This document shows, piece by piece, positions 1 to 64,000 of a stretch of DNA of 64,000 nt. The stretch spans positions 267,163-331,162 of the forward strand of contig NZ_KB905425.1 of the NCBI RefSeq assembly GCF_000379465.1, written 5' to 3'. The translations under genes and the position numbers were made by a program. The DNA comes from Sciscionella marina DSM 45152 (GTDB lineage Bacteria; Actinomycetota; Actinomycetes; Mycobacteriales; Pseudonocardiaceae). How positions within the stretch are numbered: position 1 is the stretch's first letter; every line of letters begins with the position of its first letter. The notes beneath the pieces were generated by a model. It was given only the letters and a program-made list of their open reading frames with translations. It was not told the origin of the DNA and did no database searches.

Positions 1-144
1 CGCCTGCCTGGCCAGCGCCGCACCATTGTCCATTGTGCGCAGCGGGTAGTGGATCGCGATCGAGGTCGGCATCACGCCGAGGTTCGACCGCTCCCAGAGC
101 ACTTCGTAAGCCGCATGGGAGAGGGAAACAGGACCTTTGAGCAC
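1..144 (-). CDS. EspG-like type VII secretion chaperone, 5' part only (cut by window edge)
   Basis: Reading leftward from GTG at 144, the first 48 codons give a start VLKGPVSLSH followed by AAYEVLWERSNLG and SIAIHYPLR. This aligns without gaps to the first residues of the complete EspG-like protein at 2597-3331 (MTRGTMSISH, TAYEVLWERAELG, SIAIHYPLR), which also supports both start codons. EspG proteins are cytosolic chaperones that bind PPE-type substrates of type VII (ESX) secretion. The gene follows the PPE-like gene directly (stop TGA at 148-146, start GTG at 144), so the two are probably translationally coupled. It is the last gene of the left cassette; the rest lies outside the window. 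Confidence 0.8.
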   Translation of the reverse strand, partial: MLKGPVSLSHAAYEVLWERSNLGVMPTSIAIHYPLRTMDNGAALARQA

Positions 145-145
145 A

Positions 146-1465
146 TCAGCCGCCGATCACCGGTGGCGCCGTCGGTGGCAGATCCCCGACGATCTCATCG
201 CCGTGTTCCTCGGTGATCAGGTACGAGGGAGTCTCGTGCTCCTCGTCCTCCTTCTTGTTGCCGCCGCGGCCGCCCATCGGTGCACCGCCCGCACCGCCCC
301 GTCCGGCACCCGCACCGGCGCCACGGCCACCGGCCGCGCCTTCCTCACCGAGCGCACCACCGGAAGCGGCACCCGAACGCGGGCCCGCACCGGACATGCC
401 GCCGCGCCCGAAACCGCCGCCCGAGCCACCGCGCGTCGAGTCGTCGCCCATGCCCCCACCCATTCCGGCGCCCATCCCGGCGCCGCCGAGCGCACCGAGC
501 CCGCCCAGGTCCGAACCACCGCCGGACCGCGAATTCGAGCTGTAGCCCGGAAGGCTCGAATTCCACGAATTGCCGAGCCCCGAATCACCGCCGCTGGACG
601 TGTCCGTCTGACCCGGCAACGGGGCACGCGGGTCACCGCCGCCGATCGGCGGAACATCGGGGGGAATCGAGCCCGGACCACTGGGTCCGTTCGGACCGCC
701 ACCCGGGCCGCCCGGCAACGACGGGCTGTGCCCCGAAGGATCATGACCGCCCGGATGCGGGGGCGCTCCCGGAGTCGGGTTCGTCGAGTACCCCTGACCG
801 CCGTGCTGCCCGCCGCCCGGGCCGCCCGTGCCCGGGTCCACACCGCCGTTGTGCCCGCCACCCGGCGTGCGATTCGGGTTGTAGATCTCCAGATTCGCGA
901 ACGTGTCCACCGGAGGCTGGCCCTGACCCGGCATCGCCCCGGCGAGCGACTGGCTCTGCGAACCGTAACTCTGGAACGTCAGCTTGTTCAGCGAGTTCGC
1001 CTTGTTCCACGAATCCCCGTCGTTCCAAGGATCCGAGTCCTTCCAGAACTGGATCGTGCCGCCCGCCTTGTCCCAGAAACCGGGCGGCTGCTGGGGCATT
1101 TCCTCGAGCTGCCCGGCGTAGGTGGAGAACCCCTCGCCCTGCTGGTCCGTCATGATCTTGTAAGTGGACATGTCACTTTGCCGTTGCGTGACGCGGTCGA
1201 GAAACGGTTTCGCAGCTTGGTGTGCCGCGTCCCCGCCATCGCCTCGGACACCTGACGCGATGGCGCTCTGGTACTTCTTCAGCAGATCGATGACTTCATC
1301 GTGGTTATCGGATACCTGGCCAGCCGCAGATGCTGCGTTGTGAAGGGATTTCGGCCCGTTCACGCCGTTGCGCATCTGATTGAAGATGTCGCCGCCGGTC
1401 GCGTCGTGGCGAATTCCGGTATCAATATTCGTGTTGACCGGACCTTCCGGCTTTTCGCCAGCCAT
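146..1465 (-). CDS. PPE-like, Gly/Pro-rich type VII secretion-associated protein (cassette B)
   Basis: 439 residues. The first ~190 residues are polar and helical, with conserved stretches such as KPFLDR and DPWND. Then comes a long low-complexity Gly/Pro/Ser region, and the protein ends in a conserved tail containing PSYLITEEHGDEIVG and a final PPTAPPVIGG. The tail is shared with the paralogues at 3335 and 60761, although the third has an unrelated-looking N-terminus. The tail holds YLITE, which fits the YxxxD/E pattern of type VII substrates. ATG at 1465 is preferred over ATG at 1480 because GGGGG lies 8 nt upstream of it and the lipoprotein stop is just before. It is probably a secreted or surface substrate served by the downstream EspG. 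The exact family is inferred from context, not from a clear PPE motif. Confidence 0.7.
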   Translation of the reverse strand: MAGEKPEGPVNTNIDTGIRHDATGGDIFNQMRNGVNGPKSLHNAASAAGQVSDNHDEVIDLLKKYQSAIASGVRGDGGDAAHQAAKPFLDRVTQRQSDMSTYKIMTDQQGEGFSTYAGQLEEMPQQPPGFWDKAGGTIQFWKDSDPWNDGDSWNKANSLNKLTFQSYGSQSQSLAGAMPGQGQPPVDTFANLEIYNPNRTPGGGHNGGVDPGTGGPGGGQHGGQGYSTNPTPGAPPHPGGHDPSGHSPSLPGGPGGGPNGPSGPGSIPPDVPPIGGGDPRAPLPGQTDTSSGGDSGLGNSWNSSLPGYSSNSRSGGGSDLGGLGALGGAGMGAGMGGGMGDDSTRGGSGGGFGRGGMSGAGPRSGAASGGALGEEGAAGGRGAGAGAGRGGAGGAPMGGRGGNKKEDEEHETPSYLITEEHGDEIVGDLPPTAPPVIGG

Positions 1466-1466
1466 G

Positions 1467-2096
1467 TCACGAGCCCCCATTCTTCATTGTTTTCGTGGCA
1501 CTCAGTGCTACCTGCTTGACGTCATCGCACGGATTGCCCCCGGGCTGTTCCTGGAGCAGGACGGTGACGGCATCGCGATCATTCATACCGATGTCATAGG
1601 CGCAGATGCCGTTTGACAGTTGGTTCTTGTCGAGGTTTTCCAAGACCGCAGGGAAGCCGTTGACGGGGTCTTGTGGCTCGAACCGGTAAAAGTGGCCTTT
1701 TTGCTTGTTCAGCTTGTACAGATCGCTGAGGCCCCCAGAATTGGGTACGAATACGATATTTACCCGGGTCGCTTCGACGCCGCCGCCCCAAGTGCACTGG
1801 GATCCGGTCGAGGATTGCGGATCAGGCTTGGCTTGGCCCTGGACTCCCAGTGTTTGCAGTTGGTTTGCGGTAAGAGTGGTGCACGGCTGTGCCTTGAACT
1901 TCGATATATCGACCGGGTTGGGGACCTTTGGCGCCCCGTCGTGTGGGAGCGAGGTCTGCCCTCCGCTATTAGCTGAGGATGACGGTGAGTCGCCCGCTCC
2001 GGGCTTACCGACAGTAGGGCTGCTGCAGCTGGTTGCGAAGAGTGTGATGGCCGCGAGGGACACCCCGGCGGCCGCCGTGCGAAGTCGTGCCGTCAT
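1467..2096 (-). CDS. DUF3558-type lipoprotein (cassette B)
   Basis: 209 residues with a lipoprotein signal peptide: MTARLRTAAAG, a hydrophobic stretch, then lipobox FATSC with the lipidated Cys at 24. A Ser/Gly-rich linker is followed by a domain with PVDISKFKAQPCTTLTANQL, a central Cys (SQCTWGG) and a late Cys (GNPCDD), as in actinobacterial DUF3558 lipoproteins. It should be anchored on the outer face of the membrane. Its ATG overlaps the stop of the upstream small gene (ATGA), and its own stop abuts the PPE-like start, so the cassette is an operon. Function is unknown. The paralogues at 4584 and 62068 sit in the same place in their cassettes. Confidence 0.85.
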   Translation of the reverse strand: MTARLRTAAAGVSLAAITLFATSCSSPTVGKPGAGDSPSSSANSGGQTSLPHDGAPKVPNPVDISKFKAQPCTTLTANQLQTLGVQGQAKPDPQSSTGSQCTWGGGVEATRVNIVFVPNSGGLSDLYKLNKQKGHFYRFEPQDPVNGFPAVLENLDKNQLSNGICAYDIGMNDRDAVTVLLQEQPGGNPCDDVKQVALSATKTMKNGGS

Positions 2097-2509
2097 CGCT
2101 GCATCCTACGGAGGTTGTCCGCATTGGCGTGCTCGGTCTCGTGATGATTGTCCAGCGTTGCCTTCAGCTCCTGGTACATGGCGCGAAGGCCGTTGATGTC
2201 CTGCAGGATCTCGGCCCGCTTCTGCTTGCCGACATCGCTCGCGACCTTGGCGAAGCCGTCGCTCGGGTTTTCGTTACCGGGCTTCTGTATGTGATCGAGG
2301 GCAGAGCTGTGGTCGTACGACTCCTGCAGCTTCGAGACCGCCTGGTCCAGGTACGCCAGCGCCTGCCCTGCCTCCGCCGGATCGACGTAGAGCTTCTTGC
2401 CGGAGGCGTGCGGTAGCGGTGCGCCGCCTGGTGGTTGTCCAGGTGGTGCCTGTTGCGCTTGCGGCTTCGGGTCCGCCCCGCCTAGCCGGTGCCCGTCCTG
2501 TGCCGTCAT
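2093..2509 (-). CDS. Small helical type VII-associated protein, first gene of cassette B
   Basis: 138 residues without signal peptide or membrane helix. A Pro/Gln-rich N-terminus (about 1-35) is followed by a predicted helical part with VDPAEAGQALAYLDQAV and LRAMYQELKATLDNHHETE. It is clearly paralogous to the protein at 5177-5593 (VDPVEAGKAITHLDNAI; LQAMRNELSTAMDSYRQTE). Size and helical character recall WXG100/ESX-type partners, but there is no WXG motif. GAGGGGAA precedes the ATG. It starts an operon with the lipoprotein gene (4-nt overlap). A role as secretion partner is inferred from position only. Confidence 0.7.
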   Translation of the reverse strand: MTAQDGHRLGGADPKPQAQQAPPGQPPGGAPLPHASGKKLYVDPAEAGQALAYLDQAVSKLQESYDHSSALDHIQKPGNENPSDGFAKVASDVGKQKRAEILQDINGLRAMYQELKATLDNHHETEHANADNLRRMQR

Positions 2510-2596
2510 ACCGGTTCCCCTCGCTTGTATCGACCATATGCATATTAGCGCCGCGGTTACTCTCGGACAACGCGTTCTGGGCGGTGCAGGCGGTGC

Positions 2597-3331
2597 TCAG
2601 TGCGCGTCATCCGGTCCGACGCACAGCAGGTCAGTGAGGTTCCCACTGGTTCCGGGCGCGGTCGTGACCCAGCCGTTGTCGTTGTGCACGAGCCAGCGTC
2701 CTTCGGATTCGAGGTCGACGATCACGATCGGTTGCCCTACCGGTCGGTATAGGTAACTGAGGCGGCGCCGCGGTCTTCGCATGAGGTGGAGGTAGCTGTC
2801 GGCCTGTGTGGCCACGGTGTTCGGTGGTATCAGGATGCTGCCCGGTTCACCTCGCGGCTGGACATGCCCGTCCTCGGTGAGTTCGTCCTCGTGGAAGATC
2901 AGGGACTGTCCGTGCCCTGGTGGTTCTGCCGGTAGTTCGGCGAGCAGTGTGCGGATCGCTATGTCGATGGGTAACGGGTGTACGTGCAGGTGTTGGTCAT
3001 CGAGTGTGGCGAGGACAGCATCGGGATCATCGATCGCGAGCAGGGAGCCTTCGCCGTGCGGATGGTCTCTGGTGATGATCATGAGTGCGTACCGCCGCGG
3101 TGTACGGGCGAGCTTGCGTAGGGCGGCGATGAGTTCGGGATGCGGTTCGGTGTCTTCGGCGAGGCCGCTCGCGGCGAGTTCGGCGAAGGCTTCGCGGGCG
3201 AGCGCCGCGCCGTTGGCGAGCGTGCGCAGTGGGTAGTGGATCGCGATCGAGGCCGGCATCGCACCCAGTTCGGCCCGTTCCCACAACACCTCGTAGGCGG
3301 TGTGGGAGATCGACATCGTCCCCCGCGTCAT
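2597..3331 (-). CDS. EspG-like type VII secretion chaperone (cassette A)
   Basis: 244 residues. The N-terminal pattern (ISHTAYEVLWERAELGAMP...IHYPLRT) and a later hydrophobic beta/alpha organisation (RRYALMIITRD; SYLHLMRRP) resemble annotated EspG family proteins, soluble chaperones that bind PPE substrates. There is no signal peptide, in keeping with a cytosolic role. The ATG at 3331 follows the PPE-like stop (3335) by three bases and aligns with the GTG start of the truncated paralogue at 144. It is the last gene of cassette A; cassette B starts 87 bp downstream at 2509. Family assignment is by pattern, not by a diagnostic catalytic motif. Confidence 0.75.
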   Translation of the reverse strand: MTRGTMSISHTAYEVLWERAELGAMPASIAIHYPLRTLANGAALAREAFAELAASGLAEDTEPHPELIAALRKLARTPRRYALMIITRDHPHGEGSLLAIDDPDAVLATLDDQHLHVHPLPIDIAIRTLLAELPAEPPGHGQSLIFHEDELTEDGHVQPRGEPGSILIPPNTVATQADSYLHLMRRPRRRLSYLYRPVGQPIVIVDLESEGRWLVHNDNGWVTTAPGTSGNLTDLLCVGPDDAH

Positions 3332-3334
3332 GTG

Positions 3335-4579
3335 TCACTCGCCTATCACCGGGGGAGCGGTCGGTGGCAGTTCGCCGACGATCTCGTTGCCGTGTTCCTC
3401 GGTGACCAGGAACCGAGGCCCCTTGCGTTCCTCCTCGCCCTTCTTGGTGTTGTGACCGGGTGGCGGCGCACCGTTCGTTCCCTCCCGGGTTCGGCTGCCG
3501 ACTTGCTCGCTGGCCGTTCTCGAACCGGCGCGTTGTTGGGAGGCGCCCGAACCGGAACGTGGTCCCGAGCCGGGTGGTCGTGCGGACCGGCCACTTGCTC
3601 CCTTACCCGGTGCCTGTTCGCGGCCGATCTGCCATGTGGTGCCGCCGGGCACACCGGGCGTGGGTTCGGCCGCCGAGGTGTCACCCGCGTACTGCACTCC
3701 CGGGCTGCGTGGTTCCCGCAGGCCGCCGATGCCTTGCTGGTTACTGCCTGCCGTGTTCAGTTCACCGGGCCTGGGTCCGCCGCCGTGTTCGTGCGCGCCG
3801 TCGGGATCGGGCCGGTCCTTGCCGGATTCAGGTGCTTCGGGTTCCCGTATGCGGTCGTCCGGGGTGGAGGTTCGGGATTCGGGTACGGCAGTGTGGCCGG
3901 ATGGTTCGGCTCCGCGCGGGTCCGGGATGCGGCGAGGCTCGTATCCTCCTCGCGCGAGGAGCGGCGCATCCTGGTGTTCGCCGCCGCTTGCCGTCCGCTT
4001 CGGGTTGTAGATCTCCAGATTCGCGAACGCGTTCACCGGCGCGGGGCTTTCTCCAGGCAGGGCACCGGCGAGCACCTGGCTCTGCGCGCCGTAATTCCGG
4101 AACGCCAGCCTGTTCCCGGCATCCGCGGTCAACCACGCGGTGCTGTCGTTCCATGGATCGTTGTCCCGCCAGAATGCCATCGAAGTCTCCAGCGTGGCGA
4201 CGAAACCCGGTTGTTCCCTCGGCATCTCCTTGAGCTGACCGGCTTGGAACTCGAACCCCTCGGCCTGACTGGTCGTCGTCTGCTGGAAGGAGTCCAGGTC
4301 CTCCCGATGCCGCGCCAGCCGGTCGAGGAACGGCTTCGCGGCCCGATGAGCGGCATCGCCCGCCGCGCCACGGATCCCGGCGGCTATTGCGTTCTGGCAT
4401 CTTCGGAGGTGATCTTCAACCTTGCTTACTTTCCTGCTGGTTTCCGATGCTGAAGCCGCTGCATAGTGTAGAGAATTTGTTCCGGGAACGTTATTTCGCA
4501 TAGAATCGAAAATATCTGATCCGCTCATGTTTTTTGGCGAGCCAGTGCCCATTCCCGAATCGGCGGTTTTCGTTGGCAC
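3335..4579 (-). CDS. PPE-like, Pro/Gly-rich type VII secretion-associated protein (cassette A)
   Basis: 414 residues, paralogue of the protein at 146-1465. Shared blocks include DIFDSMRNNVPG, AKPFLDRL, DNDPWND, FANLEIYNP and the conserved end PRFLVTEEHGNEIVGELPP followed by TAPPVIGE. The tail has FLVTE where the other two copies have YLITE, so the aromatic of the YxxxE-like motif is Phe here. Residues about 190-380 are disordered and rich in Pro, Arg, Glu and Gly, more charged than the glycine-rich copy B. The start is GTG at 4579 with GGGGGG seven bases upstream and the lipoprotein stop four bases before. It is a likely substrate of the following EspG-like chaperone. Confidence 0.7.
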   Translation of the reverse strand: MPTKTADSGMGTGSPKNMSGSDIFDSMRNNVPGTNSLHYAAASASETSRKVSKVEDHLRRCQNAIAAGIRGAAGDAAHRAAKPFLDRLARHREDLDSFQQTTTSQAEGFEFQAGQLKEMPREQPGFVATLETSMAFWRDNDPWNDSTAWLTADAGNRLAFRNYGAQSQVLAGALPGESPAPVNAFANLEIYNPKRTASGGEHQDAPLLARGGYEPRRIPDPRGAEPSGHTAVPESRTSTPDDRIREPEAPESGKDRPDPDGAHEHGGGPRPGELNTAGSNQQGIGGLREPRSPGVQYAGDTSAAEPTPGVPGGTTWQIGREQAPGKGASGRSARPPGSGPRSGSGASQQRAGSRTASEQVGSRTREGTNGAPPPGHNTKKGEEERKGPRFLVTEEHGNEIVGELPPTAPPVIGE

Positions 4580-4583
4580 GTTT

Positions 4584-5174
4584 CTACCCCCCGTACTTTA
4601 TGGTTTTCGTAACACCTTTGGTGACGTTCTTTGCATCACGACAAGGACGACTATCCGGACCTTCCACTGCTAGTACTGAAATGGCATCGTGATCGTTCAT
4701 TCCGGTCTGATAGGAGCAGCCCCCTTGCTTCTCTTGGCTGGAGTCGAGGTTTCCAAGGATGGTTGGGAATCCGTTGATCGGTGGCTGCGGTTCGAATCGG
4801 GAGAATCGATTTCTGATCGAATAAAGATCGCTGAGACCTTTGGAGTTCGGAATAAAGTTGACGTCGATACTGATCCCGTGTGGGCCTTTCCAGACGCACT
4901 TCGAGCCGGAGGGGGTGTTTGGTCTCGATTTACCTGGAGGATTGAGCTGTAGGATGTGGAGCTGACTGATGGTCAAGGTCGTGCATGGTGCGGCCTTGAA
5001 TTTCGATACGTCGACCGGACTTTCCACCTTGGGGGCGCCATGTTGTGGCAAAGACTGCATGTTTCTTGCTGGTGAGGCGGTATTGGGAGGTTGTTCGGGG
5101 GTCCCGCTGCAGGCCGCGGCGACAATGGCCATGACGCCACAGGTCAGCATCGTTGTTGCTCTTCGTCGCCGCAC
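4584..5174 (-). CDS. DUF3558-type lipoprotein (cassette A)
   Basis: 196 residues with a lipoprotein signal: MRRRRATTMLT, a hydrophobic core, then VAAAC with Cys22. The mature part contains SPVDVSKFKAAPCTTLT, KCVWKGP, a GLSDLY segment shared with the other copies, and a late RPCRDAK. This matches the DUF3558 lipoprotein pattern with paired cysteines. The start is GTG at 5174, two bases after the stop of the small upstream gene. The coding sequence is visibly richer in A/T codons than neighbouring housekeeping genes, consistent with acquisition or relaxed evolution. Probably surface-exposed; function unknown. Confidence 0.82.
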   Translation of the reverse strand: MRRRRATTMLTCGVMAIVAAACSGTPEQPPNTASPARNMQSLPQHGAPKVESPVDVSKFKAAPCTTLTISQLHILQLNPPGKSRPNTPSGSKCVWKGPHGISIDVNFIPNSKGLSDLYSIRNRFSRFEPQPPINGFPTILGNLDSSQEKQGGCSYQTGMNDHDAISVLAVEGPDSRPCRDAKNVTKGVTKTIKYGG

Positions 5175-5176
5175 TG

Positions 5177-5593
5177 TTATCTCCCGGGCTTGCGAAGATC
5201 GTCGGTGTTCGCTTGTTCGGTCTGCCGGTAGCTGTCCATCGCCGTGGACAGCTCATTGCGCATGGCCTGAAGTCCGCGTACATCCTCCAGAAGTTCAGTA
5301 CGTTTCTGGGTGCCGACGCGGGCGGCTGTAGTGCTGAATCCAGCACTTGCGCCTTCTTTTCCCGGGCCGACTGTAAGCGACATGTCGTAGGAATCCAGGT
5401 ATGCCTCTTCGAGCGCATCGATGGCGTTGTCCAGGTGCGTGATCGCTTTGCCCGCCTCGACCGGATCGATGTGCAGCGCCGGGCCCACGGCATGGGGCTC
5501 CGCTATCGGCTGCTTGCCAGGCGGGGGATCGGATTTGCTCGGTGGTTTCGTGCTCTCGCCTACCGGTCCGCCCACGTCTTCGTCGTGCGCCAT
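5177..5593 (-). CDS. Small helical type VII-associated protein, first gene of cassette A
   Basis: 138 residues, the same length as its paralogue at 2093-2509. A Pro-rich N-terminus (1-45) precedes a helical region with HIDPVEAGKAITHLDNAIDAL and a C-terminal helix with NELSTAMDSYRQTEQAN. No signal peptide or membrane segment is seen. It opens the operon that continues through the lipoprotein, PPE-like and EspG-like genes; all junctions are within a few bases. Upstream lies an AT-rich 250-bp stretch with a 24-bp palindrome. No function is recognised; it may be a small partner of the PPE-like protein. Confidence 0.7.
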   Translation of the reverse strand: MAHDEDVGGPVGESTKPPSKSDPPPGKQPIAEPHAVGPALHIDPVEAGKAITHLDNAIDALEEAYLDSYDMSLTVGPGKEGASAGFSTTAARVGTQKRTELLEDVRGLQAMRNELSTAMDSYRQTEQANTDDLRKPGR

Positions 5594-5670
5594 CTCAAGC
5601 CCTCCCCTCGAGCTTCAGACTTGGCAGGCTAACACCCGCCGTCATCGTATGTGAACAGTGCGAATTGCAA

Positions 5671-5694
5671 AAATAATGGCCGTATCCATTATTT
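5671..5694. promoter_or_regulatory. 24-bp palindrome in the AT-rich region before cassette A
   Basis: AAATAATGG and CCATTATTT form perfect 9-bp arms around CCGTAT. It lies 78 bp upstream of the first gene of cassette A, in the most AT-rich stretch of the left end (about 5640-5820). Position and symmetry suit an operator for a dimeric repressor; a role as terminator for the convergent side is less likely, since the gene at 5847 reads away on the same strand. The regulator is unknown. Confidence 0.4.
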
Positions 5695-5846
5695 GTGCAG
5701 GTGAAATACATCTCATCGAAGGTGTATCGATTAGATATCGAAGCGATTTGCATTTTGCCTTTTTCCCGGCACGGGAGTCAGCATATCCGAATGATGTCTA
5801 TACATCAAACAGGATAGTGCGACGTTCCGCCGTCCGTGTGACGGGG

Positions 5847-6626
5847 TCAGCGGGCGAGGTGCAGTTTGGTGTACAGCAGTGCTTCGGCGAGGTTGGTGGT
5901 GCGCTCGGCGTCGCTGCGGTCGGTGCGGGTGCTGACCTCGATGATCACGGATCCCTGGAAGCCGGTCTCGCTGAGTGTGTCGAGGAGTTCGCCGCAGGGC
6001 TGGGTGCCTCGTCCGGGGATGAGGTGTTCGTCGCGGGGGAGCCCGGTGCCGTCGGCGAGGTGGACGTGGCGCAGTCCGGTACCCATGCGGGCGGCGAGTT
6101 CGAGGGCGTTCATCCCGGCCGCGGCGGTGTGTGAGAGGTCGAGGGTGTAGTCGGCGTACCCGACGTCGGTGGGGTCGATGGAGGGATGGAATGCGTGCAC
6201 GGCGACATTGCGCAGTGGTTTGGCGGGGAACATGTTCTCGACGGCGATGGCGATTCCGGTGCGCTCGCTGAGTTCGGCGACGAGTTCGGGGAATCGTTTG
6301 GCGTAGCGGCGTTGCCAGACGAACGGCGGATGTACGACGACGGTGGGGCAGTCGAGCTCGGCGGCGAGTTCGACGGATCGGCGCAGCCGCACGGTGGGGT
6401 CGGGAGACCAGACGCGCTGGGTGATCAGCAGTGAGGGGGAGTGCAGGGAGAGCACGGGCATGCCGTAGCCGCGCAGGTATCGGCGCAGTGTGGTGCTGTC
6501 CTGGCTGTCCTGGTCTCCCCAGACCATCACCTCGACCCCGTCGTACCCGAGCTCCGCGGCGTACCGGAACCCCGCTTCGGCCCGACGTGGCCAGACCGAT
6601 GCGGTGGACAGGCCGATTGGGATCAC
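5847..6626 (-). CDS. Sugar phosphate isomerase/epimerase-like TIM-barrel protein (Rv0498-type)
   Basis: 259 residues of the xylose-isomerase-like TIM-barrel family (AP endonuclease 2 superfamily). Typical pieces are IGLSTASVWP at the start, GYDGVEVMVWG, VVVHPPFVW, IAVENMFP (metal-ligand Glu region), DLSHTAAAG, HVHLADGTG and SVIIEVSTR. The metal-binding Glu/His/Asp set appears retained, so a metal-dependent isomerase or endonuclease-type activity is plausible, but the substrate is unknown. It follows the membrane protein gene by six bases and, two genes on, ppx, the same order as Rv0496-Rv0497-Rv0498 in M. tuberculosis. Confidence 0.8.
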   Translation of the reverse strand: MIPIGLSTASVWPRRAEAGFRYAAELGYDGVEVMVWGDQDSQDSTTLRRYLRGYGMPVLSLHSPSLLITQRVWSPDPTVRLRRSVELAAELDCPTVVVHPPFVWQRRYAKRFPELVAELSERTGIAIAVENMFPAKPLRNVAVHAFHPSIDPTDVGYADYTLDLSHTAAAGMNALELAARMGTGLRHVHLADGTGLPRDEHLIPGRGTQPCGELLDTLSETGFQGSVIIEVSTRTDRSDAERTTNLAEALLYTKLHLAR

Positions 6627-6632
6627 GGGCCG

Positions 6633-7772
6633 CTACGACCCGAGGTAGAGCAGTAAGGCCGGTGTAGCGGTGACGATGAGCCCGACGACCACGGAGAAGA
6701 TGGTGGTCTGCAGGTCTTTGGCGCGCCATGCCTTGCGTACGAGGAAGACGATGGCAAGGGTGACCACGATCGCCGCGATCACGCCGATGATCTTGCTGTA
6801 GCTCCACAACCAGTCGAAGCCGAGCCAGACGAGTCCACCGCCGACGACTCCGGCGGCGATGAGGCCGACGAGGGTGAGCCATTCACGGGCACCGCGCGGC
6901 TCTTCCTCGTAGTCGTAGTCCTCGTCCTCGGCGGGTTCGTACCCGTCCTCGTCGAGGTACTGTGATTCGTCGTACCGGGCGGGCTCGTCGTAGTGCGTGG
7001 ACTGGTCGTAGTCCGCTGGTTCGGCGTAGTCCTCGTCCGCGTCGTCCTCGAGGTCGGGCACGGGGTGGAACGCGGTCTGCTCTCCAGGCTCCTCGTCCTC
7101 ATCGTCGAAGTCGGGAGTGTAGTACCCGGTGGACTCGACCGCGGACGGACGGCCCTGCAGCGGTGCCTCGGGGATCGCCTGGATCTGTTCGGTCAGCGGC
7201 TCCGGCGGCGCACCGGCAAGGCGCGCGGTCATCGAGGCGCGCTGTGGTTTCGGCGCGTCCTCGGGAAGCGGCGGAGGCGGGGTGTATTTCGCCGGATCGG
7301 AGTAGTCGTCGTACTCCGGTGGTTCGGGGAACCCGGCCTGCTGTTCTGGTTCATCGACCGGAGGCATCGCCCTGGTCGGCGGTTTGACCGGCAACCGCCC
7401 GCTCGACTGCGGCCGCGCGGGAACCGGGGCGCCGGCGGCCTGCTGCTGCTGTGCTTGCGGCTGCGGGCTCGGTTTCGGCTTCGGTTGCGGCTGCGGGCTC
7501 GGTTGGGGGTTCGGCTGGGGTTGGGTCTGGGGGCGTGGCTGCGGCGGCGCGGGGTGCCCGTTGGCGGTGTGCGCGACCGGCGACATGTTGGTCCCCGTGT
7601 CCCCCCGGACCCGGTCGATGATCGCCTGCGGTGCGGTGTCCTCCGCCGCATCCTCGGCGCGACGACGGCGCCCGCGCGCTGCCTCGCCTTGCTGCTGCGA
7701 CCCACCGTGCTGGGCGAGCAGTTCAGCGACGGTGCGCTGTCGCGTATTCGACTCGTCGTCTCGAGAACTCAT
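6633..7772 (-). CDS. Membrane protein with long disordered acidic N-terminus (Rv0497-type)
   Basis: 379 residues. About 280 residues are disordered: RQRTVAELLAQHG near the start, then a Pro/Gln tract, then an Asp/Glu/Tyr-rich stretch (EEPGEQ...DEDYAEPADYD). The C-terminal ~95 residues hold about three hydrophobic helices (LTLVGLIAAGVVGGGLVWLG; IIGVIAAIVVTLAIVFLV; IFSVVVGLIVTATPALLLYL). The N-terminus should be cytoplasmic. ATG at 7772 has GGTGG close upstream. It lies between ppx and the TIM-barrel gene as in mycobacteria. The function of this conserved actinobacterial family is not known to me. Confidence 0.8.
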   Translation of the reverse strand: MSSRDDESNTRQRTVAELLAQHGGSQQQGEAARGRRRRAEDAAEDTAPQAIIDRVRGDTGTNMSPVAHTANGHPAPPQPRPQTQPQPNPQPSPQPQPKPKPSPQPQAQQQQAAGAPVPARPQSSGRLPVKPPTRAMPPVDEPEQQAGFPEPPEYDDYSDPAKYTPPPPLPEDAPKPQRASMTARLAGAPPEPLTEQIQAIPEAPLQGRPSAVESTGYYTPDFDDEDEEPGEQTAFHPVPDLEDDADEDYAEPADYDQSTHYDEPARYDESQYLDEDGYEPAEDEDYDYEEEPRGAREWLTLVGLIAAGVVGGGLVWLGFDWLWSYSKIIGVIAAIVVTLAIVFLVRKAWRAKDLQTTIFSVVVGLIVTATPALLLYLGS

Positions 7773-7846
7773 CCATTCCACCGTGCCTTGTGTTTCCGTC
7801 TACCACCAGTGTGGTCGATGTGGCCTTGCTCGCCAACACCGGGCCA

Positions 7847-8806
7847 TCATGGCTTGAGCATTATCGCAGTCTGCTCTGCCCCATTGGTCTGGTCCAGCCT
7901 GCGCAGGATCACACCTTCGCGTAGTGCCCACGGACAGATTTCCAGCTCGCTGACCCGTAATCCGCGCATCGCGGACTCGGCGACGAGCGCCCCGGCTACG
8001 AGCTGGTGGGCCCGGTTCGCGCCGACTCCCTCGAGCTCGGCGAGATCCGCCGCGGACATCCGGGAGATGAACGAGATGAGCTGGCGTAGCCCGGTGTGAG
8101 TGAGCGTCCGGCGCACCCGCGGCCCCTCCGAGGAGGGCGCGGCCCCGGTCAGCCTGGCCAGCGAGCGGAATGTCTTCGAAGTGGCGACCACCCGGTCGGG
8201 CGCACCGTTCTTTCGTAGTTTCTTGACCACGGGGTGCAGTTGTTCATCGACCCAATCGCGAAGCTCGTTGACCTCGGCGCGTTTCGGTGGATCGTGGCTG
8301 AACTTGGTCCTGGTGAGCCGCCCTGCGCCGAGCGGTAGCGACCATTCGCTCTCCGGTGCCTCGTCGATGCCGCTGGCGATCTCGAGCGAGCCGCCGCCGA
8401 TGTCGAGCACCAGCAGCTGTCCGGCCGACCAGCCGAGCCAGCGCCGGACGGCGAGGAAGGTCAGCCGTGCCTCGTCCTCCCCGGTGAGTACCCGCAGCTC
8501 GACCCCGGTCTCCTCGCGCACCCGTTCGAGTACCTTGGCCGAGTTGTTCGCCTCCCGCACCGCGGATGTGGCGAAGGAGAGCAGGTCCTCGCAACCGAGT
8601 TCGGCGGCCGAAGCACGCGCCGTGGCGATGGTGCTCACCAGTTCGTCCGCGCCTGCCTTGCTGAGGTTCCCGGCGGAGTTGATCTTCTCGGCGAGCCGGA
8701 GCACGGTTTTCTCCGAGCTCATCGGCGTCGGATGTGCTCCGCGGTGGGCGTCGACCACGAGGAGGTGCACCGTGTTCGAGCCGACGTCGAGGACTGCTAA
8801 TCGCAC
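7847..8806 (-). CDS. ppx: Ppx/GppA-family exopolyphosphatase
   Basis: 319 residues, the short single-lobe Ppx/GppA type found in mycobacteria. Seen are [14 protein letters not shown] at 5-18 (phosphate-binding loop 1), [21 protein letters not shown], and the second nucleotide/phosphate loop [12 protein letters not shown] at about 132-143. The family cleaves terminal phosphate from polyphosphate and/or the pentaphosphate of (p)ppGpp; which substrate is used here cannot be read from sequence. It is 28 bp downstream of regX3 on the same strand, linking phosphate sensing to polyphosphate turnover as in the Rv0490-Rv0496 region. Confidence 0.92.
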
Positions 8807-8834
8807 GGGGGCTAACGGTACTCCCCGGAGTTGG

Positions 8835-9515
8835 TCAAGCTTCGAATTTGTAACCGAGGCCGCGCACGGTCACCAGGTAGTGCGGATCGGAGGGATCCGG
8901 TTCGATCTTGCCGCGCAAACGTTTGACGTGGACATCGAGGGTCTTGGTGTCCCCTACGTAGTCGGCGCCCCACACCCGGTCGATGAGCTGGGTCCTGGTG
9001 AGCACTCGCCCGGTGTTCCGCAGCAGGTACTCGAGCAGGTCGAACTCCTTGAGGGGCAGCGATACCTCGGTTCCGGACACGGAGACCACGTGCCGTTCGA
9101 CGTCCATGCGCACCGGGCCCGCGGCGAGCACCTGTCCGCCGGTCTCCTCGTTCTCCCCGCCCCTGCGCAGGACCGCGCGGATGCGGGCGATCAGTTCGCG
9201 CGCCGAGTACGGCTTGGTCACGTAGTCGTCGGCGCCGAGTTCGAGCCCGACGACCTTGTCCACCTCGCTGTCCCGCGCGGTCACCATGATCACGGGGACC
9301 GTCGAACGGGTGCGAAGCGTGCGGTAGACGTCGGTACCGCTCATTCCGGGCAGCATCAGATCGAGCAGCACGATGTCGGCCCCGTTGCGGTCGAACTCAT
9401 CGAGCGCTTCCTGCCCAGTGGTCGCGACCGAGGGCGTGAACCCCTCCTTGCGCAGGAGGTAGGCGAGCGGATCGGCGAACGATTCTTCGTCCTCGACGAT
9501 CAGAACCCGACTCAT
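8835..9515 (-). CDS. regX3: Response regulator RegX3 (OmpR/PhoB type)
   Basis: 226 residues. The receiver domain (1-115) has the acidic pair in IVEDEES, phospho-acceptor Asp in [11 protein letters not shown], the switch Thr in VTARDSE and Lys in [13 protein letters not shown]. The C-terminal winged helix (about 130-226) ends [13 protein letters not shown]. It pairs with the histidine kinase gene 70 bp upstream. In mycobacteria RegX3 activates phosphate-scavenging genes and its own operon; the Streptomyces counterpart PhoP binds 11-bp PHO-box repeats, and such repeats are found here upstream of senX3. Confidence 0.95.
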
Positions 9516-9585
9516 CGCTCTCCCTCCCTGCGGGAGCTCGACGCTTCGCGAGGACGCGGTATCGATGAAACACTGCCAAGCTCGT

Positions 9586-10746
9586 TCATAGTGCTCCTTC
9601 GTGTTCGGCTAACTGAACTGGTGCGGGTGGCTGCACCGGCACCGCTGGGATGCGGATGGTGAACGTCGAACCGGTGCCTTGCTGGCTCCACAGGCGCACC
9701 GAACCCCCGTGGTTCGCGGCGACGTGCTTGACGATGGCCAGCCCGAGCCCGGTTCCCCCGGTGGCCCGGGAGCGCGCCTTGTCGACCCGGTAGAACCGTT
9801 CGAACACGCGCTCCTGGTGTTCGCGCGCGATCCCGATACCCCGATCGGTCACCGCGATCTCCACGTAGCCGCCCGATTCGCGCCGGGAGATGGAGACTCC
9901 GCTGCCTTCCGGGGAGTAGGCGATCGCGTTGTCCAGCAGGTTCGCCAGCGCGGTCACGAGCAGGGAATGGTCTCCGTCCACAGTGAGCCCGGAGTCCTCG
10001 TCGGTGGTCATGGTGATCCGGTGCGATTCGGCGGCCAGCGCGGCCCGGTGCAGTGCCTCGTGCACCACCTCGTCCACCTTCACGGTCTGCAGTTCGGGCA
10101 GCCGCTCCGCACCCTGCAGTCGGGAAAGGGAGATCAGCTCGTTGACGAGGCGGCCGAGCCGATTGGACTCGTCGAGGATCTTGCCCGCGAACCGGTGCAC
10201 CTCGGCCGGATCGTCCACGTAGTCCAGCAGGGCCTCGGCGAGCAGGGCCATCGCGCCGACCGGGGTCTTGAGCTCGTGACTGACGTTGGCCACGAAATCG
10301 CGGCGGGTCGCCTCGAGGCGCACCGTGTCCGACTGGTCAGCGACGTCGATGACGGTGAACCCGTCGAGCAGCCTGCGCACCTCGCCGAGCACCGCCTGGG
10401 GTGCCCGGCCTGCCTGGGGCACCTGCGGGGTGAGGTCCACCTGTTCGGTCACTCCGGTGCGGGCGACCCGTTCCGCCGTGGTGCGCGCGGAGCTGTCCAC
10501 CCGGTTGTCGGTGACCACGCCGAGCTCGGCCGCACGCGTGTTGTAGAGCAGTACATCGCCGAACTCACCGAGCACCACGACGCCGTTGTGCCCGGACTGC
10601 ACGACCTCGTGGACCAGATCGGCCACGGTCGGCCCGTGCTGCTGCGGGCGCTGCCTTCGCCGTCGCTTCCCGCGAACGACAGCGCCGATGGCGAGGCCGA
10701 GCACGAACGCCGCGAGGATCGCGAGCACGATCGCCGCCGTCGTCAC
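9586..10746 (-). CDS. senX3: Sensor histidine kinase SenX3
   Basis: 386 residues from GTG at 10746. One membrane helix at the extreme N-terminus (TAAIVLAILAAFVLGLAIGAV) is followed by a basic stretch, a PAS-like sensor region (GEFGDVLLYNTRAAELGV), the dimerisation/phospho-acceptor helix FVANVSHELKTPVGAM, and the HATPase with NLLDNAIAYSP, TDRGIGI and GTGLGLAIVKHVAANHGG. This start is preferred over an upstream GTG at 10809 because SenX3 proteins begin with the membrane helix. ATCGTA at 10791-10796 (TACGAT on the coding strand) could be the -10 element. It phosphorylates RegX3; mycobacterial intergenic MIRU repeats are absent. Confidence 0.93.
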   Translation of the reverse strand: MTTAAIVLAILAAFVLGLAIGAVVRGKRRRRQRPQQHGPTVADLVHEVVQSGHNGVVVLGEFGDVLLYNTRAAELGVVTDNRVDSSARTTAERVARTGVTEQVDLTPQVPQAGRAPQAVLGEVRRLLDGFTVIDVADQSDTVRLEATRRDFVANVSHELKTPVGAMALLAEALLDYVDDPAEVHRFAGKILDESNRLGRLVNELISLSRLQGAERLPELQTVKVDEVVHEALHRAALAAESHRITMTTDEDSGLTVDGDHSLLVTALANLLDNAIAYSPEGSGVSISRRESGGYVEIAVTDRGIGIAREHQERVFERFYRVDKARSRATGGTGLGLAIVKHVAANHGGSVRLWSQQGTGSTFTIRIPAVPVQPPAPVQLAEHEGAL

Positions 10747-10867
10747 GGTTTCGGCCCCGAGGCGGGTCCGGATGCAGGTTCCACGGCCGCATCGTAAGCG
10801 CGTTCCCACCCGGTCGGGCTAGTTCACGCGCGAATGAGTGACCGCTTCGACATTTCCCGAGCGAATT

Positions 10868-10896
10868 GTTCCGTTCGCGTTCACCTGCCGGTCACC
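10868..10896. promoter_or_regulatory. PHO-box-like direct repeat upstream of senX3
   Basis: Three units in 11-bp register on the plus strand: GTTCCGT (10868), GTTCACC (10879) and GGTCACC (10890). GTTCACC repeated every 11 bp is the Streptomyces PhoP binding consensus, and RegX3 is the orthologous regulator. It lies about 120 bp upstream of the senX3 start, placed for autoregulation of senX3-regX3. Binding is inferred from sequence similarity. Confidence 0.6.
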
Positions 10897-10942
10897 GCTG
10901 CGACGCGGGCCGGACGGCGGGATACTGCACAGCAGAAAGATG

Positions 10943-11008
10943 TTTGCAGAAGTTTCTTTGCAAAATCACCTGTGCAGGCCTTCCTTTGCAGAGAGATCTC
11001 TGCAAAGG
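10943..11008. repeat. TTTGCA iterons at 14-bp spacing ending in a 26-bp palindrome
   Basis: TTTGCA or its one-mismatch form TGTGCA starts at 10943, 10957, 10971 and 10985, exactly 14 bp apart. The last copy is the left arm of a palindrome: CCTTTGCAGAGA (10983-10994), GA, then TCTCTGCAAAGG (10997-11008). The array sits between the aldo-keto reductase 3' end (11017) and the PHO-box-like site. The palindrome could act as the reductase terminator, but phased iterons suggest a protein-binding array. The binding protein is unknown. Confidence 0.5.
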
Positions 11009-11016
11009 CAGAGTCG

Positions 11017-11874
11017 TCAGGCCCGCAGTGCGGCCACCTCTGCCTCGGACAGCTCGATCTCCGCCGCGCCCACGTTCGCCTCGAGGTGCGCGGGTGTCGA
11101 GGTCCCGGGAATGAGCAGCAGGTTCGGTGCCCGGTGCAGCAACCAGGCCAGCGCGATGCGGGCCGGGGTCTCGTCGCGGTCCTCGGCGACCCGGACCAGC
11201 TCGGGCTGCTCGAGCATGTCCGGGTTGACGTGTCCGCCGAGCGGGAAGAACGGCACATAACCGATTCCCGCCTCGGCGCACCGGTCGACAAAGGCCGCGT
11301 CGGATTGGTCGGCCAGGTTGAAGGAGTTCTGCACCGTGGCCACGGGCGCGATGGCCAGCGCCTGATCGAGCACCCGCTCGGTGACGTTGGAGAGGCCGAG
11401 CGCGCCGATCAGCCCCTCGGACTGCAGGGTCGCGAGTGCCTCGAAGGGCTCGTGGGCGTCCCCGTCGAAGGGCCCGTCGATCCCGCCGAGGCGCAGGTTC
11501 ACCAGTCCGATGCGATCGGTACCGAGCTCGGTCAGGTTGGCTTCGAGATCGCGGCGCAGTTCGCCGAGGGTGTGCGCGGGATCGGCGGGGGAGTTCCCGT
11601 CCTCGGCGAAACGCGGGCCGATCTTCGTGGCGAGCACCAGTCCCTCGGGATACGGGTGCAGCGCCTCCCTGATGAAGGTGTTCGAACTGGCCCCGTCCCT
11701 GCGGTAGAACCATGCCGTGTCGATGTGGTCGACGCCGAGTTCGACCGCGCGCCGCAGGATGGTGTGAGCCGCTTCGGTGTCGCTGCGCCGCCCGATCGGC
11801 CAGCCGGGAAGCCGCATGGTGCCGAATCCCATCCGGTTGACCCGGGTGCCGCCAAGATCGAAATCACGTGCCAT
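11017..11874 (-). CDS. Aldo-keto reductase family oxidoreductase
   Basis: 285 residues from ATG at 11874 (MARDFDLGG). The TIM-barrel AKR pattern is clear: NRMGFGTMRLPG, GVDHIDTAWFY with the catalytic Asp and Tyr, LATKIG with the catalytic Lys, GLSNVT, and the NADPH-binding end LIPGTSTPAHLEANVGA. Where most AKRs have the fourth tetrad residue His (LxLHR), this protein reads GLVNLRLGG, so His is missing or replaced. Substrate unknown. It interrupts the gpmA-senX3 neighbourhood seen in mycobacteria. Confidence 0.9.
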   Translation of the reverse strand: MARDFDLGGTRVNRMGFGTMRLPGWPIGRRSDTEAAHTILRRAVELGVDHIDTAWFYRRDGASSNTFIREALHPYPEGLVLATKIGPRFAEDGNSPADPAHTLGELRRDLEANLTELGTDRIGLVNLRLGGIDGPFDGDAHEPFEALATLQSEGLIGALGLSNVTERVLDQALAIAPVATVQNSFNLADQSDAAFVDRCAEAGIGYVPFFPLGGHVNPDMLEQPELVRVAEDRDETPARIALAWLLHRAPNLLLIPGTSTPAHLEANVGAAEIELSEAEVAALRA

Positions 11875-11894
11875 GTCCCAAGCCAACCACATAT

Positions 11895-12105
11895 GAGCCT
11901 GCCTGGCGCCCCGCGTCCTGCTTGCACTGCAACATCGGCGAAATACCTTCGCATGCCGGCGCGATGCCTGGCTCGTTGTCGTCAGTCGCCGTAGAACCCC
12001 GCTATGGCTCTTCCTTCGCCTTGCTGATCCCGGACGCGGGTGGCCCGCAGAGCACCGTCACGCCGACTCCCGCTCGCGACGGACGAGAGCTCCCGAGCGC
12101 ACTCT
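11895..12105. repeat. Dispersed intergenic repeat, copy 1 (divergent)
   Basis: Shares the core CGTTGTCGTCAGTCGCC, AGAACCCCGCTATGGCTC and GACTCCCGCTCGCGACGG with copies at 36176 and 41316. Within the core, CCATAG and CTATGG can pair around AACCCCG; here the left arm is CCGTAG. The left part is diverged and contains extra sequence, and the two ends no longer pair, so this copy looks degenerate. It fills the space between the aldo-keto reductase and the membrane-anchored protein gene. Boundaries are approximate. Confidence 0.7.
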
Positions 12106-12113
12106 GGTCCACA

Positions 12114-13121
12114 ATGACCTCCGTGACATCGAAGTCGGGTTCGCGCCGAGTCGTCGCCGCCGTGGTCATCGTGCTGCTCGTGCTCGCCGCGGGCGGGATC
12201 GTCTATCTGTTGCTGCCCGTGGGAAAGAAGCAGGCGGATACCCCGAAGCGGCCGCCGCCCTCCTCGAGCGCCCCGGGGCCGCTGCCTGCGAACCTCGCAC
12301 TGGTCGCCCCCGCACGCACCGAACAGGCCGCCGATCAGGTCGCTTCGGCGATCGGTGCGGCGTACTCCTATGACTCGGCGAAGCTGGAGCAGCACAAGTC
12401 GTCCGTGGACGGCGTGGTCATCGGGAAGGCGCGGGCGGACCTGGAGCGTTCGCTCACGGGTCTGCAGGGCAAGCCCGCGACGAGTGTGACGACCAAGGTG
12501 ACCGAGAGCGCGGTGACGAGCCTGACCGGGAACACCGCGACCGTGCTCGTGGCGCTGACCGAGAAGGTGCGCAGCGAGGGCAAGACCCATGATCTGCTCG
12601 CACGCATGCTGGTGACCGCGCGCCATCAGGGGGCGCTATGGCAGATCACCGACACCGACGCGAAGTTCGACAAGCCCATCCCGCGCCCGAATGTCGGCGA
12701 CCTGCGCCCGGAGAACCGGGCGGATCTGCCGCCGATGCAGCTTGCCGCGCAGCGCGACCTCGTGCTCTCCGCCGCGATGACCGATGCCGAGCGGTTCGCC
12801 TCGAGCGACTACCGGGACCCGGACCGGAGCCTGTCCGCCACCATCGCCATGACCACCGGAAAGCTGCACGATCAGGCGGTGGCCGGGAAGGCGGCGAACG
12901 CGGACAAGATCGCCAAGCGGGAAACGGTCATCGAGGCGCACACCGTGGTCGCCGGGGTGCGGCGGCTGGATCTGCGCGCGGGTACCGCGGATGTGCTCGT
13001 GGCGATGAACTCCGATGTCACCGCGCCGAACGGGGACAAGGGGACGACACCGAGCACGGTCGCCCTGCGCATGCAGCGCATCGGCGACCAGTGGCTCGTG
13101 TCGAACGTCCAGAACTTGTGA
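12114..13121 (+). CDS. Membrane-anchored protein with NTF2-like/Mce-associated-like extracytoplasmic part
   Basis: 335 residues from ATG at 12114. A basic cytoplasmic tip (SKSGSRR) precedes one membrane helix (VVAAVVIVLLVLAAGGIVYLLL, about 12-33) and a Lys/Pro-rich linker. The outer part contains two similar segments: ATVLVALTEKVRSEGK ... GALWQITDTD and ADVLVAMNSDV ... GDQWLVSNVQNL. These resemble the C-terminal fold of Mce-associated membrane proteins (NTF2/SnoaL-like), which I suggest with caution. It is transcribed alone, convergent with gpmA. Function unknown. Confidence 0.7.
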   Translation: MTSVTSKSGSRRVVAAVVIVLLVLAAGGIVYLLLPVGKKQADTPKRPPPSSSAPGPLPANLALVAPARTEQAADQVASAIGAAYSYDSAKLEQHKSSVDGVVIGKARADLERSLTGLQGKPATSVTTKVTESAVTSLTGNTATVLVALTEKVRSEGKTHDLLARMLVTARHQGALWQITDTDAKFDKPIPRPNVGDLRPENRADLPPMQLAAQRDLVLSAAMTDAERFASSDYRDPDRSLSATIAMTTGKLHDQAVAGKAANADKIAKRETVIEAHTVVAGVRRLDLRAGTADVLVAMNSDVTAPNGDKGTTPSTVALRMQRIGDQWLVSNVQNL

Positions 13122-13167
13122 GAGTGTCCCTGGCTGGGCTGCTTGGTGGGTCCGGTAGCGGAGCCTC

Positions 13168-13194
13168 AGACGCTCCCTCGCTCCGGAAGCGTCT
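13168..13194. terminator. Hairpin between convergent genes
   Basis: AGACGCT (13168-13174) and AGCGTCT (13188-13194) form a perfect 7-bp stem with a 13-nt loop, between the stop codons at 13121 (plus) and 13299 (minus). There is no T-run. It could end transcription from either side. Confidence 0.45.
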
Positions 13195-13298
13195 CCTCAT
13201 GTATTTCCGATACACCGCGTCGGCGCTGTCCTCGCGAGGAAACACCTGAGAACACGCTGCGGGGCGAGTTGCTTGGGTGGTGAAAGCGGTCGGGTTGT

Positions 13299-14045
13299 TC
13301 AGCGGCCCTGATTGGCCACCGCTGCCGCGGCCTCGGCCGCGGCGTCCGGGTCGAGGTACTCGCCGCCGGGGTTGATCGGGCGCAGGCCCTCGTCCAGCTC
13401 GTAGCGCAGCGGGATGCCGGTCGGGATGTTCAGGCCGACGATATCGGTGTCGGAGACCCCGTCCAGGTGCTTGACGAGCGCGCGCAGCGAGTTGCCGTGC
13501 GCGGCGACCAGCACGATCTTCCCGGCGCGCAGATCGGGCACGATCGCGGATTCCCAGTACGGCACCAGCCTGGCGACCACGTCGGCGAGGCATTCGGTGA
13601 GTGGCCCACCCGCGATGTCGGCGTAGCGCGGGTCGGTGTCCTGGCTGAACTCGCTGCCCCGCGCGATCTCCGGCGGCGGGGTGTCGTACGAACGGCGCCA
13701 GCGCATGAACTGTTCCTCGCCGAACTCTTCCAGGGTCTGCTTCTTGTTCTTGCCCTGCAGCGCGCCGTAGTGCCGTTCGTTGAGCCGCCAGTCCCGGCGC
13801 ACCGGGATCCAGTGCCGCTCGCACCCGTCGAGCGCGATGTTCGCCGTGGTGATTGCTCGGCGCAGCAGTGAGGTGTGCAGTACGTCCGGGGTGATGTCCC
13901 GGGCACGCAGCAGTTCACCGCCGCGTTCGGCCTCCGCGCGCCCCTTCGCGGACAGTGGAACGTCGACCCATCCGGTGAACAGGTTCTCCGCGTTCCAGGT
14001 GCTCTCCCCGTGTCGGAGCAGTACGAGTGTCGAGGTTGCTGCCAT
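13299..14045 (-). CDS. gpmA: 2,3-bisphosphoglycerate-dependent phosphoglycerate mutase
   Basis: 248 residues from ATG at 14045, the normal length for dPGM. The phospho-histidine motif [12 protein letters not shown] is at 7-18, followed by [26 protein letters not shown], and the second catalytic His in [17 protein letters not shown]. It interconverts 3- and 2-phosphoglycerate in glycolysis/gluconeogenesis in the cytosol. Its position one gene from senX3 matches gpm1 (Rv0489) beside senX3 (Rv0490). The C-terminus is Ala-rich. Confidence 0.96.
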
Positions 14046-14498
14046 GCTGCCAAGCCTGCCAGAAGCCGTTACCGGCGCCGTGAACGGAATACCCACCGCG
14101 TCCGGCCACCCCTGGCCGGGTGAGTCTCGAGGTCCACGATTGTGGGTGGTGACTCTGTGATCTGTCACACAATAAGCAGCACGATAGCGGTTCATCGTGA
14201 CCTCGCCGTTACTCAAAGTAGAAAAATACACCCGAACGAGGTACCTGAGCATCTTGTGATGGAACACTCCAGCGTGCGAAATTATTCGCGGCTTCCGCGG
14301 ATCGGCTCCCACGCACTCCCTGGTCGGCGGAAGCAATCAATGCGGTTCGCCTTCCCCCCGTCGAGCCGCTGCCCGCCGACTACGTGGCTCCTCCCGGCCG
14401 CGTAGGTATGTCGTGACGGCGGGGACGTAGCGGGGCGGCCCGTGTATCCGACTCCCCCTCTGACCGGGCCGCTCCGCTTCCCCAATCGCTTGCCCCAG
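14046..14498. other. Non-coding interval between gpmA and the ybjN-like gene
   Basis: About 450 bp with no credible gene on either strand. The part next to gpmA (about 14155-14300) is relatively AT-rich and must hold the gpmA promoter, but no clear -35/-10 pair stands out. The end next to ybjN contains the hairpin described at 14429-14478. In M. tuberculosis a LysE-type gene (Rv0488) occupies this place; it is absent here. Confidence 0.6.
14429..14478 (-). terminator. Hairpin downstream of the ybjN-like gene
   Basis: AGCGGGGCGGCCCG (14429-14442) pairs with CGGGCCGCTCCGCT (14465-14478) at 13 of 14 positions, with a 22-nt loop. It begins about 20 nt beyond the stop codon of the minus-strand gene at 14499, where a terminator for the mshA operon is expected. 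No clear U-tract, as is common in actinobacteria. Confidence 0.55.
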
Positions 14499-14990
14499 TT
14501 AATCGCCCTCGCGGTGGATGAGGTGCTCGAAGGCGCGCAGGTTCGCCAATGACTCACCGCGGGAGACCCGCCAGTCCCACTCCCGCCGGATCGAGCCGGC
14601 GAAACCGATCTCGAGCAGGGTGTTGAAGTCCCCGTCCGCGGCTTCGAGTACCTGGCCGAGCAGCTTGTCCAGTTCGCCGGGAGTGACCATGGGCAGGCCG
14701 AGGCGTCCGATCAGGTAGATGTCCCCGCGGTCGTCGATCGTGTAGTGCACGCCGTAGAGCTTCGCGTTGCGCCGCAACAGGAATCGGTAGACCTGTTCGT
14801 GTGCTTCGTCCGGTTTGCGGCAGACGAACGCCTCGATGAGCAGGCTGTGCTCGGTGCGGTGCAGCCAGCAGTTCGTCTGGAGCTTCTTGGTGCCGGGCAG
14901 GGTGAGGAAGTACCGCCCTTCGCCCTTGTGCTCGTAGGTGATCTCACCCTCGGCGAGCACGTTCTCGATCACGGTGTCCAGTTCATGCAC
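14499..14990 (-). CDS. YbjN-domain protein (Rv0487-type)
   Basis: 163 residues of the YbjN/type III chaperone-like fold. Features include GRYFLTLPGTKKLQTNCWL, SLLIEAFVCRKPDE, YRFLLRRNAKLYGVHYTID, GDIYLIGRLGLP and the C-terminal WRVSRGESLANLRAFEHL. Soluble, no signal peptide. It starts nine bases after the mshA stop, so they are co-transcribed as are Rv0486 and Rv0487. The biochemical role of the family in actinobacteria is not established; a chaperone-like function is a guess from fold. Confidence 0.88.
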   Translation of the reverse strand: MHELDTVIENVLAEGEITYEHKGEGRYFLTLPGTKKLQTNCWLHRTEHSLLIEAFVCRKPDEAHEQVYRFLLRRNAKLYGVHYTIDDRGDIYLIGRLGLPMVTPGELDKLLGQVLEAADGDFNTLLEIGFAGSIRREWDWRVSRGESLANLRAFEHLIHREGD

Positions 14991-14999
14991 ACCGCCACT

Positions 15000-16259
15000 C
15001 TAAGCGGGTGTTCGCAGGTCCGTCGCCGAGCCGAGGGCGGCGCGGTAACCGCGCAGCAGTGCGTCGGTGGTGCGCTCCCAGGAGAACCGTGCGGCGTGCC
15101 GGACGCAGTCGAGGGCGTAGCGGCCGCGCAGCGCGGGTTCGGTGAGCAGTTTGGCGAGTGCGGCGGACCAACGCTGCACGGCGTGCCCGTCGACGAGCAA
15201 TCCGGTGCTGCCGTCCGCGACCGCGATGGGCAGTCCGCCGACTCGGGCCGCGACGACGGGGGTTCCGCAGGCCTGCGCTTCGAGCGCGACGAGCCCGAAG
15301 GATTCGTTGTAACTGGGCACGGCGAGCACATCGGCGGCGCGGTACACGGTGGCGAGCGCGGCACCGGCGCGTGGCGCGGCGAACCTGGTCAGGTGGTCGA
15401 TGCCGAGTGTGCGGCTGAGCTCACGCAACTGCGCGGGCATGGCGCGCCCGGAACCGGATGGCCCGCCGACGATGAGCACGAGCAGTTTCTCGGCGAGGCT
15501 CGGTGTTTCCCGGACCAGGGCGGCGGCCGCGCGCAGCAGCACATCGGGGGCCTTGAGCGGCTGGATCCGCCCGACGAAGCCGAGCACCAGGGTGTCCGGG
15601 GCGATGTCGAGTTCGGCGCGCGCGCGGTCCCTGCCCCCGGGGGTGAACACATCCAGATCGACCCCCGGGGCGACGACGGCGATCCGGTCGGCGGCGACCC
15701 CGTAGAGGCGTTCCAGCTGGGCCGCCTCGACCTCGGTGTTCGCCACCAGCCGGTCGGCACCCTCGGCAAGCGTCTGCTCGCCATCCACGCGCACCTTCGG
15801 CTCCGCACTCTCACCCTCGGCGCGCTGTTCGTTCTTCACCTTGGCGAGCGTGTGCGCGTTGTGTACGAGCGGCACCCGCCAGCGCCGGCGCGCGAGCAGC
15901 CCGGCCTTACCGGAGAGCCAGTAGTGCGAATGCAGCACGTCGAAGGGCTCGGCGCGGGAATCGAGCACGCCCTCGGCGAAGGCCTGCAGCTGGGCGGGCA
16001 GCTGCTCCTTGGCCAGTCCGTCGAATCCGCCCGCGGGCACGTGCCGCACGGTCACCCCGGGCGCGAGCTCGGCGATCGGAGGAAGGTTCGCCGAGTTCGC
16101 CCTGGTGAACACCTCGACGGCGATACCGCGGCGCGCCATCCTGGTCGCGGTCTGGCGGACGTAGACGTTCAGCCCGCCCGCGTCACCGGTACCCGGCTGC
16201 TCGAGCGGGGAGGTGTGCATGGACAGCACACCGACGCGGCGGGGGTACGCGGAGCTCAT
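15000..16259 (-). CDS. mshA: D-inositol-3-phosphate glycosyltransferase MshA
   Basis: 419 residues, GT4 family with GT-B fold. The start [23 protein letters not shown] carries the nucleotide-sugar loop; [52 protein letters not shown] and the E-x7-E-type [15 protein letters not shown] follow. MshA transfers GlcNAc from UDP-GlcNAc to 1L-inositol-1-phosphate, the first step of mycothiol synthesis. Its start overlaps the stop of the upstream hydrolase (ATGA) and ybjN follows by nine bases. Confidence is high because of the [14 protein letters not shown] signature and gene order. Confidence 0.95.
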
Positions 16260-17056
16260 AGTGCGAGCAACCGCGCGAGGATGGTGTGGAATTCCTGGGC
16301 GCGCTCCAGGAACGGGAGGTGCCCCACGTCCGGCCAGATGTGAGTCTGCGCACCCGGGATGAGGCTCGCCGCGTACTCGGTGGTGCTCGGCGCGACCACG
16401 GCGTCCTGCGCACCGTGGACGAGCACGGCCGGTACATCGATCCCGGCGAGCACCTCGCGGGAGTCCACGGTGCGCGCGAACAGGGCTGCGCGCACGTGCG
16501 GGTCGACGTCGAGCGAGGCTCCGAGCAGTGCCTGGTGCAGCGCCCCGCGTACCGGGCGCACGGTCAGCCCCGCCACGAACCGGGCGAGCGCGGGGACCGC
16601 GGTCGCCGGGTCGGTGGACAGCGCGTCCGGGATGGCCGCGCGCATCACGGCACCGATCCGCCCGCCTGGCCGGTCCTTCCCGATCTCGGTGATCGCCCCG
16701 GTGAGCAGCAGCCCGCGCACTCCGCCGGTGCCGAAGTGCCGGATGTAGTCGGTGATCGCCAGCCCGCCGTAGGACCAGCCGACGAGCACCGCGGGTTCGT
16801 CCAGGGTGTCGAGCACCGCGGCCAGGTCAGCGGCCCAGGCGGCGCTGTCCGCGTACTCCCCGGCGTCCTCGGAGTCCCCGTGCCCGCGTAGATCCACCGC
16901 AAGGCATCGGCACCCCATGGCGAGCTCCTGCGGCCAGCAGCGCCCGGTCTGCGCCCAGCCGTGCAGCAGCACGACGGGTGGCCCGTTCGTCCCGGCGGTC
17001 CGGACCGCGATCCGGTTACCGCTCTTGCTGGTCACCCAGCTCAGTTCGCCTTCCAC
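16256..17056 (-). CDS. Alpha/beta-hydrolase
   Basis: 266 residues of the alpha/beta-hydrolase fold. Oxyanion loop [12 protein letters not shown], nucleophile elbow VGWSYGGLA (Ser), an Asp in HGAQDAVV and catalytic His in [11 protein letters not shown] are all present. A four-helix cap-like insert lies between about 125 and 205. No signal peptide, so cytosolic. Translationally coupled to mshA by a 4-nt overlap, but nothing ties it to mycothiol chemistry; the substrate is unknown. Divergent from the SDR gene 24 bp away. Confidence 0.9.
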
Positions 17057-17080
17057 GCGATCACCCTAGAATCGCGTGCC

Positions 17081-17818
17081 ATGGCATCACAACGGACGGC
17101 CGTGGTCACCGGCGCGAGTTCGGGCATCGGTGCGGCGACCGCCACAGAGCTCGCCGCACAGGGATTCCATGTCGTGCTGGGGGCGCGGCGCACCGAGCGC
17201 ATCGCGGAACTCGCCGGGGAGATCGGCGGCGTCGCACACCAGCTCGACGTCACCGATCCGGAATCGGTCGAGCGGTTCAGCGCCGCGTTCGGGCCGGTGG
17301 ATGTGCTGGTGAACAATGCGGGAGGGGCGCACGGATCCGCTCCGGTCGCGCAGGCTGTCGAGGACGACTGGCGCTGGATGTGGGAGACCAATGTGCTCGG
17401 CACCATGCGGGTGACCAAGGCGCTGCTGCCGAAGCTGGTCGAGTCCGGGGACGGTCACGTGGTCACGGTCACCTCGGTCGCCGCGCTCGAGGCCTACCCG
17501 AACGGTTCCGGGTACACCTCGGCCAAGCACGCCGAATCCGCACTGCACCGCACGCTGCGGTTCGAGCACAACGGTGAGCCGGTGCGGTTCACCGAGGTGC
17601 TGCCCGGGATGGTGGATACCGAGTTCTCCCTGGTGCGCTTCGCCGGGGACAGCGAGCGCGCGGCGAAGGTGTACGAGGGGATGACTCCCTTGCAGGCCAA
17701 GGACATCGCCGAGGTGATCGGGTTCGCGGTGACCAGGCCGCCGCACGTGAACATGGACACCATCGTGGTCAAGGCACGCGATCAGCTCACCGCGACGCAG
17801 GCGTACCGGCACTTGTGA
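17081..17818 (+). CDS. Short-chain dehydrogenase/reductase (SDR)
   Basis: 245 residues from ATG at 17081. Classical SDR motifs: cofactor loop TGASSGIGAAT (10-20), LVNNAGG, catalytic Ser in VTVTSVAAL and the Tyr-Lys pair in GYTSAKHAE. ARRTERI after the second strand (Arg rather than Asp) suggests NADP(H). LPGMVDTEFS matches the YdfG-like branch that reduces 3-hydroxy acids. The start overlaps no neighbour; the SRPBCC gene follows after 32 bp on the same strand. Confidence 0.9.
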   Translation: MASQRTAVVTGASSGIGAATATELAAQGFHVVLGARRTERIAELAGEIGGVAHQLDVTDPESVERFSAAFGPVDVLVNNAGGAHGSAPVAQAVEDDWRWMWETNVLGTMRVTKALLPKLVESGDGHVVTVTSVAALEAYPNGSGYTSAKHAESALHRTLRFEHNGEPVRFTEVLPGMVDTEFSLVRFAGDSERAAKVYEGMTPLQAKDIAEVIGFAVTRPPHVNMDTIVVKARDQLTATQAYRHL

Positions 17819-17850
17819 CTCCATCCGGTGAGCCCGTCTAGCATGACGAC

Positions 17851-18294
17851 ATGGCACAGGTTTTCGTTTCCGCGCAGCGCCAGATCGCCGCGGAGCCCGA
17901 TGCGGTCTTCGCGGTGCTTTCGGACTATGCGCAGGCGCGCAAGAACATGCTGACCGAGAACTTCTCCGAGTATGCCGTGCGCGAGGGCGGCAAGGGGGAG
18001 GGCACCGTGGTCGCCTGGAAGCTGCAGGCGACCAAGAAGCGGGTGCGGGACTGCGTTTTCGAGGTGCGAGCCGGGGGCGAACGGGAACTCGTGGAATCGG
18101 ATCGCAATTCCTCGATGGTGACCAAGTGGGCCGTTCGCGCACCCGGCGAGGGCAGCACGGTCACCGTGGAGACCACCTGGAACGGCGCCGGCGGCATCGG
18201 CGGGTTCTTCGAGAAGACCTTCGCCCCGCTGGGGATGCGCAAGATCTATGAGGCACAGCTGGAGAAGCTGTCCGGGATCCTCAGTTCCCGGTAG
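17851..18294 (+). CDS. SRPBCC (START/polyketide cyclase-like) family protein
   Basis: 147 residues with the SRPBCC helix-grip pattern: VFVSAQRQIAAEPDAVFAVLSDYAQ at the start, a central beta-sheet (VVAWKLQATKKRVRDCVFEVRAGG; TVTVETTWNGAGG) and the long C-terminal helix (MRKIYEAQLEKLSGIL). These proteins bind hydrophobic ligands in a deep cavity. Ligand unknown. Its last 14 bp overlap the convergent tetR gene. Confidence 0.8.
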   Translation: MAQVFVSAQRQIAAEPDAVFAVLSDYAQARKNMLTENFSEYAVREGGKGEGTVVAWKLQATKKRVRDCVFEVRAGGERELVESDRNSSMVTKWAVRAPGEGSTVTVETTWNGAGGIGGFFEKTFAPLGMRKIYEAQLEKLSGILSSR

Positions 18295-18916
18295 CCTTCT
18301 GCGGCGCGATCGCCGCCACGGGAACCGGCTGCCCGGGCAGTTCGGTTCCCGTTCCCGCGCGTAGTCCGTCGAGGATCAGCGCGATCGCGCGCTCCACGCC
18401 GAGCAGCGCGGCAGGTGTCCATTCCCTGCGGGTCTGACCGACGAGCAGCGAAACCAGCATCGCGATGTCCCCGGAGCTCACATCCGCGCGCAGGGTTCCC
18501 TCATGCTGCGCGGCGGCCACGATCTGCTCGAGCAGTTCGATCAGTTCGTCTCGTTTGCCGGTGGCGTCCGTGTCGTCGAACAGCAACCGCCTGGTGCTCA
18601 TGTGCACCAGATTCAGCTGTACCGAGAGGCGCAGTTCGCGGGAGAGGTGGAAGAACCGCCGCAGCGTGTCCCAGGCCGTCGGTTCCTCGGTCATAGCGCT
18701 GCGCGTCTCGGCGAGCACCGCGTCGAAGTTCGCCCTCGTCACCGCCCTGATCAGGGCTTCGCGGTCGGGAAACCGCCGGTAGAGGGTGCCGACCCCGACC
18801 CCGGCCGCGCGCGCGATCTCCTCCATCGGCACCTCGGGGCCCTGCTCGATGAAGACCTGTTTGGCCGCGGCGATGATCTGTTCGAGGTTGCGTTGGGCGT
18901 CGGCACGTAGCGCCAT
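18281..18916 (-). CDS. TetR-family transcriptional regulator
   Basis: 211 residues from ATG at 18916. The N-terminal helix-turn-helix (QIIAAAKQVFIEQGPEVPMEEIARAAGVGVGTLYRRFPDREALIRAV) is typical; the ligand/dimer domain includes LVSLLVGQTRREW. It is divergent from the two cytochrome P450 genes, and an 18-bp inverted repeat lies between them, so it most likely represses the P450 operon and itself. The alternative ATG at 18961 would place the operator inside the gene and is disfavoured. Confidence 0.9.
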   Translation of the reverse strand: MALRADAQRNLEQIIAAAKQVFIEQGPEVPMEEIARAAGVGVGTLYRRFPDREALIRAVTRANFDAVLAETRSAMTEEPTAWDTLRRFFHLSRELRLSVQLNLVHMSTRRLLFDDTDATGKRDELIELLEQIVAAAQHEGTLRADVSSGDIAMLVSLLVGQTRREWTPAALLGVERAIALILDGLRAGTGTELPGQPVPVAAIAPQKATGN

Positions 18917-18927
18917 GTCCGGATTAT

Positions 18928-18945
18928 TCCAGACGCTTATCTGGA
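18928..18945. promoter_or_regulatory. Putative TetR operator
   Basis: TCCAGA and TCTGGA are perfect 6-bp arms around CGCTTA, in the 91-bp divergent region between tetR and the first P450 gene. A further half-site TCCAGATA occurs at 18989, close to the P450 ribosome-binding site (AGAGGTGG). The arrangement fits autoregulation plus control of the P450 pair. Not a known named operator. Confidence 0.6.
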
Positions 18946-19007
18946 CGATTTCCTTCCACATCGCTACCGTGGAAGTGGAAGAACTTCATCCAGATAGAGG
19001 TGGTCCC

Positions 19008-20201
19008 GTGACCGAACTCGCTGAAGACGTCGCCCTCTCCTTCCCGCGCACCCGCAGTTGCCCGTTCGCCCCGCCCGCGGAATACCGGCAACTGCGCGAA
19101 GAAACCCCGATCAGCAAGGTCAGCCTCCCCGACGGGCGCCGCGTGTGGGCGCTGAGCAGGCACGAGGACATTCGTGCCATGCTGACCGATCCACGGTTCA
19201 GCTCCGATCGCAAGAGCCCGAATTTTCCGCGGATGGTGCCGGGCCAGCAATTCGACCGGATCCCGGCCTCGTTGATCTCCATGGACGCGCCCGAACACGG
19301 TCCCGCCCGGCGCAAGGTGGTCGGTGAATTCACCGTGAAGCGGATGCGCGCACTGCGGCCGCGGATCCAGAGCATCGTGGACGAGCACGTCGAGGCGATG
19401 CTGGCCGGTCCGCGGCCGGTGGATCTGGTGCAGGCGCTCTCGCTTCCGGTTCCTTCGCTGGTGATCTGCGAACAACTCGGGGTGCCGTATGCCGATCACG
19501 AATTCTTCCAGCAGCGCTCGACCAAGTTCATCAGTTGGCGCACCCCGGAGGACGAACGCCGTAACGCGATTGCCGAACTCGGTGAGTACCTCGAGGATTT
19601 GGTGCGTGCCAAGCAGCGTGATCCCGGTGATGATCTGCTCGGCAGGCAGATCACCGAACACGCGCCCTCGCATGCCGAACTCGTCGGGCTCGCGTTCGTC
19701 CTGCTTGTCGCCGGGCATGAGACGACCGCGAACATGATCTCGCTTTGCACCGTGCTGCTGTTGAACCGCCCGGGCGACCTCGAGGCCATCAAGGCGGATC
19801 CTGGAAAGACCCCGGCGGCCGTCGAGGAATTGCTGCGCTACTTCACGATCGCCGAACTCGCCAATTCCCGGTTCGCGGTCGAGGATGTGGAATTGGGTGG
19901 GGTGCTCATCCGCGCGGGCGATGGCGTGCTCGCGCTGAGCAACGCGGCGAATCGGGATCCGGCCGCCTTCGCCGAACCGGATGAGTTCGACATCGAACGC
20001 GGCGCGCGCCATCACGTCGCTTTCGGGTACGGGCCGCATCAATGCCTTGGGCAGAACCTGGCACGGATGGAATTACAGATCGTCATCGACACCCTGTTCG
20101 CGCGGATTCCCGAATTGCGGCTCACCCAGGAAATCGACGAAATCGCGTTCAAGGATCAGGCCTCGATCTACGGCATCAAAGAACTGCCGGTGACGTGGTG
20201 A
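19008..20201 (+). CDS. Cytochrome P450 (first of tandem pair)
   Basis: 397 residues from GTG at 19008, preceded by AGAGGTGG. The I-helix oxygen-activation motif LLVAGHETTANM, the K-helix ELLRYF (ExxR), and the haem loop FGYGPHQCLGQNLAR with the axial Cys are intact. LSFPRTRSCPFAPPAEY at the start and EFTVKRMRALRPRI suit bacterial class I P450s of the CYP105/107-like type. It needs ferredoxin and reductase partners, which are not nearby. Substrate unknown. The next P450 begins three bases after the stop. Confidence 0.93.
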   Translation: MTELAEDVALSFPRTRSCPFAPPAEYRQLREETPISKVSLPDGRRVWALSRHEDIRAMLTDPRFSSDRKSPNFPRMVPGQQFDRIPASLISMDAPEHGPARRKVVGEFTVKRMRALRPRIQSIVDEHVEAMLAGPRPVDLVQALSLPVPSLVICEQLGVPYADHEFFQQRSTKFISWRTPEDERRNAIAELGEYLEDLVRAKQRDPGDDLLGRQITEHAPSHAELVGLAFVLLVAGHETTANMISLCTVLLLNRPGDLEAIKADPGKTPAAVEELLRYFTIAELANSRFAVEDVELGGVLIRAGDGVLALSNAANRDPAAFAEPDEFDIERGARHHVAFGYGPHQCLGQNLARMELQIVIDTLFARIPELRLTQEIDEIAFKDQASIYGIKELPVTW

Positions 20202-20204
20202 ACC

Positions 20205-21392
20205 ATGACCGAACTGACCTTCCCACGCAGTCGTACCTGCCCGTTCTCGCCGCCACCGGAGTACGCGGACCTGCGCGCCGAAGCGCCCGTTACCCGCGTT
20301 CGTCTCTACGATCGTTCGGTATGGGCCGCGACCAGGTACGAGGACATTCGCGCCATGCTCACCGATCCGCGGTTCAGCTCGGATCGGGATCATCCGAACT
20401 TTCCGTTCCAGCAGCGGATCACCGAGGAAATGAAGCCGATCCGTATCTCGTTGATCGGAATGGATCCGCCGCAGCACGGTCCGGCACGGCGGGCGGTGGT
20501 CGGCGAATTCACCGTGAAGCGGCTGCGGGAGCTTCGCCCGCGTGTTCAGCAGATCGTCGATGAACACATCGACGCCATGCTCGCCGGTGTGCGCCCGGTA
20601 GATCTGGTGAGCGCGCTTTCGCTGCCGATTCCCTCGCTCGTGATCTGCGAACTGCTCGGTGTGCCGTATGTCGATCACGATTTCTTCCAAGCCCGGTCCG
20701 GCCAATTGCTCAACCGGGCGGCCGGGGCCGATGAACGGCTTCGCTTACGTGACGAACTGATCGAATATCTCGGGAAACTGGTCGCCGAGAAGATCCGGGA
20801 GCCCGGGGAAGACCTGCTCGGACGGCAGATCCGCAAACAACGCGACGATGGCGACATCGATGAGGACGGCCTTGTCGAGCTCGCCTTCCTGTTGCTCGTC
20901 GCGGGGCATGAGACGACGGCGAACATGATCTCGCTGAGCACCGTCGCGTTGCTGCAGCATCCCGAGTCGCTCGCCAAGATCAAGGCGGATCCGGACCAGA
21001 CCTTGCCGGCCGTCGAGGAACTGCTGCGCTATTTCACGATCGCGGAATTCGCCAATGCCCGTGTCGCCACCGAGGATGTCGAACTCGGTGGGGTGCTGAT
21101 TCGCAAGGGCGAGGGTGTCCTCGCGCTCAGTAGTACAGCGAATCGAGATCCCGGGGTGTTTCCGGAACCCGACACCCTGGACATCGAGCGGGGAAGCCGG
21201 AATCACATCGCATTCGGTTATGGCCCGCATCAATGCCTCGGGCAGAATCTGGCACGCCTGGAATTGCAGATCGTGATCGACACCCTGTTCAGGCGGATTC
21301 CCGATCTGCGGATCGTCCCCGAGATCGAGGACATCCCGTTCAAATACGATGGGCAAGTCTTCGGTGTCCACGAACTATCCGTGACGTGGTGA
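20205..21392 (+). CDS. Cytochrome P450 (second of tandem pair)
   Basis: 395 residues, closely related to the upstream P450 over the whole length (EFTVKRLRELRPRVQQIVDEH, LSLPIPSLVICELLGVPY, LLVAGHETTANMISL, FGYGPHQCLGQNLARLELQIVIDTLF), so the pair arose by tandem duplication. ExxR and the Cys haem loop are intact. The substrate-contact regions (after about residue 60 and residues 165-185) differ most, hinting at different substrates or successive oxidations of one molecule. Its last 18 bp overlap the convergent transporter gene. Confidence 0.93.
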   Translation: MTELTFPRSRTCPFSPPPEYADLRAEAPVTRVRLYDRSVWAATRYEDIRAMLTDPRFSSDRDHPNFPFQQRITEEMKPIRISLIGMDPPQHGPARRAVVGEFTVKRLRELRPRVQQIVDEHIDAMLAGVRPVDLVSALSLPIPSLVICELLGVPYVDHDFFQARSGQLLNRAAGADERLRLRDELIEYLGKLVAEKIREPGEDLLGRQIRKQRDDGDIDEDGLVELAFLLLVAGHETTANMISLSTVALLQHPESLAKIKADPDQTLPAVEELLRYFTIAEFANARVATEDVELGGVLIRKGEGVLALSSTANRDPGVFPEPDTLDIERGSRNHIAFGYGPHQCLGQNLARLELQIVIDTLFRRIPDLRIVPEIEDIPFKYDGQVFGVHELSVTW

Positions 21393-22697
21393 CCTGATCC
21401 TGCCGAAGGCGAATGCGGCCAGCCCGGCGATGAGGAAGGAGAACAGCGAGGCGCTCATCCAGCTCGCCGGGCTGAACCCGATCGCGTGGCCGAACCAGGT
21501 CCAGAACCGGGACCACCAGCCGACCGCACCCGGGTTGATCAACTGGTAGGTGGCCAGCCCGAGCAACCAGGCGAGCAGCATGCCCCAGCGCGAGGGCGCG
21601 TCCGCCGAGGTGTTCCAGGATCGCCAGCCGCGCAGGAAGTAGTCCGCGGCGAGCACCCCGAACATGGGCACGAAAACCGAGCCGATCAGGCTCAGGAAAT
21701 CGGTGTACTGCCCGATGTCCAGCACGGCGGCGAGCACGGTGCACAGCAGCCCGATCGTGATGCTGAGCACTCGGCGATCGGCGCGCGGGAACAGGTTCTG
21801 CACCGACATCACCGTGGAGTACACGTTCGCGAAGGACTGGTCCACTTCGCGGAGCACGATCACGCCGAGAAACACCGCGCCGAGCGGGATCGCCACATAG
21901 GGGTCGTATTCCCCGCCCGAGTTCCCCACCTGCACCAGGGCGAGCAGACCCACGGCATAGCAGGCGATCTGCGCGATCGAGTAGCCGATCACCGGTGCCC
22001 CGAGCGCGCCCTTCACGGTGCGCGAATGCCGGGAGAAATCCGAGGCCATCGGGATGAACGAGACCGCGACCGCGAGCGCGGCGTCCGCGCCGAGCCAGAA
22101 CCCGTGCCAGGAACCCGTTGTCAATGAAGGCATCGGGCGGATCGCGAACTGCACGAACAGATACACCAGCGCGATTCCCACCGCGACGGTCACGTATTTG
22201 CGCAGCACCCGCAGCGCGCCGAGCGGCCAGATCGTCATCGTGATCGTCAGCGCGGCCGCGATCAGCACGTAGAGCAGTTGCGGGCCGCCGCCGAACACCG
22301 CGCGCGCCCCGGAGGCGATCGCGAGTAGTTCGAAGGTGCCCCAGCCGATCATCTGCAGGATGTTCAGTACGGTTGGCAGCACCGAGAGCCGCGCGCCGAA
22401 CAGCCCGCGCAGCACCACCATCGAGGGCGCGCCGGTCCGCGCGCCCGGTACCGCGGAGAGCCCGAGCATCACCGAGCCGAGCACGGTGCCGACGATCGTG
22501 GCCACCAGTGCGGCGATCGGGGAAAGCGGCGCGGAACCCGCGGGCAGCAGCACCGCGGAAGCGCCGGTGAACCCGAGCAGGCTCACCGCGAGGTTCACCC
22601 AGAACGCGCCCTGATCGCCGGCGCGCAGCGTCTTCGGCGTCGGTCCCTCGAGCGTCGGCGCGACCTCGCGCGCCATGGAATCTGTGTGGCCAGCCAC
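21375..22697 (-). CDS. cytX: NCS1-family transporter, probable thiamin-precursor (HMP) permease CytX
   Basis: 440 residues with about 12 hydrophobic helices of the nucleobase:cation symporter-1 family. TLRAGDQGAFWVNLAVSL matches the substrate/sodium-site helix 1, and helix 3 contains VVLRGLFGARLSVLP. The TPP riboswitch directly upstream, and tenA on the other side, make the pyrimidine precursor hydroxymethylpyrimidine the likely cargo, as for CytX. Start is GTG at 22697; its Shine-Dalgarno GGGAG (22704-22708) is the 3' end of the riboswitch, so control is probably at translation. Confidence 0.85.
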   Translation of the reverse strand: MAGHTDSMAREVAPTLEGPTPKTLRAGDQGAFWVNLAVSLLGFTGASAVLLPAGSAPLSPIAALVATIVGTVLGSVMLGLSAVPGARTGAPSMVVLRGLFGARLSVLPTVLNILQMIGWGTFELLAIASGARAVFGGGPQLLYVLIAAALTITMTIWPLGALRVLRKYVTVAVGIALVYLFVQFAIRPMPSLTTGSWHGFWLGADAALAVAVSFIPMASDFSRHSRTVKGALGAPVIGYSIAQIACYAVGLLALVQVGNSGGEYDPYVAIPLGAVFLGVIVLREVDQSFANVYSTVMSVQNLFPRADRRVLSITIGLLCTVLAAVLDIGQYTDFLSLIGSVFVPMFGVLAADYFLRGWRSWNTSADAPSRWGMLLAWLLGLATYQLINPGAVGWWSRFWTWFGHAIGFSPASWMSASLFSFLIAGLAAFAFGRIRSPRHG

Positions 22698-22703
22698 GAA
22701 AAA

Positions 22704-22795
22704 CTCCCTACGCCGGCATTACCCGGTCAGGTTCGTGCGGTCGACGGAATTTCCGTCCTCTCAGCCTGGTAACCAAGCTCCCGCGGGTGTTCCGC
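22704..22795 (-). ncRNA. TPP riboswitch (THI element)
   Basis: On the minus strand the conserved THI-box parts occur in order: a 5' helix segment (CCGCGGGAGC), CAGGCTGAGAGG, a variable stem, GAACCTGACCGGGTAATGCC and GGCGTAGGGAG. These are the CUGAGA and ACCUGA..GGGUAAUGCC..GCGUAGGGA blocks of the thiamin pyrophosphate aptamer. The terminal GGGAG is the ribosome-binding site of the transporter gene, so TPP binding should hide it. No separate terminator hairpin fits before the GTG. Confidence 0.93.
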
Positions 22796-22816
22796 CTCGG
22801 AGTCTACGCTGGCGGG

Positions 22817-23494
22817 GTGAGTGGATTCTGCGCGCGGGCCGATGCGGCCACGAAGAAACTACGCGGTGAAATGACGCGGTTACCGTTCAATCGGGAACTG
22901 GCCGACGGTTCACTGAGCCGCGAACGATTCCAGTTCTATCTGGTGCAGGACGCGCGCTATCTCGTCGGTTTCGGGCGGGCACTCGCCGTGGCGGCCGCGC
23001 GCGCCGAGGACCCGGCCGATCTCGCCTTCTTCTCCGCGGCCGCCAATGAGGCCGTGGTCACCGAGCGCGGACTGCACGCCGACTACTTCCAACGCTTCGG
23101 CCTCGACCCCGATGAGGTCGAGGCGGTACGCACCTCGCCGACCGCGCTCGGCTACACCTCCTACCTGCTGGCCACCGCACAGACCGCGAGCTACAGCGAA
23201 CTCATCGCCGCGCTGCTGCCCTGCTTCGCCGTCTACCACGAGGTCGGCCTCGCCATCGCGGAGACCGCGGCGCCGGACAATCCCTATCGTGCCTGGATCG
23301 ACACCTACGCGGACGAGGAGTTCGGCCGCGCCGTGCAGTCCTGTCGCGCCGCCGTGGATGCCGCGGCCGAACGGGTCGGCGATGCGACCGAGGCCCGGAT
23401 GCTCGCCGCGGTCGTCACCGCGACCGAGTACGAGTGGATGTTCTGGGACTCGGCCTACCGGATGGAGGGCTGGCCGACCGCGCAGTGGGTCTAG
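22817..23494 (+). CDS. tenA: TenA-family aminopyrimidine aminohydrolase (thiaminase II)
   Basis: 225 residues from GTG at 22817. The all-helical TenA/PQQC fold is indicated by FQFYLVQDARYLVGFGRALA, ALGYTSYLLATAQ, the catalytic Cys in LLPCFAVYHEVG, YADEEFG, and the catalytic Glu/Trp region TEYEWMFWDSAY. TenA releases or salvages hydroxymethylpyrimidine from degraded thiamin. It is divergent from the riboswitch-controlled transporter; together they form a salvage module. No riboswitch precedes tenA itself. Its stop overlaps the convergent GNAT gene by four bases. Confidence 0.92.
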   Translation: MSGFCARADAATKKLRGEMTRLPFNRELADGSLSRERFQFYLVQDARYLVGFGRALAVAAARAEDPADLAFFSAAANEAVVTERGLHADYFQRFGLDPDEVEAVRTSPTALGYTSYLLATAQTASYSELIAALLPCFAVYHEVGLAIAETAAPDNPYRAWIDTYADEEFGRAVQSCRAAVDAAAERVGDATEARMLAAVVTATEYEWMFWDSAYRMEGWPTAQWV

Positions 23495-24387
23495 GCCAGA
23501 TCGAGGCGTGCGCGCTCGATCGGGTAACCGGCCTTCGCGAAGGCCGCGGCCATCGGGGTGTTCCCCGCATCGGTCGCGGCCTTGATCCGCTCGGCCCCGT
23601 GCCCGGTGAGCAGGTGGGTGGCCTCGGTGAGCAGTTCGTAGGCGTAGCCGTGGCCACGGTGCTCGGGAAGGACGCCCACGAAGCCGATGACCGCGCCGCT
23701 CGGATTGCGCGCGGGGATGGCGAACCCGACCGGTTCACCTTCTCGCGTGCAGCCCACCAGCCACCAGGACCGCGGGCCCGGCAGGGTACGCAGCAGGGCC
23801 AGTTCCGCCCGCGCGGCCGCTTCGGGACCGGATGCGGCGACTGCCCGCCTGGTGTGCGCGTCGAGGCTGTCCTGGGCGGCGCGCGCGAAGAACTCCTCGA
23901 ACACCGCGTCCTCGGGCTCTGGGCGGAACTCGAGGCGGCCCGGTCGTTCCGGGAGCCCGTGCGCCGGGGTCCACAGGTAGACGTGGCGCTCGACGAACAC
24001 CTGCATGCCGACCGCGCGGGCGGCCTCGATACGCGCCTGCGCGGCCGCGCGCACCCGCGCGTCGGTGCGCCAGTCCGGCGGCAGCTCGATCGAGTACTCG
24101 GCCCTGATCGCCGCCGTGCGCAGCAGCGCGACCCCGGCCTCGAACTCGGTGAAGTCGAACCAGTCGAGCACATCCGGTTCACCGTCCGGGCCGGGGAGCC
24201 AGGCAGCGCGGGCGAGTACCCGGTCCCCGCGCAGCGCTACCCAGGTCCACTCCGCGCGGTAGTGCCCGCGCGCGGCCATCGCCGTGTAGCTCTCCCCGAA
24301 GGCGGCGAGCCCGACGAGGCCCGGATCGGGCATGGACTCGAAGAGCGGTTCCTCGCCGGACGCGAGCGGGCGGATGGTCAGCTCCAT
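23491..24387 (-). CDS. GNAT-family N-acetyltransferase
   Basis: 298 residues. The C-terminal half (about 150-298) is a GNAT domain: acetyl-CoA loop VGVLPEHRGHGYAYELL (motif A), then TDAGNTPMAAAFAKAGY. The N-terminal half (WTWVALRGDRVLARAAWLPG ... DWFDF) looks like a second, degenerate GNAT fold. The ATG overlaps the stop of the acyl-CoA dehydrogenase gene (ATGA), indicating coupling. Acceptor substrate unknown. Confidence 0.85.
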   Translation of the reverse strand: MELTIRPLASGEEPLFESMPDPGLVGLAAFGESYTAMAARGHYRAEWTWVALRGDRVLARAAWLPGPDGEPDVLDWFDFTEFEAGVALLRTAAIRAEYSIELPPDWRTDARVRAAAQARIEAARAVGMQVFVERHVYLWTPAHGLPERPGRLEFRPEPEDAVFEEFFARAAQDSLDAHTRRAVAASGPEAAARAELALLRTLPGPRSWWLVGCTREGEPVGFAIPARNPSGAVIGFVGVLPEHRGHGYAYELLTEATHLLTGHGAERIKAATDAGNTPMAAAFAKAGYPIERARLDLA

Positions 24388-25547
24388 CAGTAGTCGAGCC
24401 CGCCCCTGCCGACCAGCTGCGCGGCGATCACATTGCGCTGGATCTCATTGGTGCCCTCGCCGATGATCATCAGCGGGGCGTCCCGGAAGTAGCGCTCGAG
24501 GTCGTACTCGGTCGAGTAGCCGTTCGCGCCGTGGACACGCATGGCGTCGAAAGCTACCTGCAGAGCCGTCTCGGACGCGAACAGTTTCGCCATCCCGGCC
24601 TCCATATCGCAGCGCTGGCCGGATTCGAGGCGTTCGGCGGCGTGCCGGACCAGCTGCCTCGCCGCGGTGGTCTTGGTGGCCATCTCGGCGAGGTAGTTGC
24701 CGATGGACTGGTGTTTCCAGATCGGTTTGCCGAAGCTCTCCCGCTGCTGGGCGTAGTCGAGAGCATCGTCGAGCGCGGCCTGGGCGACCCCGACGGCCCG
24801 CGCGGCGACCTGCAGGCGGCCGGTCTCCAGCGCGCTCATCATCTGGGCGAAGCCCTTGCCCTCCTCGCCGCCGAGCAGCGCCTCGGCCGGTGCCCGGTAC
24901 CCGGTGAACGCGAGCTCGCAGGTCTCGACGCCCTTGTAGCCGAGTTTGGGCAGGTCACGGGAGACGGCGAGGCCCGGTCCGTGTTCCACGAGCAGCAGGC
25001 TGATCCCGGCGTGCCGCGGCTCGGCCGCCGGATCGGTCTTGCACAGCAGCGCGATCAGCCCGGACCGGCGGGCGTTGGTGATCCACATCTTGGCGCCGTC
25101 GACGAGGTAACCGCCCTCGGGCAGGCTGCGCGCGTTCGTGGTCAGCGCCTGCAGATCGGAGCCACCATCGGGTTCGGTGAGCGCCATGGCCGCGCGGATC
25201 TCGCCGGTGGCCATCCTGGGCAGGTAGCGCTGCCGTTGCTGCTCGGTACCGAACCGGCGCAACAGGGTGGCCACGACGGTGTGGCTGCCCATGGTCCCGG
25301 CCATGGTCATCCAGCCGCGCGCGAGCTCCTCGGTGACCTGGGCGAAGCAGGGCATCGAGACGGGGGTGCCGCCATAGGACTCCGGGATCGCGAGCCCGAA
25401 CACGCCGAGCTCTTTCAGCTGTTCGACCAGCTCTTCCGGGTAGGTGTTCGCGTGCTCGAGCTCGCGGGCGACCGGGCGCACCTCGCGGTCGGTGAAGGAG
25501 CGGACGGTGTCGACGACGGCCTGTTCGGCAGCGGAGAGGTTAGCCAT
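24387..25547 (-). CDS. Acyl-CoA dehydrogenase
   Basis: 386 residues from ATG at 25547 (MANLSAAEQAVVDTVRSF). All three ACAD domains are visible: the N-terminal helices with FGLAIPESYGG, the middle beta domain with AMALTEPDGGSDL and KMWITNARRSG, and the C-terminal helices with RVHGANGYSTEYDLERYFRDAPLMIIGEGTNEIQRNVIA. The catalytic Glu equivalent is in the EGTNEIQ segment. FAD-dependent alpha,beta-dehydrogenation of an acyl-CoA; chain length cannot be told. Confidence 0.93.
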   Translation of the reverse strand: MANLSAAEQAVVDTVRSFTDREVRPVARELEHANTYPEELVEQLKELGVFGLAIPESYGGTPVSMPCFAQVTEELARGWMTMAGTMGSHTVVATLLRRFGTEQQRQRYLPRMATGEIRAAMALTEPDGGSDLQALTTNARSLPEGGYLVDGAKMWITNARRSGLIALLCKTDPAAEPRHAGISLLLVEHGPGLAVSRDLPKLGYKGVETCELAFTGYRAPAEALLGGEEGKGFAQMMSALETGRLQVAARAVGVAQAALDDALDYAQQRESFGKPIWKHQSIGNYLAEMATKTTAARQLVRHAAERLESGQRCDMEAGMAKLFASETALQVAFDAMRVHGANGYSTEYDLERYFRDAPLMIIGEGTNEIQRNVIAAQLVGRGGLDY

Positions 25548-25932
25548 GCTCACCAGTGTGCCGATCGTGCGTGCCCGGTCCACGGCGCGTGCCCGGCGGG
25601 TCTCCGTGAATCCCGGTTTACGGGGCGCTGTGGAGTAGGCCAACTCGGCGATTGAGGGGTGTGGCGCCTTGACGAATCGCGCCCGGCAGTTCACGCTATT
25701 TCCCGTGGATGGCCGGTCTTCCGGGCGGCTTCCACGGCATGCGACATCGAGGCGCGATGCTTGCGTGTAGACAGCCGACGTGATAGCGGCTAGACTGGGT
25801 TCTTGCTGCCCTCTTCCCGTGCGTTCAGCTAAAGGACGTTAGGATGCTGGGCGCAAACCGCACCCTTGACAGTTGCACTGCTTAGCTGGTAGCAGCCAGG
25901 CAGTTACTCGCGAGTCCCCGGAAGGACGCATC
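25548..25932 (+). other. rpoB upstream region
   Basis: About 385 bp between the divergent acyl-CoA dehydrogenase and rpoB genes, with no gene. It contains the promoter candidate at 25768-25796, a second -35-like TTGACA at 25866-25871 (with only a poor -10, TAGCAG, 18 bp on), and the rpoB ribosome-binding site GGAAGGACG just before the TTG start. No rplJ/rplL genes are present upstream. Confidence 0.6.
25768..25796 (+). promoter_or_regulatory. Promoter candidate for rpoBC
   Basis: TAGACA and TAGACT are separated by exactly 17 bp and resemble the actinobacterial vegetative -35 (TTGACA) and -10 (TAnnnT) elements. It would give a leader of about 130 nt before rpoB. It is the best-scoring pair by eye in the interval. 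Confidence 0.5.
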
Positions 25933-29412
<3,480 letters not shown>

Positions 29413-29418
29413 CGAGTT

Positions 29419-29452
29419 CGCCGGGCGCGCTCGAGTGTGAGGGCGCCCGGCG
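29419..29452 (+). promoter_or_regulatory. rpoB-rpoC intercistronic hairpin
   Basis: CGCCGGGCGC (29419-29428) and GCGCCCGGCG (29443-29452) form a perfect 10-bp stem in the 82-bp gap between rpoB and rpoC. It has no T-tract and is within an operon, so RNA processing, mRNA stability or partial attenuation is more likely than full termination. Confidence 0.5.
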
Positions 29453-29494
29453 CCCGGCAGAATTTCCGAACACGTAAAAGGGAGACGCACCAAC

Positions 29495-33397
<3,903 letters not shown>

Positions 33398-33429
33398 ATC
33401 GACACAGTCGGCAGGGACCAGTTCCCGAA

Positions 33430-33462
33430 AATCCCCGCCACCCACTCCGGGTGGCGGGGATT
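33430..33462 (+). terminator. rpoC terminator
   Basis: ATCCCCGCCACCC (33431-33443) and GGGTGGCGGGGAT (33449-33461) form a perfect 13-bp stem around ACTCC, extended by a flanking A/T pair, about 33 bp after the rpoC stop. It is followed by TCTTCGT. A clear intrinsic terminator. Confidence 0.85.
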
Positions 33463-33660
33463 CTTCGTGCGGGCGGTAGTCGGTGACCAGTGATCCGAAG
33501 CCATGGCCGCGCTCGATGTGGACGACGCGGACGAGCCATGGGTGAACGGGGTGCGCACGCGCATCCGGGCGAGTCTTGTCGAGCACGTCAGCACCGAGAC
33601 CAACCGATGAGTTCCGATTTCTCCTAGCCACGACCCGGTGGATTCGGCTGTGCTTGGCAC

Positions 33661-34713
33661 ATGGGTACTGATGACGGAGTTCGATTCGGCGCATTCGTGT
33701 TCACCAGCCGGTACGCGGGACAGTCGCCGGGAGAAGTGCTCGCCCGCGGGGTCGAGGTGGCGCGTATCGCGGAGTGGACCGGTTTCGACGATGTGTGGGT
33801 GACCGAGCACCACTTCATGCCGTTCGGGGTGAACCCGTCCGCACTGACCTTCGCGGGTTATCTGCTCGGCCGGACCGAGCGGGTGCGGGTGGGCACCGCG
33901 GTCACGGTGCTCCCGCTGCATTCGCCGGTGCACGTCGCCGAACAGGCCGCGCTGCTCGATCACCTCTCCGGGGGCCGCTTCGAACTCGGGGTCGGCCGGG
34001 CGCAGCCGGTGGTGGACTACGAGGTGCTGGGGCGCGGAGTGGAGTACTGGAAGCGTGGCCTCCCCGAGGCGCTGGACCTGACCCTGACCGCGCTGCGCGG
34101 CCCGGTGTCCGCGAATTCCGAGCTCTATCGGTTCCGCGAGGTGACCCCGCAGCCCGGGCCGGGTGTCTCGGGGCCCGTTCCGGTCGCGCTGGCGGCGAAC
34201 TCGGCCGCTTCGGTGGAGCTCGCCGCCTCGCGCGGGGTTCCGATGCTGTTGTTCTTCGACAAGGGGATCGAGGACAAGGCGGCCATGATCGCCGAACACG
34301 CCCACTTCGCCGGGAAAGCGGGCCAGCCGGAGACCGGATATCGCCACGCCATGGCCCTGTTCGCGCACGTCACCGAGGACGAGGACGAGGCGCGGCAGGT
34401 GATGCGCCGTGCGGCGGGCGAATTCGTGCGGGCCAGCGAGCAATATCAGCTGCTGCTCGATGTCCCGCAGCGGATCGCCAAGGACACCCCGGCCGAGGAG
34501 GTGATCGAGGGACTCACCGAATCCGCCCTGGCCACACATCCGGTCGGTTCCCCGGACACCTGCGCCGAACGCCTCGCCGAACAGGTGCGCGGCTCGGGCT
34601 GCTCGCGGGTGCTGCTGCAGGTCGAGCTGGCCGGTGATCCCGACGTGGTGCGCACCAATGTCCGGCGGCTCGGCGAGGAGGTGCTGCCGAAGGCGAGGGC
34701 GCTACTTGGGTAG
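33661..34713 (+). CDS. LLM-class (luciferase-like) flavin-dependent oxidoreductase
   Basis: 350 residues of the bacterial luciferase-like TIM-barrel family: FGAFVFTSRYAG, GFDDVWVTEHHF, RVRVGTAVTVLPLHSPVHVAEQAALLDHLSGGRFELGVGR, VPVALAANSAASVELAASRG. The EHHF segment is the usual alkanal-monooxygenase flavin-site signature. Flavin could be FMN or F420; the sequence does not decide. Single gene, convergent with the lipase gene, which it overlaps by 12 bp. Confidence 0.85.
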   Translation: MGTDDGVRFGAFVFTSRYAGQSPGEVLARGVEVARIAEWTGFDDVWVTEHHFMPFGVNPSALTFAGYLLGRTERVRVGTAVTVLPLHSPVHVAEQAALLDHLSGGRFELGVGRAQPVVDYEVLGRGVEYWKRGLPEALDLTLTALRGPVSANSELYRFREVTPQPGPGVSGPVPVALAANSAASVELAASRGVPMLLFFDKGIEDKAAMIAEHAHFAGKAGQPETGYRHAMALFAHVTEDEDEARQVMRRAAGEFVRASEQYQLLLDVPQRIAKDTPAEEVIEGLTESALATHPVGSPDTCAERLAEQVRGSGCSRVLLQVELAGDPDVVRTNVRRLGEEVLPKARALLG

Positions 34714-35619
34714 GTTGTCGCCCTTGTGCGTGGCGGCCTGGAACGCCGTCTTCAGCGGGGACCAGCCGTTGGTGGTGTTGTGCGGATCGTGTTTCGGCGA
34801 GGCGTGCCAGTACCGCAGGCAGAATCCGCCCGCACCGGTCAGCTCACGCAGGTCGCCGTGGCCGATCGTGCTGCCCTTCTTGCATTTCGCCGAGCCGAGA
34901 TCCGTGTAGCGGTATTTCTGATCGGCGTGGTGGCCCTTGTCGATGGCCGATTTGTAGGACACGGTCTTGTCGCCGTCCGCACCGGCAAGGCTCCAGTCGG
35001 TGCCCTTCGCCCAGGTGCCGTCGAGCCGGTTTTCCTTCTGCTGCAGCACTTTGAGGAAGTTCGAACCGGGCGTCATCTGTTTCCACTGGTTGCTGCAGTT
35101 GCCGGTGCAGCCCTTGCGGACGCCTTGGTGCGGGGTGCCGAGGGTGACGATGTCGCCGACCTTCAGCTTGCCGGGGAACCCTTTCCAGCCTTTCGCGGAG
35201 CCGAGCATGGCGACGCGGGTGATCAGCCCGCCCATGGAGTGCGCCACGATGTCGACCTGCTTGCCCTTGGCGGTGTAGTTCTTGGCGATGTAGTTGGCGA
35301 AGTTCGCGGCGATGTCCTTAATGGACGTGTTCTTCGTGGCCTTGGCGATCTGCGCCCCGCAGTGCGTGTCGCCGGAGTAGTAGCCGATCGTGGTCATCGA
35401 GTTACCCGGCCGGTGCCCCGCGCCCGCGTAGTAGTCCAGCGCCTTCTTCCACGTGGTGCCGTCGCAGTTCGTCCCGGACTTGGCGTTGAAGCCGTGGATG
35501 AGCAGCATCTGGGGCGGCGCCGCCGCGGTGGTCTCCGCGACCGCGGGCAGGGTTCCCGAGAACAGCGCGCCGCACAACAGGGCGACGGTCGCCGTGAGCG
35601 TTGTCAGGATTCGTTTCAT
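34702..35619 (-). CDS. Secreted triacylglycerol lipase/esterase
   Basis: 305 residues with a Sec signal peptide (MKRILTTLTATVALLCGALFSGTLPAVA, cleavage after AVA at about 28). The lipase core has LLIHGFNAKSG with oxyanion loop, nucleophile DIVAHSMGGLITR and TLGTPHQG; the catalytic His is probably in IGHGDL near residue 255. Several Cys pairs (NCDG, THCG, GCTGNC, AKC/FC) suggest disulfides, consistent with an extracellular enzyme similar to Streptomyces esterase/lipases of the LipA/B (PGAP1-like) type. Confidence 0.88.
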   Translation of the reverse strand: MKRILTTLTATVALLCGALFSGTLPAVAETTAAAPPQMLLIHGFNAKSGTNCDGTTWKKALDYYAGAGHRPGNSMTTIGYYSGDTHCGAQIAKATKNTSIKDIAANFANYIAKNYTAKGKQVDIVAHSMGGLITRVAMLGSAKGWKGFPGKLKVGDIVTLGTPHQGVRKGCTGNCSNQWKQMTPGSNFLKVLQQKENRLDGTWAKGTDWSLAGADGDKTVSYKSAIDKGHHADQKYRYTDLGSAKCKKGSTIGHGDLRELTGAGGFCLRYWHASPKHDPHNTTNGWSPLKTAFQAATHKGDNLPK

Positions 35620-35637
35620 CCGACCACGGTATCGAAA

Positions 35638-36111
35638 TCAGTCGAAGAGTCCGCGACGTTCCAGATATTCGGTTCGTACGGTCTCGGTGTGCCCGTTGTC
35701 GAACTGCACGGTCGCCCAGTGATCACCGAGGAACGTGGTCTCGGTGTCCACGATCTTGCCCCTGGTGTTCTCCGGGACGTGCTCGAAGACGGTGCCCCGG
35801 ATGGCGTGGCTGTTCCGCACCTGATCGCCTTCGCGATAGTGGTGATACGGCACGCTCGGGCGTTGGCGCTGGCTTTCCGGGTCGGTGGAGACGGGGGAGT
35901 GAGAGTGGTTCGGCGTGCTCGGCCGGTACACCGAGCGTTCCTCGCCGAGCAGTTCGCCCATCCCGCCGAGACCCGATTCGCGGAGTGCGCGGCTGGGTGC
36001 TTCGTCCACCGTGCTCGGGTCGCCCGGCCGCCACGGGGTGAACTCCTGCCAGGCGTCCTTGTCGTAACCGTCGGAGTAATCGGCGTAGAACTCCTCGGGA
36101 CGACCGTTCAT
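35638..36111 (-). CDS. Conserved charged protein of unknown function
   Basis: 157 residues from ATG at 36111, with the ideal ribosome-binding site GGAGGTGACACCG before it. Acidic, Tyr-rich N-terminus (PEEFYADYSDGYDKDAWQEF), a disordered middle, and a C-terminal beta-rich module of about 55 residues (GDQVRNSHAIRGTVFEHVPENTRGKIVDTETTFLGDHWATVQFDNGHTETV) that looks like a small SH3-like barrel. No signal peptide. I do not recognise the family. It lies between the lipase gene and a copy of the dispersed repeat. Confidence 0.65.
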   Translation of the reverse strand: MNGRPEEFYADYSDGYDKDAWQEFTPWRPGDPSTVDEAPSRALRESGLGGMGELLGEERSVYRPSTPNHSHSPVSTDPESQRQRPSVPYHHYREGDQVRNSHAIRGTVFEHVPENTRGKIVDTETTFLGDHWATVQFDNGHTETVRTEYLERRGLFD

Positions 36112-36175
36112 CGGTGTCACCTCCTCCAAGGGACACCGATGAGCGTAGCGCCGTTCTGCCGTCCCGCACACCCTC

Positions 36176-36337
36176 GAGCACATCTGACGACTCCGTGTCC
36201 TGCTGCGCGGGGCCAGCGCGGCGCCTCGCGGCGTTGTCGTCAGTCGCCATAGAACCCCGCTATGGCTCCTTCCTCCGCCTTGCGATGCATCCACGCTGAC
36301 TCCCGCTCGCGACGGGCGAGAGTCATCAGACGCGCTC
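36176..36337. repeat. Dispersed intergenic repeat with paired ends, copy 2
   Basis: The left end GAGCACATCTGACGACTC (36176-36193) is the reverse complement of the right end GAGTCATCAGACGCGCTC (36320-36337) at 15 of 18 positions. Inside is the shared core, with CCATAG/CTATGG pairing around AACCCCG. The right end runs into the clpB stop codon. The end sequence differs from copy 3 (GACTC/GAGTC here versus GAGCTC on both sides there), yet pairing is kept. Confidence 0.8.
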
Positions 36338-38919
36338 TAGCCGGGTGTGACCTGCAGTGCGGTGTTGCTGTCGTGCACATCCACCCGCACCGTGTCCCCG
36401 TCGGTGACCTCGCCGGAGAGCAGTTCCTTGGCGAGCTGATCACCGATCGCGGACTGCACGAGCCTGCGCAGCGGGCGCGCGCCGTAGACGGGGTCGAACC
36501 CGTTGAGGGCGAGCCAGTCCCGCGCGGACTCGGACACATCCAGGGTCAGCCGCCGGTCGGCGAGCCGGTTGGCCAGCCGGGCGATCTGGATGTCCACGAT
36601 CGCGGTGAGCTCCTCGGTGGCCAGCGCGTGGAACACGACCATGTCGTCGAGCCGGTTGAGGAACTCCGGCTTGAAGTGCTGGCGCACTACGGAGAGCACC
36701 GCTTCCTTGCGGCCTGCCTCGTCCAGGTTCGGGTCCGCGATGTTCTGCGAGCCGAGGTTGGAGGTGAGCACGAGGATGGTGTTGCGGAAGTCCACCGTGC
36801 GGCCCTGGCCATCGGTGAGCCGTCCGTCGTCGAGCACCTGCAACAGCACGTCGAACACATCGGTGTGCGCCTTCTCCACCTCGTCGAGCAGCACCACCGA
36901 GTAGGGGCGCCTGCGCACCGATTCGGTGAGCTGGCCGCCCTGGTCGTAGCCGACGTATCCGGGTGGGGCGCCGACCAGCCGGGCGACGCTGTGCTTCTCC
37001 GAGTACTCGGACATGTCGATCCGGATCATCGCCCGCTCGTCGTCGAACAGGAAGGCTGCGAGCGCCTTGGCCAGCTCCGTCTTGCCGACCCCGGTCGGGC
37101 CGAGGAACAGGAACGAACCGGTCGGGCGGTCCGGATCGGCGACCCCGGCCCTGCTGCGGCGCACCGCATCGGAGACCACGCGCACCGCGTCGTCCTGGCC
37201 GATGACCCGCTGGCGCAGTTCGTCCTCCATGCGCAGCAGCTTCGCGGTCTCGCCCTCGAGCAGCCGGCCGGCGGGGATGCCGGTCCAGGCGCTCACCACA
37301 TCGGCGACGTCGTCCGGGCCGACCTCCTCCTTGAGCATCGCGGCGCTGTCCACCTCGGCCTCGGTGGCCTGCTCCAGCTCCTTCTCCAGCGCGGGGATCT
37401 TGCCGTAGCGCAGTTCGGCGGCGCGGCCGAGATCGGCATCGCGTTCGGCGCGGTCGGCCTCGCCACGCAGGGTCTCCAGCTGCTCCTTGAGCTCACGGGT
37501 CTTCTCGATCGAGCCCTTCTCGTTCTGCCAGCGCGCGGTGAGCGCGGACAGCTCCTCGCGCTTCTCGGCGAGCTCGGCACGCAGCGCGGCGAGCCGCTGC
37601 TTCGAGGCCGCGTCGTCCTCCTTGGACAGCGCCATCTCCTCGATCTCCAGCCGCCGCACGGATCGCTCCACCTCGTCGATCTCCACCGGCCGCGAGTCGA
37701 TCTCCATCCGCAGCCGGGAGGCGGCCTCGTCGACCAGGTCGATCGCCTTGTCCGGGAGGAAGCGCGCGGTGATGTACCGGTCCGAGAGGGTGGCCGCGGC
37801 GACCAGCGCGCCGTCGGTGATCCGCACCCCGTGGTGCACCTCGTAGCGTTCCTTGAGCCCGCGCAGAATGCCGATGGTGTCCTCGCGGGACGGTTCGCCG
37901 ACGAACACCTGCTGGAACCGGCGCTCGAGCGCGGCGTCCTTCTCGATGCGCTCGCGGTACTCGTCCAGGGTCGTCGCGCCGACCATGCGCAGCTCCCCGC
38001 GCGCGAGCATCGGCTTGATCATGTTGCCCGCGTCCATCGCGCCCTCACCGGTCGCGCCCGCGCCGACGATCGTGTGCAGCTCGTCGATGAAGGTGATCAC
38101 CTCACCCGCGGAGTCGGTGATCTCCTTGAGCACCGCCTTGAGCCGTTCCTCGAACTCACCGCGGTATTTCGCACCGGCCACCATGGCGCCGAGGTCGAGC
38201 GAGATGACCTTCTTGCCGCGCAGGGACTCCGGAACGTCCCCGGCGACCACCCGCTGCGCCAGCCCTTCCACGATCGCGGTCTTGCCGACACCCGGTTCAC
38301 CGATGAGCACCGGGTTGTTCTTGGTGCGCCTGGACAGCACCTGCACCACGCGGCGGATCTCCGAGTCCCGCCCGATCACCGGATCGAGTTCCCCGGAGCG
38401 GGCGCGTTCGGTCAGATCGACGCCGTACTTCTCCAGTGCCTGGAAGGTGCCCTCCGGATCGGGGGAGGTGATCCGGCTCGATCCGCGCACCTTGGTGAAC
38501 GCCTCGCGCAGCGCGTCCGGGGTCGCCCCATGGCCACGCAGCAGTTCGGCCACCGCGTCGGAGCCCGAAGCGAGCCCGACGAGCAGGTGCTCGGTCGACA
38601 CATACTCGTCGCCCATCTCGGTGGCGAGCCGCTGCGCCCCGGTCAGCGCGGTGACCGCGTCCCGGGAGAACTGCGGGGCCGAGACCGTCGAACCGTGTGC
38701 GCTGGGCAGCCTGTTCACGATCGGGTCGAGCTCGGCGCGCACCGTCGCGGGGTCGACGTCGAGCGCGGACAGCAGCGGGCTCGTGGTGCCGTCGGCCTGT
38801 GCGAGCAGGGCACCGAGCAGATGAGCCGGGGTGGTGTCCGGGTTGCCGGCGACCGTCGCGGCCTGCACGGCAGAGGAGATCGCCTGCTGGGTTTTGGTCG
38901 TGGGGTTGAACGCGTCCAT
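36337..38919 (-). CDS. clpB: Chaperone disaggregase ClpB
   Basis: 860 residues from ATG at 38919 ([13 protein letters not shown]), with GAAGGACG upstream. N-domain repeats about 1-145, first AAA+ with GEPGVGKT at 207-214, the long coiled middle domain (about 400-525), second AAA+ with GPTGVGKT near 600 and [12 protein letters not shown], and the C-terminal small domain. It works with DnaK to resolubilise aggregates after stress. A perfect HAIR element upstream shows HspR control. The stop overlaps the end of repeat copy 2 by one base. Divergent flavohaemoglobin two genes on matches M. tuberculosis Rv0384c-Rv0385. Confidence 0.97.
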
Positions 38920-38985
38920 GCCTCGTCCTTCTCGGGGTCTTCCGGTAGCTTCCAACGTTCGCTCACCCTGCACAACGTCAGGAAA

Positions 38986-39006
38986 CTTGAGTCTGTTCCA
39001 CTCAAG
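38986..39006 (-). promoter_or_regulatory. HAIR element (HspR operator) of clpB
   Basis: CTTGAGT-N7-ACTCAAG is a perfect copy of the HspR-associated inverted repeat. On the minus strand a TATACT -10-like sequence overlaps its upstream arm, so HspR binding would block RNA polymerase. It is 67 bp upstream of the clpB ATG. HspR itself is not in the window. Confidence 0.92.
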
Positions 39007-39019
39007 TATAGCGGTAGTT

Positions 39020-39094
39020 TTCTCCACAGGTTGTCCACAGGATGAATTCCCAGGTCAGGGCGGGGACGATGAGGTTGTACCCAGGTTATCCACA
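39020..39094 (+). promoter_or_regulatory. Cluster of DnaA-box-like sites
   Basis: Three same-strand 9-mers: TTCTCCACA (39020), TTGTCCACA (39031, the usual actinobacterial DnaA box) and TTATCCACA (39086, the perfect E. coli-type box). Starts are 11 and 55 bp apart, i.e. near whole helical turns. They lie between the clpB HAIR element and the PPOX-fold gene. DnaA binding is inferred. Confidence 0.5.
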
Positions 39095-39177
39095 AGCAGG
39101 ATTGCCGGAAAAAGGGGACATGGTCGCCGGGTCGGGTGGCCGTTCGACCGGTCCGGTGAACACGATCGGGCCGGTCG

Positions 39178-39945
39178 TCACCGAGAGGTGTCGGGCCGCT
39201 CGGCGTGCTCGACCTGGTCGGCCTGCTTGGCCTGTTGGGTCTGTTCGGCACGTGCACCGAAGTAGTCGCCGCCCTTGCGCCGGGAATCGTCGGTGCCCCA
39301 GGACCGGTTCCGGTCCACCGGCTGCATCCGCGGGATGTGCTTGCGGCAGTGGATGTAGGCCTCGTGGATGTCGACGACCACCCAGCGTTGCGGCCGCCGC
39401 CCCGGCTCGTGCTCGCCATCCAGCTGCGGCTGTTCGAGCAGCATGTCCTCGTGCTCGACGATGCGGGCCTTGCCGTTGACGTGCAGCCCGATCAGATCGC
39501 GCACGAAGTCCACGAGCATGACCCCGATGTGCGGGTTCTCGCTGATGTTGCCGAGGCTGGCGTGCACCCCGTTGCCCCGGTATTCGGGATAGGCGATGTG
39601 CTGCCGGTCCAGTACCCGGATGAACCCGGCCGGGCCCGCGCGCAGTGAGCAGTCGGCCTCGCCCTTGGCGTCCGAGGTGGCCACGAAGGCCATCTCCATC
39701 CGCTCGACGAACTCGATCATCACCTCGTTGAGGTGTTCGAGCACCTGGTCCCGGTAGAAGCGGCGGGCGCGCTTGGTGTCTCCGTAGGCCTCCTGCAGCA
39801 GATGTTCGCCCGCGGATCCGGGTAGCTGCTGTTCGGCCTGCGGCAGCGTGGTGGGCGGGGTGTCGAGGGAGGTGTCCTCCGAGAATTCGAGAGCGAGAAG
39901 TTCGGTTTCGGCGACACCGGTAGGGGTGGTTTCGGGGCCACTCAT
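39178..39945 (-). CDS. Pyridoxamine 5'-phosphate oxidase-fold protein
   Basis: 255 residues. The split-barrel PPOX core spans about 60-215: ERMEMAFVATSDAKGEADCSLRAGPAGFIRVLD, YPEYRGNGVHASLGNISENPHIGVMLVDF, IGLHVNGKARIVE, WVVVDIHEAYIHCRKHIP. Arg/Asn and His positions suit flavin or F420/haem binding, but which cofactor is unclear. The C-terminus is Gln/Glu-rich and probably unstructured. Divergent from the flavohaemoglobin gene across 200 bp, which may share control (nitrosative stress is a guess). Confidence 0.8.
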   Translation of the reverse strand: MSGPETTPTGVAETELLALEFSEDTSLDTPPTTLPQAEQQLPGSAGEHLLQEAYGDTKRARRFYRDQVLEHLNEVMIEFVERMEMAFVATSDAKGEADCSLRAGPAGFIRVLDRQHIAYPEYRGNGVHASLGNISENPHIGVMLVDFVRDLIGLHVNGKARIVEHEDMLLEQPQLDGEHEPGRRPQRWVVVDIHEAYIHCRKHIPRMQPVDRNRSWGTDDSRRKGGDYFGARAEQTQQAKQADQVEHAERPDTSR

Positions 39946-40145
39946 CGGGAAGACTCTGGCACGTGTACCCCGGATGGACTATAGCGCTCGCCCTGAATTC
40001 ACCCGATGATCGCAACGCGACCGGGCCGTAGTGGCTGTCCGTCAAGAGATGAACCAGAACCTTTACCATATTGAGCGGAGAACTTGCCGTACGGCTTAGG
40101 GTGCCGATGCACTCGGCCCGGAGGACTGGAGAAACGAACGCTTCC

Positions 40146-41315
40146 ATGACAGCGGATGCCGTACCCAACAGCGGACCACAAGCGTCCATCGACGGGCGCT
40201 CCTCGCCGCTCGTCCGCATGATCAAGGACTCGTTCAAGGCAGCGGAGCCCGAGGGTGCGAGCATGATCCGGTTCTTCTACGGGATGCTGTTCTCGCTCGA
40301 TCCGCCGACAAGGGACCTGTTCCCGGCGAACATGGAGCAGCAGCGGGACCGGTTGTTCCGCGCGCTCGTGCACATCGTCCAGCAGGTGGACAACCCCGCC
40401 GAGCTCAATCCGTTCCTCGAGCAGCTCGCCAGGGATCACCGTAAGTTCGGGGTGCTCACCAAGCATTACGAGGCGCTGGGGATCGCGCTGATCGCGGCGG
40501 TCAAACAGCATGCCGGTGCGGCCTGGTCGGAGCAGGTCGAGCGGGCCTGGGCCGAGGCGTACACCACGATCGCGCGGGTGATGCAGGAGGCGGCCGCCGC
40601 GGACGAGGGGCCCGCATGGTGGAACGGCGAGGTCGTCGAGAACCGCAGGATCAACCGTGACCTGTCCATCGTGCGGGTGCGCACGGACTACCCGATGCGG
40701 TATGAGCCCGGGCAGTACATGAGCGTCGAGGTACCGCAGCGTCCGCGGTTGTGGCGGTACCTCAGCCCGGCGAACGCGCCCGCCGAGGACGGGGTGCTGG
40801 AGTTCCACGTCAAGGCCGTCGAGCGGGGCTGGGTCTCCGGGAGCGTGGTCGCGCACACCAGGCCGGGCGAGATCTGGCGGATGGCCTCGCCGCTGGGCAG
40901 GCTCCGCGTGGACCGGGAGAGCGGGCGCGATGCGCTGCTCATCGCCGGTGGAACGGGGATCGCCCCGATGCGCGCGATCCTGGAATCGATGGCGCAGTAT
41001 GGCGAGAATCCCGACGTGCACCTCTATTACGGTGCGCGCACGGTCGATGACCTGTACGAGCTGGACAACCTGCGCAGGCTCGCCGATGTCTCGCCGTGGT
41101 TCGAGGTGACCGCGGTCGCCGAGGAGGGCGCCGATGGTGTCCACGGGGTGCAGAGCGGAACCATCGCCGAGGCGGTGACCAAGGCCGGTTCCTGGGCCGA
41201 CCGGGATGTCGTCGTCGCCGGCTCGCCGCCCATGCTGCGCGCGACGGTCTCCCGGATGCTCGTCGCGGGAACCCCGCTGGATCACATTCGCTATGACCCC
41301 TTCACCATGGACTGA
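40146..41315 (+). CDS. Flavohaemoglobin-type globin-reductase fusion
   Basis: 389 residues from ATG at 40146. Globin domain about 20-155 with proximal His in LTKHYEALG; FAD-binding domain 155-260 with YEPGQYMSVEV and WRYLSPANAP; NAD domain with LIAGGTGIAPMRAIL and VVAGSPPMLRATV. WRYLSPANAP departs from the RxYSLS flavin motif of classic Hmp, as in the type II flavohaemoglobins of actinobacteria (Rv0385-like). Those are less certain NO dioxygenases. The gene order with clpB matches M. tuberculosis. Repeat copy 3 starts at the base after its stop codon. Confidence 0.9.
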   Translation: MTADAVPNSGPQASIDGRSSPLVRMIKDSFKAAEPEGASMIRFFYGMLFSLDPPTRDLFPANMEQQRDRLFRALVHIVQQVDNPAELNPFLEQLARDHRKFGVLTKHYEALGIALIAAVKQHAGAAWSEQVERAWAEAYTTIARVMQEAAAADEGPAWWNGEVVENRRINRDLSIVRVRTDYPMRYEPGQYMSVEVPQRPRLWRYLSPANAPAEDGVLEFHVKAVERGWVSGSVVAHTRPGEIWRMASPLGRLRVDRESGRDALLIAGGTGIAPMRAILESMAQYGENPDVHLYYGARTVDDLYELDNLRRLADVSPWFEVTAVAEEGADGVHGVQSGTIAEAVTKAGSWADRDVVVAGSPPMLRATVSRMLVAGTPLDHIRYDPFTMD

Positions 41316-41500
41316 GAGCATCTGAGAGCTCCGTGTCCTGCTACGCGGGCCGGACGACGCCTCGCCGCGTTGTCGTCAGTCGCCATAGAACCCCGCTACG
41401 GCTCCTTCCTCCGCCTTGCCGATCTCGGGCGCGGGTGCCCCCGTAGGGCACTCGCGATCTGACTCCCGCTCGCGACGGACGAGAGCTCTCAGACGCGCTC
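41316..41500. repeat. Dispersed intergenic repeat with paired ends, copy 3
   Basis: The left end GAGCATCTGAGAGCTC (41316-41331) pairs with the right end GAGCTCTCAGACGCGCTC (41483-41500), allowing a 2-nt bulge. The shared core (CGTTGTCGTCAGTCGCC, then CCATAG/CTACGG around AACCCCG, then GACTCCCGCTCGCGACGG) is present. The left end abuts the flavohaemoglobin stop and the right end runs into the promoter area of the ABC-F gene. Confidence 0.8.
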
Positions 41501-41502
41501 TG

Positions 41503-41508
41503 ATAGAC
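41503..41508 (+). promoter_or_regulatory. -10 candidate for the ABC-F leader
   Basis: TAGACT (TAnnnT type) lies 11 bp before the ATG of a three-codon open frame at 41520. The matching -35 would fall inside the right end of repeat copy 3 (around 41480), where no good TTGACA-like sequence is seen. Confidence 0.35.
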
Positions 41509-41519
41509 TCGCGCTCGTT

Positions 41520-41531
41520 ATGAAGCTCTGA
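41520..41531 (+). CDS. Possible three-codon leader peptide (MKL)
   Basis: ATG AAG CTC TGA begins close to the expected transcription start and its stop codon overlaps the left arm of the long inverted repeat at 41530-41608. Very short leader peptides are typical of ribosome-mediated attenuation ahead of macrolide/lincosamide resistance genes, including ABC-F genes. There is no separate ribosome-binding site, so it would be read as a nearly leaderless start. Support is positional only. Confidence 0.35.
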   Translation: MKL

Positions 41532-41608
41532 CATCGCATCCGGCCCGCGTCCGAGGCCAGCCTCTCGATCAGGCACCCGGCGGGCATCCAGCAAGCGAAT
41601 GCGATGTC
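41530..41608 (+). promoter_or_regulatory. Attenuator-like inverted repeat sequestering the ABC-F start
   Basis: GACATCGCAT (41530-41539) and ATGCGATGTC (41599-41608) are perfect 10-bp complements; the right arm ends at the base before the ABC-F ATG at 41609. Between them are smaller stems (GAGGC-CA-GCCTC near 41555). No good Shine-Dalgarno is exposed. Pairing would bury the start region, and ribosome stalling on the MKL leader would free it. Confidence 0.6.
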
Positions 41609-43213
<1,605 letters not shown>

Positions 43214-43260
43214 AGCCGGGCTGATGCGCACGATCTCGATCGTGCCGGAGTGATCGGCCT

Positions 43261-43980
43261 TCAGAGCCTCGGGAGCCAGGAGCAGACCTCGGCGAGCGCG
43301 TCCAGTTTCGCGGCGGGGACCTGCCCGGTCGCGGTCTCGGTTTCCACCACGGTTCTGCTGCGGCCGTGCGGCCGGGAGTGGTAGTGGTGCCCGGAAAACC
43401 CCAGTTCGCCCAGTCCGAGCACGGCCGCGCCGAGTGGTTTCACGTCTCCGCTGCCCTGTACGGATTCGATGCGTTCGAAAGCGTTCGCGTCACTGCGTTT
43501 CCGGAAGCCCACCCACACCACGGAGATCATCGCGGCGTTGCCCTGTCCGTCCCCGACCGCGAACAATGCCCTGTGCAGTGAGGTGCATCCCTTGCGCAGG
43601 AAGAACTTCCGGACCCGTTCGGTGGAATTGACGGCGCAGTCCAGATCGTGTTCGACCCTGCGCTCGAGCTCTTTCAACCGGAATCGGCCGAAGGTTTCCT
43701 TGGTGCGCCCGCGCCGCGCGGATCTGGTTCCCTCGGTTTTGCGCACCGAAAGATTCCTGCCGGGCAGCGAATCGGCGACCTCGCCGCTGAGGTTTCCGGG
43801 CAGGGCATCGGCGGCCGCGCCTTCGAGTGCGCCACCGCTGAGCAGTCCGGAACCGCCGCCATAGCCGAGGGCGGCGACCACCCCGGTGACGACAGCCGCG
43901 GTCGCGGCTTTCCCTTTGCTGTTGTATATCGGGATTCTTTTGCCGTTGATCGTCCGCCAACGATCCGGTTTCCGCCCCAT
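43261..43980 (-). CDS. Membrane-anchored protein of unknown function
   Basis: 239 residues from ATG at 43980 (MGRKPDRWRTINGKRIPIYNSKG). One short hydrophobic segment at about 26-43 (ATAAVVTGVVAALGYGGG) is followed by a Gly/Ser-rich linker, a basic Arg-rich region (RSARRGRTKETFGRFRLKELERRV), and a folded C-terminal part with CAVNSTERVRKFFLRKGCTSLHRALFAVGDGQGNAAMISVVWVGF and SGHHYHSRPHGRSRTVV. Two cysteines (DLDCAVN, KGCTS) may pair. The same type of C-terminal region is common in actinobacterial proteins of unknown role. Convergent with the ABC-F gene. Confidence 0.65.
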   Translation of the reverse strand: MGRKPDRWRTINGKRIPIYNSKGKAATAAVVTGVVAALGYGGGSGLLSGGALEGAAADALPGNLSGEVADSLPGRNLSVRKTEGTRSARRGRTKETFGRFRLKELERRVEHDLDCAVNSTERVRKFFLRKGCTSLHRALFAVGDGQGNAAMISVVWVGFRKRSDANAFERIESVQGSGDVKPLGAAVLGLGELGFSGHHYHSRPHGRSRTVVETETATGQVPAAKLDALAEVCSWLPRL

Positions 43981-44068
43981 CGCGCACCCCTTACCCCAGC
44001 GAACTGCTCTGCCAGGCAAGCACAATCCTGCGCACGGGCAACAGCCCGCGTTCGGGGCAAACCGCAAA

Positions 44069-45256
44069 TCAGCTGGGCTGTAAGGGAATGCTCGCGTGCA
44101 CCTGCCAGCCGCCACTTTCCCGCGGGCCCGCCTCGAGTTCACCGCCGTGCATGGTGGCGCGCTCGCGCATGCCGATGAGGCCGTTCCCGCCGGAGACCTC
44201 GCGGAATGCGGCGGTGGGCGCTCCGGATCCGTTGTCCTCGATGCTGACCTCCACGTCGTCTTCGCCGCGGCACACGGTGACGAGCGCGGTCGCGCTGGCG
44301 CCCGCGTGTTTGAGGGTGTTGGTGAGCGCTTCCTGGATGATCCGGTAGAGATTGAGCCCGATGCCCGCGGGCAGTCCGTCGATATCGCCGCTGAGTTGCA
44401 ACCGCACGGGAAGGCCGATCTGGTCGGCGAGGCGGGAGAGCCCGGTGGCATCGGGCTGCGGGGCGAGCTCGGCCTCGGTGTCGTCCTCCCGCAGCACGCC
44501 GAGCAGCCTGCGCAGCTCGGCGAGCGCGGTGCGGCCGGTCGTGGAGATGGTTTCCACGGCGGACTCGGCGAGTTCGGGGTTGTTGCGGATGGCGTAGGAG
44601 GCGCCGTCGGCCTGCACGATGATCACGCTGACCGCGTGCGCGACGACGTCGTGCAGTTCGCGGGCGATGCGGGCGCGCTCGTCCGCGACGGCGATCCGGG
44701 CCTGCTGGTCGCGTTCGGTCTCCAGCAGTGCGAGCCTGCGTTCCACCTCGGCGGAGTAGGCGCGCCGGGCACCGTAGTACTCGCCTGCGATGAAAAAGAT
44801 GGTGAAGATCATCAGCCCGCCGAACGCAAAGGTACCGACGACGGTGATGTGCGCATCGCGGACGGACCGCAGTGCCCAGATGATCGTGCCGAGCACGAGC
44901 ACGGATCCGTAGATCAGGCCCGGTTTGCGGCCGACATAGGCGACAAGGGTGTAAAGGGCGAACCCGAGGGCCAGGTCGGCGGGCCGCAGCTGCACGATGC
45001 CCGTTCCGACCTGGTGGGTGAGCAGCTGTATGACCCCGCCGAAGGCGATGACGATCGCGGCGCCGATCGGAAAGCGCCTGCGCACCAGCAGCGGAGCGAC
45101 GAGCAGCGCACCGACCCCGACCCAGGAGATCGGCGCGATGCCAGGCCGCCCGGTGTCCCCCATGAAGACATAGTCGAAAAGAAGTACGAACACCGCGATG
45201 GACGCATCCCCGATGATGGGATGCGCCCTGATCCACAGACTCAGCCTTCGCACCAC
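44069..45256 (-). CDS. Sensor histidine kinase, NarL-partner type (orphan)
   Basis: 395 residues. Five or six membrane helices in the first ~165 residues, a short coiled segment (YSAEVERRLALLETERDQQARIAVADERARI), the HisKA_3 phospho-acceptor ARELHDVVAHAVSVIIVQADGA, and a HATPase with IIQEALTNTLKHAG, VSIEDNGSGAP and NGLIGMRERATMHGG. This class pairs with LuxR/NarL-type regulators, but no response regulator is adjacent. It is divergent from the dynamin-like operon by 75 bp, so it might sense envelope stress for that operon; this is inference. Confidence 0.9.
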   Translation of the reverse strand: MVRRLSLWIRAHPIIGDASIAVFVLLFDYVFMGDTGRPGIAPISWVGVGALLVAPLLVRRRFPIGAAIVIAFGGVIQLLTHQVGTGIVQLRPADLALGFALYTLVAYVGRKPGLIYGSVLVLGTIIWALRSVRDAHITVVGTFAFGGLMIFTIFFIAGEYYGARRAYSAEVERRLALLETERDQQARIAVADERARIARELHDVVAHAVSVIIVQADGASYAIRNNPELAESAVETISTTGRTALAELRRLLGVLREDDTEAELAPQPDATGLSRLADQIGLPVRLQLSGDIDGLPAGIGLNLYRIIQEALTNTLKHAGASATALVTVCRGEDDVEVSIEDNGSGAPTAAFREVSGGNGLIGMRERATMHGGELEAGPRESGGWQVHASIPLQPS

Positions 45257-45331
45257 ACCAGCCTATGGGTCCGCCCGCTGCGTACACGTCAGCCTTCGGT
45301 AGCAGATCGGCACCCTGCCCAGGAGGTAGAT

Positions 45332-46891
45332 TTGCCAACCGTGGCAGGTCAGCAGCAGTTCTCCGGTCCGCTCTCCGGCGCAGTCGCCCAGTTGTGCGCG
45401 AGCCTGGAGCCCCAGGTCGGCCCGCGTACCGCCGCAGGGCTGCGCGAGGTCGTGCGCCGGTTGCGCTCCCCGCTGCAGGTCGCGGTGGCCGGGCGGATCA
45501 AATCGGGCAAGTCCACCCTGGTCAACGCGCTGATCGGGCGCCGGGTGGCACCGACCGATATCGGCGAGTGCACGCGGTTGGTCACCCGGTTCTCCTACGG
45601 CACGGTGGACCGGGTCGAGCTGGTGTACACCGATGGCAACCGCCGGATCATCCCGTTCGACGCGGACGGGATGATCCCCGCGGAACTCGGTGACTTCTCG
45701 ACGATCTCGCACCTCGAGGCGTATCTGACCAATGCGGTGCTCGCGAATCTCACGGTGATCGACACCCCGGGACTCGGTTCGCTGGACGCCGCCTCGGTGC
45801 AGCGGACCGAGGCGATCCTGGGCACCGAGGCCGGGGAGTCCGGGGAATCCGATGAGCTCGACCGGGCCTCCGCATCGGCGGTCGCCGGCGCCGAGGCCGT
45901 GCTCTACGTGGTCACCCAGGGCGTGCGCGCCGATGACCAGCACGCCATCGCGGCGTTCACCGCGGCGACGGCGAGCCGGGACGCGGGACCGGTGAACGCG
46001 ATCGCGGTGCTGAACAAGGCCGACACGATCCCGCCCGAATCGGTGGAGGGCGCGGACGGGGATGTCTGGGAAGCTGCCCGCAAGCTGGCGGGTTCGCAGG
46101 CGGATGTGCTCAAGCCGCGGGTCGCCGATGTGCTCCCGGTCGCCGGGCTGATCGCGGAGTCCGCGGAGACCGGCACCTTCACCTCCGGTGATGCCGACGC
46201 GCTGCACCGGCTCGCCGAGCTCGACGACGCCGATCTGGAAACCATGCTCATCGCGGGCGACATCTTCACCAGCTGGGAATGCGAGGTTCCCGCCGGGGTG
46301 CGGGCGCGCCTGCTGGAGAAACTGGAGCTCTACGGGATCCGCAAGGCGGTGGACGCGATCCGCGCGCGGCCGGGCATCTCGGCTGGGGAACTGCGCAGGA
46401 CCCTGCTCGCCGCATCCGGGCTGCCCGAGGTCCGGGACAAGCTGGGCAAGGTGTTCGCCACCAGGGCCGATGGCATCAAGGCTGCGGCCGCGCTCGCCTC
46501 GGTCACCGCGATCGCCCAGGCAAGCGGTGATCACGGGGAACGCCAGCGGGTGCACGACGCGATCGAGGTGCTGCTCGCCAAGCCCGAGGCGCACCAGCTG
46601 CGGCTGCTCGAAGCACTCACCCTCGTCGTGTCCTCCGCGGTCGCCATGCCCGACGACCTCGCCGAGGAAATCCTGCGGGTGGGCGGCAATGTCGACATCG
46701 AGACGCAACTCGGGATGCCGGGCGCCGGGCTCGAACAGCTGACCGCGCACGCGCTCGAGCGGGCGGGCTGGTGGCGGTCCTTCTCCACGTTCGGCGCGAC
46801 ACCGGCGCAGTCCCGCATCGCGCACGTCGTGCACCGCGCGTACTTTCTGATCTGGCAGGAGCTGCGCACACGGGCCGGGGTGAGCCGGTGA
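45332..46891 (+). CDS. Dynamin-like GTPase (IniC-type)
   Basis: 519 residues from TTG at 45332, chosen because AGGAGG lies five bases upstream; the GTG at 45341 would be 14 bases away. GTPase motifs: P-loop VAGRIKSGKSTLVNAL, a G2 Thr in TDIGECT, G3 VIDTPGLGSLD, G4 VLNKAD. The C-terminal half is helical with AAALASVTAIAQ. Such bacterial dynamin-like proteins remodel membranes; in mycobacteria IniA/IniC respond to cell-wall drugs. It is the first of four same-strand genes and overlaps the next by four bases. Confidence 0.85.
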   Translation: MPTVAGQQQFSGPLSGAVAQLCASLEPQVGPRTAAGLREVVRRLRSPLQVAVAGRIKSGKSTLVNALIGRRVAPTDIGECTRLVTRFSYGTVDRVELVYTDGNRRIIPFDADGMIPAELGDFSTISHLEAYLTNAVLANLTVIDTPGLGSLDAASVQRTEAILGTEAGESGESDELDRASASAVAGAEAVLYVVTQGVRADDQHAIAAFTAATASRDAGPVNAIAVLNKADTIPPESVEGADGDVWEAARKLAGSQADVLKPRVADVLPVAGLIAESAETGTFTSGDADALHRLAELDDADLETMLIAGDIFTSWECEVPAGVRARLLEKLELYGIRKAVDAIRARPGISAGELRRTLLAASGLPEVRDKLGKVFATRADGIKAAAALASVTAIAQASGDHGERQRVHDAIEVLLAKPEAHQLRLLEALTLVVSSAVAMPDDLAEEILRVGGNVDIETQLGMPGAGLEQLTAHALERAGWWRSFSTFGATPAQSRIAHVVHRAYFLIWQELRTRAGVSR

Positions 46892-47280
46892 ACCGGGATG
46901 GAACCGAAACCCCTCGCGATGCGTCAGACACGGTCATGGCAGGCCAACAGGAACTCGGCGCCGGGCTGGACGAACCGAGTGCGCACGACCTCGCGACCGA
47001 ACGGTCCGCGCTCGTCCGGTTGTGCATGTACGCGCTCGATCGCGCGCGCAGCCCAGGGGTGACCGAGCGCATCGAATCGGGGCTCGCCGAGATCGGTGTC
47101 GAGGCACTGCGCCCGGACGGGCAACGGTTCGATCCCGCGGTGCACGAGGCGGGCGGGGTGGTCGCGACCAGTGATCCGGCCCTGGACGGGGTCATCGCCG
47201 AAACCGAGCTCACCGGGTTCTCCGACCGCGGTGAGCTGCTGCGTGTGCCGATCGTGACCGTGTACCAGCAGAGCTCCTGA
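46888..47280 (+). CDS. GrpE-like small protein between two dynamin-like GTPases
   Basis: 130 residues from GTG at 46888 (GTGA overlap with the preceding stop). After a disordered first ~35 residues, a helix (ERSALVRLCMYALDRARSPGVTERIESGLAEIGVEALRPDG) leads to a short beta segment with FDPAVHEAGGVVATSD and GFSDRGELLRVPIVTVYQ. This mirrors the GrpE C-terminal head (L..IGVE..G..FDP..HEA ... G...G..LR...V.V). No dnaK/Hsp70 gene is in the window. It may couple an Hsp70-like partner to the dynamins; the assignment is by pattern. Confidence 0.7.
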   Translation: MNRDGTETPRDASDTVMAGQQELGAGLDEPSAHDLATERSALVRLCMYALDRARSPGVTERIESGLAEIGVEALRPDGQRFDPAVHEAGGVVATSDPALDGVIAETELTGFSDRGELLRVPIVTVYQQSS

Positions 47281-47315
47281 CCAGGGCTACCGCGCGCGGT
47301 CGGCGAAGTGGTGGG

Positions 47316-49154
47316 ATGAGACGCGTGAATTCCTTCCCCGAACAGGTACGCACGACCCGTGAGCAGTTGGTGAATTTCCTCGCCGACTGCGATCCCGAGG
47401 CCGCCACCTGGGTACGTGGCGTACACGAGGCGCGCCGGAGTACGCCGTCGGTCGTCGTGGTCGGTGAGACGAACAGGGGCAAGAGTTCCCTGGTGAACGC
47501 CCTGCTGGCGAGCCCCGGCCTGTCTCCGGTGGACGCCGAGGTGGCCACCGCGACCTATCTGGTGTTCGGCTACGGCGAGGCGATGGCCACCAGGGCCTGC
47601 TATCCGCAGCGCGAACCGGTGGCCTTTCCGCCCGAGCAGCTGCTGAACTGGGCATCCGCCGCGCACGAGCTGCCGGACGGGGAACTGCCACCGCGCTATG
47701 TCGAGGTGGACGCGCCGATTCCGCTGCTCGAACGGCTGCAGCTGGTGGACACCCCGGGCGTCGGCGGGCTCGATTCCCTGCACGGCGAGCTGGCCACCGA
47801 GGCCGCGGCCTCGGCGACCGCGCTGTTGTTCGTCGTGGACGCCTCCGGACCGCTCACCAGTGGGGAACTCGGTTTCCTGCGCAAGGTGGCGGACAGTGTG
47901 GAGACGGTGCTGTTCGCACTGACCAAGACCGATTCGCACCGCGGGTACCGCCAGGTCGCCGAGGCCAATAAAGAACTGCTCGCCGAGCACGCGCCCCGGT
48001 TCGCGAACGTGCCGATGTATCCGGTGTCCGCGCGGATGTTCGACATGGCCGCGACTGCCCCGAACGAACAGGCGGCGCGGGTGCTGCGGGAACGGTCCGG
48101 GATCCCGGATCTGCAGCAGCGGCTGCAGGAACAGGTCGCGGGCCGGGCGGCCATGCTCGCCGAGGCGAACACCCTGCGCGCGCTGACCACGGCGTTCAAT
48201 GGTTTGCGCGCCGAGCTCGAATCCCGGCACCGCGCCCTTTCCACCGGCGAGGACGAGATCGCCACGCTGCGCGAACGCCGCGATGAACTCACCACGCAGC
48301 GCCGTTCCTCAACCCGCGGGTACCAGGTCAAACTGCGCGCGGAGATCCAGCGCGCGCGGATCGAGGGGACCCACGATGTCGGGCGGCAGATGCGCGAGCT
48401 GACCACGTGGTTCCGTGGTGCCATCGACTCGGCGAACCGGGAACGGCTCGCCCAGCTGCCCGCCGAGGTCGACTCGGCCATGCAACTGGTGTCCGGGCGG
48501 ATCAGCCAATCGCTTGCGGAGCGGCTGACCAGGGCCACCGAGACCACGCTCGCCGAGGTGTTCTCCGACGGCGAGCTGCAGGTGCTGCGCGCCGAGTTCG
48601 CCAAGCAGCAGCGCCCGTTCCTCGAACTGCGCCCGCCGGAGAAGCGCGCGGGAACCGCGGAGGACAAGCTCATGGTGTCCATGGGCGTCTACTCCGGGTT
48701 CGGCGTCGCGCGGATGGCCACATCCTTCGCGCCCGGGGTGCTCGGACTCGGCGCGGCCGCGCTCAATCCGTTCCTGCTGCCGGTCACGATCGTGGTCGGG
48801 CTCGGCGCCGGGGTGTGGATGGCGCGCACCCGCAAGCACCAGGCGGAGAAGACGCACATGAAGACCTGGCTCACCGAGGCCATCGCGGAGGCCCGCAGCA
48901 CACTCGATCAGCTGGTCTCCGAGCAGATCATCTCCGCGGAGTCCCAGCTCTCGCTCGCGCTCGACGAGGCACTCGGGCAGCGCATCGAGGCCATCGAGGC
49001 GGAGATCAAGAGCGTGGACAAGACGCTCAAACTGGAGACGGCCGAACGCAACACCCAGTTACAGCGGATTACCAGACAGTTACAGGAACTGAGCACGGGC
49101 GAGGGACAGCTGGGGAACCTGCTCGCGCGGATTCGCGACCTGCGGGATCGTTGA
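47316..49154 (+). CDS. Dynamin-like GTPase (IniA-type)
   Basis: 612 residues. GTPase domain about 40-230 with VVVGETNRGKSSLVNALL (P-loop), LQLVDTPGVGGLDS (G3) and ALTKTDSH (G4). Long helical stalk with coiled-coil stretches (EDEIATLRERRDELTTQRRSS; SVDKTLKLETAERNTQLQRITRQLQEL). A hydrophobic hairpin at about 465-510 (ATSFAPGVLGLGAAALNPFLLPVTIVVGLGAG) should insert into the membrane, as the paddle of IniA does. Third gene of the operon, 35 bp after the GrpE-like gene. Confidence 0.85.
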   Translation: MRRVNSFPEQVRTTREQLVNFLADCDPEAATWVRGVHEARRSTPSVVVVGETNRGKSSLVNALLASPGLSPVDAEVATATYLVFGYGEAMATRACYPQREPVAFPPEQLLNWASAAHELPDGELPPRYVEVDAPIPLLERLQLVDTPGVGGLDSLHGELATEAAASATALLFVVDASGPLTSGELGFLRKVADSVETVLFALTKTDSHRGYRQVAEANKELLAEHAPRFANVPMYPVSARMFDMAATAPNEQAARVLRERSGIPDLQQRLQEQVAGRAAMLAEANTLRALTTAFNGLRAELESRHRALSTGEDEIATLRERRDELTTQRRSSTRGYQVKLRAEIQRARIEGTHDVGRQMRELTTWFRGAIDSANRERLAQLPAEVDSAMQLVSGRISQSLAERLTRATETTLAEVFSDGELQVLRAEFAKQQRPFLELRPPEKRAGTAEDKLMVSMGVYSGFGVARMATSFAPGVLGLGAAALNPFLLPVTIVVGLGAGVWMARTRKHQAEKTHMKTWLTEAIAEARSTLDQLVSEQIISAESQLSLALDEALGQRIEAIEAEIKSVDKTLKLETAERNTQLQRITRQLQELSTGEGQLGNLLARIRDLRDR

Positions 49155-49239
49155 ACTCCTCCGATTGTTCCGGGAACCGAACCGGAATAACGTTGGTCCT
49201 AGAGATCGGACACGGCCACCCACGATAAGGGGAACGACG

Positions 49240-49962
49240 ATGTACATCGACGACGGCAGCGATCAGCACGAGGGCGAGCTCAAGGTCGACGTCGACGGCC
49301 ACGAGTACGCCGCTGAGGCGAACGTCGACCTCGACCGGGACGGGGTCGCCGACGCCTATCTCGTGCAGACCGATACCGGCCAGACGGTGTACGCGGACAC
49401 CGACGGCGACGGGGTGGCGGACACCTACGCCGAGCTCGACCAGTCCGGAGGGGTCACGGCGACCGCGCACTTCGACAACGCGAACCACTCCTGGATCTCC
49501 ACCGGTGAGCAGGGGGCGCCGAGCGGACCCGACGCGCAGGCCGAGGCGAACACCGGCGGTTCCATCCACATCGACGGCCCGCACGGGGATGTGGACGCGG
49601 GCAAGGCCACCATCGACAGCGACCACGACGGCACCCCGGACACGGCGGTCACCGACGACGGTCAGGGCGGCCAGGTGCTGGCCACCGATTCCAACGGTGA
49701 CGGAAACGCCGATGTGCTCACCCAGATCGGCGCGGACGGACAGGTCACCGTCTCCACGCACACCGGGGACGGGCAGTGGACCGTCGAGGAACACGGCCAC
49801 CTCGACGGGCAGGGGCAGTACCACCAGGATTCCACCGACCAGTCGGCGAAACCGGCCGTGGATCCGGCCTCGGATTCGGTGTGGGGCAACGGTCAGGGCG
49901 CGCACGCCGAAGGGGTTGCCCGGATCGATGCCACCACCGGCCAATGGATCAGCCGTAATTAG
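49240..49962 (+). CDS. Acidic protein with EF-hand-like DxDxDG repeats
   Basis: 240 residues from ATG at 49240, with AAGGGGAACG upstream. At least four calcium-loop-like repeats: DLDRDGVADAY, DTDGDGVADTY, DSDHDGTPDTA, DSNGDGNADVL, each followed by a short beta strand and a turn. No signal peptide or membrane helix, so export, if any, is non-classical. The C-terminal ~60 residues are His/Gln-rich. It follows the IniA-type gene by 85 bp on the same strand and ends at a clear terminator, so it probably belongs to the operon. A Ca2+-binding role is likely from the motif; function unknown. Confidence 0.75.
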   Translation: MYIDDGSDQHEGELKVDVDGHEYAAEANVDLDRDGVADAYLVQTDTGQTVYADTDGDGVADTYAELDQSGGVTATAHFDNANHSWISTGEQGAPSGPDAQAEANTGGSIHIDGPHGDVDAGKATIDSDHDGTPDTAVTDDGQGGQVLATDSNGDGNADVLTQIGADGQVTVSTHTGDGQWTVEEHGHLDGQGQYHQDSTDQSAKPAVDPASDSVWGNGQGAHAEGVARIDATTGQWISRN

Positions 49963-50020
49963 GATCGTCCTGTCCCGCGGCCGGTCAATCCGATCGCCGC
50001 GCGGTGTTTCACCGACATTC

Positions 50021-50057
50021 ACGCCCTCGTTCCGGGCAATCCGGGCGGGGGCGTTTT
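50021..50057 (+). terminator. Terminator after the dynamin operon
   Basis: ACGCCC (50021-50026) pairs with GGGCGT (50049-50054), with an inner CCGG/CCGG helix around GCAAT, followed by TTTTGTT. About 60 bp after the stop of the DxDxDG-repeat gene. Confidence 0.75.
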
Positions 50058-50280
50058 GTTCGCCTGTTGTTCATCGCTGATCTGAATCGATTCCCTTAAC
50101 GGTTTTGTGAGTGAACCGACAGATCCGGGCTCGGTTACTCGTGGGTTCGACCGCTAGCCTCGAACGCATCCCTTTTTCGCTGACGCGCTCATCACAAATG
50201 GGCGCGGCTTCGACGTTTCCCGGTCCGGTCCGGATCGGGGGATGGGTGCAAGGGCGCACCACCGAGCAAGACGGACGACG

Positions 50281-50333
50281 CAGTCCATGCCCGCGGACGG
50301 CGGCGTGCGCGGGCACGGGCTGGTCACGGACTG
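50281..50333 (+). promoter_or_regulatory. Structured leader immediately before pckG
   Basis: Nested complementary pairs: outer CAGTCC (50281-50286) with GGACTG (50328-50333), inner TGCCCGCG (50288-50295) with CGCGGGCA (50308-50315). The structure ends about 12 nt before the ribosome-binding sequence GGAGAAGAG of pckG. It matches no riboswitch class I can name; it could be a new cis-regulatory RNA or simply a GC-rich hairpin. Confidence 0.4.
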
Positions 50334-50356
50334 GCAACACAACTCATGGAGAAGAG

Positions 50357-52210
50357 ATGACGCCTACGTCGAGCGCTACGCAAGCGAACCCGACTACCGT
50401 GCCAGGATTGGAGGACGCTCCAACGACTCACAGTGGACTGCTTGCCTGGGTGCGCGAGATCGCGGCGCTGACGACCCCCGACCGGGTCGTGTGGTGCGAC
50501 GGGTCCGACGAGGAGGCCGAGCGGATCAACGCCGAACTCGTCGAGGCGGGCACCTTCATCCCCCTCGAGAAGCGGCCGAACTCCTACCTGGCCGCTTCGG
50601 ACCCGGAGGACGTGGCCCGGGTCGAGGAGCGCACCTTCATCTGCTCGCAGCGCGAGGAGGACGCCGGTCCGACGAACAACTGGACCGACCCCGCCGAGAT
50701 GACCGCGACGATGACCGAGCTCTACCGCGGCTGTATGCGCGGGCGCACCATGTACGTCGTCCCGTTCTGCATGGGCCCGCTCGGCGCGGACGATCCCAAA
50801 CTCGGCGCGGAGATCACCGATTTCGCCTACGTCGTCGCCTCGATGCGGGTGATGACCAGGATGGGCAAGAAGGCGCTGGACAAGTTCGTCACCGGGGACG
50901 GAACCGAGCGCGAGTTCGTGCCCGCCCTGCACTCGGTCGGTGCCCCGCTCGAGCCGGGACAGCAGGACGTGTCCTGGCCGTGCAACCCGGTCAAATACAT
51001 CACCCACTTCCCGGAGAGCCGCACCATCTGGAGCTACGGTTCCGGCTACGGCGGCAACTCGCTGCTCGGCAAGAAGTGCTACTCGTTGCGCATCGGCTCG
51101 GTGCTCGCCCGCGATGAGGGCTGGCTCGCCGAGCATATGCTGATCCTCAAGCTGACCTCCCCGGAGAACAAGTCGTACTACATCGCGGCAGCGTTCCCGA
51201 GTGCGTGCGGCAAGACCAACCTCGCGATGCTCCAGCCCACCATTCCCGGCTGGCGCGCCGAGACCATCGGGGACGACATCGCCTGGATGCGCTTCGGCGA
51301 GGACGGGCGGCTCTACGCGGTCAACCCGGAGTTCGGTCTGTTCGGCGTCGCCCCGGGCACCGGGGAGAAGACCAACCCGGTCGCCATGGACACCATCGCC
51401 AGGGGCAACACCGTGTTCACCAACGTCGCGCACACCGATGACGGCGACGTGTGGTGGGAGGGCATGACCAAGGAAACGCCCGCACACCTCACCGACTGGA
51501 AGGGCCGCGACTGGACCCCGGAGTCCTCCGAGCCCGCCGCGCACCCGAACTCCCGATTCTGCACCCCGATCGCGCAGGTGCCCAGCCTCGCCCCGGAATG
51601 GGACGACCCCCAGGGCGTGCCGATCTCGGCGATCCTGTTCGGTGGCCGCCGCAAGACCACCATCCCGCTGGTCAACGAGGCCCGTGACTGGTCGCACGGC
51701 GTGTTCCTCGGTACCACGATGTCCAGCGAGAAGACCGCGGCCGCCGCGGGCAAGGTCGGCGAGGTCCGCCGCGACCCGATGGCCATGCTGCCGTTCATCG
51801 GCTACCACGTCGGCGACTACGTGCAGCACTGGATCGACACCGGCAAGAACGCCGATGCGGGCAAACTGCCGAAGATCTTCTACGTGAACTGGTTCCGCCG
51901 CGGCGACGACGGCCGGTTCCTGTGGCCCGGATTCGGCGAGAACTCCCGCGTGCTCAAGTGGATCGTCGGCCGCCTCGAAGGCACCACGAACGCGCGCGAG
52001 ACCCCGGTCGGCCTCGTGCCCAACGCCGAGGACCTGGACACCGAGGGCCTTTCCGAGCCGCTCGAGGACATCCAGGCCGCGCTCTCGGTCGACGCCGGGG
52101 AGTGGAAATCCGAGCTGCCGCTGATCGAGGAATGGTTCGACAAGATCGGTGACAAGGTGCCGAGCTCACTGCGCGACGAGCTCTCCGCGCTGCGCCACCG
52201 CCTCGACTGA
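50357..52210 (+). CDS. pckG: Phosphoenolpyruvate carboxykinase (GTP)
   Basis: 617 residues from ATG at 50357, preceded by GGAGAAGAG. GTP-dependent PEPCK signatures: the oxaloacetate-binding region [12 protein letters not shown], the P-loop FPSACGKTN at 280-288 with the hyper-reactive Cys284, the metal site GDDIAWM, and the guanine-binding [29 protein letters not shown]. It converts oxaloacetate to PEP, the entry to gluconeogenesis. Single-gene unit with a long structured leader and a strong 3' hairpin. Confidence 0.97.
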
Positions 52211-52232
52211 CCGGGCCTGAACTGGGTAAATA

Positions 52233-52284
52233 ACCCTCGTGAGTGGTTGTGTCGGTGCTGACCGACACAACCACTCACGAGGGT
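52233..52284 (+). terminator. Long perfect hairpin after pckG
   Basis: A perfect 23-bp stem: the left arm 52233-52255 starts ACCCTCGTGAGTGG, the right arm 52262-52284 ends CCACTCACGAGGGT, loop TGCTGA. It begins 22 bp after the pckG stop. There is no T-run after it. The length and perfection exceed what termination needs; it could also be part of a repeat family. Confidence 0.7.
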
Positions 52285-52290
52285 CTCAGG

Positions 52291-52532
52291 GTTCGTTGCG
52301 TGATGACCTCCGTCGTGAGTCGGCGCCGCGCAGCAGGTGGCGTCATTGTGCAACGAACTCTTAGTCTGTCCGGCGTGCGGTAGCGCGATCTCGAGAACGG
52401 TCGGCAGGGGCGTGACCTCGCTCGACCACTCAGGGGTTCCCCCTGGGATCACCGGCAGGGTCCGGCAGCGCACCGCGCGCGAGCCACCGCGGAACGCCGC
52501 AGACATTCGCGCGCACGACGTGGTTGGTCGAG
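52291..52532 (+). ncRNA. Candidate retron msr-msd region upstream of the reverse transcriptase
   Basis: Between the pckG hairpin and the reverse transcriptase start there is no gene but several stems: GTTCGTTGC (52291-52299) with GCAACGAAC (52350-52358), continued inside by ATGAC/GTCAT; CAGGGG-TTC-CCCCTG (52441-52455); and CTCGACCA (52431-52438) with TGGTCGAG (52525-52532), which could act as an a1/a2 pair. Retron non-coding RNAs lie in this position. Which stems form msr and msd, and the branching G, cannot be fixed by eye. Confidence 0.4.
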
Positions 52533-52565
52533 TCGCGCTGCCGCACTCCGGTCGGGAGGTGTGTG

Positions 52566-53882
52566 ATGCGGTCCGAGCTGGCTTCGGCGTTCGCGGGTGC
52601 TTTCCTCTCCGGCGAGTGGACCGAATCCGGCCTCTGGGGCAGCGGCGCGCGGGTGCTCGGGCGGGATGCTGTCTGGTTGCCCGCCCTTGTCCGAGAAGTC
52701 CTCGGGCTCTATGCGTGCGCGCCCCACGATCGTCCGCGAGAGCTGGCCGCGGTGATCGCCATGCAGGAGGCGGCGCAGGGCAGGGATGCCGAGCACGCCG
52801 TACCCTGCCGGTGGCCCGTTTCGCCGACGAGGATGCTGCGCAATCCGTGGCATCTTCCCGTGCTCCACTCGCTCGAAGACCTCGCCGGGCTGCTCGGGCT
52901 CACCACGGCCGAACTCGCCTGGTTCTCCGATCCGAAACGGCTGGCGCGTACGGCGGCTGATCCGCGGTTGCGGCATTACCGGGTGACGACGCGGCGCGCG
53001 CCCAGCGGTGCGATCCGCGTGCTGGAGGCGCCCAAATACCAGCTCAAGGCGCTGCAGCGGCGACTGCTCGCGGACCTGCTCGGCGCGATCCCACCGCATG
53101 CGGCCGCGCACGGTTTCCGCGCGGGGCGTTCGGTGGCCACGTTCGCCGGGCCGCACGCCGGAAAGGCGCTCGTGCTGCGCTGCGACCTCGAAGGGTTCTT
53201 CGCCTCGGTGACCGTGGGCCGGGTCTACGGCTTGTTCCGCACCGCGGGGTACCCGGAACCGGTCGCGCACGCGCTTGCCGGGCTGACCACGACCGTGCTG
53301 CCCGCATCCGTGTGGCGGAAGGTTCCGCGCCCGGCGGATCCCGGCCTGCTCGACGCGCATTGGCGGCTCGGCCGCAGGCTCGCCCAGGCGCATTTGCCCC
53401 AAGGCGCACCCACTTCGCCGATGCTGGCCAACCTGGTGGCGCACCGGCTGGATGCGCGCTGCGCGGGGCTCGCCGAAGCGTGGGGATGGAACTACACCCG
53501 CTATGCCGATGATCTCGCTTTCTCCTGCGCGGGCGGGCGGCGTGCCGGTGCGGCGGCGCTACTGCGGATGGTGGAGCGCATCGTGGGCGAGGAGGGTTTC
53601 CGGCTCAACGCGCGTAAGACCGCCGTGCAGGGCAGTTCGGCGCGGCAGTCGCTCGGCGGGCTCGTCGTGAACGAACACGTGCGGGTTCCGCGCGTGGAGC
53701 TGGACAGATTGCGCGCCATTCTGCACAACTGCGCCCGGTATGGCCCGAGCACGCAGAATCGGTCCGGTCATGCCGATTTCGCGGCGCACCTGAGCGGACG
53801 CATCGCCTGGGTCGCGAACCACGATCCCGTGCGCGGTGCCCGGCTGCGGGCCGGTTTCGAAGCGCTCGACTGGTCGCGTTGA
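52566..53882 (+). CDS. Retron-type reverse transcriptase
   Basis: 438 residues from ATG at 52566 with GGGAGG six bases upstream. Residues 1-140 are an N-terminal extension with LEDLAGLLGLTTAELAWFSD, similar in style to myxobacterial retron enzymes. RT blocks follow: RVLEAPKYQLKALQRRLL, HGFRAGRSVATFAGPHAGK (from 182), CDLEGFFASV with catalytic Asp207, LPQGAPTSPMLANL (from 277), YTRYADDLAF with YADD at 313-316, and the retron-like thumb GLVVNEHVRVPR. No maturase, endonuclease or integrase domain, so not a group II intron. No obvious effector gene is fused or adjacent. Probably an antiphage retron, with DNA production unproven. Confidence 0.85.
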   Translation: MRSELASAFAGAFLSGEWTESGLWGSGARVLGRDAVWLPALVREVLGLYACAPHDRPRELAAVIAMQEAAQGRDAEHAVPCRWPVSPTRMLRNPWHLPVLHSLEDLAGLLGLTTAELAWFSDPKRLARTAADPRLRHYRVTTRRAPSGAIRVLEAPKYQLKALQRRLLADLLGAIPPHAAAHGFRAGRSVATFAGPHAGKALVLRCDLEGFFASVTVGRVYGLFRTAGYPEPVAHALAGLTTTVLPASVWRKVPRPADPGLLDAHWRLGRRLAQAHLPQGAPTSPMLANLVAHRLDARCAGLAEAWGWNYTRYADDLAFSCAGGRRAGAAALLRMVERIVGEEGFRLNARKTAVQGSSARQSLGGLVVNEHVRVPRVELDRLRAILHNCARYGPSTQNRSGHADFAAHLSGRIAWVANHDPVRGARLRAGFEALDWSR

Positions 53883-54033
53883 TCCCGTAATTCGGTTGCC
53901 CGCGCCCGGTCGGCTGCGGCACCGTGCGCGGTATGTCCGTTCCGAGTACCGCACTGTTCCGAGCCGCCGCGAGTACCCGCGCGGTTCGACAGCAGCGCGC
54001 GGGCCGGGTGAGGTGGCGTCCGGGCGGCTGCTG

Positions 54034-54642
54034 ATGGGCGCCCTGCTCACCGGGATCCTCGCGGGTTACGGCATCGCGATCCCGGTCGGCGCGGTCGGGG
54101 CGTACCTGGTCGGCCTGGCCGCGCGGGAGCGGTTCGCGGTGGCGGCCTCGGCTGCACTCGGGGTGGCCGTGGTGGACGGGGCGTATGCCTTGCTGGCGGT
54201 GCTCGGCGGCGTGGGTCTGGCCGCGCCGCTTCGCCCGATCGCGGTCCCGCTCGGCTATCTGAGCGCCGGGGCGCTGGCGCTGCTCGCCGCGCTCACGGTA
54301 CTGCGCGCGGTACGCCGGTACCGCGGCCCGTTGACGGTTTCCGCCTCGAGCCCCGCGCGCGCGTTCCTCGGCCTGCTCGTGCTGACCGCGATCAACCCGG
54401 CGACCCTGGTGTATTTCCTCGCGCTCGTACTCGGCCGCGGGGCCGAGGGCGGTGGCGCGCCGTTCGTGCTCGGGGCTTTCCTGGCCTCCACGAGCTGGCA
54501 GCTGCTGCTCGCCTGCGGGGGCCGGTTGCTCGGCCGGGTGCTCACCGGTGCGCGTGGCCGGCTGGTGATCGCCATCGTCTCGGCGGCGCTGATGTCGGTG
54601 CTCGCGGTGGCCGCGCTGACCGGTGGCTCCCCGGTAAGTTGA
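54034..54642 (+). CDS. LysE/RhtB-family amino-acid exporter
   Basis: 202 residues from ATG at 54034 (GTG at 54013 is an alternative). Six hydrophobic helices in the LysE pattern: LLTGILAGYGIAIPVGAVGAYLVGLAARERF, a central helix pair, and the second-half FLGLLVLTAINPATLVYFLALVLG, which carries the conserved NP of the family. It should export small basic or neutral amino acids or related compounds from the cytosol. It follows the reverse transcriptase by 151 bp on the same strand; a link is not evident. Confidence 0.88.
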   Translation: MGALLTGILAGYGIAIPVGAVGAYLVGLAARERFAVAASAALGVAVVDGAYALLAVLGGVGLAAPLRPIAVPLGYLSAGALALLAALTVLRAVRRYRGPLTVSASSPARAFLGLLVLTAINPATLVYFLALVLGRGAEGGGAPFVLGAFLASTSWQLLLACGGRLLGRVLTGARGRLVIAIVSAALMSVLAVAALTGGSPVS

Positions 54643-54647
54643 GCGCC

Positions 54648-55514
54648 ATGGCGGTTCGTGATTTCCGGTTCGGGGTGAACATGCTGAAGCCGGGCCCGCG
54701 CGCGGAATGGGTACGACGTTGCCGCGCGGTCGAGGACCTCGGTTTCGATGTGCTCGCGGTGCCCGACCATCTGGGAATGCCTGCCCCGTTCCCGGCGGTG
54801 GTGCTCGCCGCGGAATCGACCGAGCGGGTGCGACTGACAACGTTGACGTTGAACACGGCGTTCTACAACCCGACCCTGCTCGCCCGGGACGTGGTGGGAA
54901 CGGATCAGTACACCGATGGACGGTTCGAACTGGGGCTCGGCGCGGGGTATGCGCAGGCGGAGTTCGACAAGGCCGGAATTCCGTTCGAGCGGGCCGGGCT
55001 GCGCATCGACCACCTGGAGCGCACCCTGGATGAGCTGGCGCGCTACTACGCCGATGAGGCCGAGCCGGATCCGGTACAGCGGCCCGGTCCACCGGTGCTC
55101 ATCGGCGGGGACGGGAACCGCGTACTGCGCCTGGCCGCCGAGCGTGCGGATATCGTGGCCTTCTCGGGTGCCTACCTGGACGGTGGGCTGCGGCCGCGCG
55201 ATGCCGCGGGATTCGCCGAACGGGTGCGCCACGTGGAGGCGGCGCTGAACGGACGGGATATCGAACGGAATCTGCTCGTGCAGCAGGTGATGCTCACCGA
55301 GGACAGCGCGAGCGCTTATGCCGAGCTCGCCGTGCAGTTCGGCAATGTGGTCAGCGCGGAGCTGCTCGCCGAGACCCCGATCCTGCTCGTGGGGACCGCG
55401 CGGGAGATCGCCGAGAAACTGCTCGAATACCGGGAAGAATACGGAATCACTTATGTCACCGTGATCGAGCGCGGGATGGCGGATCTCGCGAAGGTGATCC
55501 CTTACCTGCGCTGA
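54648..55514 (+). CDS. LLM-class F420-dependent oxidoreductase (MSMEG_2516-type)
   Basis: 288 residues from ATG at 54648, five bases after the LysE stop. Luciferase-like fold with FRFGVNMLKPG, RAVEDLGFDVLAVPDHLG, RVRLTTLTLNTAFYNPTLLARDVVGTDQYTDGRFELGLGAGYAQAEF and PVLIGGDGNRVLRLAAERADIVAFSG. The VPDHLG and GLGAGY segments are usual in the F420-dependent subgroup. Substrate unknown. Probably co-transcribed with the exporter. Confidence 0.85.
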   Translation: MAVRDFRFGVNMLKPGPRAEWVRRCRAVEDLGFDVLAVPDHLGMPAPFPAVVLAAESTERVRLTTLTLNTAFYNPTLLARDVVGTDQYTDGRFELGLGAGYAQAEFDKAGIPFERAGLRIDHLERTLDELARYYADEAEPDPVQRPGPPVLIGGDGNRVLRLAAERADIVAFSGAYLDGGLRPRDAAGFAERVRHVEAALNGRDIERNLLVQQVMLTEDSASAYAELAVQFGNVVSAELLAETPILLVGTAREIAEKLLEYREEYGITYVTVIERGMADLAKVIPYLR

Positions 55515-55515
55515 C

Positions 55516-56001
55516 TCAGTCGGAGCCCTCCAGGCGGGAAAGGCGCTCCTCGTAGCGGGACAGACCGGTCAGCCTGGTGCGGATCTGGGCGTGCTCGCGA
55601 CGCACTTCCTCGATGAGCGAGCGGGCCTGCTCGATCTCGCCGTCCTTGGGTTTGGCGGTGGCCGTCAGCTTCTGGTGCAGCGCGTCCAGCTGTGACTCCT
55701 GGGCGGCGATGTGCGGGATGATCCGCTCGAGCTCGTTGGCGCTCCAGTCGGCCTTGGCCCAGAGCTCATCGATCCGCCCGTGTGCCTCGTCCAGCCGCCC
55801 ACGCAGTTCGTCGAGGAGCCCGGCCTGTTCGTCGAGCTGTTTGCGGTCCTCGGCGAGGCGTTCCGCGGCCTCGGCGAGCAGCCGGTCGTATTCGGCGAGG
55901 CGCTGCGGCGGAATGCGGTTGTCGATGCGCCAGTCGATGACGTGCTCGATGCGCGAGGTGAGCATCCGGCGCGCTCTGCGCAGCAGGGTCTGATCGTTCA
56001 T
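55516..56001 (-). CDS. Coiled-coil protein of unknown function
   Basis: 161 residues from ATG at 56001 (MNDQTLLRRARRMLTSRIEHVID). After an amphipathic basic start the protein is almost entirely heptad-rich: LAEYDRLLAEAAERLAEDRKQLDEQAGLLDELRGRLDEAHGRIDEL and later EIEQARSLIEEVRREHAQIRTRL. No signal or membrane helix. It lies next to the GT29-like gene (20 bp) on the same strand, both facing away from the galactan export operon. A scaffold role in polysaccharide assembly is only a guess. Confidence 0.7.
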   Translation of the reverse strand: MNDQTLLRRARRMLTSRIEHVIDWRIDNRIPPQRLAEYDRLLAEAAERLAEDRKQLDEQAGLLDELRGRLDEAHGRIDELWAKADWSANELERIIPHIAAQESQLDALHQKLTATAKPKDGEIEQARSLIEEVRREHAQIRTRLTGLSRYEERLSRLEGSD

Positions 56002-56020
56002 GGGCGCCTCCATTGGCGTG

Positions 56021-56665
56021 TTACCGCAGTAGTTCGGTTGTCGAGGTACGCGTCCACGACTCGAGCAGCCTGCCCTCAGCGGCGATCTGATGCTCGGGCC
56101 CGACGATGCAGGAATCCCCGGACGCGTGCGCCCAGCTGGTCTGCGCCGGATCGTCGATGAACGAGAACCCGGTGAGCAGCAGCTTGGCTTCAGGGTAGGT
56201 GGTGCGGGCGATCCAGGCCGCCATGGTGCCGGTCGTGGCCCAGGTCGACTCGGTACGCGAGGGGAGCCCGAGCGCATCGGAGAGCGGGAGGGTCACCTCG
56301 TAATTGGAGACGTGCACCTGGCCGAGGTCGGCGGGCCACCAGCCGGGCAGGGTCTCCGGTTCCCAGTGCAGCCTGCCCGGTTCCACGAGCAGGTAACACC
56401 GCCTCGGGTAATCGGCGAACACCCACGGGGTCGCGCGCAGGGCCCGGTTGAACACCACGGCGTGCACCCGCGTTCCGGTGCTCGGTTCGCCGGGCTCGTC
56501 GAGCTTGAACCCGTTGACCCGGATGACCAGCTCACAGGCGTCCACCGCGGCCGCGCGCGCCGGATCGGCGCCGAGCGGCTGGTTACCGACGACGGCGACC
56601 GTCGACGGATTCGGCCGGTCGGCGTAGGCATCGAGAAGTTCACGCAATAGTGGGGTGGTCGCCAC
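56021..56665 (-). CDS. Glycosyltransferase family 29 (sialyltransferase)-like protein
   Basis: 214 residues. The N-terminal strand-loop VAVVGNQPLGADPARAAAVDACELVIRVNGF matches the sialylmotif L pattern (VVGN ... ID ... VIR.N), and TWATTGTMAAWIA plus LLLTGFSFIDD resemble the motif S/bacterial GT29 region. No signal peptide or membrane helix. Bacterial GT29-like proteins occur in polysaccharide clusters; here the gene is divergent from the galactan exporter. The sugar donor cannot be inferred, and CMP-sialic acid should not be assumed. Confidence 0.65.
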   Translation of the reverse strand: MATTPLLRELLDAYADRPNPSTVAVVGNQPLGADPARAAAVDACELVIRVNGFKLDEPGEPSTGTRVHAVVFNRALRATPWVFADYPRRCYLLVEPGRLHWEPETLPGWWPADLGQVHVSNYEVTLPLSDALGLPSRTESTWATTGTMAAWIARTTYPEAKLLLTGFSFIDDPAQTSWAHASGDSCIVGPEHQIAAEGRLLESWTRTSTTELLR

Positions 56666-56834
56666 GCCGACATGCTACTCAGACAACGGATGCCCGCCAC
56701 CACCACACACGCTGACCCGGGGCAGGTCCTCACACCGATCACACGCCTGGCCAAGGTTGCGTGCGAGTGAGCGAGAAAATGCATACCGCCCCAGACACGC
56801 ACCCCGGAAATGCACGCCGGTACCCTCGGCGATC

Positions 56835-57776
56835 GTGCAAGCCACCGTCGAGGAGAAGCGGGCCGCCGCGTTCGCCGAATCGTCCCCGCGTAGTCTCACC
56901 CGCGCGTTCGCGGACCTGCGTGACGGGTTCGCCGCACGCGAGCTGTGGAGCCATCTCGGCTGGCAGGACATCAAGCAGCGATATCGCCGCTCGGTGCTCG
57001 GGCCGTTCTGGATCACCATCAGCCAGGCGGTCATCGCGCTCGGCCTCGGTCTGCTCTACGGCGTGCTGTTCGGGCAGAACTTCCAGACGTTCCTGCCCTA
57101 CGTGCTCACCGGGCTGATCACCTGGACGTTCATCCAGAACTGCCTGACCGAGGGCATGGAGACGTTCATCGCGAACGAGGGGCTGATCAAGCACCTACCC
57201 GCGCCGATCTCTATCTACACGCTGCGTACGGTGTGGCGGCAGTTCCTGATGTTCGCGCACAACGCGATCGTGTACGTGGTCGTGGTGGGGATCTTCTTCG
57301 TCAACCTGAGCCAGCCGTACGCGACCAGTGATCAGGACGGCATCTGCCGGCCGGGCCTGACCTGTCACCCCGGACTGAGCTGGCAGTGGCTCCTCGGTCT
57401 CCCGGGTTTCATCCTGGTCATCCTCAACATGGCCTGGATAACGATGTTCTTCGGGATCATCTCCACCCGATTCCGGGACTTCCCGCAGCTGATCAACGCG
57501 ATCGTGCAGCTGATGTTCTACCTGACCCCGATCGTCTGGCCGATCGACCAGCTGACCTCGCCCGCGGGACCGCGGCACAACCTGGCGCACATCGTGCTGC
57601 CGATCATCAAGCTCAACCCGATCTACCACTTGATCCAGGTCGTGCGAGCCCCGTTCATCGGTCAGGTGGTCAGTCCGTGGAGCTACGTGGTCTGCGGCGG
57701 AATGGCCATCGTAGGCTGGTTTGTCACCGTGTTCATGATGCGTAACTACCGCGCCCGAATCTCCTACTGGGTGTGA
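56835..57776 (+). CDS. wzm: Polysaccharide ABC transporter permease (galactan export, Rv3783-type)
   Basis: 313 residues from GTG at 56835. TACCCT ends eight bases before the GTG, so the mRNA may be leaderless. The protein has the Wzm/RfbD layout: amphipathic start (LWSHLGWQDIKQRYRRSVLGPFW), then six membrane helices (VIALGLGLLYGVLFG; YVLTGLITWTFIQ; FAHNAIVYVVVVGIFFV; a further pair; and SYVVCGGMAIVGWFVTVFMM). With the ATPase and GlfT1 genes behind, it should flip lipid-linked galactan precursor for arabinogalactan across the membrane. Confidence 0.9.
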   Translation: MQATVEEKRAAAFAESSPRSLTRAFADLRDGFAARELWSHLGWQDIKQRYRRSVLGPFWITISQAVIALGLGLLYGVLFGQNFQTFLPYVLTGLITWTFIQNCLTEGMETFIANEGLIKHLPAPISIYTLRTVWRQFLMFAHNAIVYVVVVGIFFVNLSQPYATSDQDGICRPGLTCHPGLSWQWLLGLPGFILVILNMAWITMFFGIISTRFRDFPQLINAIVQLMFYLTPIVWPIDQLTSPAGPRHNLAHIVLPIIKLNPIYHLIQVVRAPFIGQVVSPWSYVVCGGMAIVGWFVTVFMMRNYRARISYWV

Positions 57777-57785
57777 GGTGAGGTA

Positions 57786-58661
57786 ATGGTCTCCATCGAC
57801 GTCAACAACGCTTCGGTCGCCTTCCCGATCTTCGACGCGAAATCGCGCTCGCTGAAGAAAAAGGTGCTCGGCAAGGTCGGCGGCAAGATCGGTACCGAGG
57901 CGAAGGTCCCGGTGATCGAGGCGCTGCACGACATCACCCTCAGTCTCAACGAAGGCGAGCGGGTCGCCCTCGTCGGGCACAACGGCGCGGGCAAGTCCAC
58001 CCTGCTGCGCCTGCTCTCCGGGATCTACGAGCCCACCACGGGCAGCTGCCGGATCAGCGGCAAGATCGCGCCCATCTTCGACATGGGCGTCGGCATGGAC
58101 CAGGAGATCTCCGGTTACGAGAACATCCTGATCCGCGGTCTCTACCTGGGGAAATCCCGCAGGGAGATGGAGAAGCGGGTGGACGACATCGCGGAGTTCA
58201 CCGAGCTCGGCGACTACCTGCAGATGCCGCTGCGTACTTACTCCACCGGTATGCGAGTGCGGCTCGCGCTCGGCGTGGTGACCTCGATCGATCCGGAGAT
58301 CCTGCTGCTGGACGAGGGGATCGGCGCGGTCGACGACGCGTTCCTGAAGAAGGCGCGCAACCGGCTCGCCGATCTGGTCCGCCGCTCCGGAATGCTCGTG
58401 TTCGCCTCGCACTCGGACGAGCTGCTCTTCGAACTGTGCACCTCGGCGATCTGGATGGATGAGGGACACATCAGGGCACACGGCTCCCTGCGCGACGTAA
58501 TCTGGCAGTACAAGGGCTACGACCCCTACCAGAACATGAGCGCGGAAGGCCTCGAGCGCATCGGCGTGAACCCGGCCGAGGTCCACCGGGCCGACAACAG
58601 CCTCGCTTCCGAGGAACTGGCGACCGGCTCCGGTAGTGTCGCGCCCGATGGGGCCAGGTAA
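57786..58661 (+). CDS. wzt: Polysaccharide ABC transporter ATP-binding protein (galactan export, Rv3781-type)
   Basis: 291 residues. Walker A LVGHNGAGKSTLLRLLSGIYEPTTG, the Q-loop-like IAPIFDMGVGMDQEISGYENI, signature LRTYSTGMRVRLALGV and Walker B EILLLDEGIGAVD. STGMRVRLA is the usual signature of polysaccharide (Wzt/RfbE/TagH) ATPases. The C-terminal extension is short, without a carbohydrate-binding domain. Ten bases after the permease stop, with GAGGTGAGG as ribosome-binding site. Confidence 0.93.
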   Translation: MVSIDVNNASVAFPIFDAKSRSLKKKVLGKVGGKIGTEAKVPVIEALHDITLSLNEGERVALVGHNGAGKSTLLRLLSGIYEPTTGSCRISGKIAPIFDMGVGMDQEISGYENILIRGLYLGKSRREMEKRVDDIAEFTELGDYLQMPLRTYSTGMRVRLALGVVTSIDPEILLLDEGIGAVDDAFLKKARNRLADLVRRSGMLVFASHSDELLFELCTSAIWMDEGHIRAHGSLRDVIWQYKGYDPYQNMSAEGLERIGVNPAEVHRADNSLASEELATGSGSVAPDGAR

Positions 58662-58676
58662 ATGGAGGTGCCCGCG

Positions 58677-59606
58677 ATGACCGAAGCGAAGCTGCCACCC
58701 GGAGCGGTTGTCGCCGTCGTCGTCACGCGCCATCGGACCCAGCTGCTCGCCGAGTCCCTGAAGATGCTCGCGACGCAGACCAGGGTGCCCGATCACCTCA
58801 TCGTCGTGGACAACGGACCGGACGAGCCCGCACACAGTGTCGTGGAGTCCTGCCCGGTGCCCTCGACCTATCTGCTTTCCCGGCGAAACCTCGGCGGTGC
58901 GGGCGGTTTCGCGCTCGGCATGCTGCACGCGCTCGCGCTCGGCGCGGACTGGGTGTGGCTGGCCGATGACGATGGCCGCCCCGCCGATGAACACGTGCTC
59001 GCCACCCTGCTCGAGGAGGCCACCGACCGCGGCCTCGCCGAGGTTTCCCCGGTCGTGGTGGACATCGACGAGCCGGGAAACCTGGCCTTCCCGATGCGCC
59101 GCGGACTGACCTGGAAGCGCACCGTCGAGGAACTGACCGCGCCGGACGAGTCCGGTGGTGCACCCGTCGACTACCTGCCGGGGATCGCCTCGCTGTTCAA
59201 CGGGGCACTGTTCGCCGCATCCACCCTCGACGTGATCGGCGTGCCGGACTACCGGCTGTTCTTCCGCGGCGATGAGGTCGAGGTGCACCGCAGGCTGGTG
59301 CGTTCCGGGCTGCCGTTCGGTACCTCGCTGCGGGTCGCCTACGCGCATCCGAACGGTTCCGCGGAATTCCGGCCGATGCTCGGTGGCCGGTTCCACGCGC
59401 AGGATCCCGAGGACGCGGGCAAGCGTTACTACACCTACCGCAACCGTGGATATCTGCTTTCCCAGCCGGGAATGCGGAAGATCGGGATGCTCGAGGTGCT
59501 GCGTTTCGGGCTCTATTTCATCGCCGTCAAGAAAGACGTTCGCGGATTCGCGGAATGGCTCAAGCTCGTGCGCAAGGGGCAGCGCGAGCACTTCTTCAGG
59601 AAATAA
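58677..59606 (+). CDS. glfT1: Galactofuranosyltransferase GlfT1
   Basis: 309 residues from ATG at 58677 with GGAGGTG upstream. GT2/GT-A fold: AVVVTRHRTQLLAESLKML, PDHLIVVDNGPD, SRRNLGGAGGFALGMLHALALGADWVWLADDDGRP with the DDD metal motif, YLPGIASLFNGALF, RGDEVEVHRRLVRSGLPFGT, and RYYTYRNRGYLLSQPG. These match mycobacterial GlfT1 (Rv3782) closely. It adds the first galactofuranose residues to the decaprenyl-linked linker of arabinogalactan. Third gene of the exporter operon. Confidence 0.93.
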   Translation: MTEAKLPPGAVVAVVVTRHRTQLLAESLKMLATQTRVPDHLIVVDNGPDEPAHSVVESCPVPSTYLLSRRNLGGAGGFALGMLHALALGADWVWLADDDGRPADEHVLATLLEEATDRGLAEVSPVVVDIDEPGNLAFPMRRGLTWKRTVEELTAPDESGGAPVDYLPGIASLFNGALFAASTLDVIGVPDYRLFFRGDEVEVHRRLVRSGLPFGTSLRVAYAHPNGSAEFRPMLGGRFHAQDPEDAGKRYYTYRNRGYLLSQPGMRKIGMLEVLRFGLYFIAVKKDVRGFAEWLKLVRKGQREHFFRK

Positions 59607-59708
59607 GCACAGTTTCAGAAAATAAACGCGGTTTCCGTAAATAGGAAACAATTCAGCTCTGCGCGAAAACTATTGCCGGTCAGGCGGTTCGGGTGATGAT
59701 CTGGGTGC

Positions 59709-59960
59709 ATGGCGGAAAATCGACACGCACTCGTACTGCACCTCGCCGGTGTAGCCGAGCCCATGCTGATCGAGCTGGGTGAGGAATTATCCGGCGAACT
59801 GCCGGATAAATTGGCCGCGAAATTGCTCGCCGGAGAGATCGAGGCCATCACGGCCGCGAACGGTGCGCGCATCGTGGTCAATTTCTCTCATGTCGTCGCC
59901 GCGCACGTGGATATCGCGCCACCGCTCGGGCAGATCTACGGCTCGCCCTCACGGCGTTAG
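59709..59960 (+). CDS. Small conserved-looking protein of unknown function
   Basis: 83 residues: MAENRHALVLHLAGVAEPMLIEL, an acidic helix (GEELSGELPDKLAAKLLAGEIEAI) and a strand-rich end (GARIVVNFSHVVAAHVDI). No signal or membrane segment. About 100 bp after glfT1 and overlapping the convergent EspG-like gene by four bases. Coding is supported by a continuous frame and balanced residues but I do not recognise a family. Confidence 0.5.
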   Translation: MAENRHALVLHLAGVAEPMLIELGEELSGELPDKLAAKLLAGEIEAITAANGARIVVNFSHVVAAHVDIAPPLGQIYGSPSRR

Positions 59961-60712
59961 CTCGTGAGTTGTTCGTGCATCGCGTGCAGCCGGCGGGTGA
60001 AGTCCTCCCGGGGCAGCGGCGCACAGAACACGTGGCGGCTGGCGCCCCGGTACTCGGTGCTGCGCGACCAGCGGCCGAGGTCGGTGTCCACATAGACGAG
60101 CGGCTCCTCGGTGCGTCGGGCACGTCCGAGGGCATCGCGCAGTTCGAGCACGATCTGCCCGCCGCCGACCTGCTCGCGTGCCATGAGCTCGTCCCAGAGC
60201 TGGTGTGACCAGCCCGTTGTCGAGTGCGCGCTGCGCAGGTAGCCCGATGGTCCGGCCCGCTCGTCGTGGAACGGCACGGAGAACGGTTTGAAGCGGGCGG
60301 GCGGATGCGCGGGCAGCGCGGCGACCAGGGCCTCCGGAAGCCGGGAGAAGTGGGTCTGGCGCAGCGTGATGGTCCCGTCCTCGCGGACCGCAACGATCGC
60401 CTCCTTGGCACGTGCACAGGCGAGGACGTAACGGACTTCCTCGTGCACGTGGATCATCGCTACATAGCTGGTTTCCGGATGCGCCAAGCAGCGGAGGCTG
60501 TCCTCGAACTCGCGGTCGAGCACGCCCGCTCGCTCGTAGATGGGCAGCGCGGCGGTCTCCGGGTCGAGCACCCGGTTTTCCTCGGCCTGTTCGGCGTCGG
60601 TGAGCCAGAGTGCGCTCGGCGCGAGCCCGAACGGCAGCTCGCCGAGCCCGGATCTGCGCAGTACGCGCTCGAGGGCCTTCTCCGACATGGAGAGGTCACC
60701 CGGCAGCGCCAT
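59957..60712 (-). CDS. EspG-like type VII secretion chaperone (cassette C)
   Basis: 251 residues from ATG at 60712; a start at MSEKALERVL eight residues later is also possible. EKALERVLRRSGLGELPFGL and RAGVLDREFEDSLRCLAHPETSYVAMIHV follow the EspG family pattern, and the C-terminus (HVFCAPLPREDFTRRLHAMHEQL) is typical of longer EspG-like proteins. It is the last gene of the third cassette and is more divergent from the two left copies than those are from each other. Cytosolic chaperone for the adjacent PPE-like product. Confidence 0.8.
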   Translation of the reverse strand: MALPGDLSMSEKALERVLRRSGLGELPFGLAPSALWLTDAEQAEENRVLDPETAALPIYERAGVLDREFEDSLRCLAHPETSYVAMIHVHEEVRYVLACARAKEAIVAVREDGTITLRQTHFSRLPEALVAALPAHPPARFKPFSVPFHDERAGPSGYLRSAHSTTGWSHQLWDELMAREQVGGGQIVLELRDALGRARRTEEPLVYVDTDLGRWSRSTEYRGASRHVFCAPLPREDFTRRLHAMHEQLTS

Positions 60713-60760
60713 GGTCGTCCCCCTGTAGATGCTATGCCGTTGGCTATCCGTGCCGGGGTG

Positions 60761-62053
60761 TCACTCGCCGAGGACCGGGGGCACGGTCGGCGGGAGTTCG
60801 CCGACGATCTGGTCCCCGTGTTCCTCGGTGATCAGGTACGAGGGCGTCTGGTGCTCCTCGTCCTCCTTCTTCCCGCCTGCGCCACCGCCCATCGGCATCC
60901 CGCTGCCGGTGCCGCGCCCGCCGGTGCCGGTGGACGCGGCGCGCGCAGCGGCCTGTTCCGCAGCCGCACCGGCACTCGCGCCGGACTTCGGCCCCGCACC
61001 GGGGCCACCGCCTGAACCGCTCGAACCTCCCGAGCCGGAGCCCGCGCCGCCGAAGCCGCGCGCGGAACCGCCGAAGCCACGCCCGGAGCCGGCCGAGTCC
61101 TCGCCGCCGAGCCCACCGCCGAAGCCGCTGAGCCCACCGAGTGGCACACCCCCGCCTCCGCTGTAGCCACCGGCTCCCGTGTAACCGCCGCCCCCGCCGG
61201 GGAAGCCACCGCCGTAATTGCTCGGCGAATACGGCACATCGCCGCCCCCGATCGAGCTCGGGTCCAGCCGTCCTGGCTGCCTACCCGGTCCGCTCGGATA
61301 GTGCCCGGGATCGGTGTTCCCCGGACCGGGCCCGGAACCACCACCGTGCCCCGGTCCCGGTGTGGAACCGCCGCCACCGCCGGGATTCGGTGGAGCGTCG
61401 TTGTGTCCTCCGCCGCCACCGGAGCCACCACTGCCGCTCTTGTGGCTGCCGCCACCGCCGCCGCCGCCGCTCGGGCCGGAGTACCGGTAGCCACTGCCAC
61501 CGCCGCCCGCCGGGGTGCGCGCGCCTCCGCCGCCACTGTCCCCGCTGCCGCCGGAGCCGCCCGGCTGCTGTTCCGCGATCGGCGGCATGTTCACGTTCGC
61601 CCGGGAAGCGTTGACGTAGTTCGTGTACGCCTCGACGTTCTTCCGGTTCGCCTCCTCGTGCGCCGCCTGCTTGCGCACCACATCGATGGCGGCGAACGGG
61701 TTCAGTCCCGCGGTCGCACCGGTGATCTCCGCCGGGGTCGGTGCGGGCGGAATGTCGACGACGGAACTCTTCACCCGTCCCGCCGCCTCCATCTGATTGC
61801 TCAACATCGTCTGGGCAGCCGCCATCTTGCCGCCGGACTGCTGATAGCGCACCGCGAACCGGGCCGCGAGCGACTTCGCGGAATCGGCGGCCGCCCCGGA
61901 CCACCCCTGCAGATTCTGCGTCTGCCTGGCGATCTCCACCGAACGATCCGGCCAGATATCGGTGAGTTTCTGGCCGCCCTGATGCGCCGGATCCAGCTTG
62001 CTCACATCCGTCGGGGAAAGCTGGGTGTAGATCTGTTTCCCGTCCATGCTCAC
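60761..62053 (-). CDS. PPE-like, extremely Gly-rich type VII secretion-associated protein (cassette C)
   Basis: 430 residues from GTG at 62053. The N-terminal ~165 residues are helical and contain LQGWSGAAADSAKSLAARF, a WxG-containing turn like that of WXG100/PPE proteins, and PPAPTPAEITG. Residues about 165-390 are Gly/Ser/Tyr repeats. The end HQTPSYLITEEHGDQIVG followed by ELPPTVPPVLGE is almost identical to the tails of the two left-hand paralogues although the N-terminus is not. The tail contains YLITE (YxxxE). Secreted or surface-exposed substrate is likely. Confidence 0.72.
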   Translation of the reverse strand: MSMDGKQIYTQLSPTDVSKLDPAHQGGQKLTDIWPDRSVEIARQTQNLQGWSGAAADSAKSLAARFAVRYQQSGGKMAAAQTMLSNQMEAAGRVKSSVVDIPPAPTPAEITGATAGLNPFAAIDVVRKQAAHEEANRKNVEAYTNYVNASRANVNMPPIAEQQPGGSGGSGDSGGGGARTPAGGGGSGYRYSGPSGGGGGGGSHKSGSGGSGGGGGHNDAPPNPGGGGGSTPGPGHGGGSGPGPGNTDPGHYPSGPGRQPGRLDPSSIGGGDVPYSPSNYGGGFPGGGGGYTGAGGYSGGGGVPLGGLSGFGGGLGGEDSAGSGRGFGGSARGFGGAGSGSGGSSGSGGGPGAGPKSGASAGAAAEQAAARAASTGTGGRGTGSGMPMGGGAGGKKEDEEHQTPSYLITEEHGDQIVGELPPTVPPVLGE

Positions 62054-62067
62054 GATTGCCGCCCCCG

Positions 62068-62712
62068 TTATCTCTGCAGTTTCAGATTGGAAATGACCAT
62101 GCCCGCGGCCTGCTTGTCCTTCTCACAAGCTGCGTTCTTGTCCATGTCATACCCGCTGCCGAAGTTGAGCATCACATTGAGGTGGTCGGTAACGCCGAGA
62201 TAGGCGATGCACGTACCACTGTGTCCATTGTCGTCCCTGCGGTCGACGATGACAGCGGGGTATCCCTCGACGGCTAGGGGTTCCCAGGTCTTCTCTTTTT
62301 CCTTCTGCCGGTAGATATCGCTGAGCCCGTTCGGATTAGCCATGCCGAAGTTGATGCCGAGGGTTATGTCTGAATTGCCACTGTCGTCGTAATCGCAGCT
62401 GACCATGAGGCCGTTCGCGACTGGTTCCTTGGCGATGTGGGGCTGTTCGATGCCGAGCTGCTTGGCCTGGTTGGCGTTGAGGATCTTGCAGATCTGGTCC
62501 TTGCTGAGGAATGGTCTCGCATTGAGCGGTTTGGGTACCGGTGGTGCGAGCAGCTTCTGGGGCGTGTCTGAGGCCGGGGCACCGCTGGAGGGGTGCTCGC
62601 TCGTGTTCGCTTCCGGGTTGGGCTTGCCCTCGGTGGGTGCGCCCCCGCAGGCGGCGAGCGTGGCCGTGAGGACGAGAACCGGCACCAGCCCGAGTGGCTT
62701 ACGGGTGTTCAC
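62068..62712 (-). CDS. DUF3558-type lipoprotein (cassette C)
   Basis: 214 residues with signal MNTRKPLGLVPVLVLTATLAAC, lipobox LAAC with Cys22. The mature domain has NARPFLSKDQICKILNANQAKQLGI, LMVSCDYDD, GLSDIYRQKEK (shared with copies A and B) and GTCIAYLG. Its ATG overlaps the stop of the upstream helical gene (ATGA) and the PPE-like gene starts 14 bp after its stop. Membrane-anchored on the outer face; role unknown. Confidence 0.85.
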   Translation of the reverse strand: MNTRKPLGLVPVLVLTATLAACGGAPTEGKPNPEANTSEHPSSGAPASDTPQKLLAPPVPKPLNARPFLSKDQICKILNANQAKQLGIEQPHIAKEPVANGLMVSCDYDDSGNSDITLGINFGMANPNGLSDIYRQKEKEKTWEPLAVEGYPAVIVDRRDDNGHSGTCIAYLGVTDHLNVMLNFGSGYDMDKNAACEKDKQAAGMVISNLKLQR

Positions 62713-63245
62713 AGCCGCCCCTGAAAATCCTTGAACGACACCTGTGCGGAATCCTCCTGGTTGGCATAGGACTTGATCACCGCATCGAGGTGATCACGGT
62801 ACTGTCGCAGCTCGTCGTGTGTCTTATTGACCTCGTCGAGGAGGTCCTGGCCCCACTGGCCGAGCTTGTCCGCATACATCACGCTGCCGTCCGCGTCCTG
62901 CGCGGTGGGCTGTGCTTGAGCGATCCGCTTAGCAGGTTCGATGTCTTGCTGTGCCGCATCCACCATCATGTCCACCTGCTGGCGGTACTTCTTCAGCTCG
63001 CCGAGGCTGCACGTGAGCTGGCCAGCCCCGCCGCCGCCCGGTGAATCGGCCTGGGTTTCGGCCCAGCCGCTGATCTGCTGGTGGTAGGCCTTGTCCACGG
63101 TGTCCATCACCATGCCGTAGACCTGCACCATGGCCGGCGCGTTCTGCGAGTAGTGCAGATGCGTCTGGGTGTACGGGTTGTCCTCCCCGCCGCCAGATGG
63201 CCCCTGGATTTCCGGGCCACTCGTGACCGGCTCGTTCCCCGCCAT
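62709..63245 (-). CDS. Helical type VII-associated protein, first gene of cassette C
   Basis: 178 residues, no signal peptide. Helical throughout: NAPAMVQVYGMVMDTVDKAYHQQISGWAE, LGELKKYRQQVDMMVDAAQQDIEPAKRIAQAQP and LDEVNKTHDELRQYRDHLDAVIKSYANQED. It occupies the same first position as the 138-residue proteins of cassettes A and B and resembles them only in helical design near the C-terminus. Could be a WXG100-like partner. Operon start; the preceding 160 bp separate it from glfT2. Confidence 0.68.
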   Translation of the reverse strand: MAGNEPVTSGPEIQGPSGGGEDNPYTQTHLHYSQNAPAMVQVYGMVMDTVDKAYHQQISGWAETQADSPGGGGAGQLTCSLGELKKYRQQVDMMVDAAQQDIEPAKRIAQAQPTAQDADGSVMYADKLGQWGQDLLDEVNKTHDELRQYRDHLDAVIKSYANQEDSAQVSFKDFQGRL

Positions 63246-63347
63246 ATGGCCCCTCCCGATGATCGCCGCCGACGTGGACGTGTGTGGTCCGCGTCAAGGC
63301 TCCGACGCACAGAATAGCGAGCCGGTTCGGGACGTGAGTACCAGAGT

Positions 63348-63379
63348 CGCCGAGCTCACCCGGCCGGGTGAGCTCGGCG
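63348..63379. terminator. 32-bp perfect palindrome after glfT2
   Basis: CGCCGAGCTCACCCGG (63348-63363) is followed directly by its exact reverse complement (63364-63379). It is 33 bp beyond the glfT2 stop codon, the usual place of a terminator, and upstream of the cassette C promoter region. With no loop and no T-run it might equally be a regulator site. Confidence 0.55.
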
Positions 63380-63411
63380 GTGAATTACGGCCTCAGCGGT
63401 GAACTACAGCC

Positions 63412-64000
63412 CTAACGGTTGTAGAGGCGCTGCCAGTTCTCCCTGCTGGTGAGCTGGGGGAAGGCGTCCCGCCACTCCTGTTTGGCGCGCGGGATCTCCC
63501 GGTGCAGCCTGCGCACGGTGCGGATCCCGGACCGCAGCAGCGCGGCGAACTGGGCGCGGTCCCGGGTGCGGATGCGCACCCCGGTCTGCGAGGCGTCGGT
63601 GACCACGGCGGTCTCGAACTGGGAGATGTGCCACCAGAAGCTCTCATCGGCGGCGATGGTGCCGACGATGCCCTTGCGGCCGGTGATCATGTCGGTCAGG
63701 CGCCGGATGAGCAGCAGCCGCTCGGTGATACCGCGCTTGGTCTTGGGCGGCTGGCCGAGCTGGCGGCCCTCGTAGCCGCGCGGCCGGTGCTGGTCGATGA
63801 CCCGGGGGATGTCGGTGACCGGGTGCTTGACGGTGTCCGGGTACTCCGAGCGCAGTGCACGGATCTCGGCGGCAGCGGAGGCGCCGCCGTCGTAGAGCAC
63901 ATCCGGGCCGGCCAGGAAGTCCTCGGCGGCCTTGATGATGGTCGCGGTGAGTCCGTACTGCATGGTCATCAGGTTGCGCACGATCTGGGCGAGCAGCACC
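63412..64000 (-). CDS. glfT2: Galactofuranosyltransferase GlfT2, C-terminal part (cut by window edge)
   Basis: The last ~195 residues of a longer protein that continues past the right edge. MLLAQIVRNLMTMQYGLTATIIKAAEDFLAGPDVLYDGG, SEYPDTVKHPVTDIP, FWWHISQFETAVVTDASQTGVRIRTRDRAQF and PQLTSRENWQRLYNR match my recollection of the helical C-terminal domain of mycobacterial GlfT2 (Rv3808c). GlfT2 polymerises the galactan chain with alternating beta-1,5/1,6-galactofuranose. The GT-A catalytic domain is outside the window, so identity rests on the tail and the nearby glfT1. Confidence 0.75.
   Translation of the reverse strand, partial: VLLAQIVRNLMTMQYGLTATIIKAAEDFLAGPDVLYDGGASAAAEIRALRSEYPDTVKHPVTDIPRVIDQHRPRGYEGRQLGQPPKTKRGITERLLLIRRLTDMITGRKGIVGTIAADESFWWHISQFETAVVTDASQTGVRIRTRDRAQFAALLRSGIRTVRRLHREIPRAKQEWRDAFPQLTSRENWQRLYNR

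What the first reader, a model, noticed from the sequence alone, without database searches (positions are those of the whole stretch)
1..5593. Tandem type VII-associated cassettes, with a third copy 55 kb away
The order small helical protein, DUF3558 lipoprotein, PPE-like Gly/Pro-rich protein, EspG-like chaperone occurs twice in tandem here and once at 59957-63245, always on the minus strand with overlapping or abutting genes. No ESX membrane core genes are nearby. Pairing an outer-face lipoprotein with a chaperone and a low-complexity substrate suggests a modular secretion or surface-display unit that borrows a core from elsewhere. I know of no described role for this four-gene unit.
Basis: partly seen in the sequence, partly recalled or inferred. 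Interest (0 to 1): 0.75.

Follow-up and report, generated by a model that had tools for sequence, protein, structure and literature searches.

The report
PE/PPE-like substrate cassettes with lipoprotein
The three gene groups look like portable substrate packages for a type VII protein-secretion machine, each pairing a PE/PPE-like substrate with its own EspG chaperone and a lipoprotein of unknown role; the secretion core itself lies elsewhere in the genome.

Summary
Each unit is PE-like – DUF3558 lipoprotein – PPE-like – EspG. The "small helical protein" is PE-like: a profile of 42 has PE25 as top PDB hit; 26 of 42 match Pfam PE. The PPE-like N-domain has the PPE fold (nine best fold hits). The genome has 11 EspG but one EccB, in a core at an ESX-4-type ribosomal locus, so "borrows a core from elsewhere" is supported; secretion is untested. 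In eight complete genomes of other genera, 51 of 86 EspG hits have DUF3558 within 4 kb (1.46 at random). EspG, DUF3558 and PPE-like trees agree beyond within-genome shuffles (0 of 1000). In four Mycobacterium-like genomes 0 of 15 EspG are linked. PPE-like proteins share a C-terminal tail (…VAPPVIGE) also found on most core-encoded PPE-like proteins detected. My searches found no paper describing the unit. New against the mycobacterial model: many EspG per core, a linked lipoprotein, a shared tail. The lipoprotein's role is inferred, not shown.

The parts
5177..5593 (-). cassette 1, PE-like partner (138 aa)
   Evidence: member of A7: profile of 42 hits PE25; 26 of 42 match Pfam PE; alone no Pfam match
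5207..5230 (-). cassette 1 motif YRQTEQAN (YxxxE..N)
   Evidence: read from translation; family count
4584..5174 (-). cassette 1, DUF3558 lipoprotein
   Evidence: PF12079 61.6 bits, cut-off 34.1; invariant cysteines
3335..4579 (-). cassette 1, PPE-like substrate
   Evidence: member of A8: profile hits PPE4/PPE41; weak Pfam PPE alone
3338..3412 (-). cassette 1 PPE-like C-terminal tail FLVTEEHGNEIVGELPPTAPPVIGE
2597..3331 (-). cassette 1, EspG chaperone
   Evidence: PF14011 113.1 bits, cut-off 27
2093..2509 (-). cassette 2, PE-like partner
   Evidence: member of A6 and A7; alone no Pfam match
2123..2146 (-). cassette 2 motif HHETEHAN (Y replaced by H)
   Evidence: counted as a miss
1467..2096 (-). 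cassette 2, DUF3558 lipoprotein
   Evidence: PF12079 77.7 bits; AlphaFold2 model mean pLDDT 80.5
146..1480 (-). cassette 2, PPE-like substrate
   Evidence: AlphaFold2 N-domain; nine best PDB fold hits are PPE41/PPE4/PPE15
149..223 (-). cassette 2 PPE-like tail YLITEEHGDEIVGDLPPTAPPVIGG
1..144 (-). cassette 2, EspG, first 48 codons; rest outside the window
   Evidence: PF14011 126.6 bits on the genome; L016
62709..63245 (-). cassette 3, PE-like partner (178 aa)
   Evidence: member of A6 and A7
62754..62768 (-). cassette 3 motif YANQE
   Evidence: read from translation
62068..62712 (-). cassette 3, DUF3558 lipoprotein
   Evidence: PF12079 69.4 bits
60761..62053 (-). cassette 3, PPE-like substrate with W-x-G (WSG)
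   Evidence: A8 genome search E 3.9e-28 (it is a member of A8); no Pfam PPE match alone
60764..60838 (-). cassette 3 PPE-like tail YLITEEHGDQIVGELPPTVPPVLGE
59957..60712 (-). cassette 3, EspG chaperone
   Evidence: PF14011 123.7 bits

Best explanation
Each cassette is a substrate module for the genome's single detected ESX core. The PE-like and PPE-like proteins form one folded heterodimer. The cassette's own EspG caps the PPE-like tip in the cytosol and keeps the pair soluble. The PE-like YxxxD/E-type signal, and probably the shared PPE-like tail, bring it to the core at the ESX-4-type ribosomal locus. DUF3558, exported by Sec and lipid-anchored on the outer face of the membrane, acts after translocation, most likely holding or assembling the exported pair at the cell surface, with the Gly/Pro-rich stretch as spacer. 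Shown by sequence, structure prediction or genomics: protein relationships, linkage, co-inheritance, one EccB-bearing core. Inferred: complex formation, export, display, and above all the role of DUF3558.
For: PE-like, PPE-like and EspG identities. PE-type motif 48 of 62 versus shuffle mean 15.5, max 25 of 500. 11 EspG and one EccB hit in this genome; no EspG or DUF3558 hit in 21 core regions of 17-20 kb. 401 EspG against 64 EccB hits in 40 genomes of 40 genera; of 22 genomes with exactly one EccB hit (fragments and divergent ones counted), 21 have 3-17 EspG. DUF3558 linkage: 51 of 86 EspG hits versus 1.46 at random, 54 of 55 pairs on one strand. Trees congruent, r 0.79-0.82, 0 of 1000 within-genome shuffles as high. 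Tail in 77 of 88 ORFs upstream of EspG versus 16 of 182 other ORFs. Lipobox in 63 of 67 DUF3558; a membrane-like stretch in only 5 of 67 PPE-like and 3 of 54 PE-like proteins. PE-like and DUF3558 genes duplicated as a block in Streptoalloteichus hindustanus (L112).
Against: No secretion or binding data. DUF3558 is absent from 6 of 11 EspG loci here by Pfam, and the PurD-linked cassette lacks it in this genome while other genera keep it, so it is dispensable for some pairs. In 4 of 51 pairs, DUF3558 lies downstream of EspG, not between the substrates. Cassette 2 has H for Y in the PE-type motif; 14 of 62 picked small ORFs lack the motif, some because the pick is another gene. Tree congruence can come from linkage alone. 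The tail is seen in 66 of 67 cassettes with DUF3558 but 11 of 21 ORFs upstream of EspG without it, yet also on a pair with neither EspG nor DUF3558 nearby (L131). Single window PE-like and PPE-like proteins score below Pfam cut-offs. The core's own small partner has no Pfam match and its PPE-like protein matches WXG100 just below cut-off, not PPE.
Confidence: 0.6

Rival explanations
1. Known PE-PPE-EspG export, with DUF3558 only a co-transcribed envelope lipoprotein that has no contact with the pair.
For: DUF3558 hits without a nearby EspG are common (97 of 150 listed in eight genomes); some cassettes lack DUF3558.
Against: 51 of 86 EspG linked; in 62 cassettes with a picked small ORF DUF3558 lies between or just beside PE-like and PPE-like genes, though in 4 of 51 pairs it is downstream of EspG; DUF3558 tree tracks EspG (r 0.82); cassette and lone copies cluster apart (12 changes versus 29.2 shuffled, 0 of 500 as low; near-copies help such clustering).
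Confidence: 0.25
2. DUF3558 works before or during translocation as an outer-face docking factor or extracytoplasmic chaperone for the core, not as a display anchor.
For: The predicted fold has weak hits to small chaperone and immunity proteins (EagT6/SciW, Tsi3; E about 0.06-0.1, TM below 0.5).
Against: The fold hits are weak and the list holds unrelated proteins; some cassettes have no DUF3558; none is near the 21 cores.
Confidence: 0.2
3. Toxin module: the PPE-like protein is the toxin, DUF3558 the immunity protein.
For: Lipoprotein immunity proteins exist in other T7SS (recalled); Tsi3 is among the weak fold hits.
Against: The window PPE-likes end in a low-complexity stretch and a conserved tail, and Pfam shows no toxin domain in them; some PPE-like genes have no DUF3558 beside them.
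Confidence: 0.05
4. The cassettes are decaying remnants without function.
For: An orphan EspG lies between AccA-like and GlpD-like genes (L013), and C1:848 holds cassette fragments.
Against: Window cassettes are intact and kept in the sister genome (EspG 88% for cassette 1, 90% for cassette 3); EspG hits in 38 of 40 genera.
Confidence: 0.03

Closest known systems
Mycobacterial PE-PPE-EspG modules (PE25-PPE41-EspG5, PE5-PPE4-EspG3)
   Same: PE-like and PPE-like helical domains, EspG family chaperone, YxxxD/E-type motif on the PE-like protein
   Different: Many EspG per core instead of one per ESX system (per-system role: PMC5311947, passages); DUF3558 lipoprotein in the unit; Gly/Pro stretch plus conserved tail; no EspG in the 21 core regions looked at
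ESX-4 / ESX-4EVOL loci (PMC4791881, passages read)
   Same: Core beside ribosomal genes (mycobacterial position recalled); the paper describes ESX-4-related clusters with eccE, espG, pe and ppe in Nocardia and others
   Different: Here PE/PPE-like genes are in the core but EspG is in scattered cassettes; the word lipoprotein does not occur in that paper
EspB-EspK and LXG-Lap-EsaE systems (PMC11217815, passages read)
   Same: Helical substrate, small helical partner in LXG systems, EspG-like chaperone
   Different: Other substrate families; the word lipoprotein does not occur in that paper
LprB/LprC-type DUF3558 lipoproteins of mycobacteria (names and family recalled)
   Same: DUF3558 domain
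   Different: DUF3558 hits of four Mycobacterium-like genomes are not within 4 kb of their 15 EspG hits; the seven I put in the tree lie with one G089 pair outside the cassette clades

Membership tests
PE family | PE domain by profile | tested here: met
   A7 top PDB hits are PE25, E 1.8e-4; 26 of 42 match PF00934, best 1.4e-8; window proteins alone: no match
PE family | YxxxD/E after helix 2 | tested here: met
   48 of 62 in the last 50 residues; cassettes 1 and 3 yes, cassette 2 has H for Y
PPE family | PPE domain by profile and fold | tested here: met
   33 of 37 match PF00823, best 1.2e-16; PPE4 E 3.3e-13; nine best fold hits PPE41/4/15, probability 1.00, but E 0.016-0.12
PPE family | N-terminal Pro-Pro-Glu motif | tested here: not met
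   not seen in the three window N-termini; hence called PPE-like
EspG family | PF14011 above cut-off | tested here: met
   A3 (relatives) hits EspG3
EspG family | binding to PPE tip | not testable with these tools
   no complex prediction offered
DUF3558 (PF12079) | Pfam cut-off, lipobox | tested here: met
   lipobox in 63 of 67 cassette copies
ESX-4 core | EccB, EccC, EccD, MycP beside rplM/rpsI and the rpoA block | tested here: met
   L023 and L132; EccB by Pfam, the other genes read by eye; mycobacterial order recalled. EccE and PE/PPE-like genes are extra
T7SS substrate | core-dependent export | not testable with these tools
   needs an eccC mutant

The most novel reading that the evidence does not exclude
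Here EspG is substrate-dedicated, not system-dedicated. One ESX-4-type core serves a swappable set of PE/PPE-like cassettes through a shared C-terminal tail that works as a universal core address or surface anchor, and DUF3558 is the outer-face partner that fixes each exported pair to the envelope: a modular surface-display device in actinomycetes thought to lack the mycolic-acid outer membrane (recalled, not tested).
Probability: 0.22. Interest if true: 0.75.

Novelty: new variant of a known kind. Interest (0 to 1): 0.55.

Why it matters
In mycobacteria EspG sorts substrates between ESX systems (PMC5311947, passages read). Here 21 of 22 genomes with a single EccB hit carry 3-17 EspG hits, which sorting between systems does not easily explain. 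That makes the question of what EspG specificity is for testable outside pathogens. The DUF3558 link gives a context for a lipoprotein family on which the one paper found was unrelated, and the conserved tail is a concrete candidate for a second export or anchoring signal.

Tried and rejected
Rejected: DUF3558 as chance neighbour. YxxxE in the PPE-like tail as the general signal: the tails of cassettes 2 and 3 read YLITE, but many relatives do not fit YxxxD/E there. Tail as DUF3558- or EspG-specific handle: L014, L131 and core PPE-like proteins carry it without one or both. Core tails: 12 of 21 core regions gave a PPE-like hit; 8 of those 12 tails have PPV[ILV], three are looser, L106 does not fit. 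PDB sequence search with DUF3558: two weak unrelated hits alone, none with the profile. Window EspG alone: no PDB sequence hit. DUF3558 fold: only weak hits, TM below 0.5; not used as proof. Promoter scan of 1-5850: one weak site upstream of cassette 1, no more than in shuffles; no terminator-like site. Weak chance-like family hits of the window proteins (for example ribonucleotide reductase on the cassette 3 PPE-like protein, below cut-off) were set aside.

Limits of counts. A7 used 38 of 51 printed relatives plus three window proteins and L022; before that, eight loci whose picked small ORF did not look PE-like were left out. A8 used 33 of 64 printed plus three window proteins and L022. The 62 picks were made without the motif and keep wrong picks; 5 of 67 cassettes gave no pick. 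The cassette set came from the best-scoring 150 listed hits, so it favours strong hits; one search is less biased (150 of 152 DUF3558 hits and all 86 EspG hits). Mirror trees used 64 of 67 cassettes. In one search at most 16 candidates per genome were scored, so 16 EspG for G089 is a ceiling of the search. A looser profile of mine places a DUF3558-like ORF beside the C8 EspG (L019), which Pfam does not list.
Full report
What is there. The window holds three four-gene units on the minus strand. Pfam gives DUF3558 above cut-off in all three and EspG above cut-off in cassette 1; the genome search gives EspG above cut-off for all three, including cassette 2, whose EspG is cut by the window edge. 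The sister genome G001 has the same tandem and the third unit. Junctions overlap or are close; cassettes 1 and 2 are 87 nt apart. EspG of cassettes 1 and 2 are 57% identical, cassette 3 is 23% identical to cassette 1.

The small protein is PE-like. A profile of 42 such proteins finds PE25 as the best PDB sequences (E 1.8e-4), with its Y...E..N aligned to the family motif, then EspB (0.0075) and PE5 (0.013). 26 of 42 match Pfam PE, best 1.4e-8; cassette 2 alone matches nothing. In 62 cassettes whose small ORF was chosen without the motif, 48 have Y...[DE] in the last 50 residues; shuffles give 15.5, at most 25. Cassettes 1 and 3 have it; cassette 2 has H for Y.

The PPE-like protein has the PPE domain. 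A profile of 37 N-terminal regions finds PPE4 (3.3e-13) and PPE41 (7e-9); 33 of 37 match Pfam PPE, best 1.2e-16. The AlphaFold2 model of the cassette 2 N-domain is of moderate quality (mean pLDDT 64). Its nine best PDB fold matches are PPE41, PPE4 and PPE15, probability 1.00, target TM 0.63-0.76, though E is only 0.016-0.12. The Pro-Pro-Glu motif is not at the window N-termini, so I call it PPE-like. After a Gly/Pro-rich stretch (G+P 23-36% of the three window proteins) comes a conserved tail. In relatives it reads roughly EED.EH…YL.E..D(I/V)(F/W/Y)GD…VAPPVIGE. A loose form is in the last 45 residues of 77 of 88 ORFs upstream of EspG and 16 of 182 other coding-like ORFs; by class 66 of 67 with DUF3558 and 11 of 21 without, the latter including ORFs that are not PPE-like.

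DUF3558. 63 of 67 cassette copies have a lipobox after a hydrophobic stretch; four cysteines besides the lipobox one are invariant in 13 aligned copies. The model is confident from about residue 50 but matches the PDB only weakly. In 100 copies (65 cassette, 35 lone ones that I chose), the labels need 12 changes on the tree against 29.2 when shuffled, 0 of 500 as low; lone copies lie both outside and within cassette clades.

Genome and family context. The genome has 11 EspG, 12 DUF3558 and 1 EccB hits. Of ten strong PPE-like hits, nine have an EspG and five a DUF3558 within 4 kb; two EspG have no PPE-like hit nearby. The core (L023) has EccC, EccD, MycP, a PPE-like gene, a small partner, EccB and EccE beside ribosomal genes, with an Esx-like pair, rplM, rpsI and glmM next to it (L132; genes other than EccB named by eye). 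This is the ESX-4 position of mycobacteria (recalled). The core PPE-like protein matches WXG100 just below cut-off and its small partner matches nothing in Pfam; the A8 profile finds the former at 3.8e-7. In 40 genomes of 40 genera of the family, 38 have EspG, 39 DUF3558 and 39 EccB hits. G038 has none of the three; G005 has only a divergent EccB (212.6 bits), weaker DUF3558 hits and no EspG. No EspG or DUF3558 hit was found in 21 core regions.

Linkage is not chance. In eight complete genomes 51 of 86 EspG hits have DUF3558 within 4 kb; random placement gives 1.46, at most 8 in 1000 trials; 54 of 55 pairs share the strand, and EspG lies downstream in 53. In the wider list of 51 pairs, EspG is downstream in 47 and upstream in 4. 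The order of PE-like and DUF3558 genes swaps (38 PE-DUF3558-PPE, 24 DUF3558-PE-PPE picks), and in Streptoalloteichus hindustanus the two are duplicated together (L112). Distances of EspG, DUF3558 and PPE-like N-domains correlate at 0.79-0.82 over 64 cassettes of 28 genomes; swapping partners within genomes gives means of 0.44-0.57 and never the observed value in 1000 trials. This shows inheritance as a unit; it does not show contact.

Range. In 149 genomes across the phylum, EspG is above cut-off in 6: this one and five of one other family of the same order. The fifth (G089, Nocardia-like by guess) has 7 of 16, 16 being the most that search scored. Named loci with DUF3558, PPE-like and EspG genes are from Longimycelium, Streptoalloteichus and Gandjariella (8 of 9 loci; L115 starts inside DUF3558); the Lentzea locus has PE-like, PPE-like and EspG without DUF3558. 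G011 and G018 share contig sizes with the Longimycelium and Gandjariella records, and one search lists Streptoalloteichus under Pseudonocardiaceae; that the family of the window is Pseudonocardiaceae follows from this and from recall.

Loss events. Between AccA-like and GlpD-like genes this genome keeps only EspG, whereas several other genera (for example L032, L044, L045) have a DUF3558-PE-PPE-EspG unit there; after PurD it keeps PE-PPE-EspG without DUF3558, which L058, L069 and L073 retain (neighbours partly named by eye). DUF3558 is thus common but not indispensable.

Mechanism. Shown: what the four proteins are related to, that they travel together, and that one EccB-bearing core is present. 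Inferred from mycobacteria: PE-PPE heterodimer, EspG on the PPE tip, PE signal read by the core (PMC5311947 and PMC11217815, passages read). Inferred by me: DUF3558 acts after export at the membrane's outer face, and the tail is a general address or anchor, since core-encoded PPE-like proteins and an EspG-less pair also carry it.

Literature. Searches for DUF3558 with EspG gave 0 papers, DUF3558 alone one unrelated paper; EspG with Amycolatopsis one unrelated listing; T7SS with Pseudonocardia 6; EspG with Nocardia and PPE 8. Wider sets listed 25 of 233, 3 of 3, 20 of 37 and, for LprB/LprC, 10 of 14. No title or abstract start in these listings describes the unit. Passages were read of PMC11217815, PMC4791881, PMC12802301, PMC11004387 and PMC5311947; in PMC7028111 the six terms sought had no occurrence. 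Most subscription papers are not in that library, so absence here is not proof.

Noticed in passing
window 56655-63999 and L017: Cassette 3 sits beside galactan-type genes: two GlfT2-like genes (Pfam) on its own strand just upstream, 166 nt from the nearer one, and ABC-transporter genes plus a GlfT1-like gene (by eye) on the other side.
   Followed up: partly
L013 (G000:C13:663941-664657): Orphan EspG between a biotin carboxylase-like gene and a GlpD-like gene, where several other genera have a fuller cassette.
   Followed up: partly
L131 3129-5098 (G000:C24): PE-like/PPE-like pair with the tail but no EspG or DUF3558 hit nearby; best PPE-like score in the genome.
   Followed up: partly
L026 (G000:C1:848418-849142): Pieces of a cassette (DUF3558, short PPE-like and EspG pieces): apparent decay.
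   Followed up: no
G024:C1:3740990-3746025: Six DUF3558 hits in tandem on one strand.
   Followed up: no
L132 1381-4352: 864-aa protein with a 126-aa neighbour near the ESX core, a possible further substrate pair without the PPVIG tail.
   Followed up: no
L109 (G005): Ribosomal-locus core with divergent EccB and no PPE-like hit, in a genome without EspG hits: a core without the cassette system.
   Followed up: partly
window 47316-49154: Dynamin-family GTPase gene, 612 aa.
   Followed up: no
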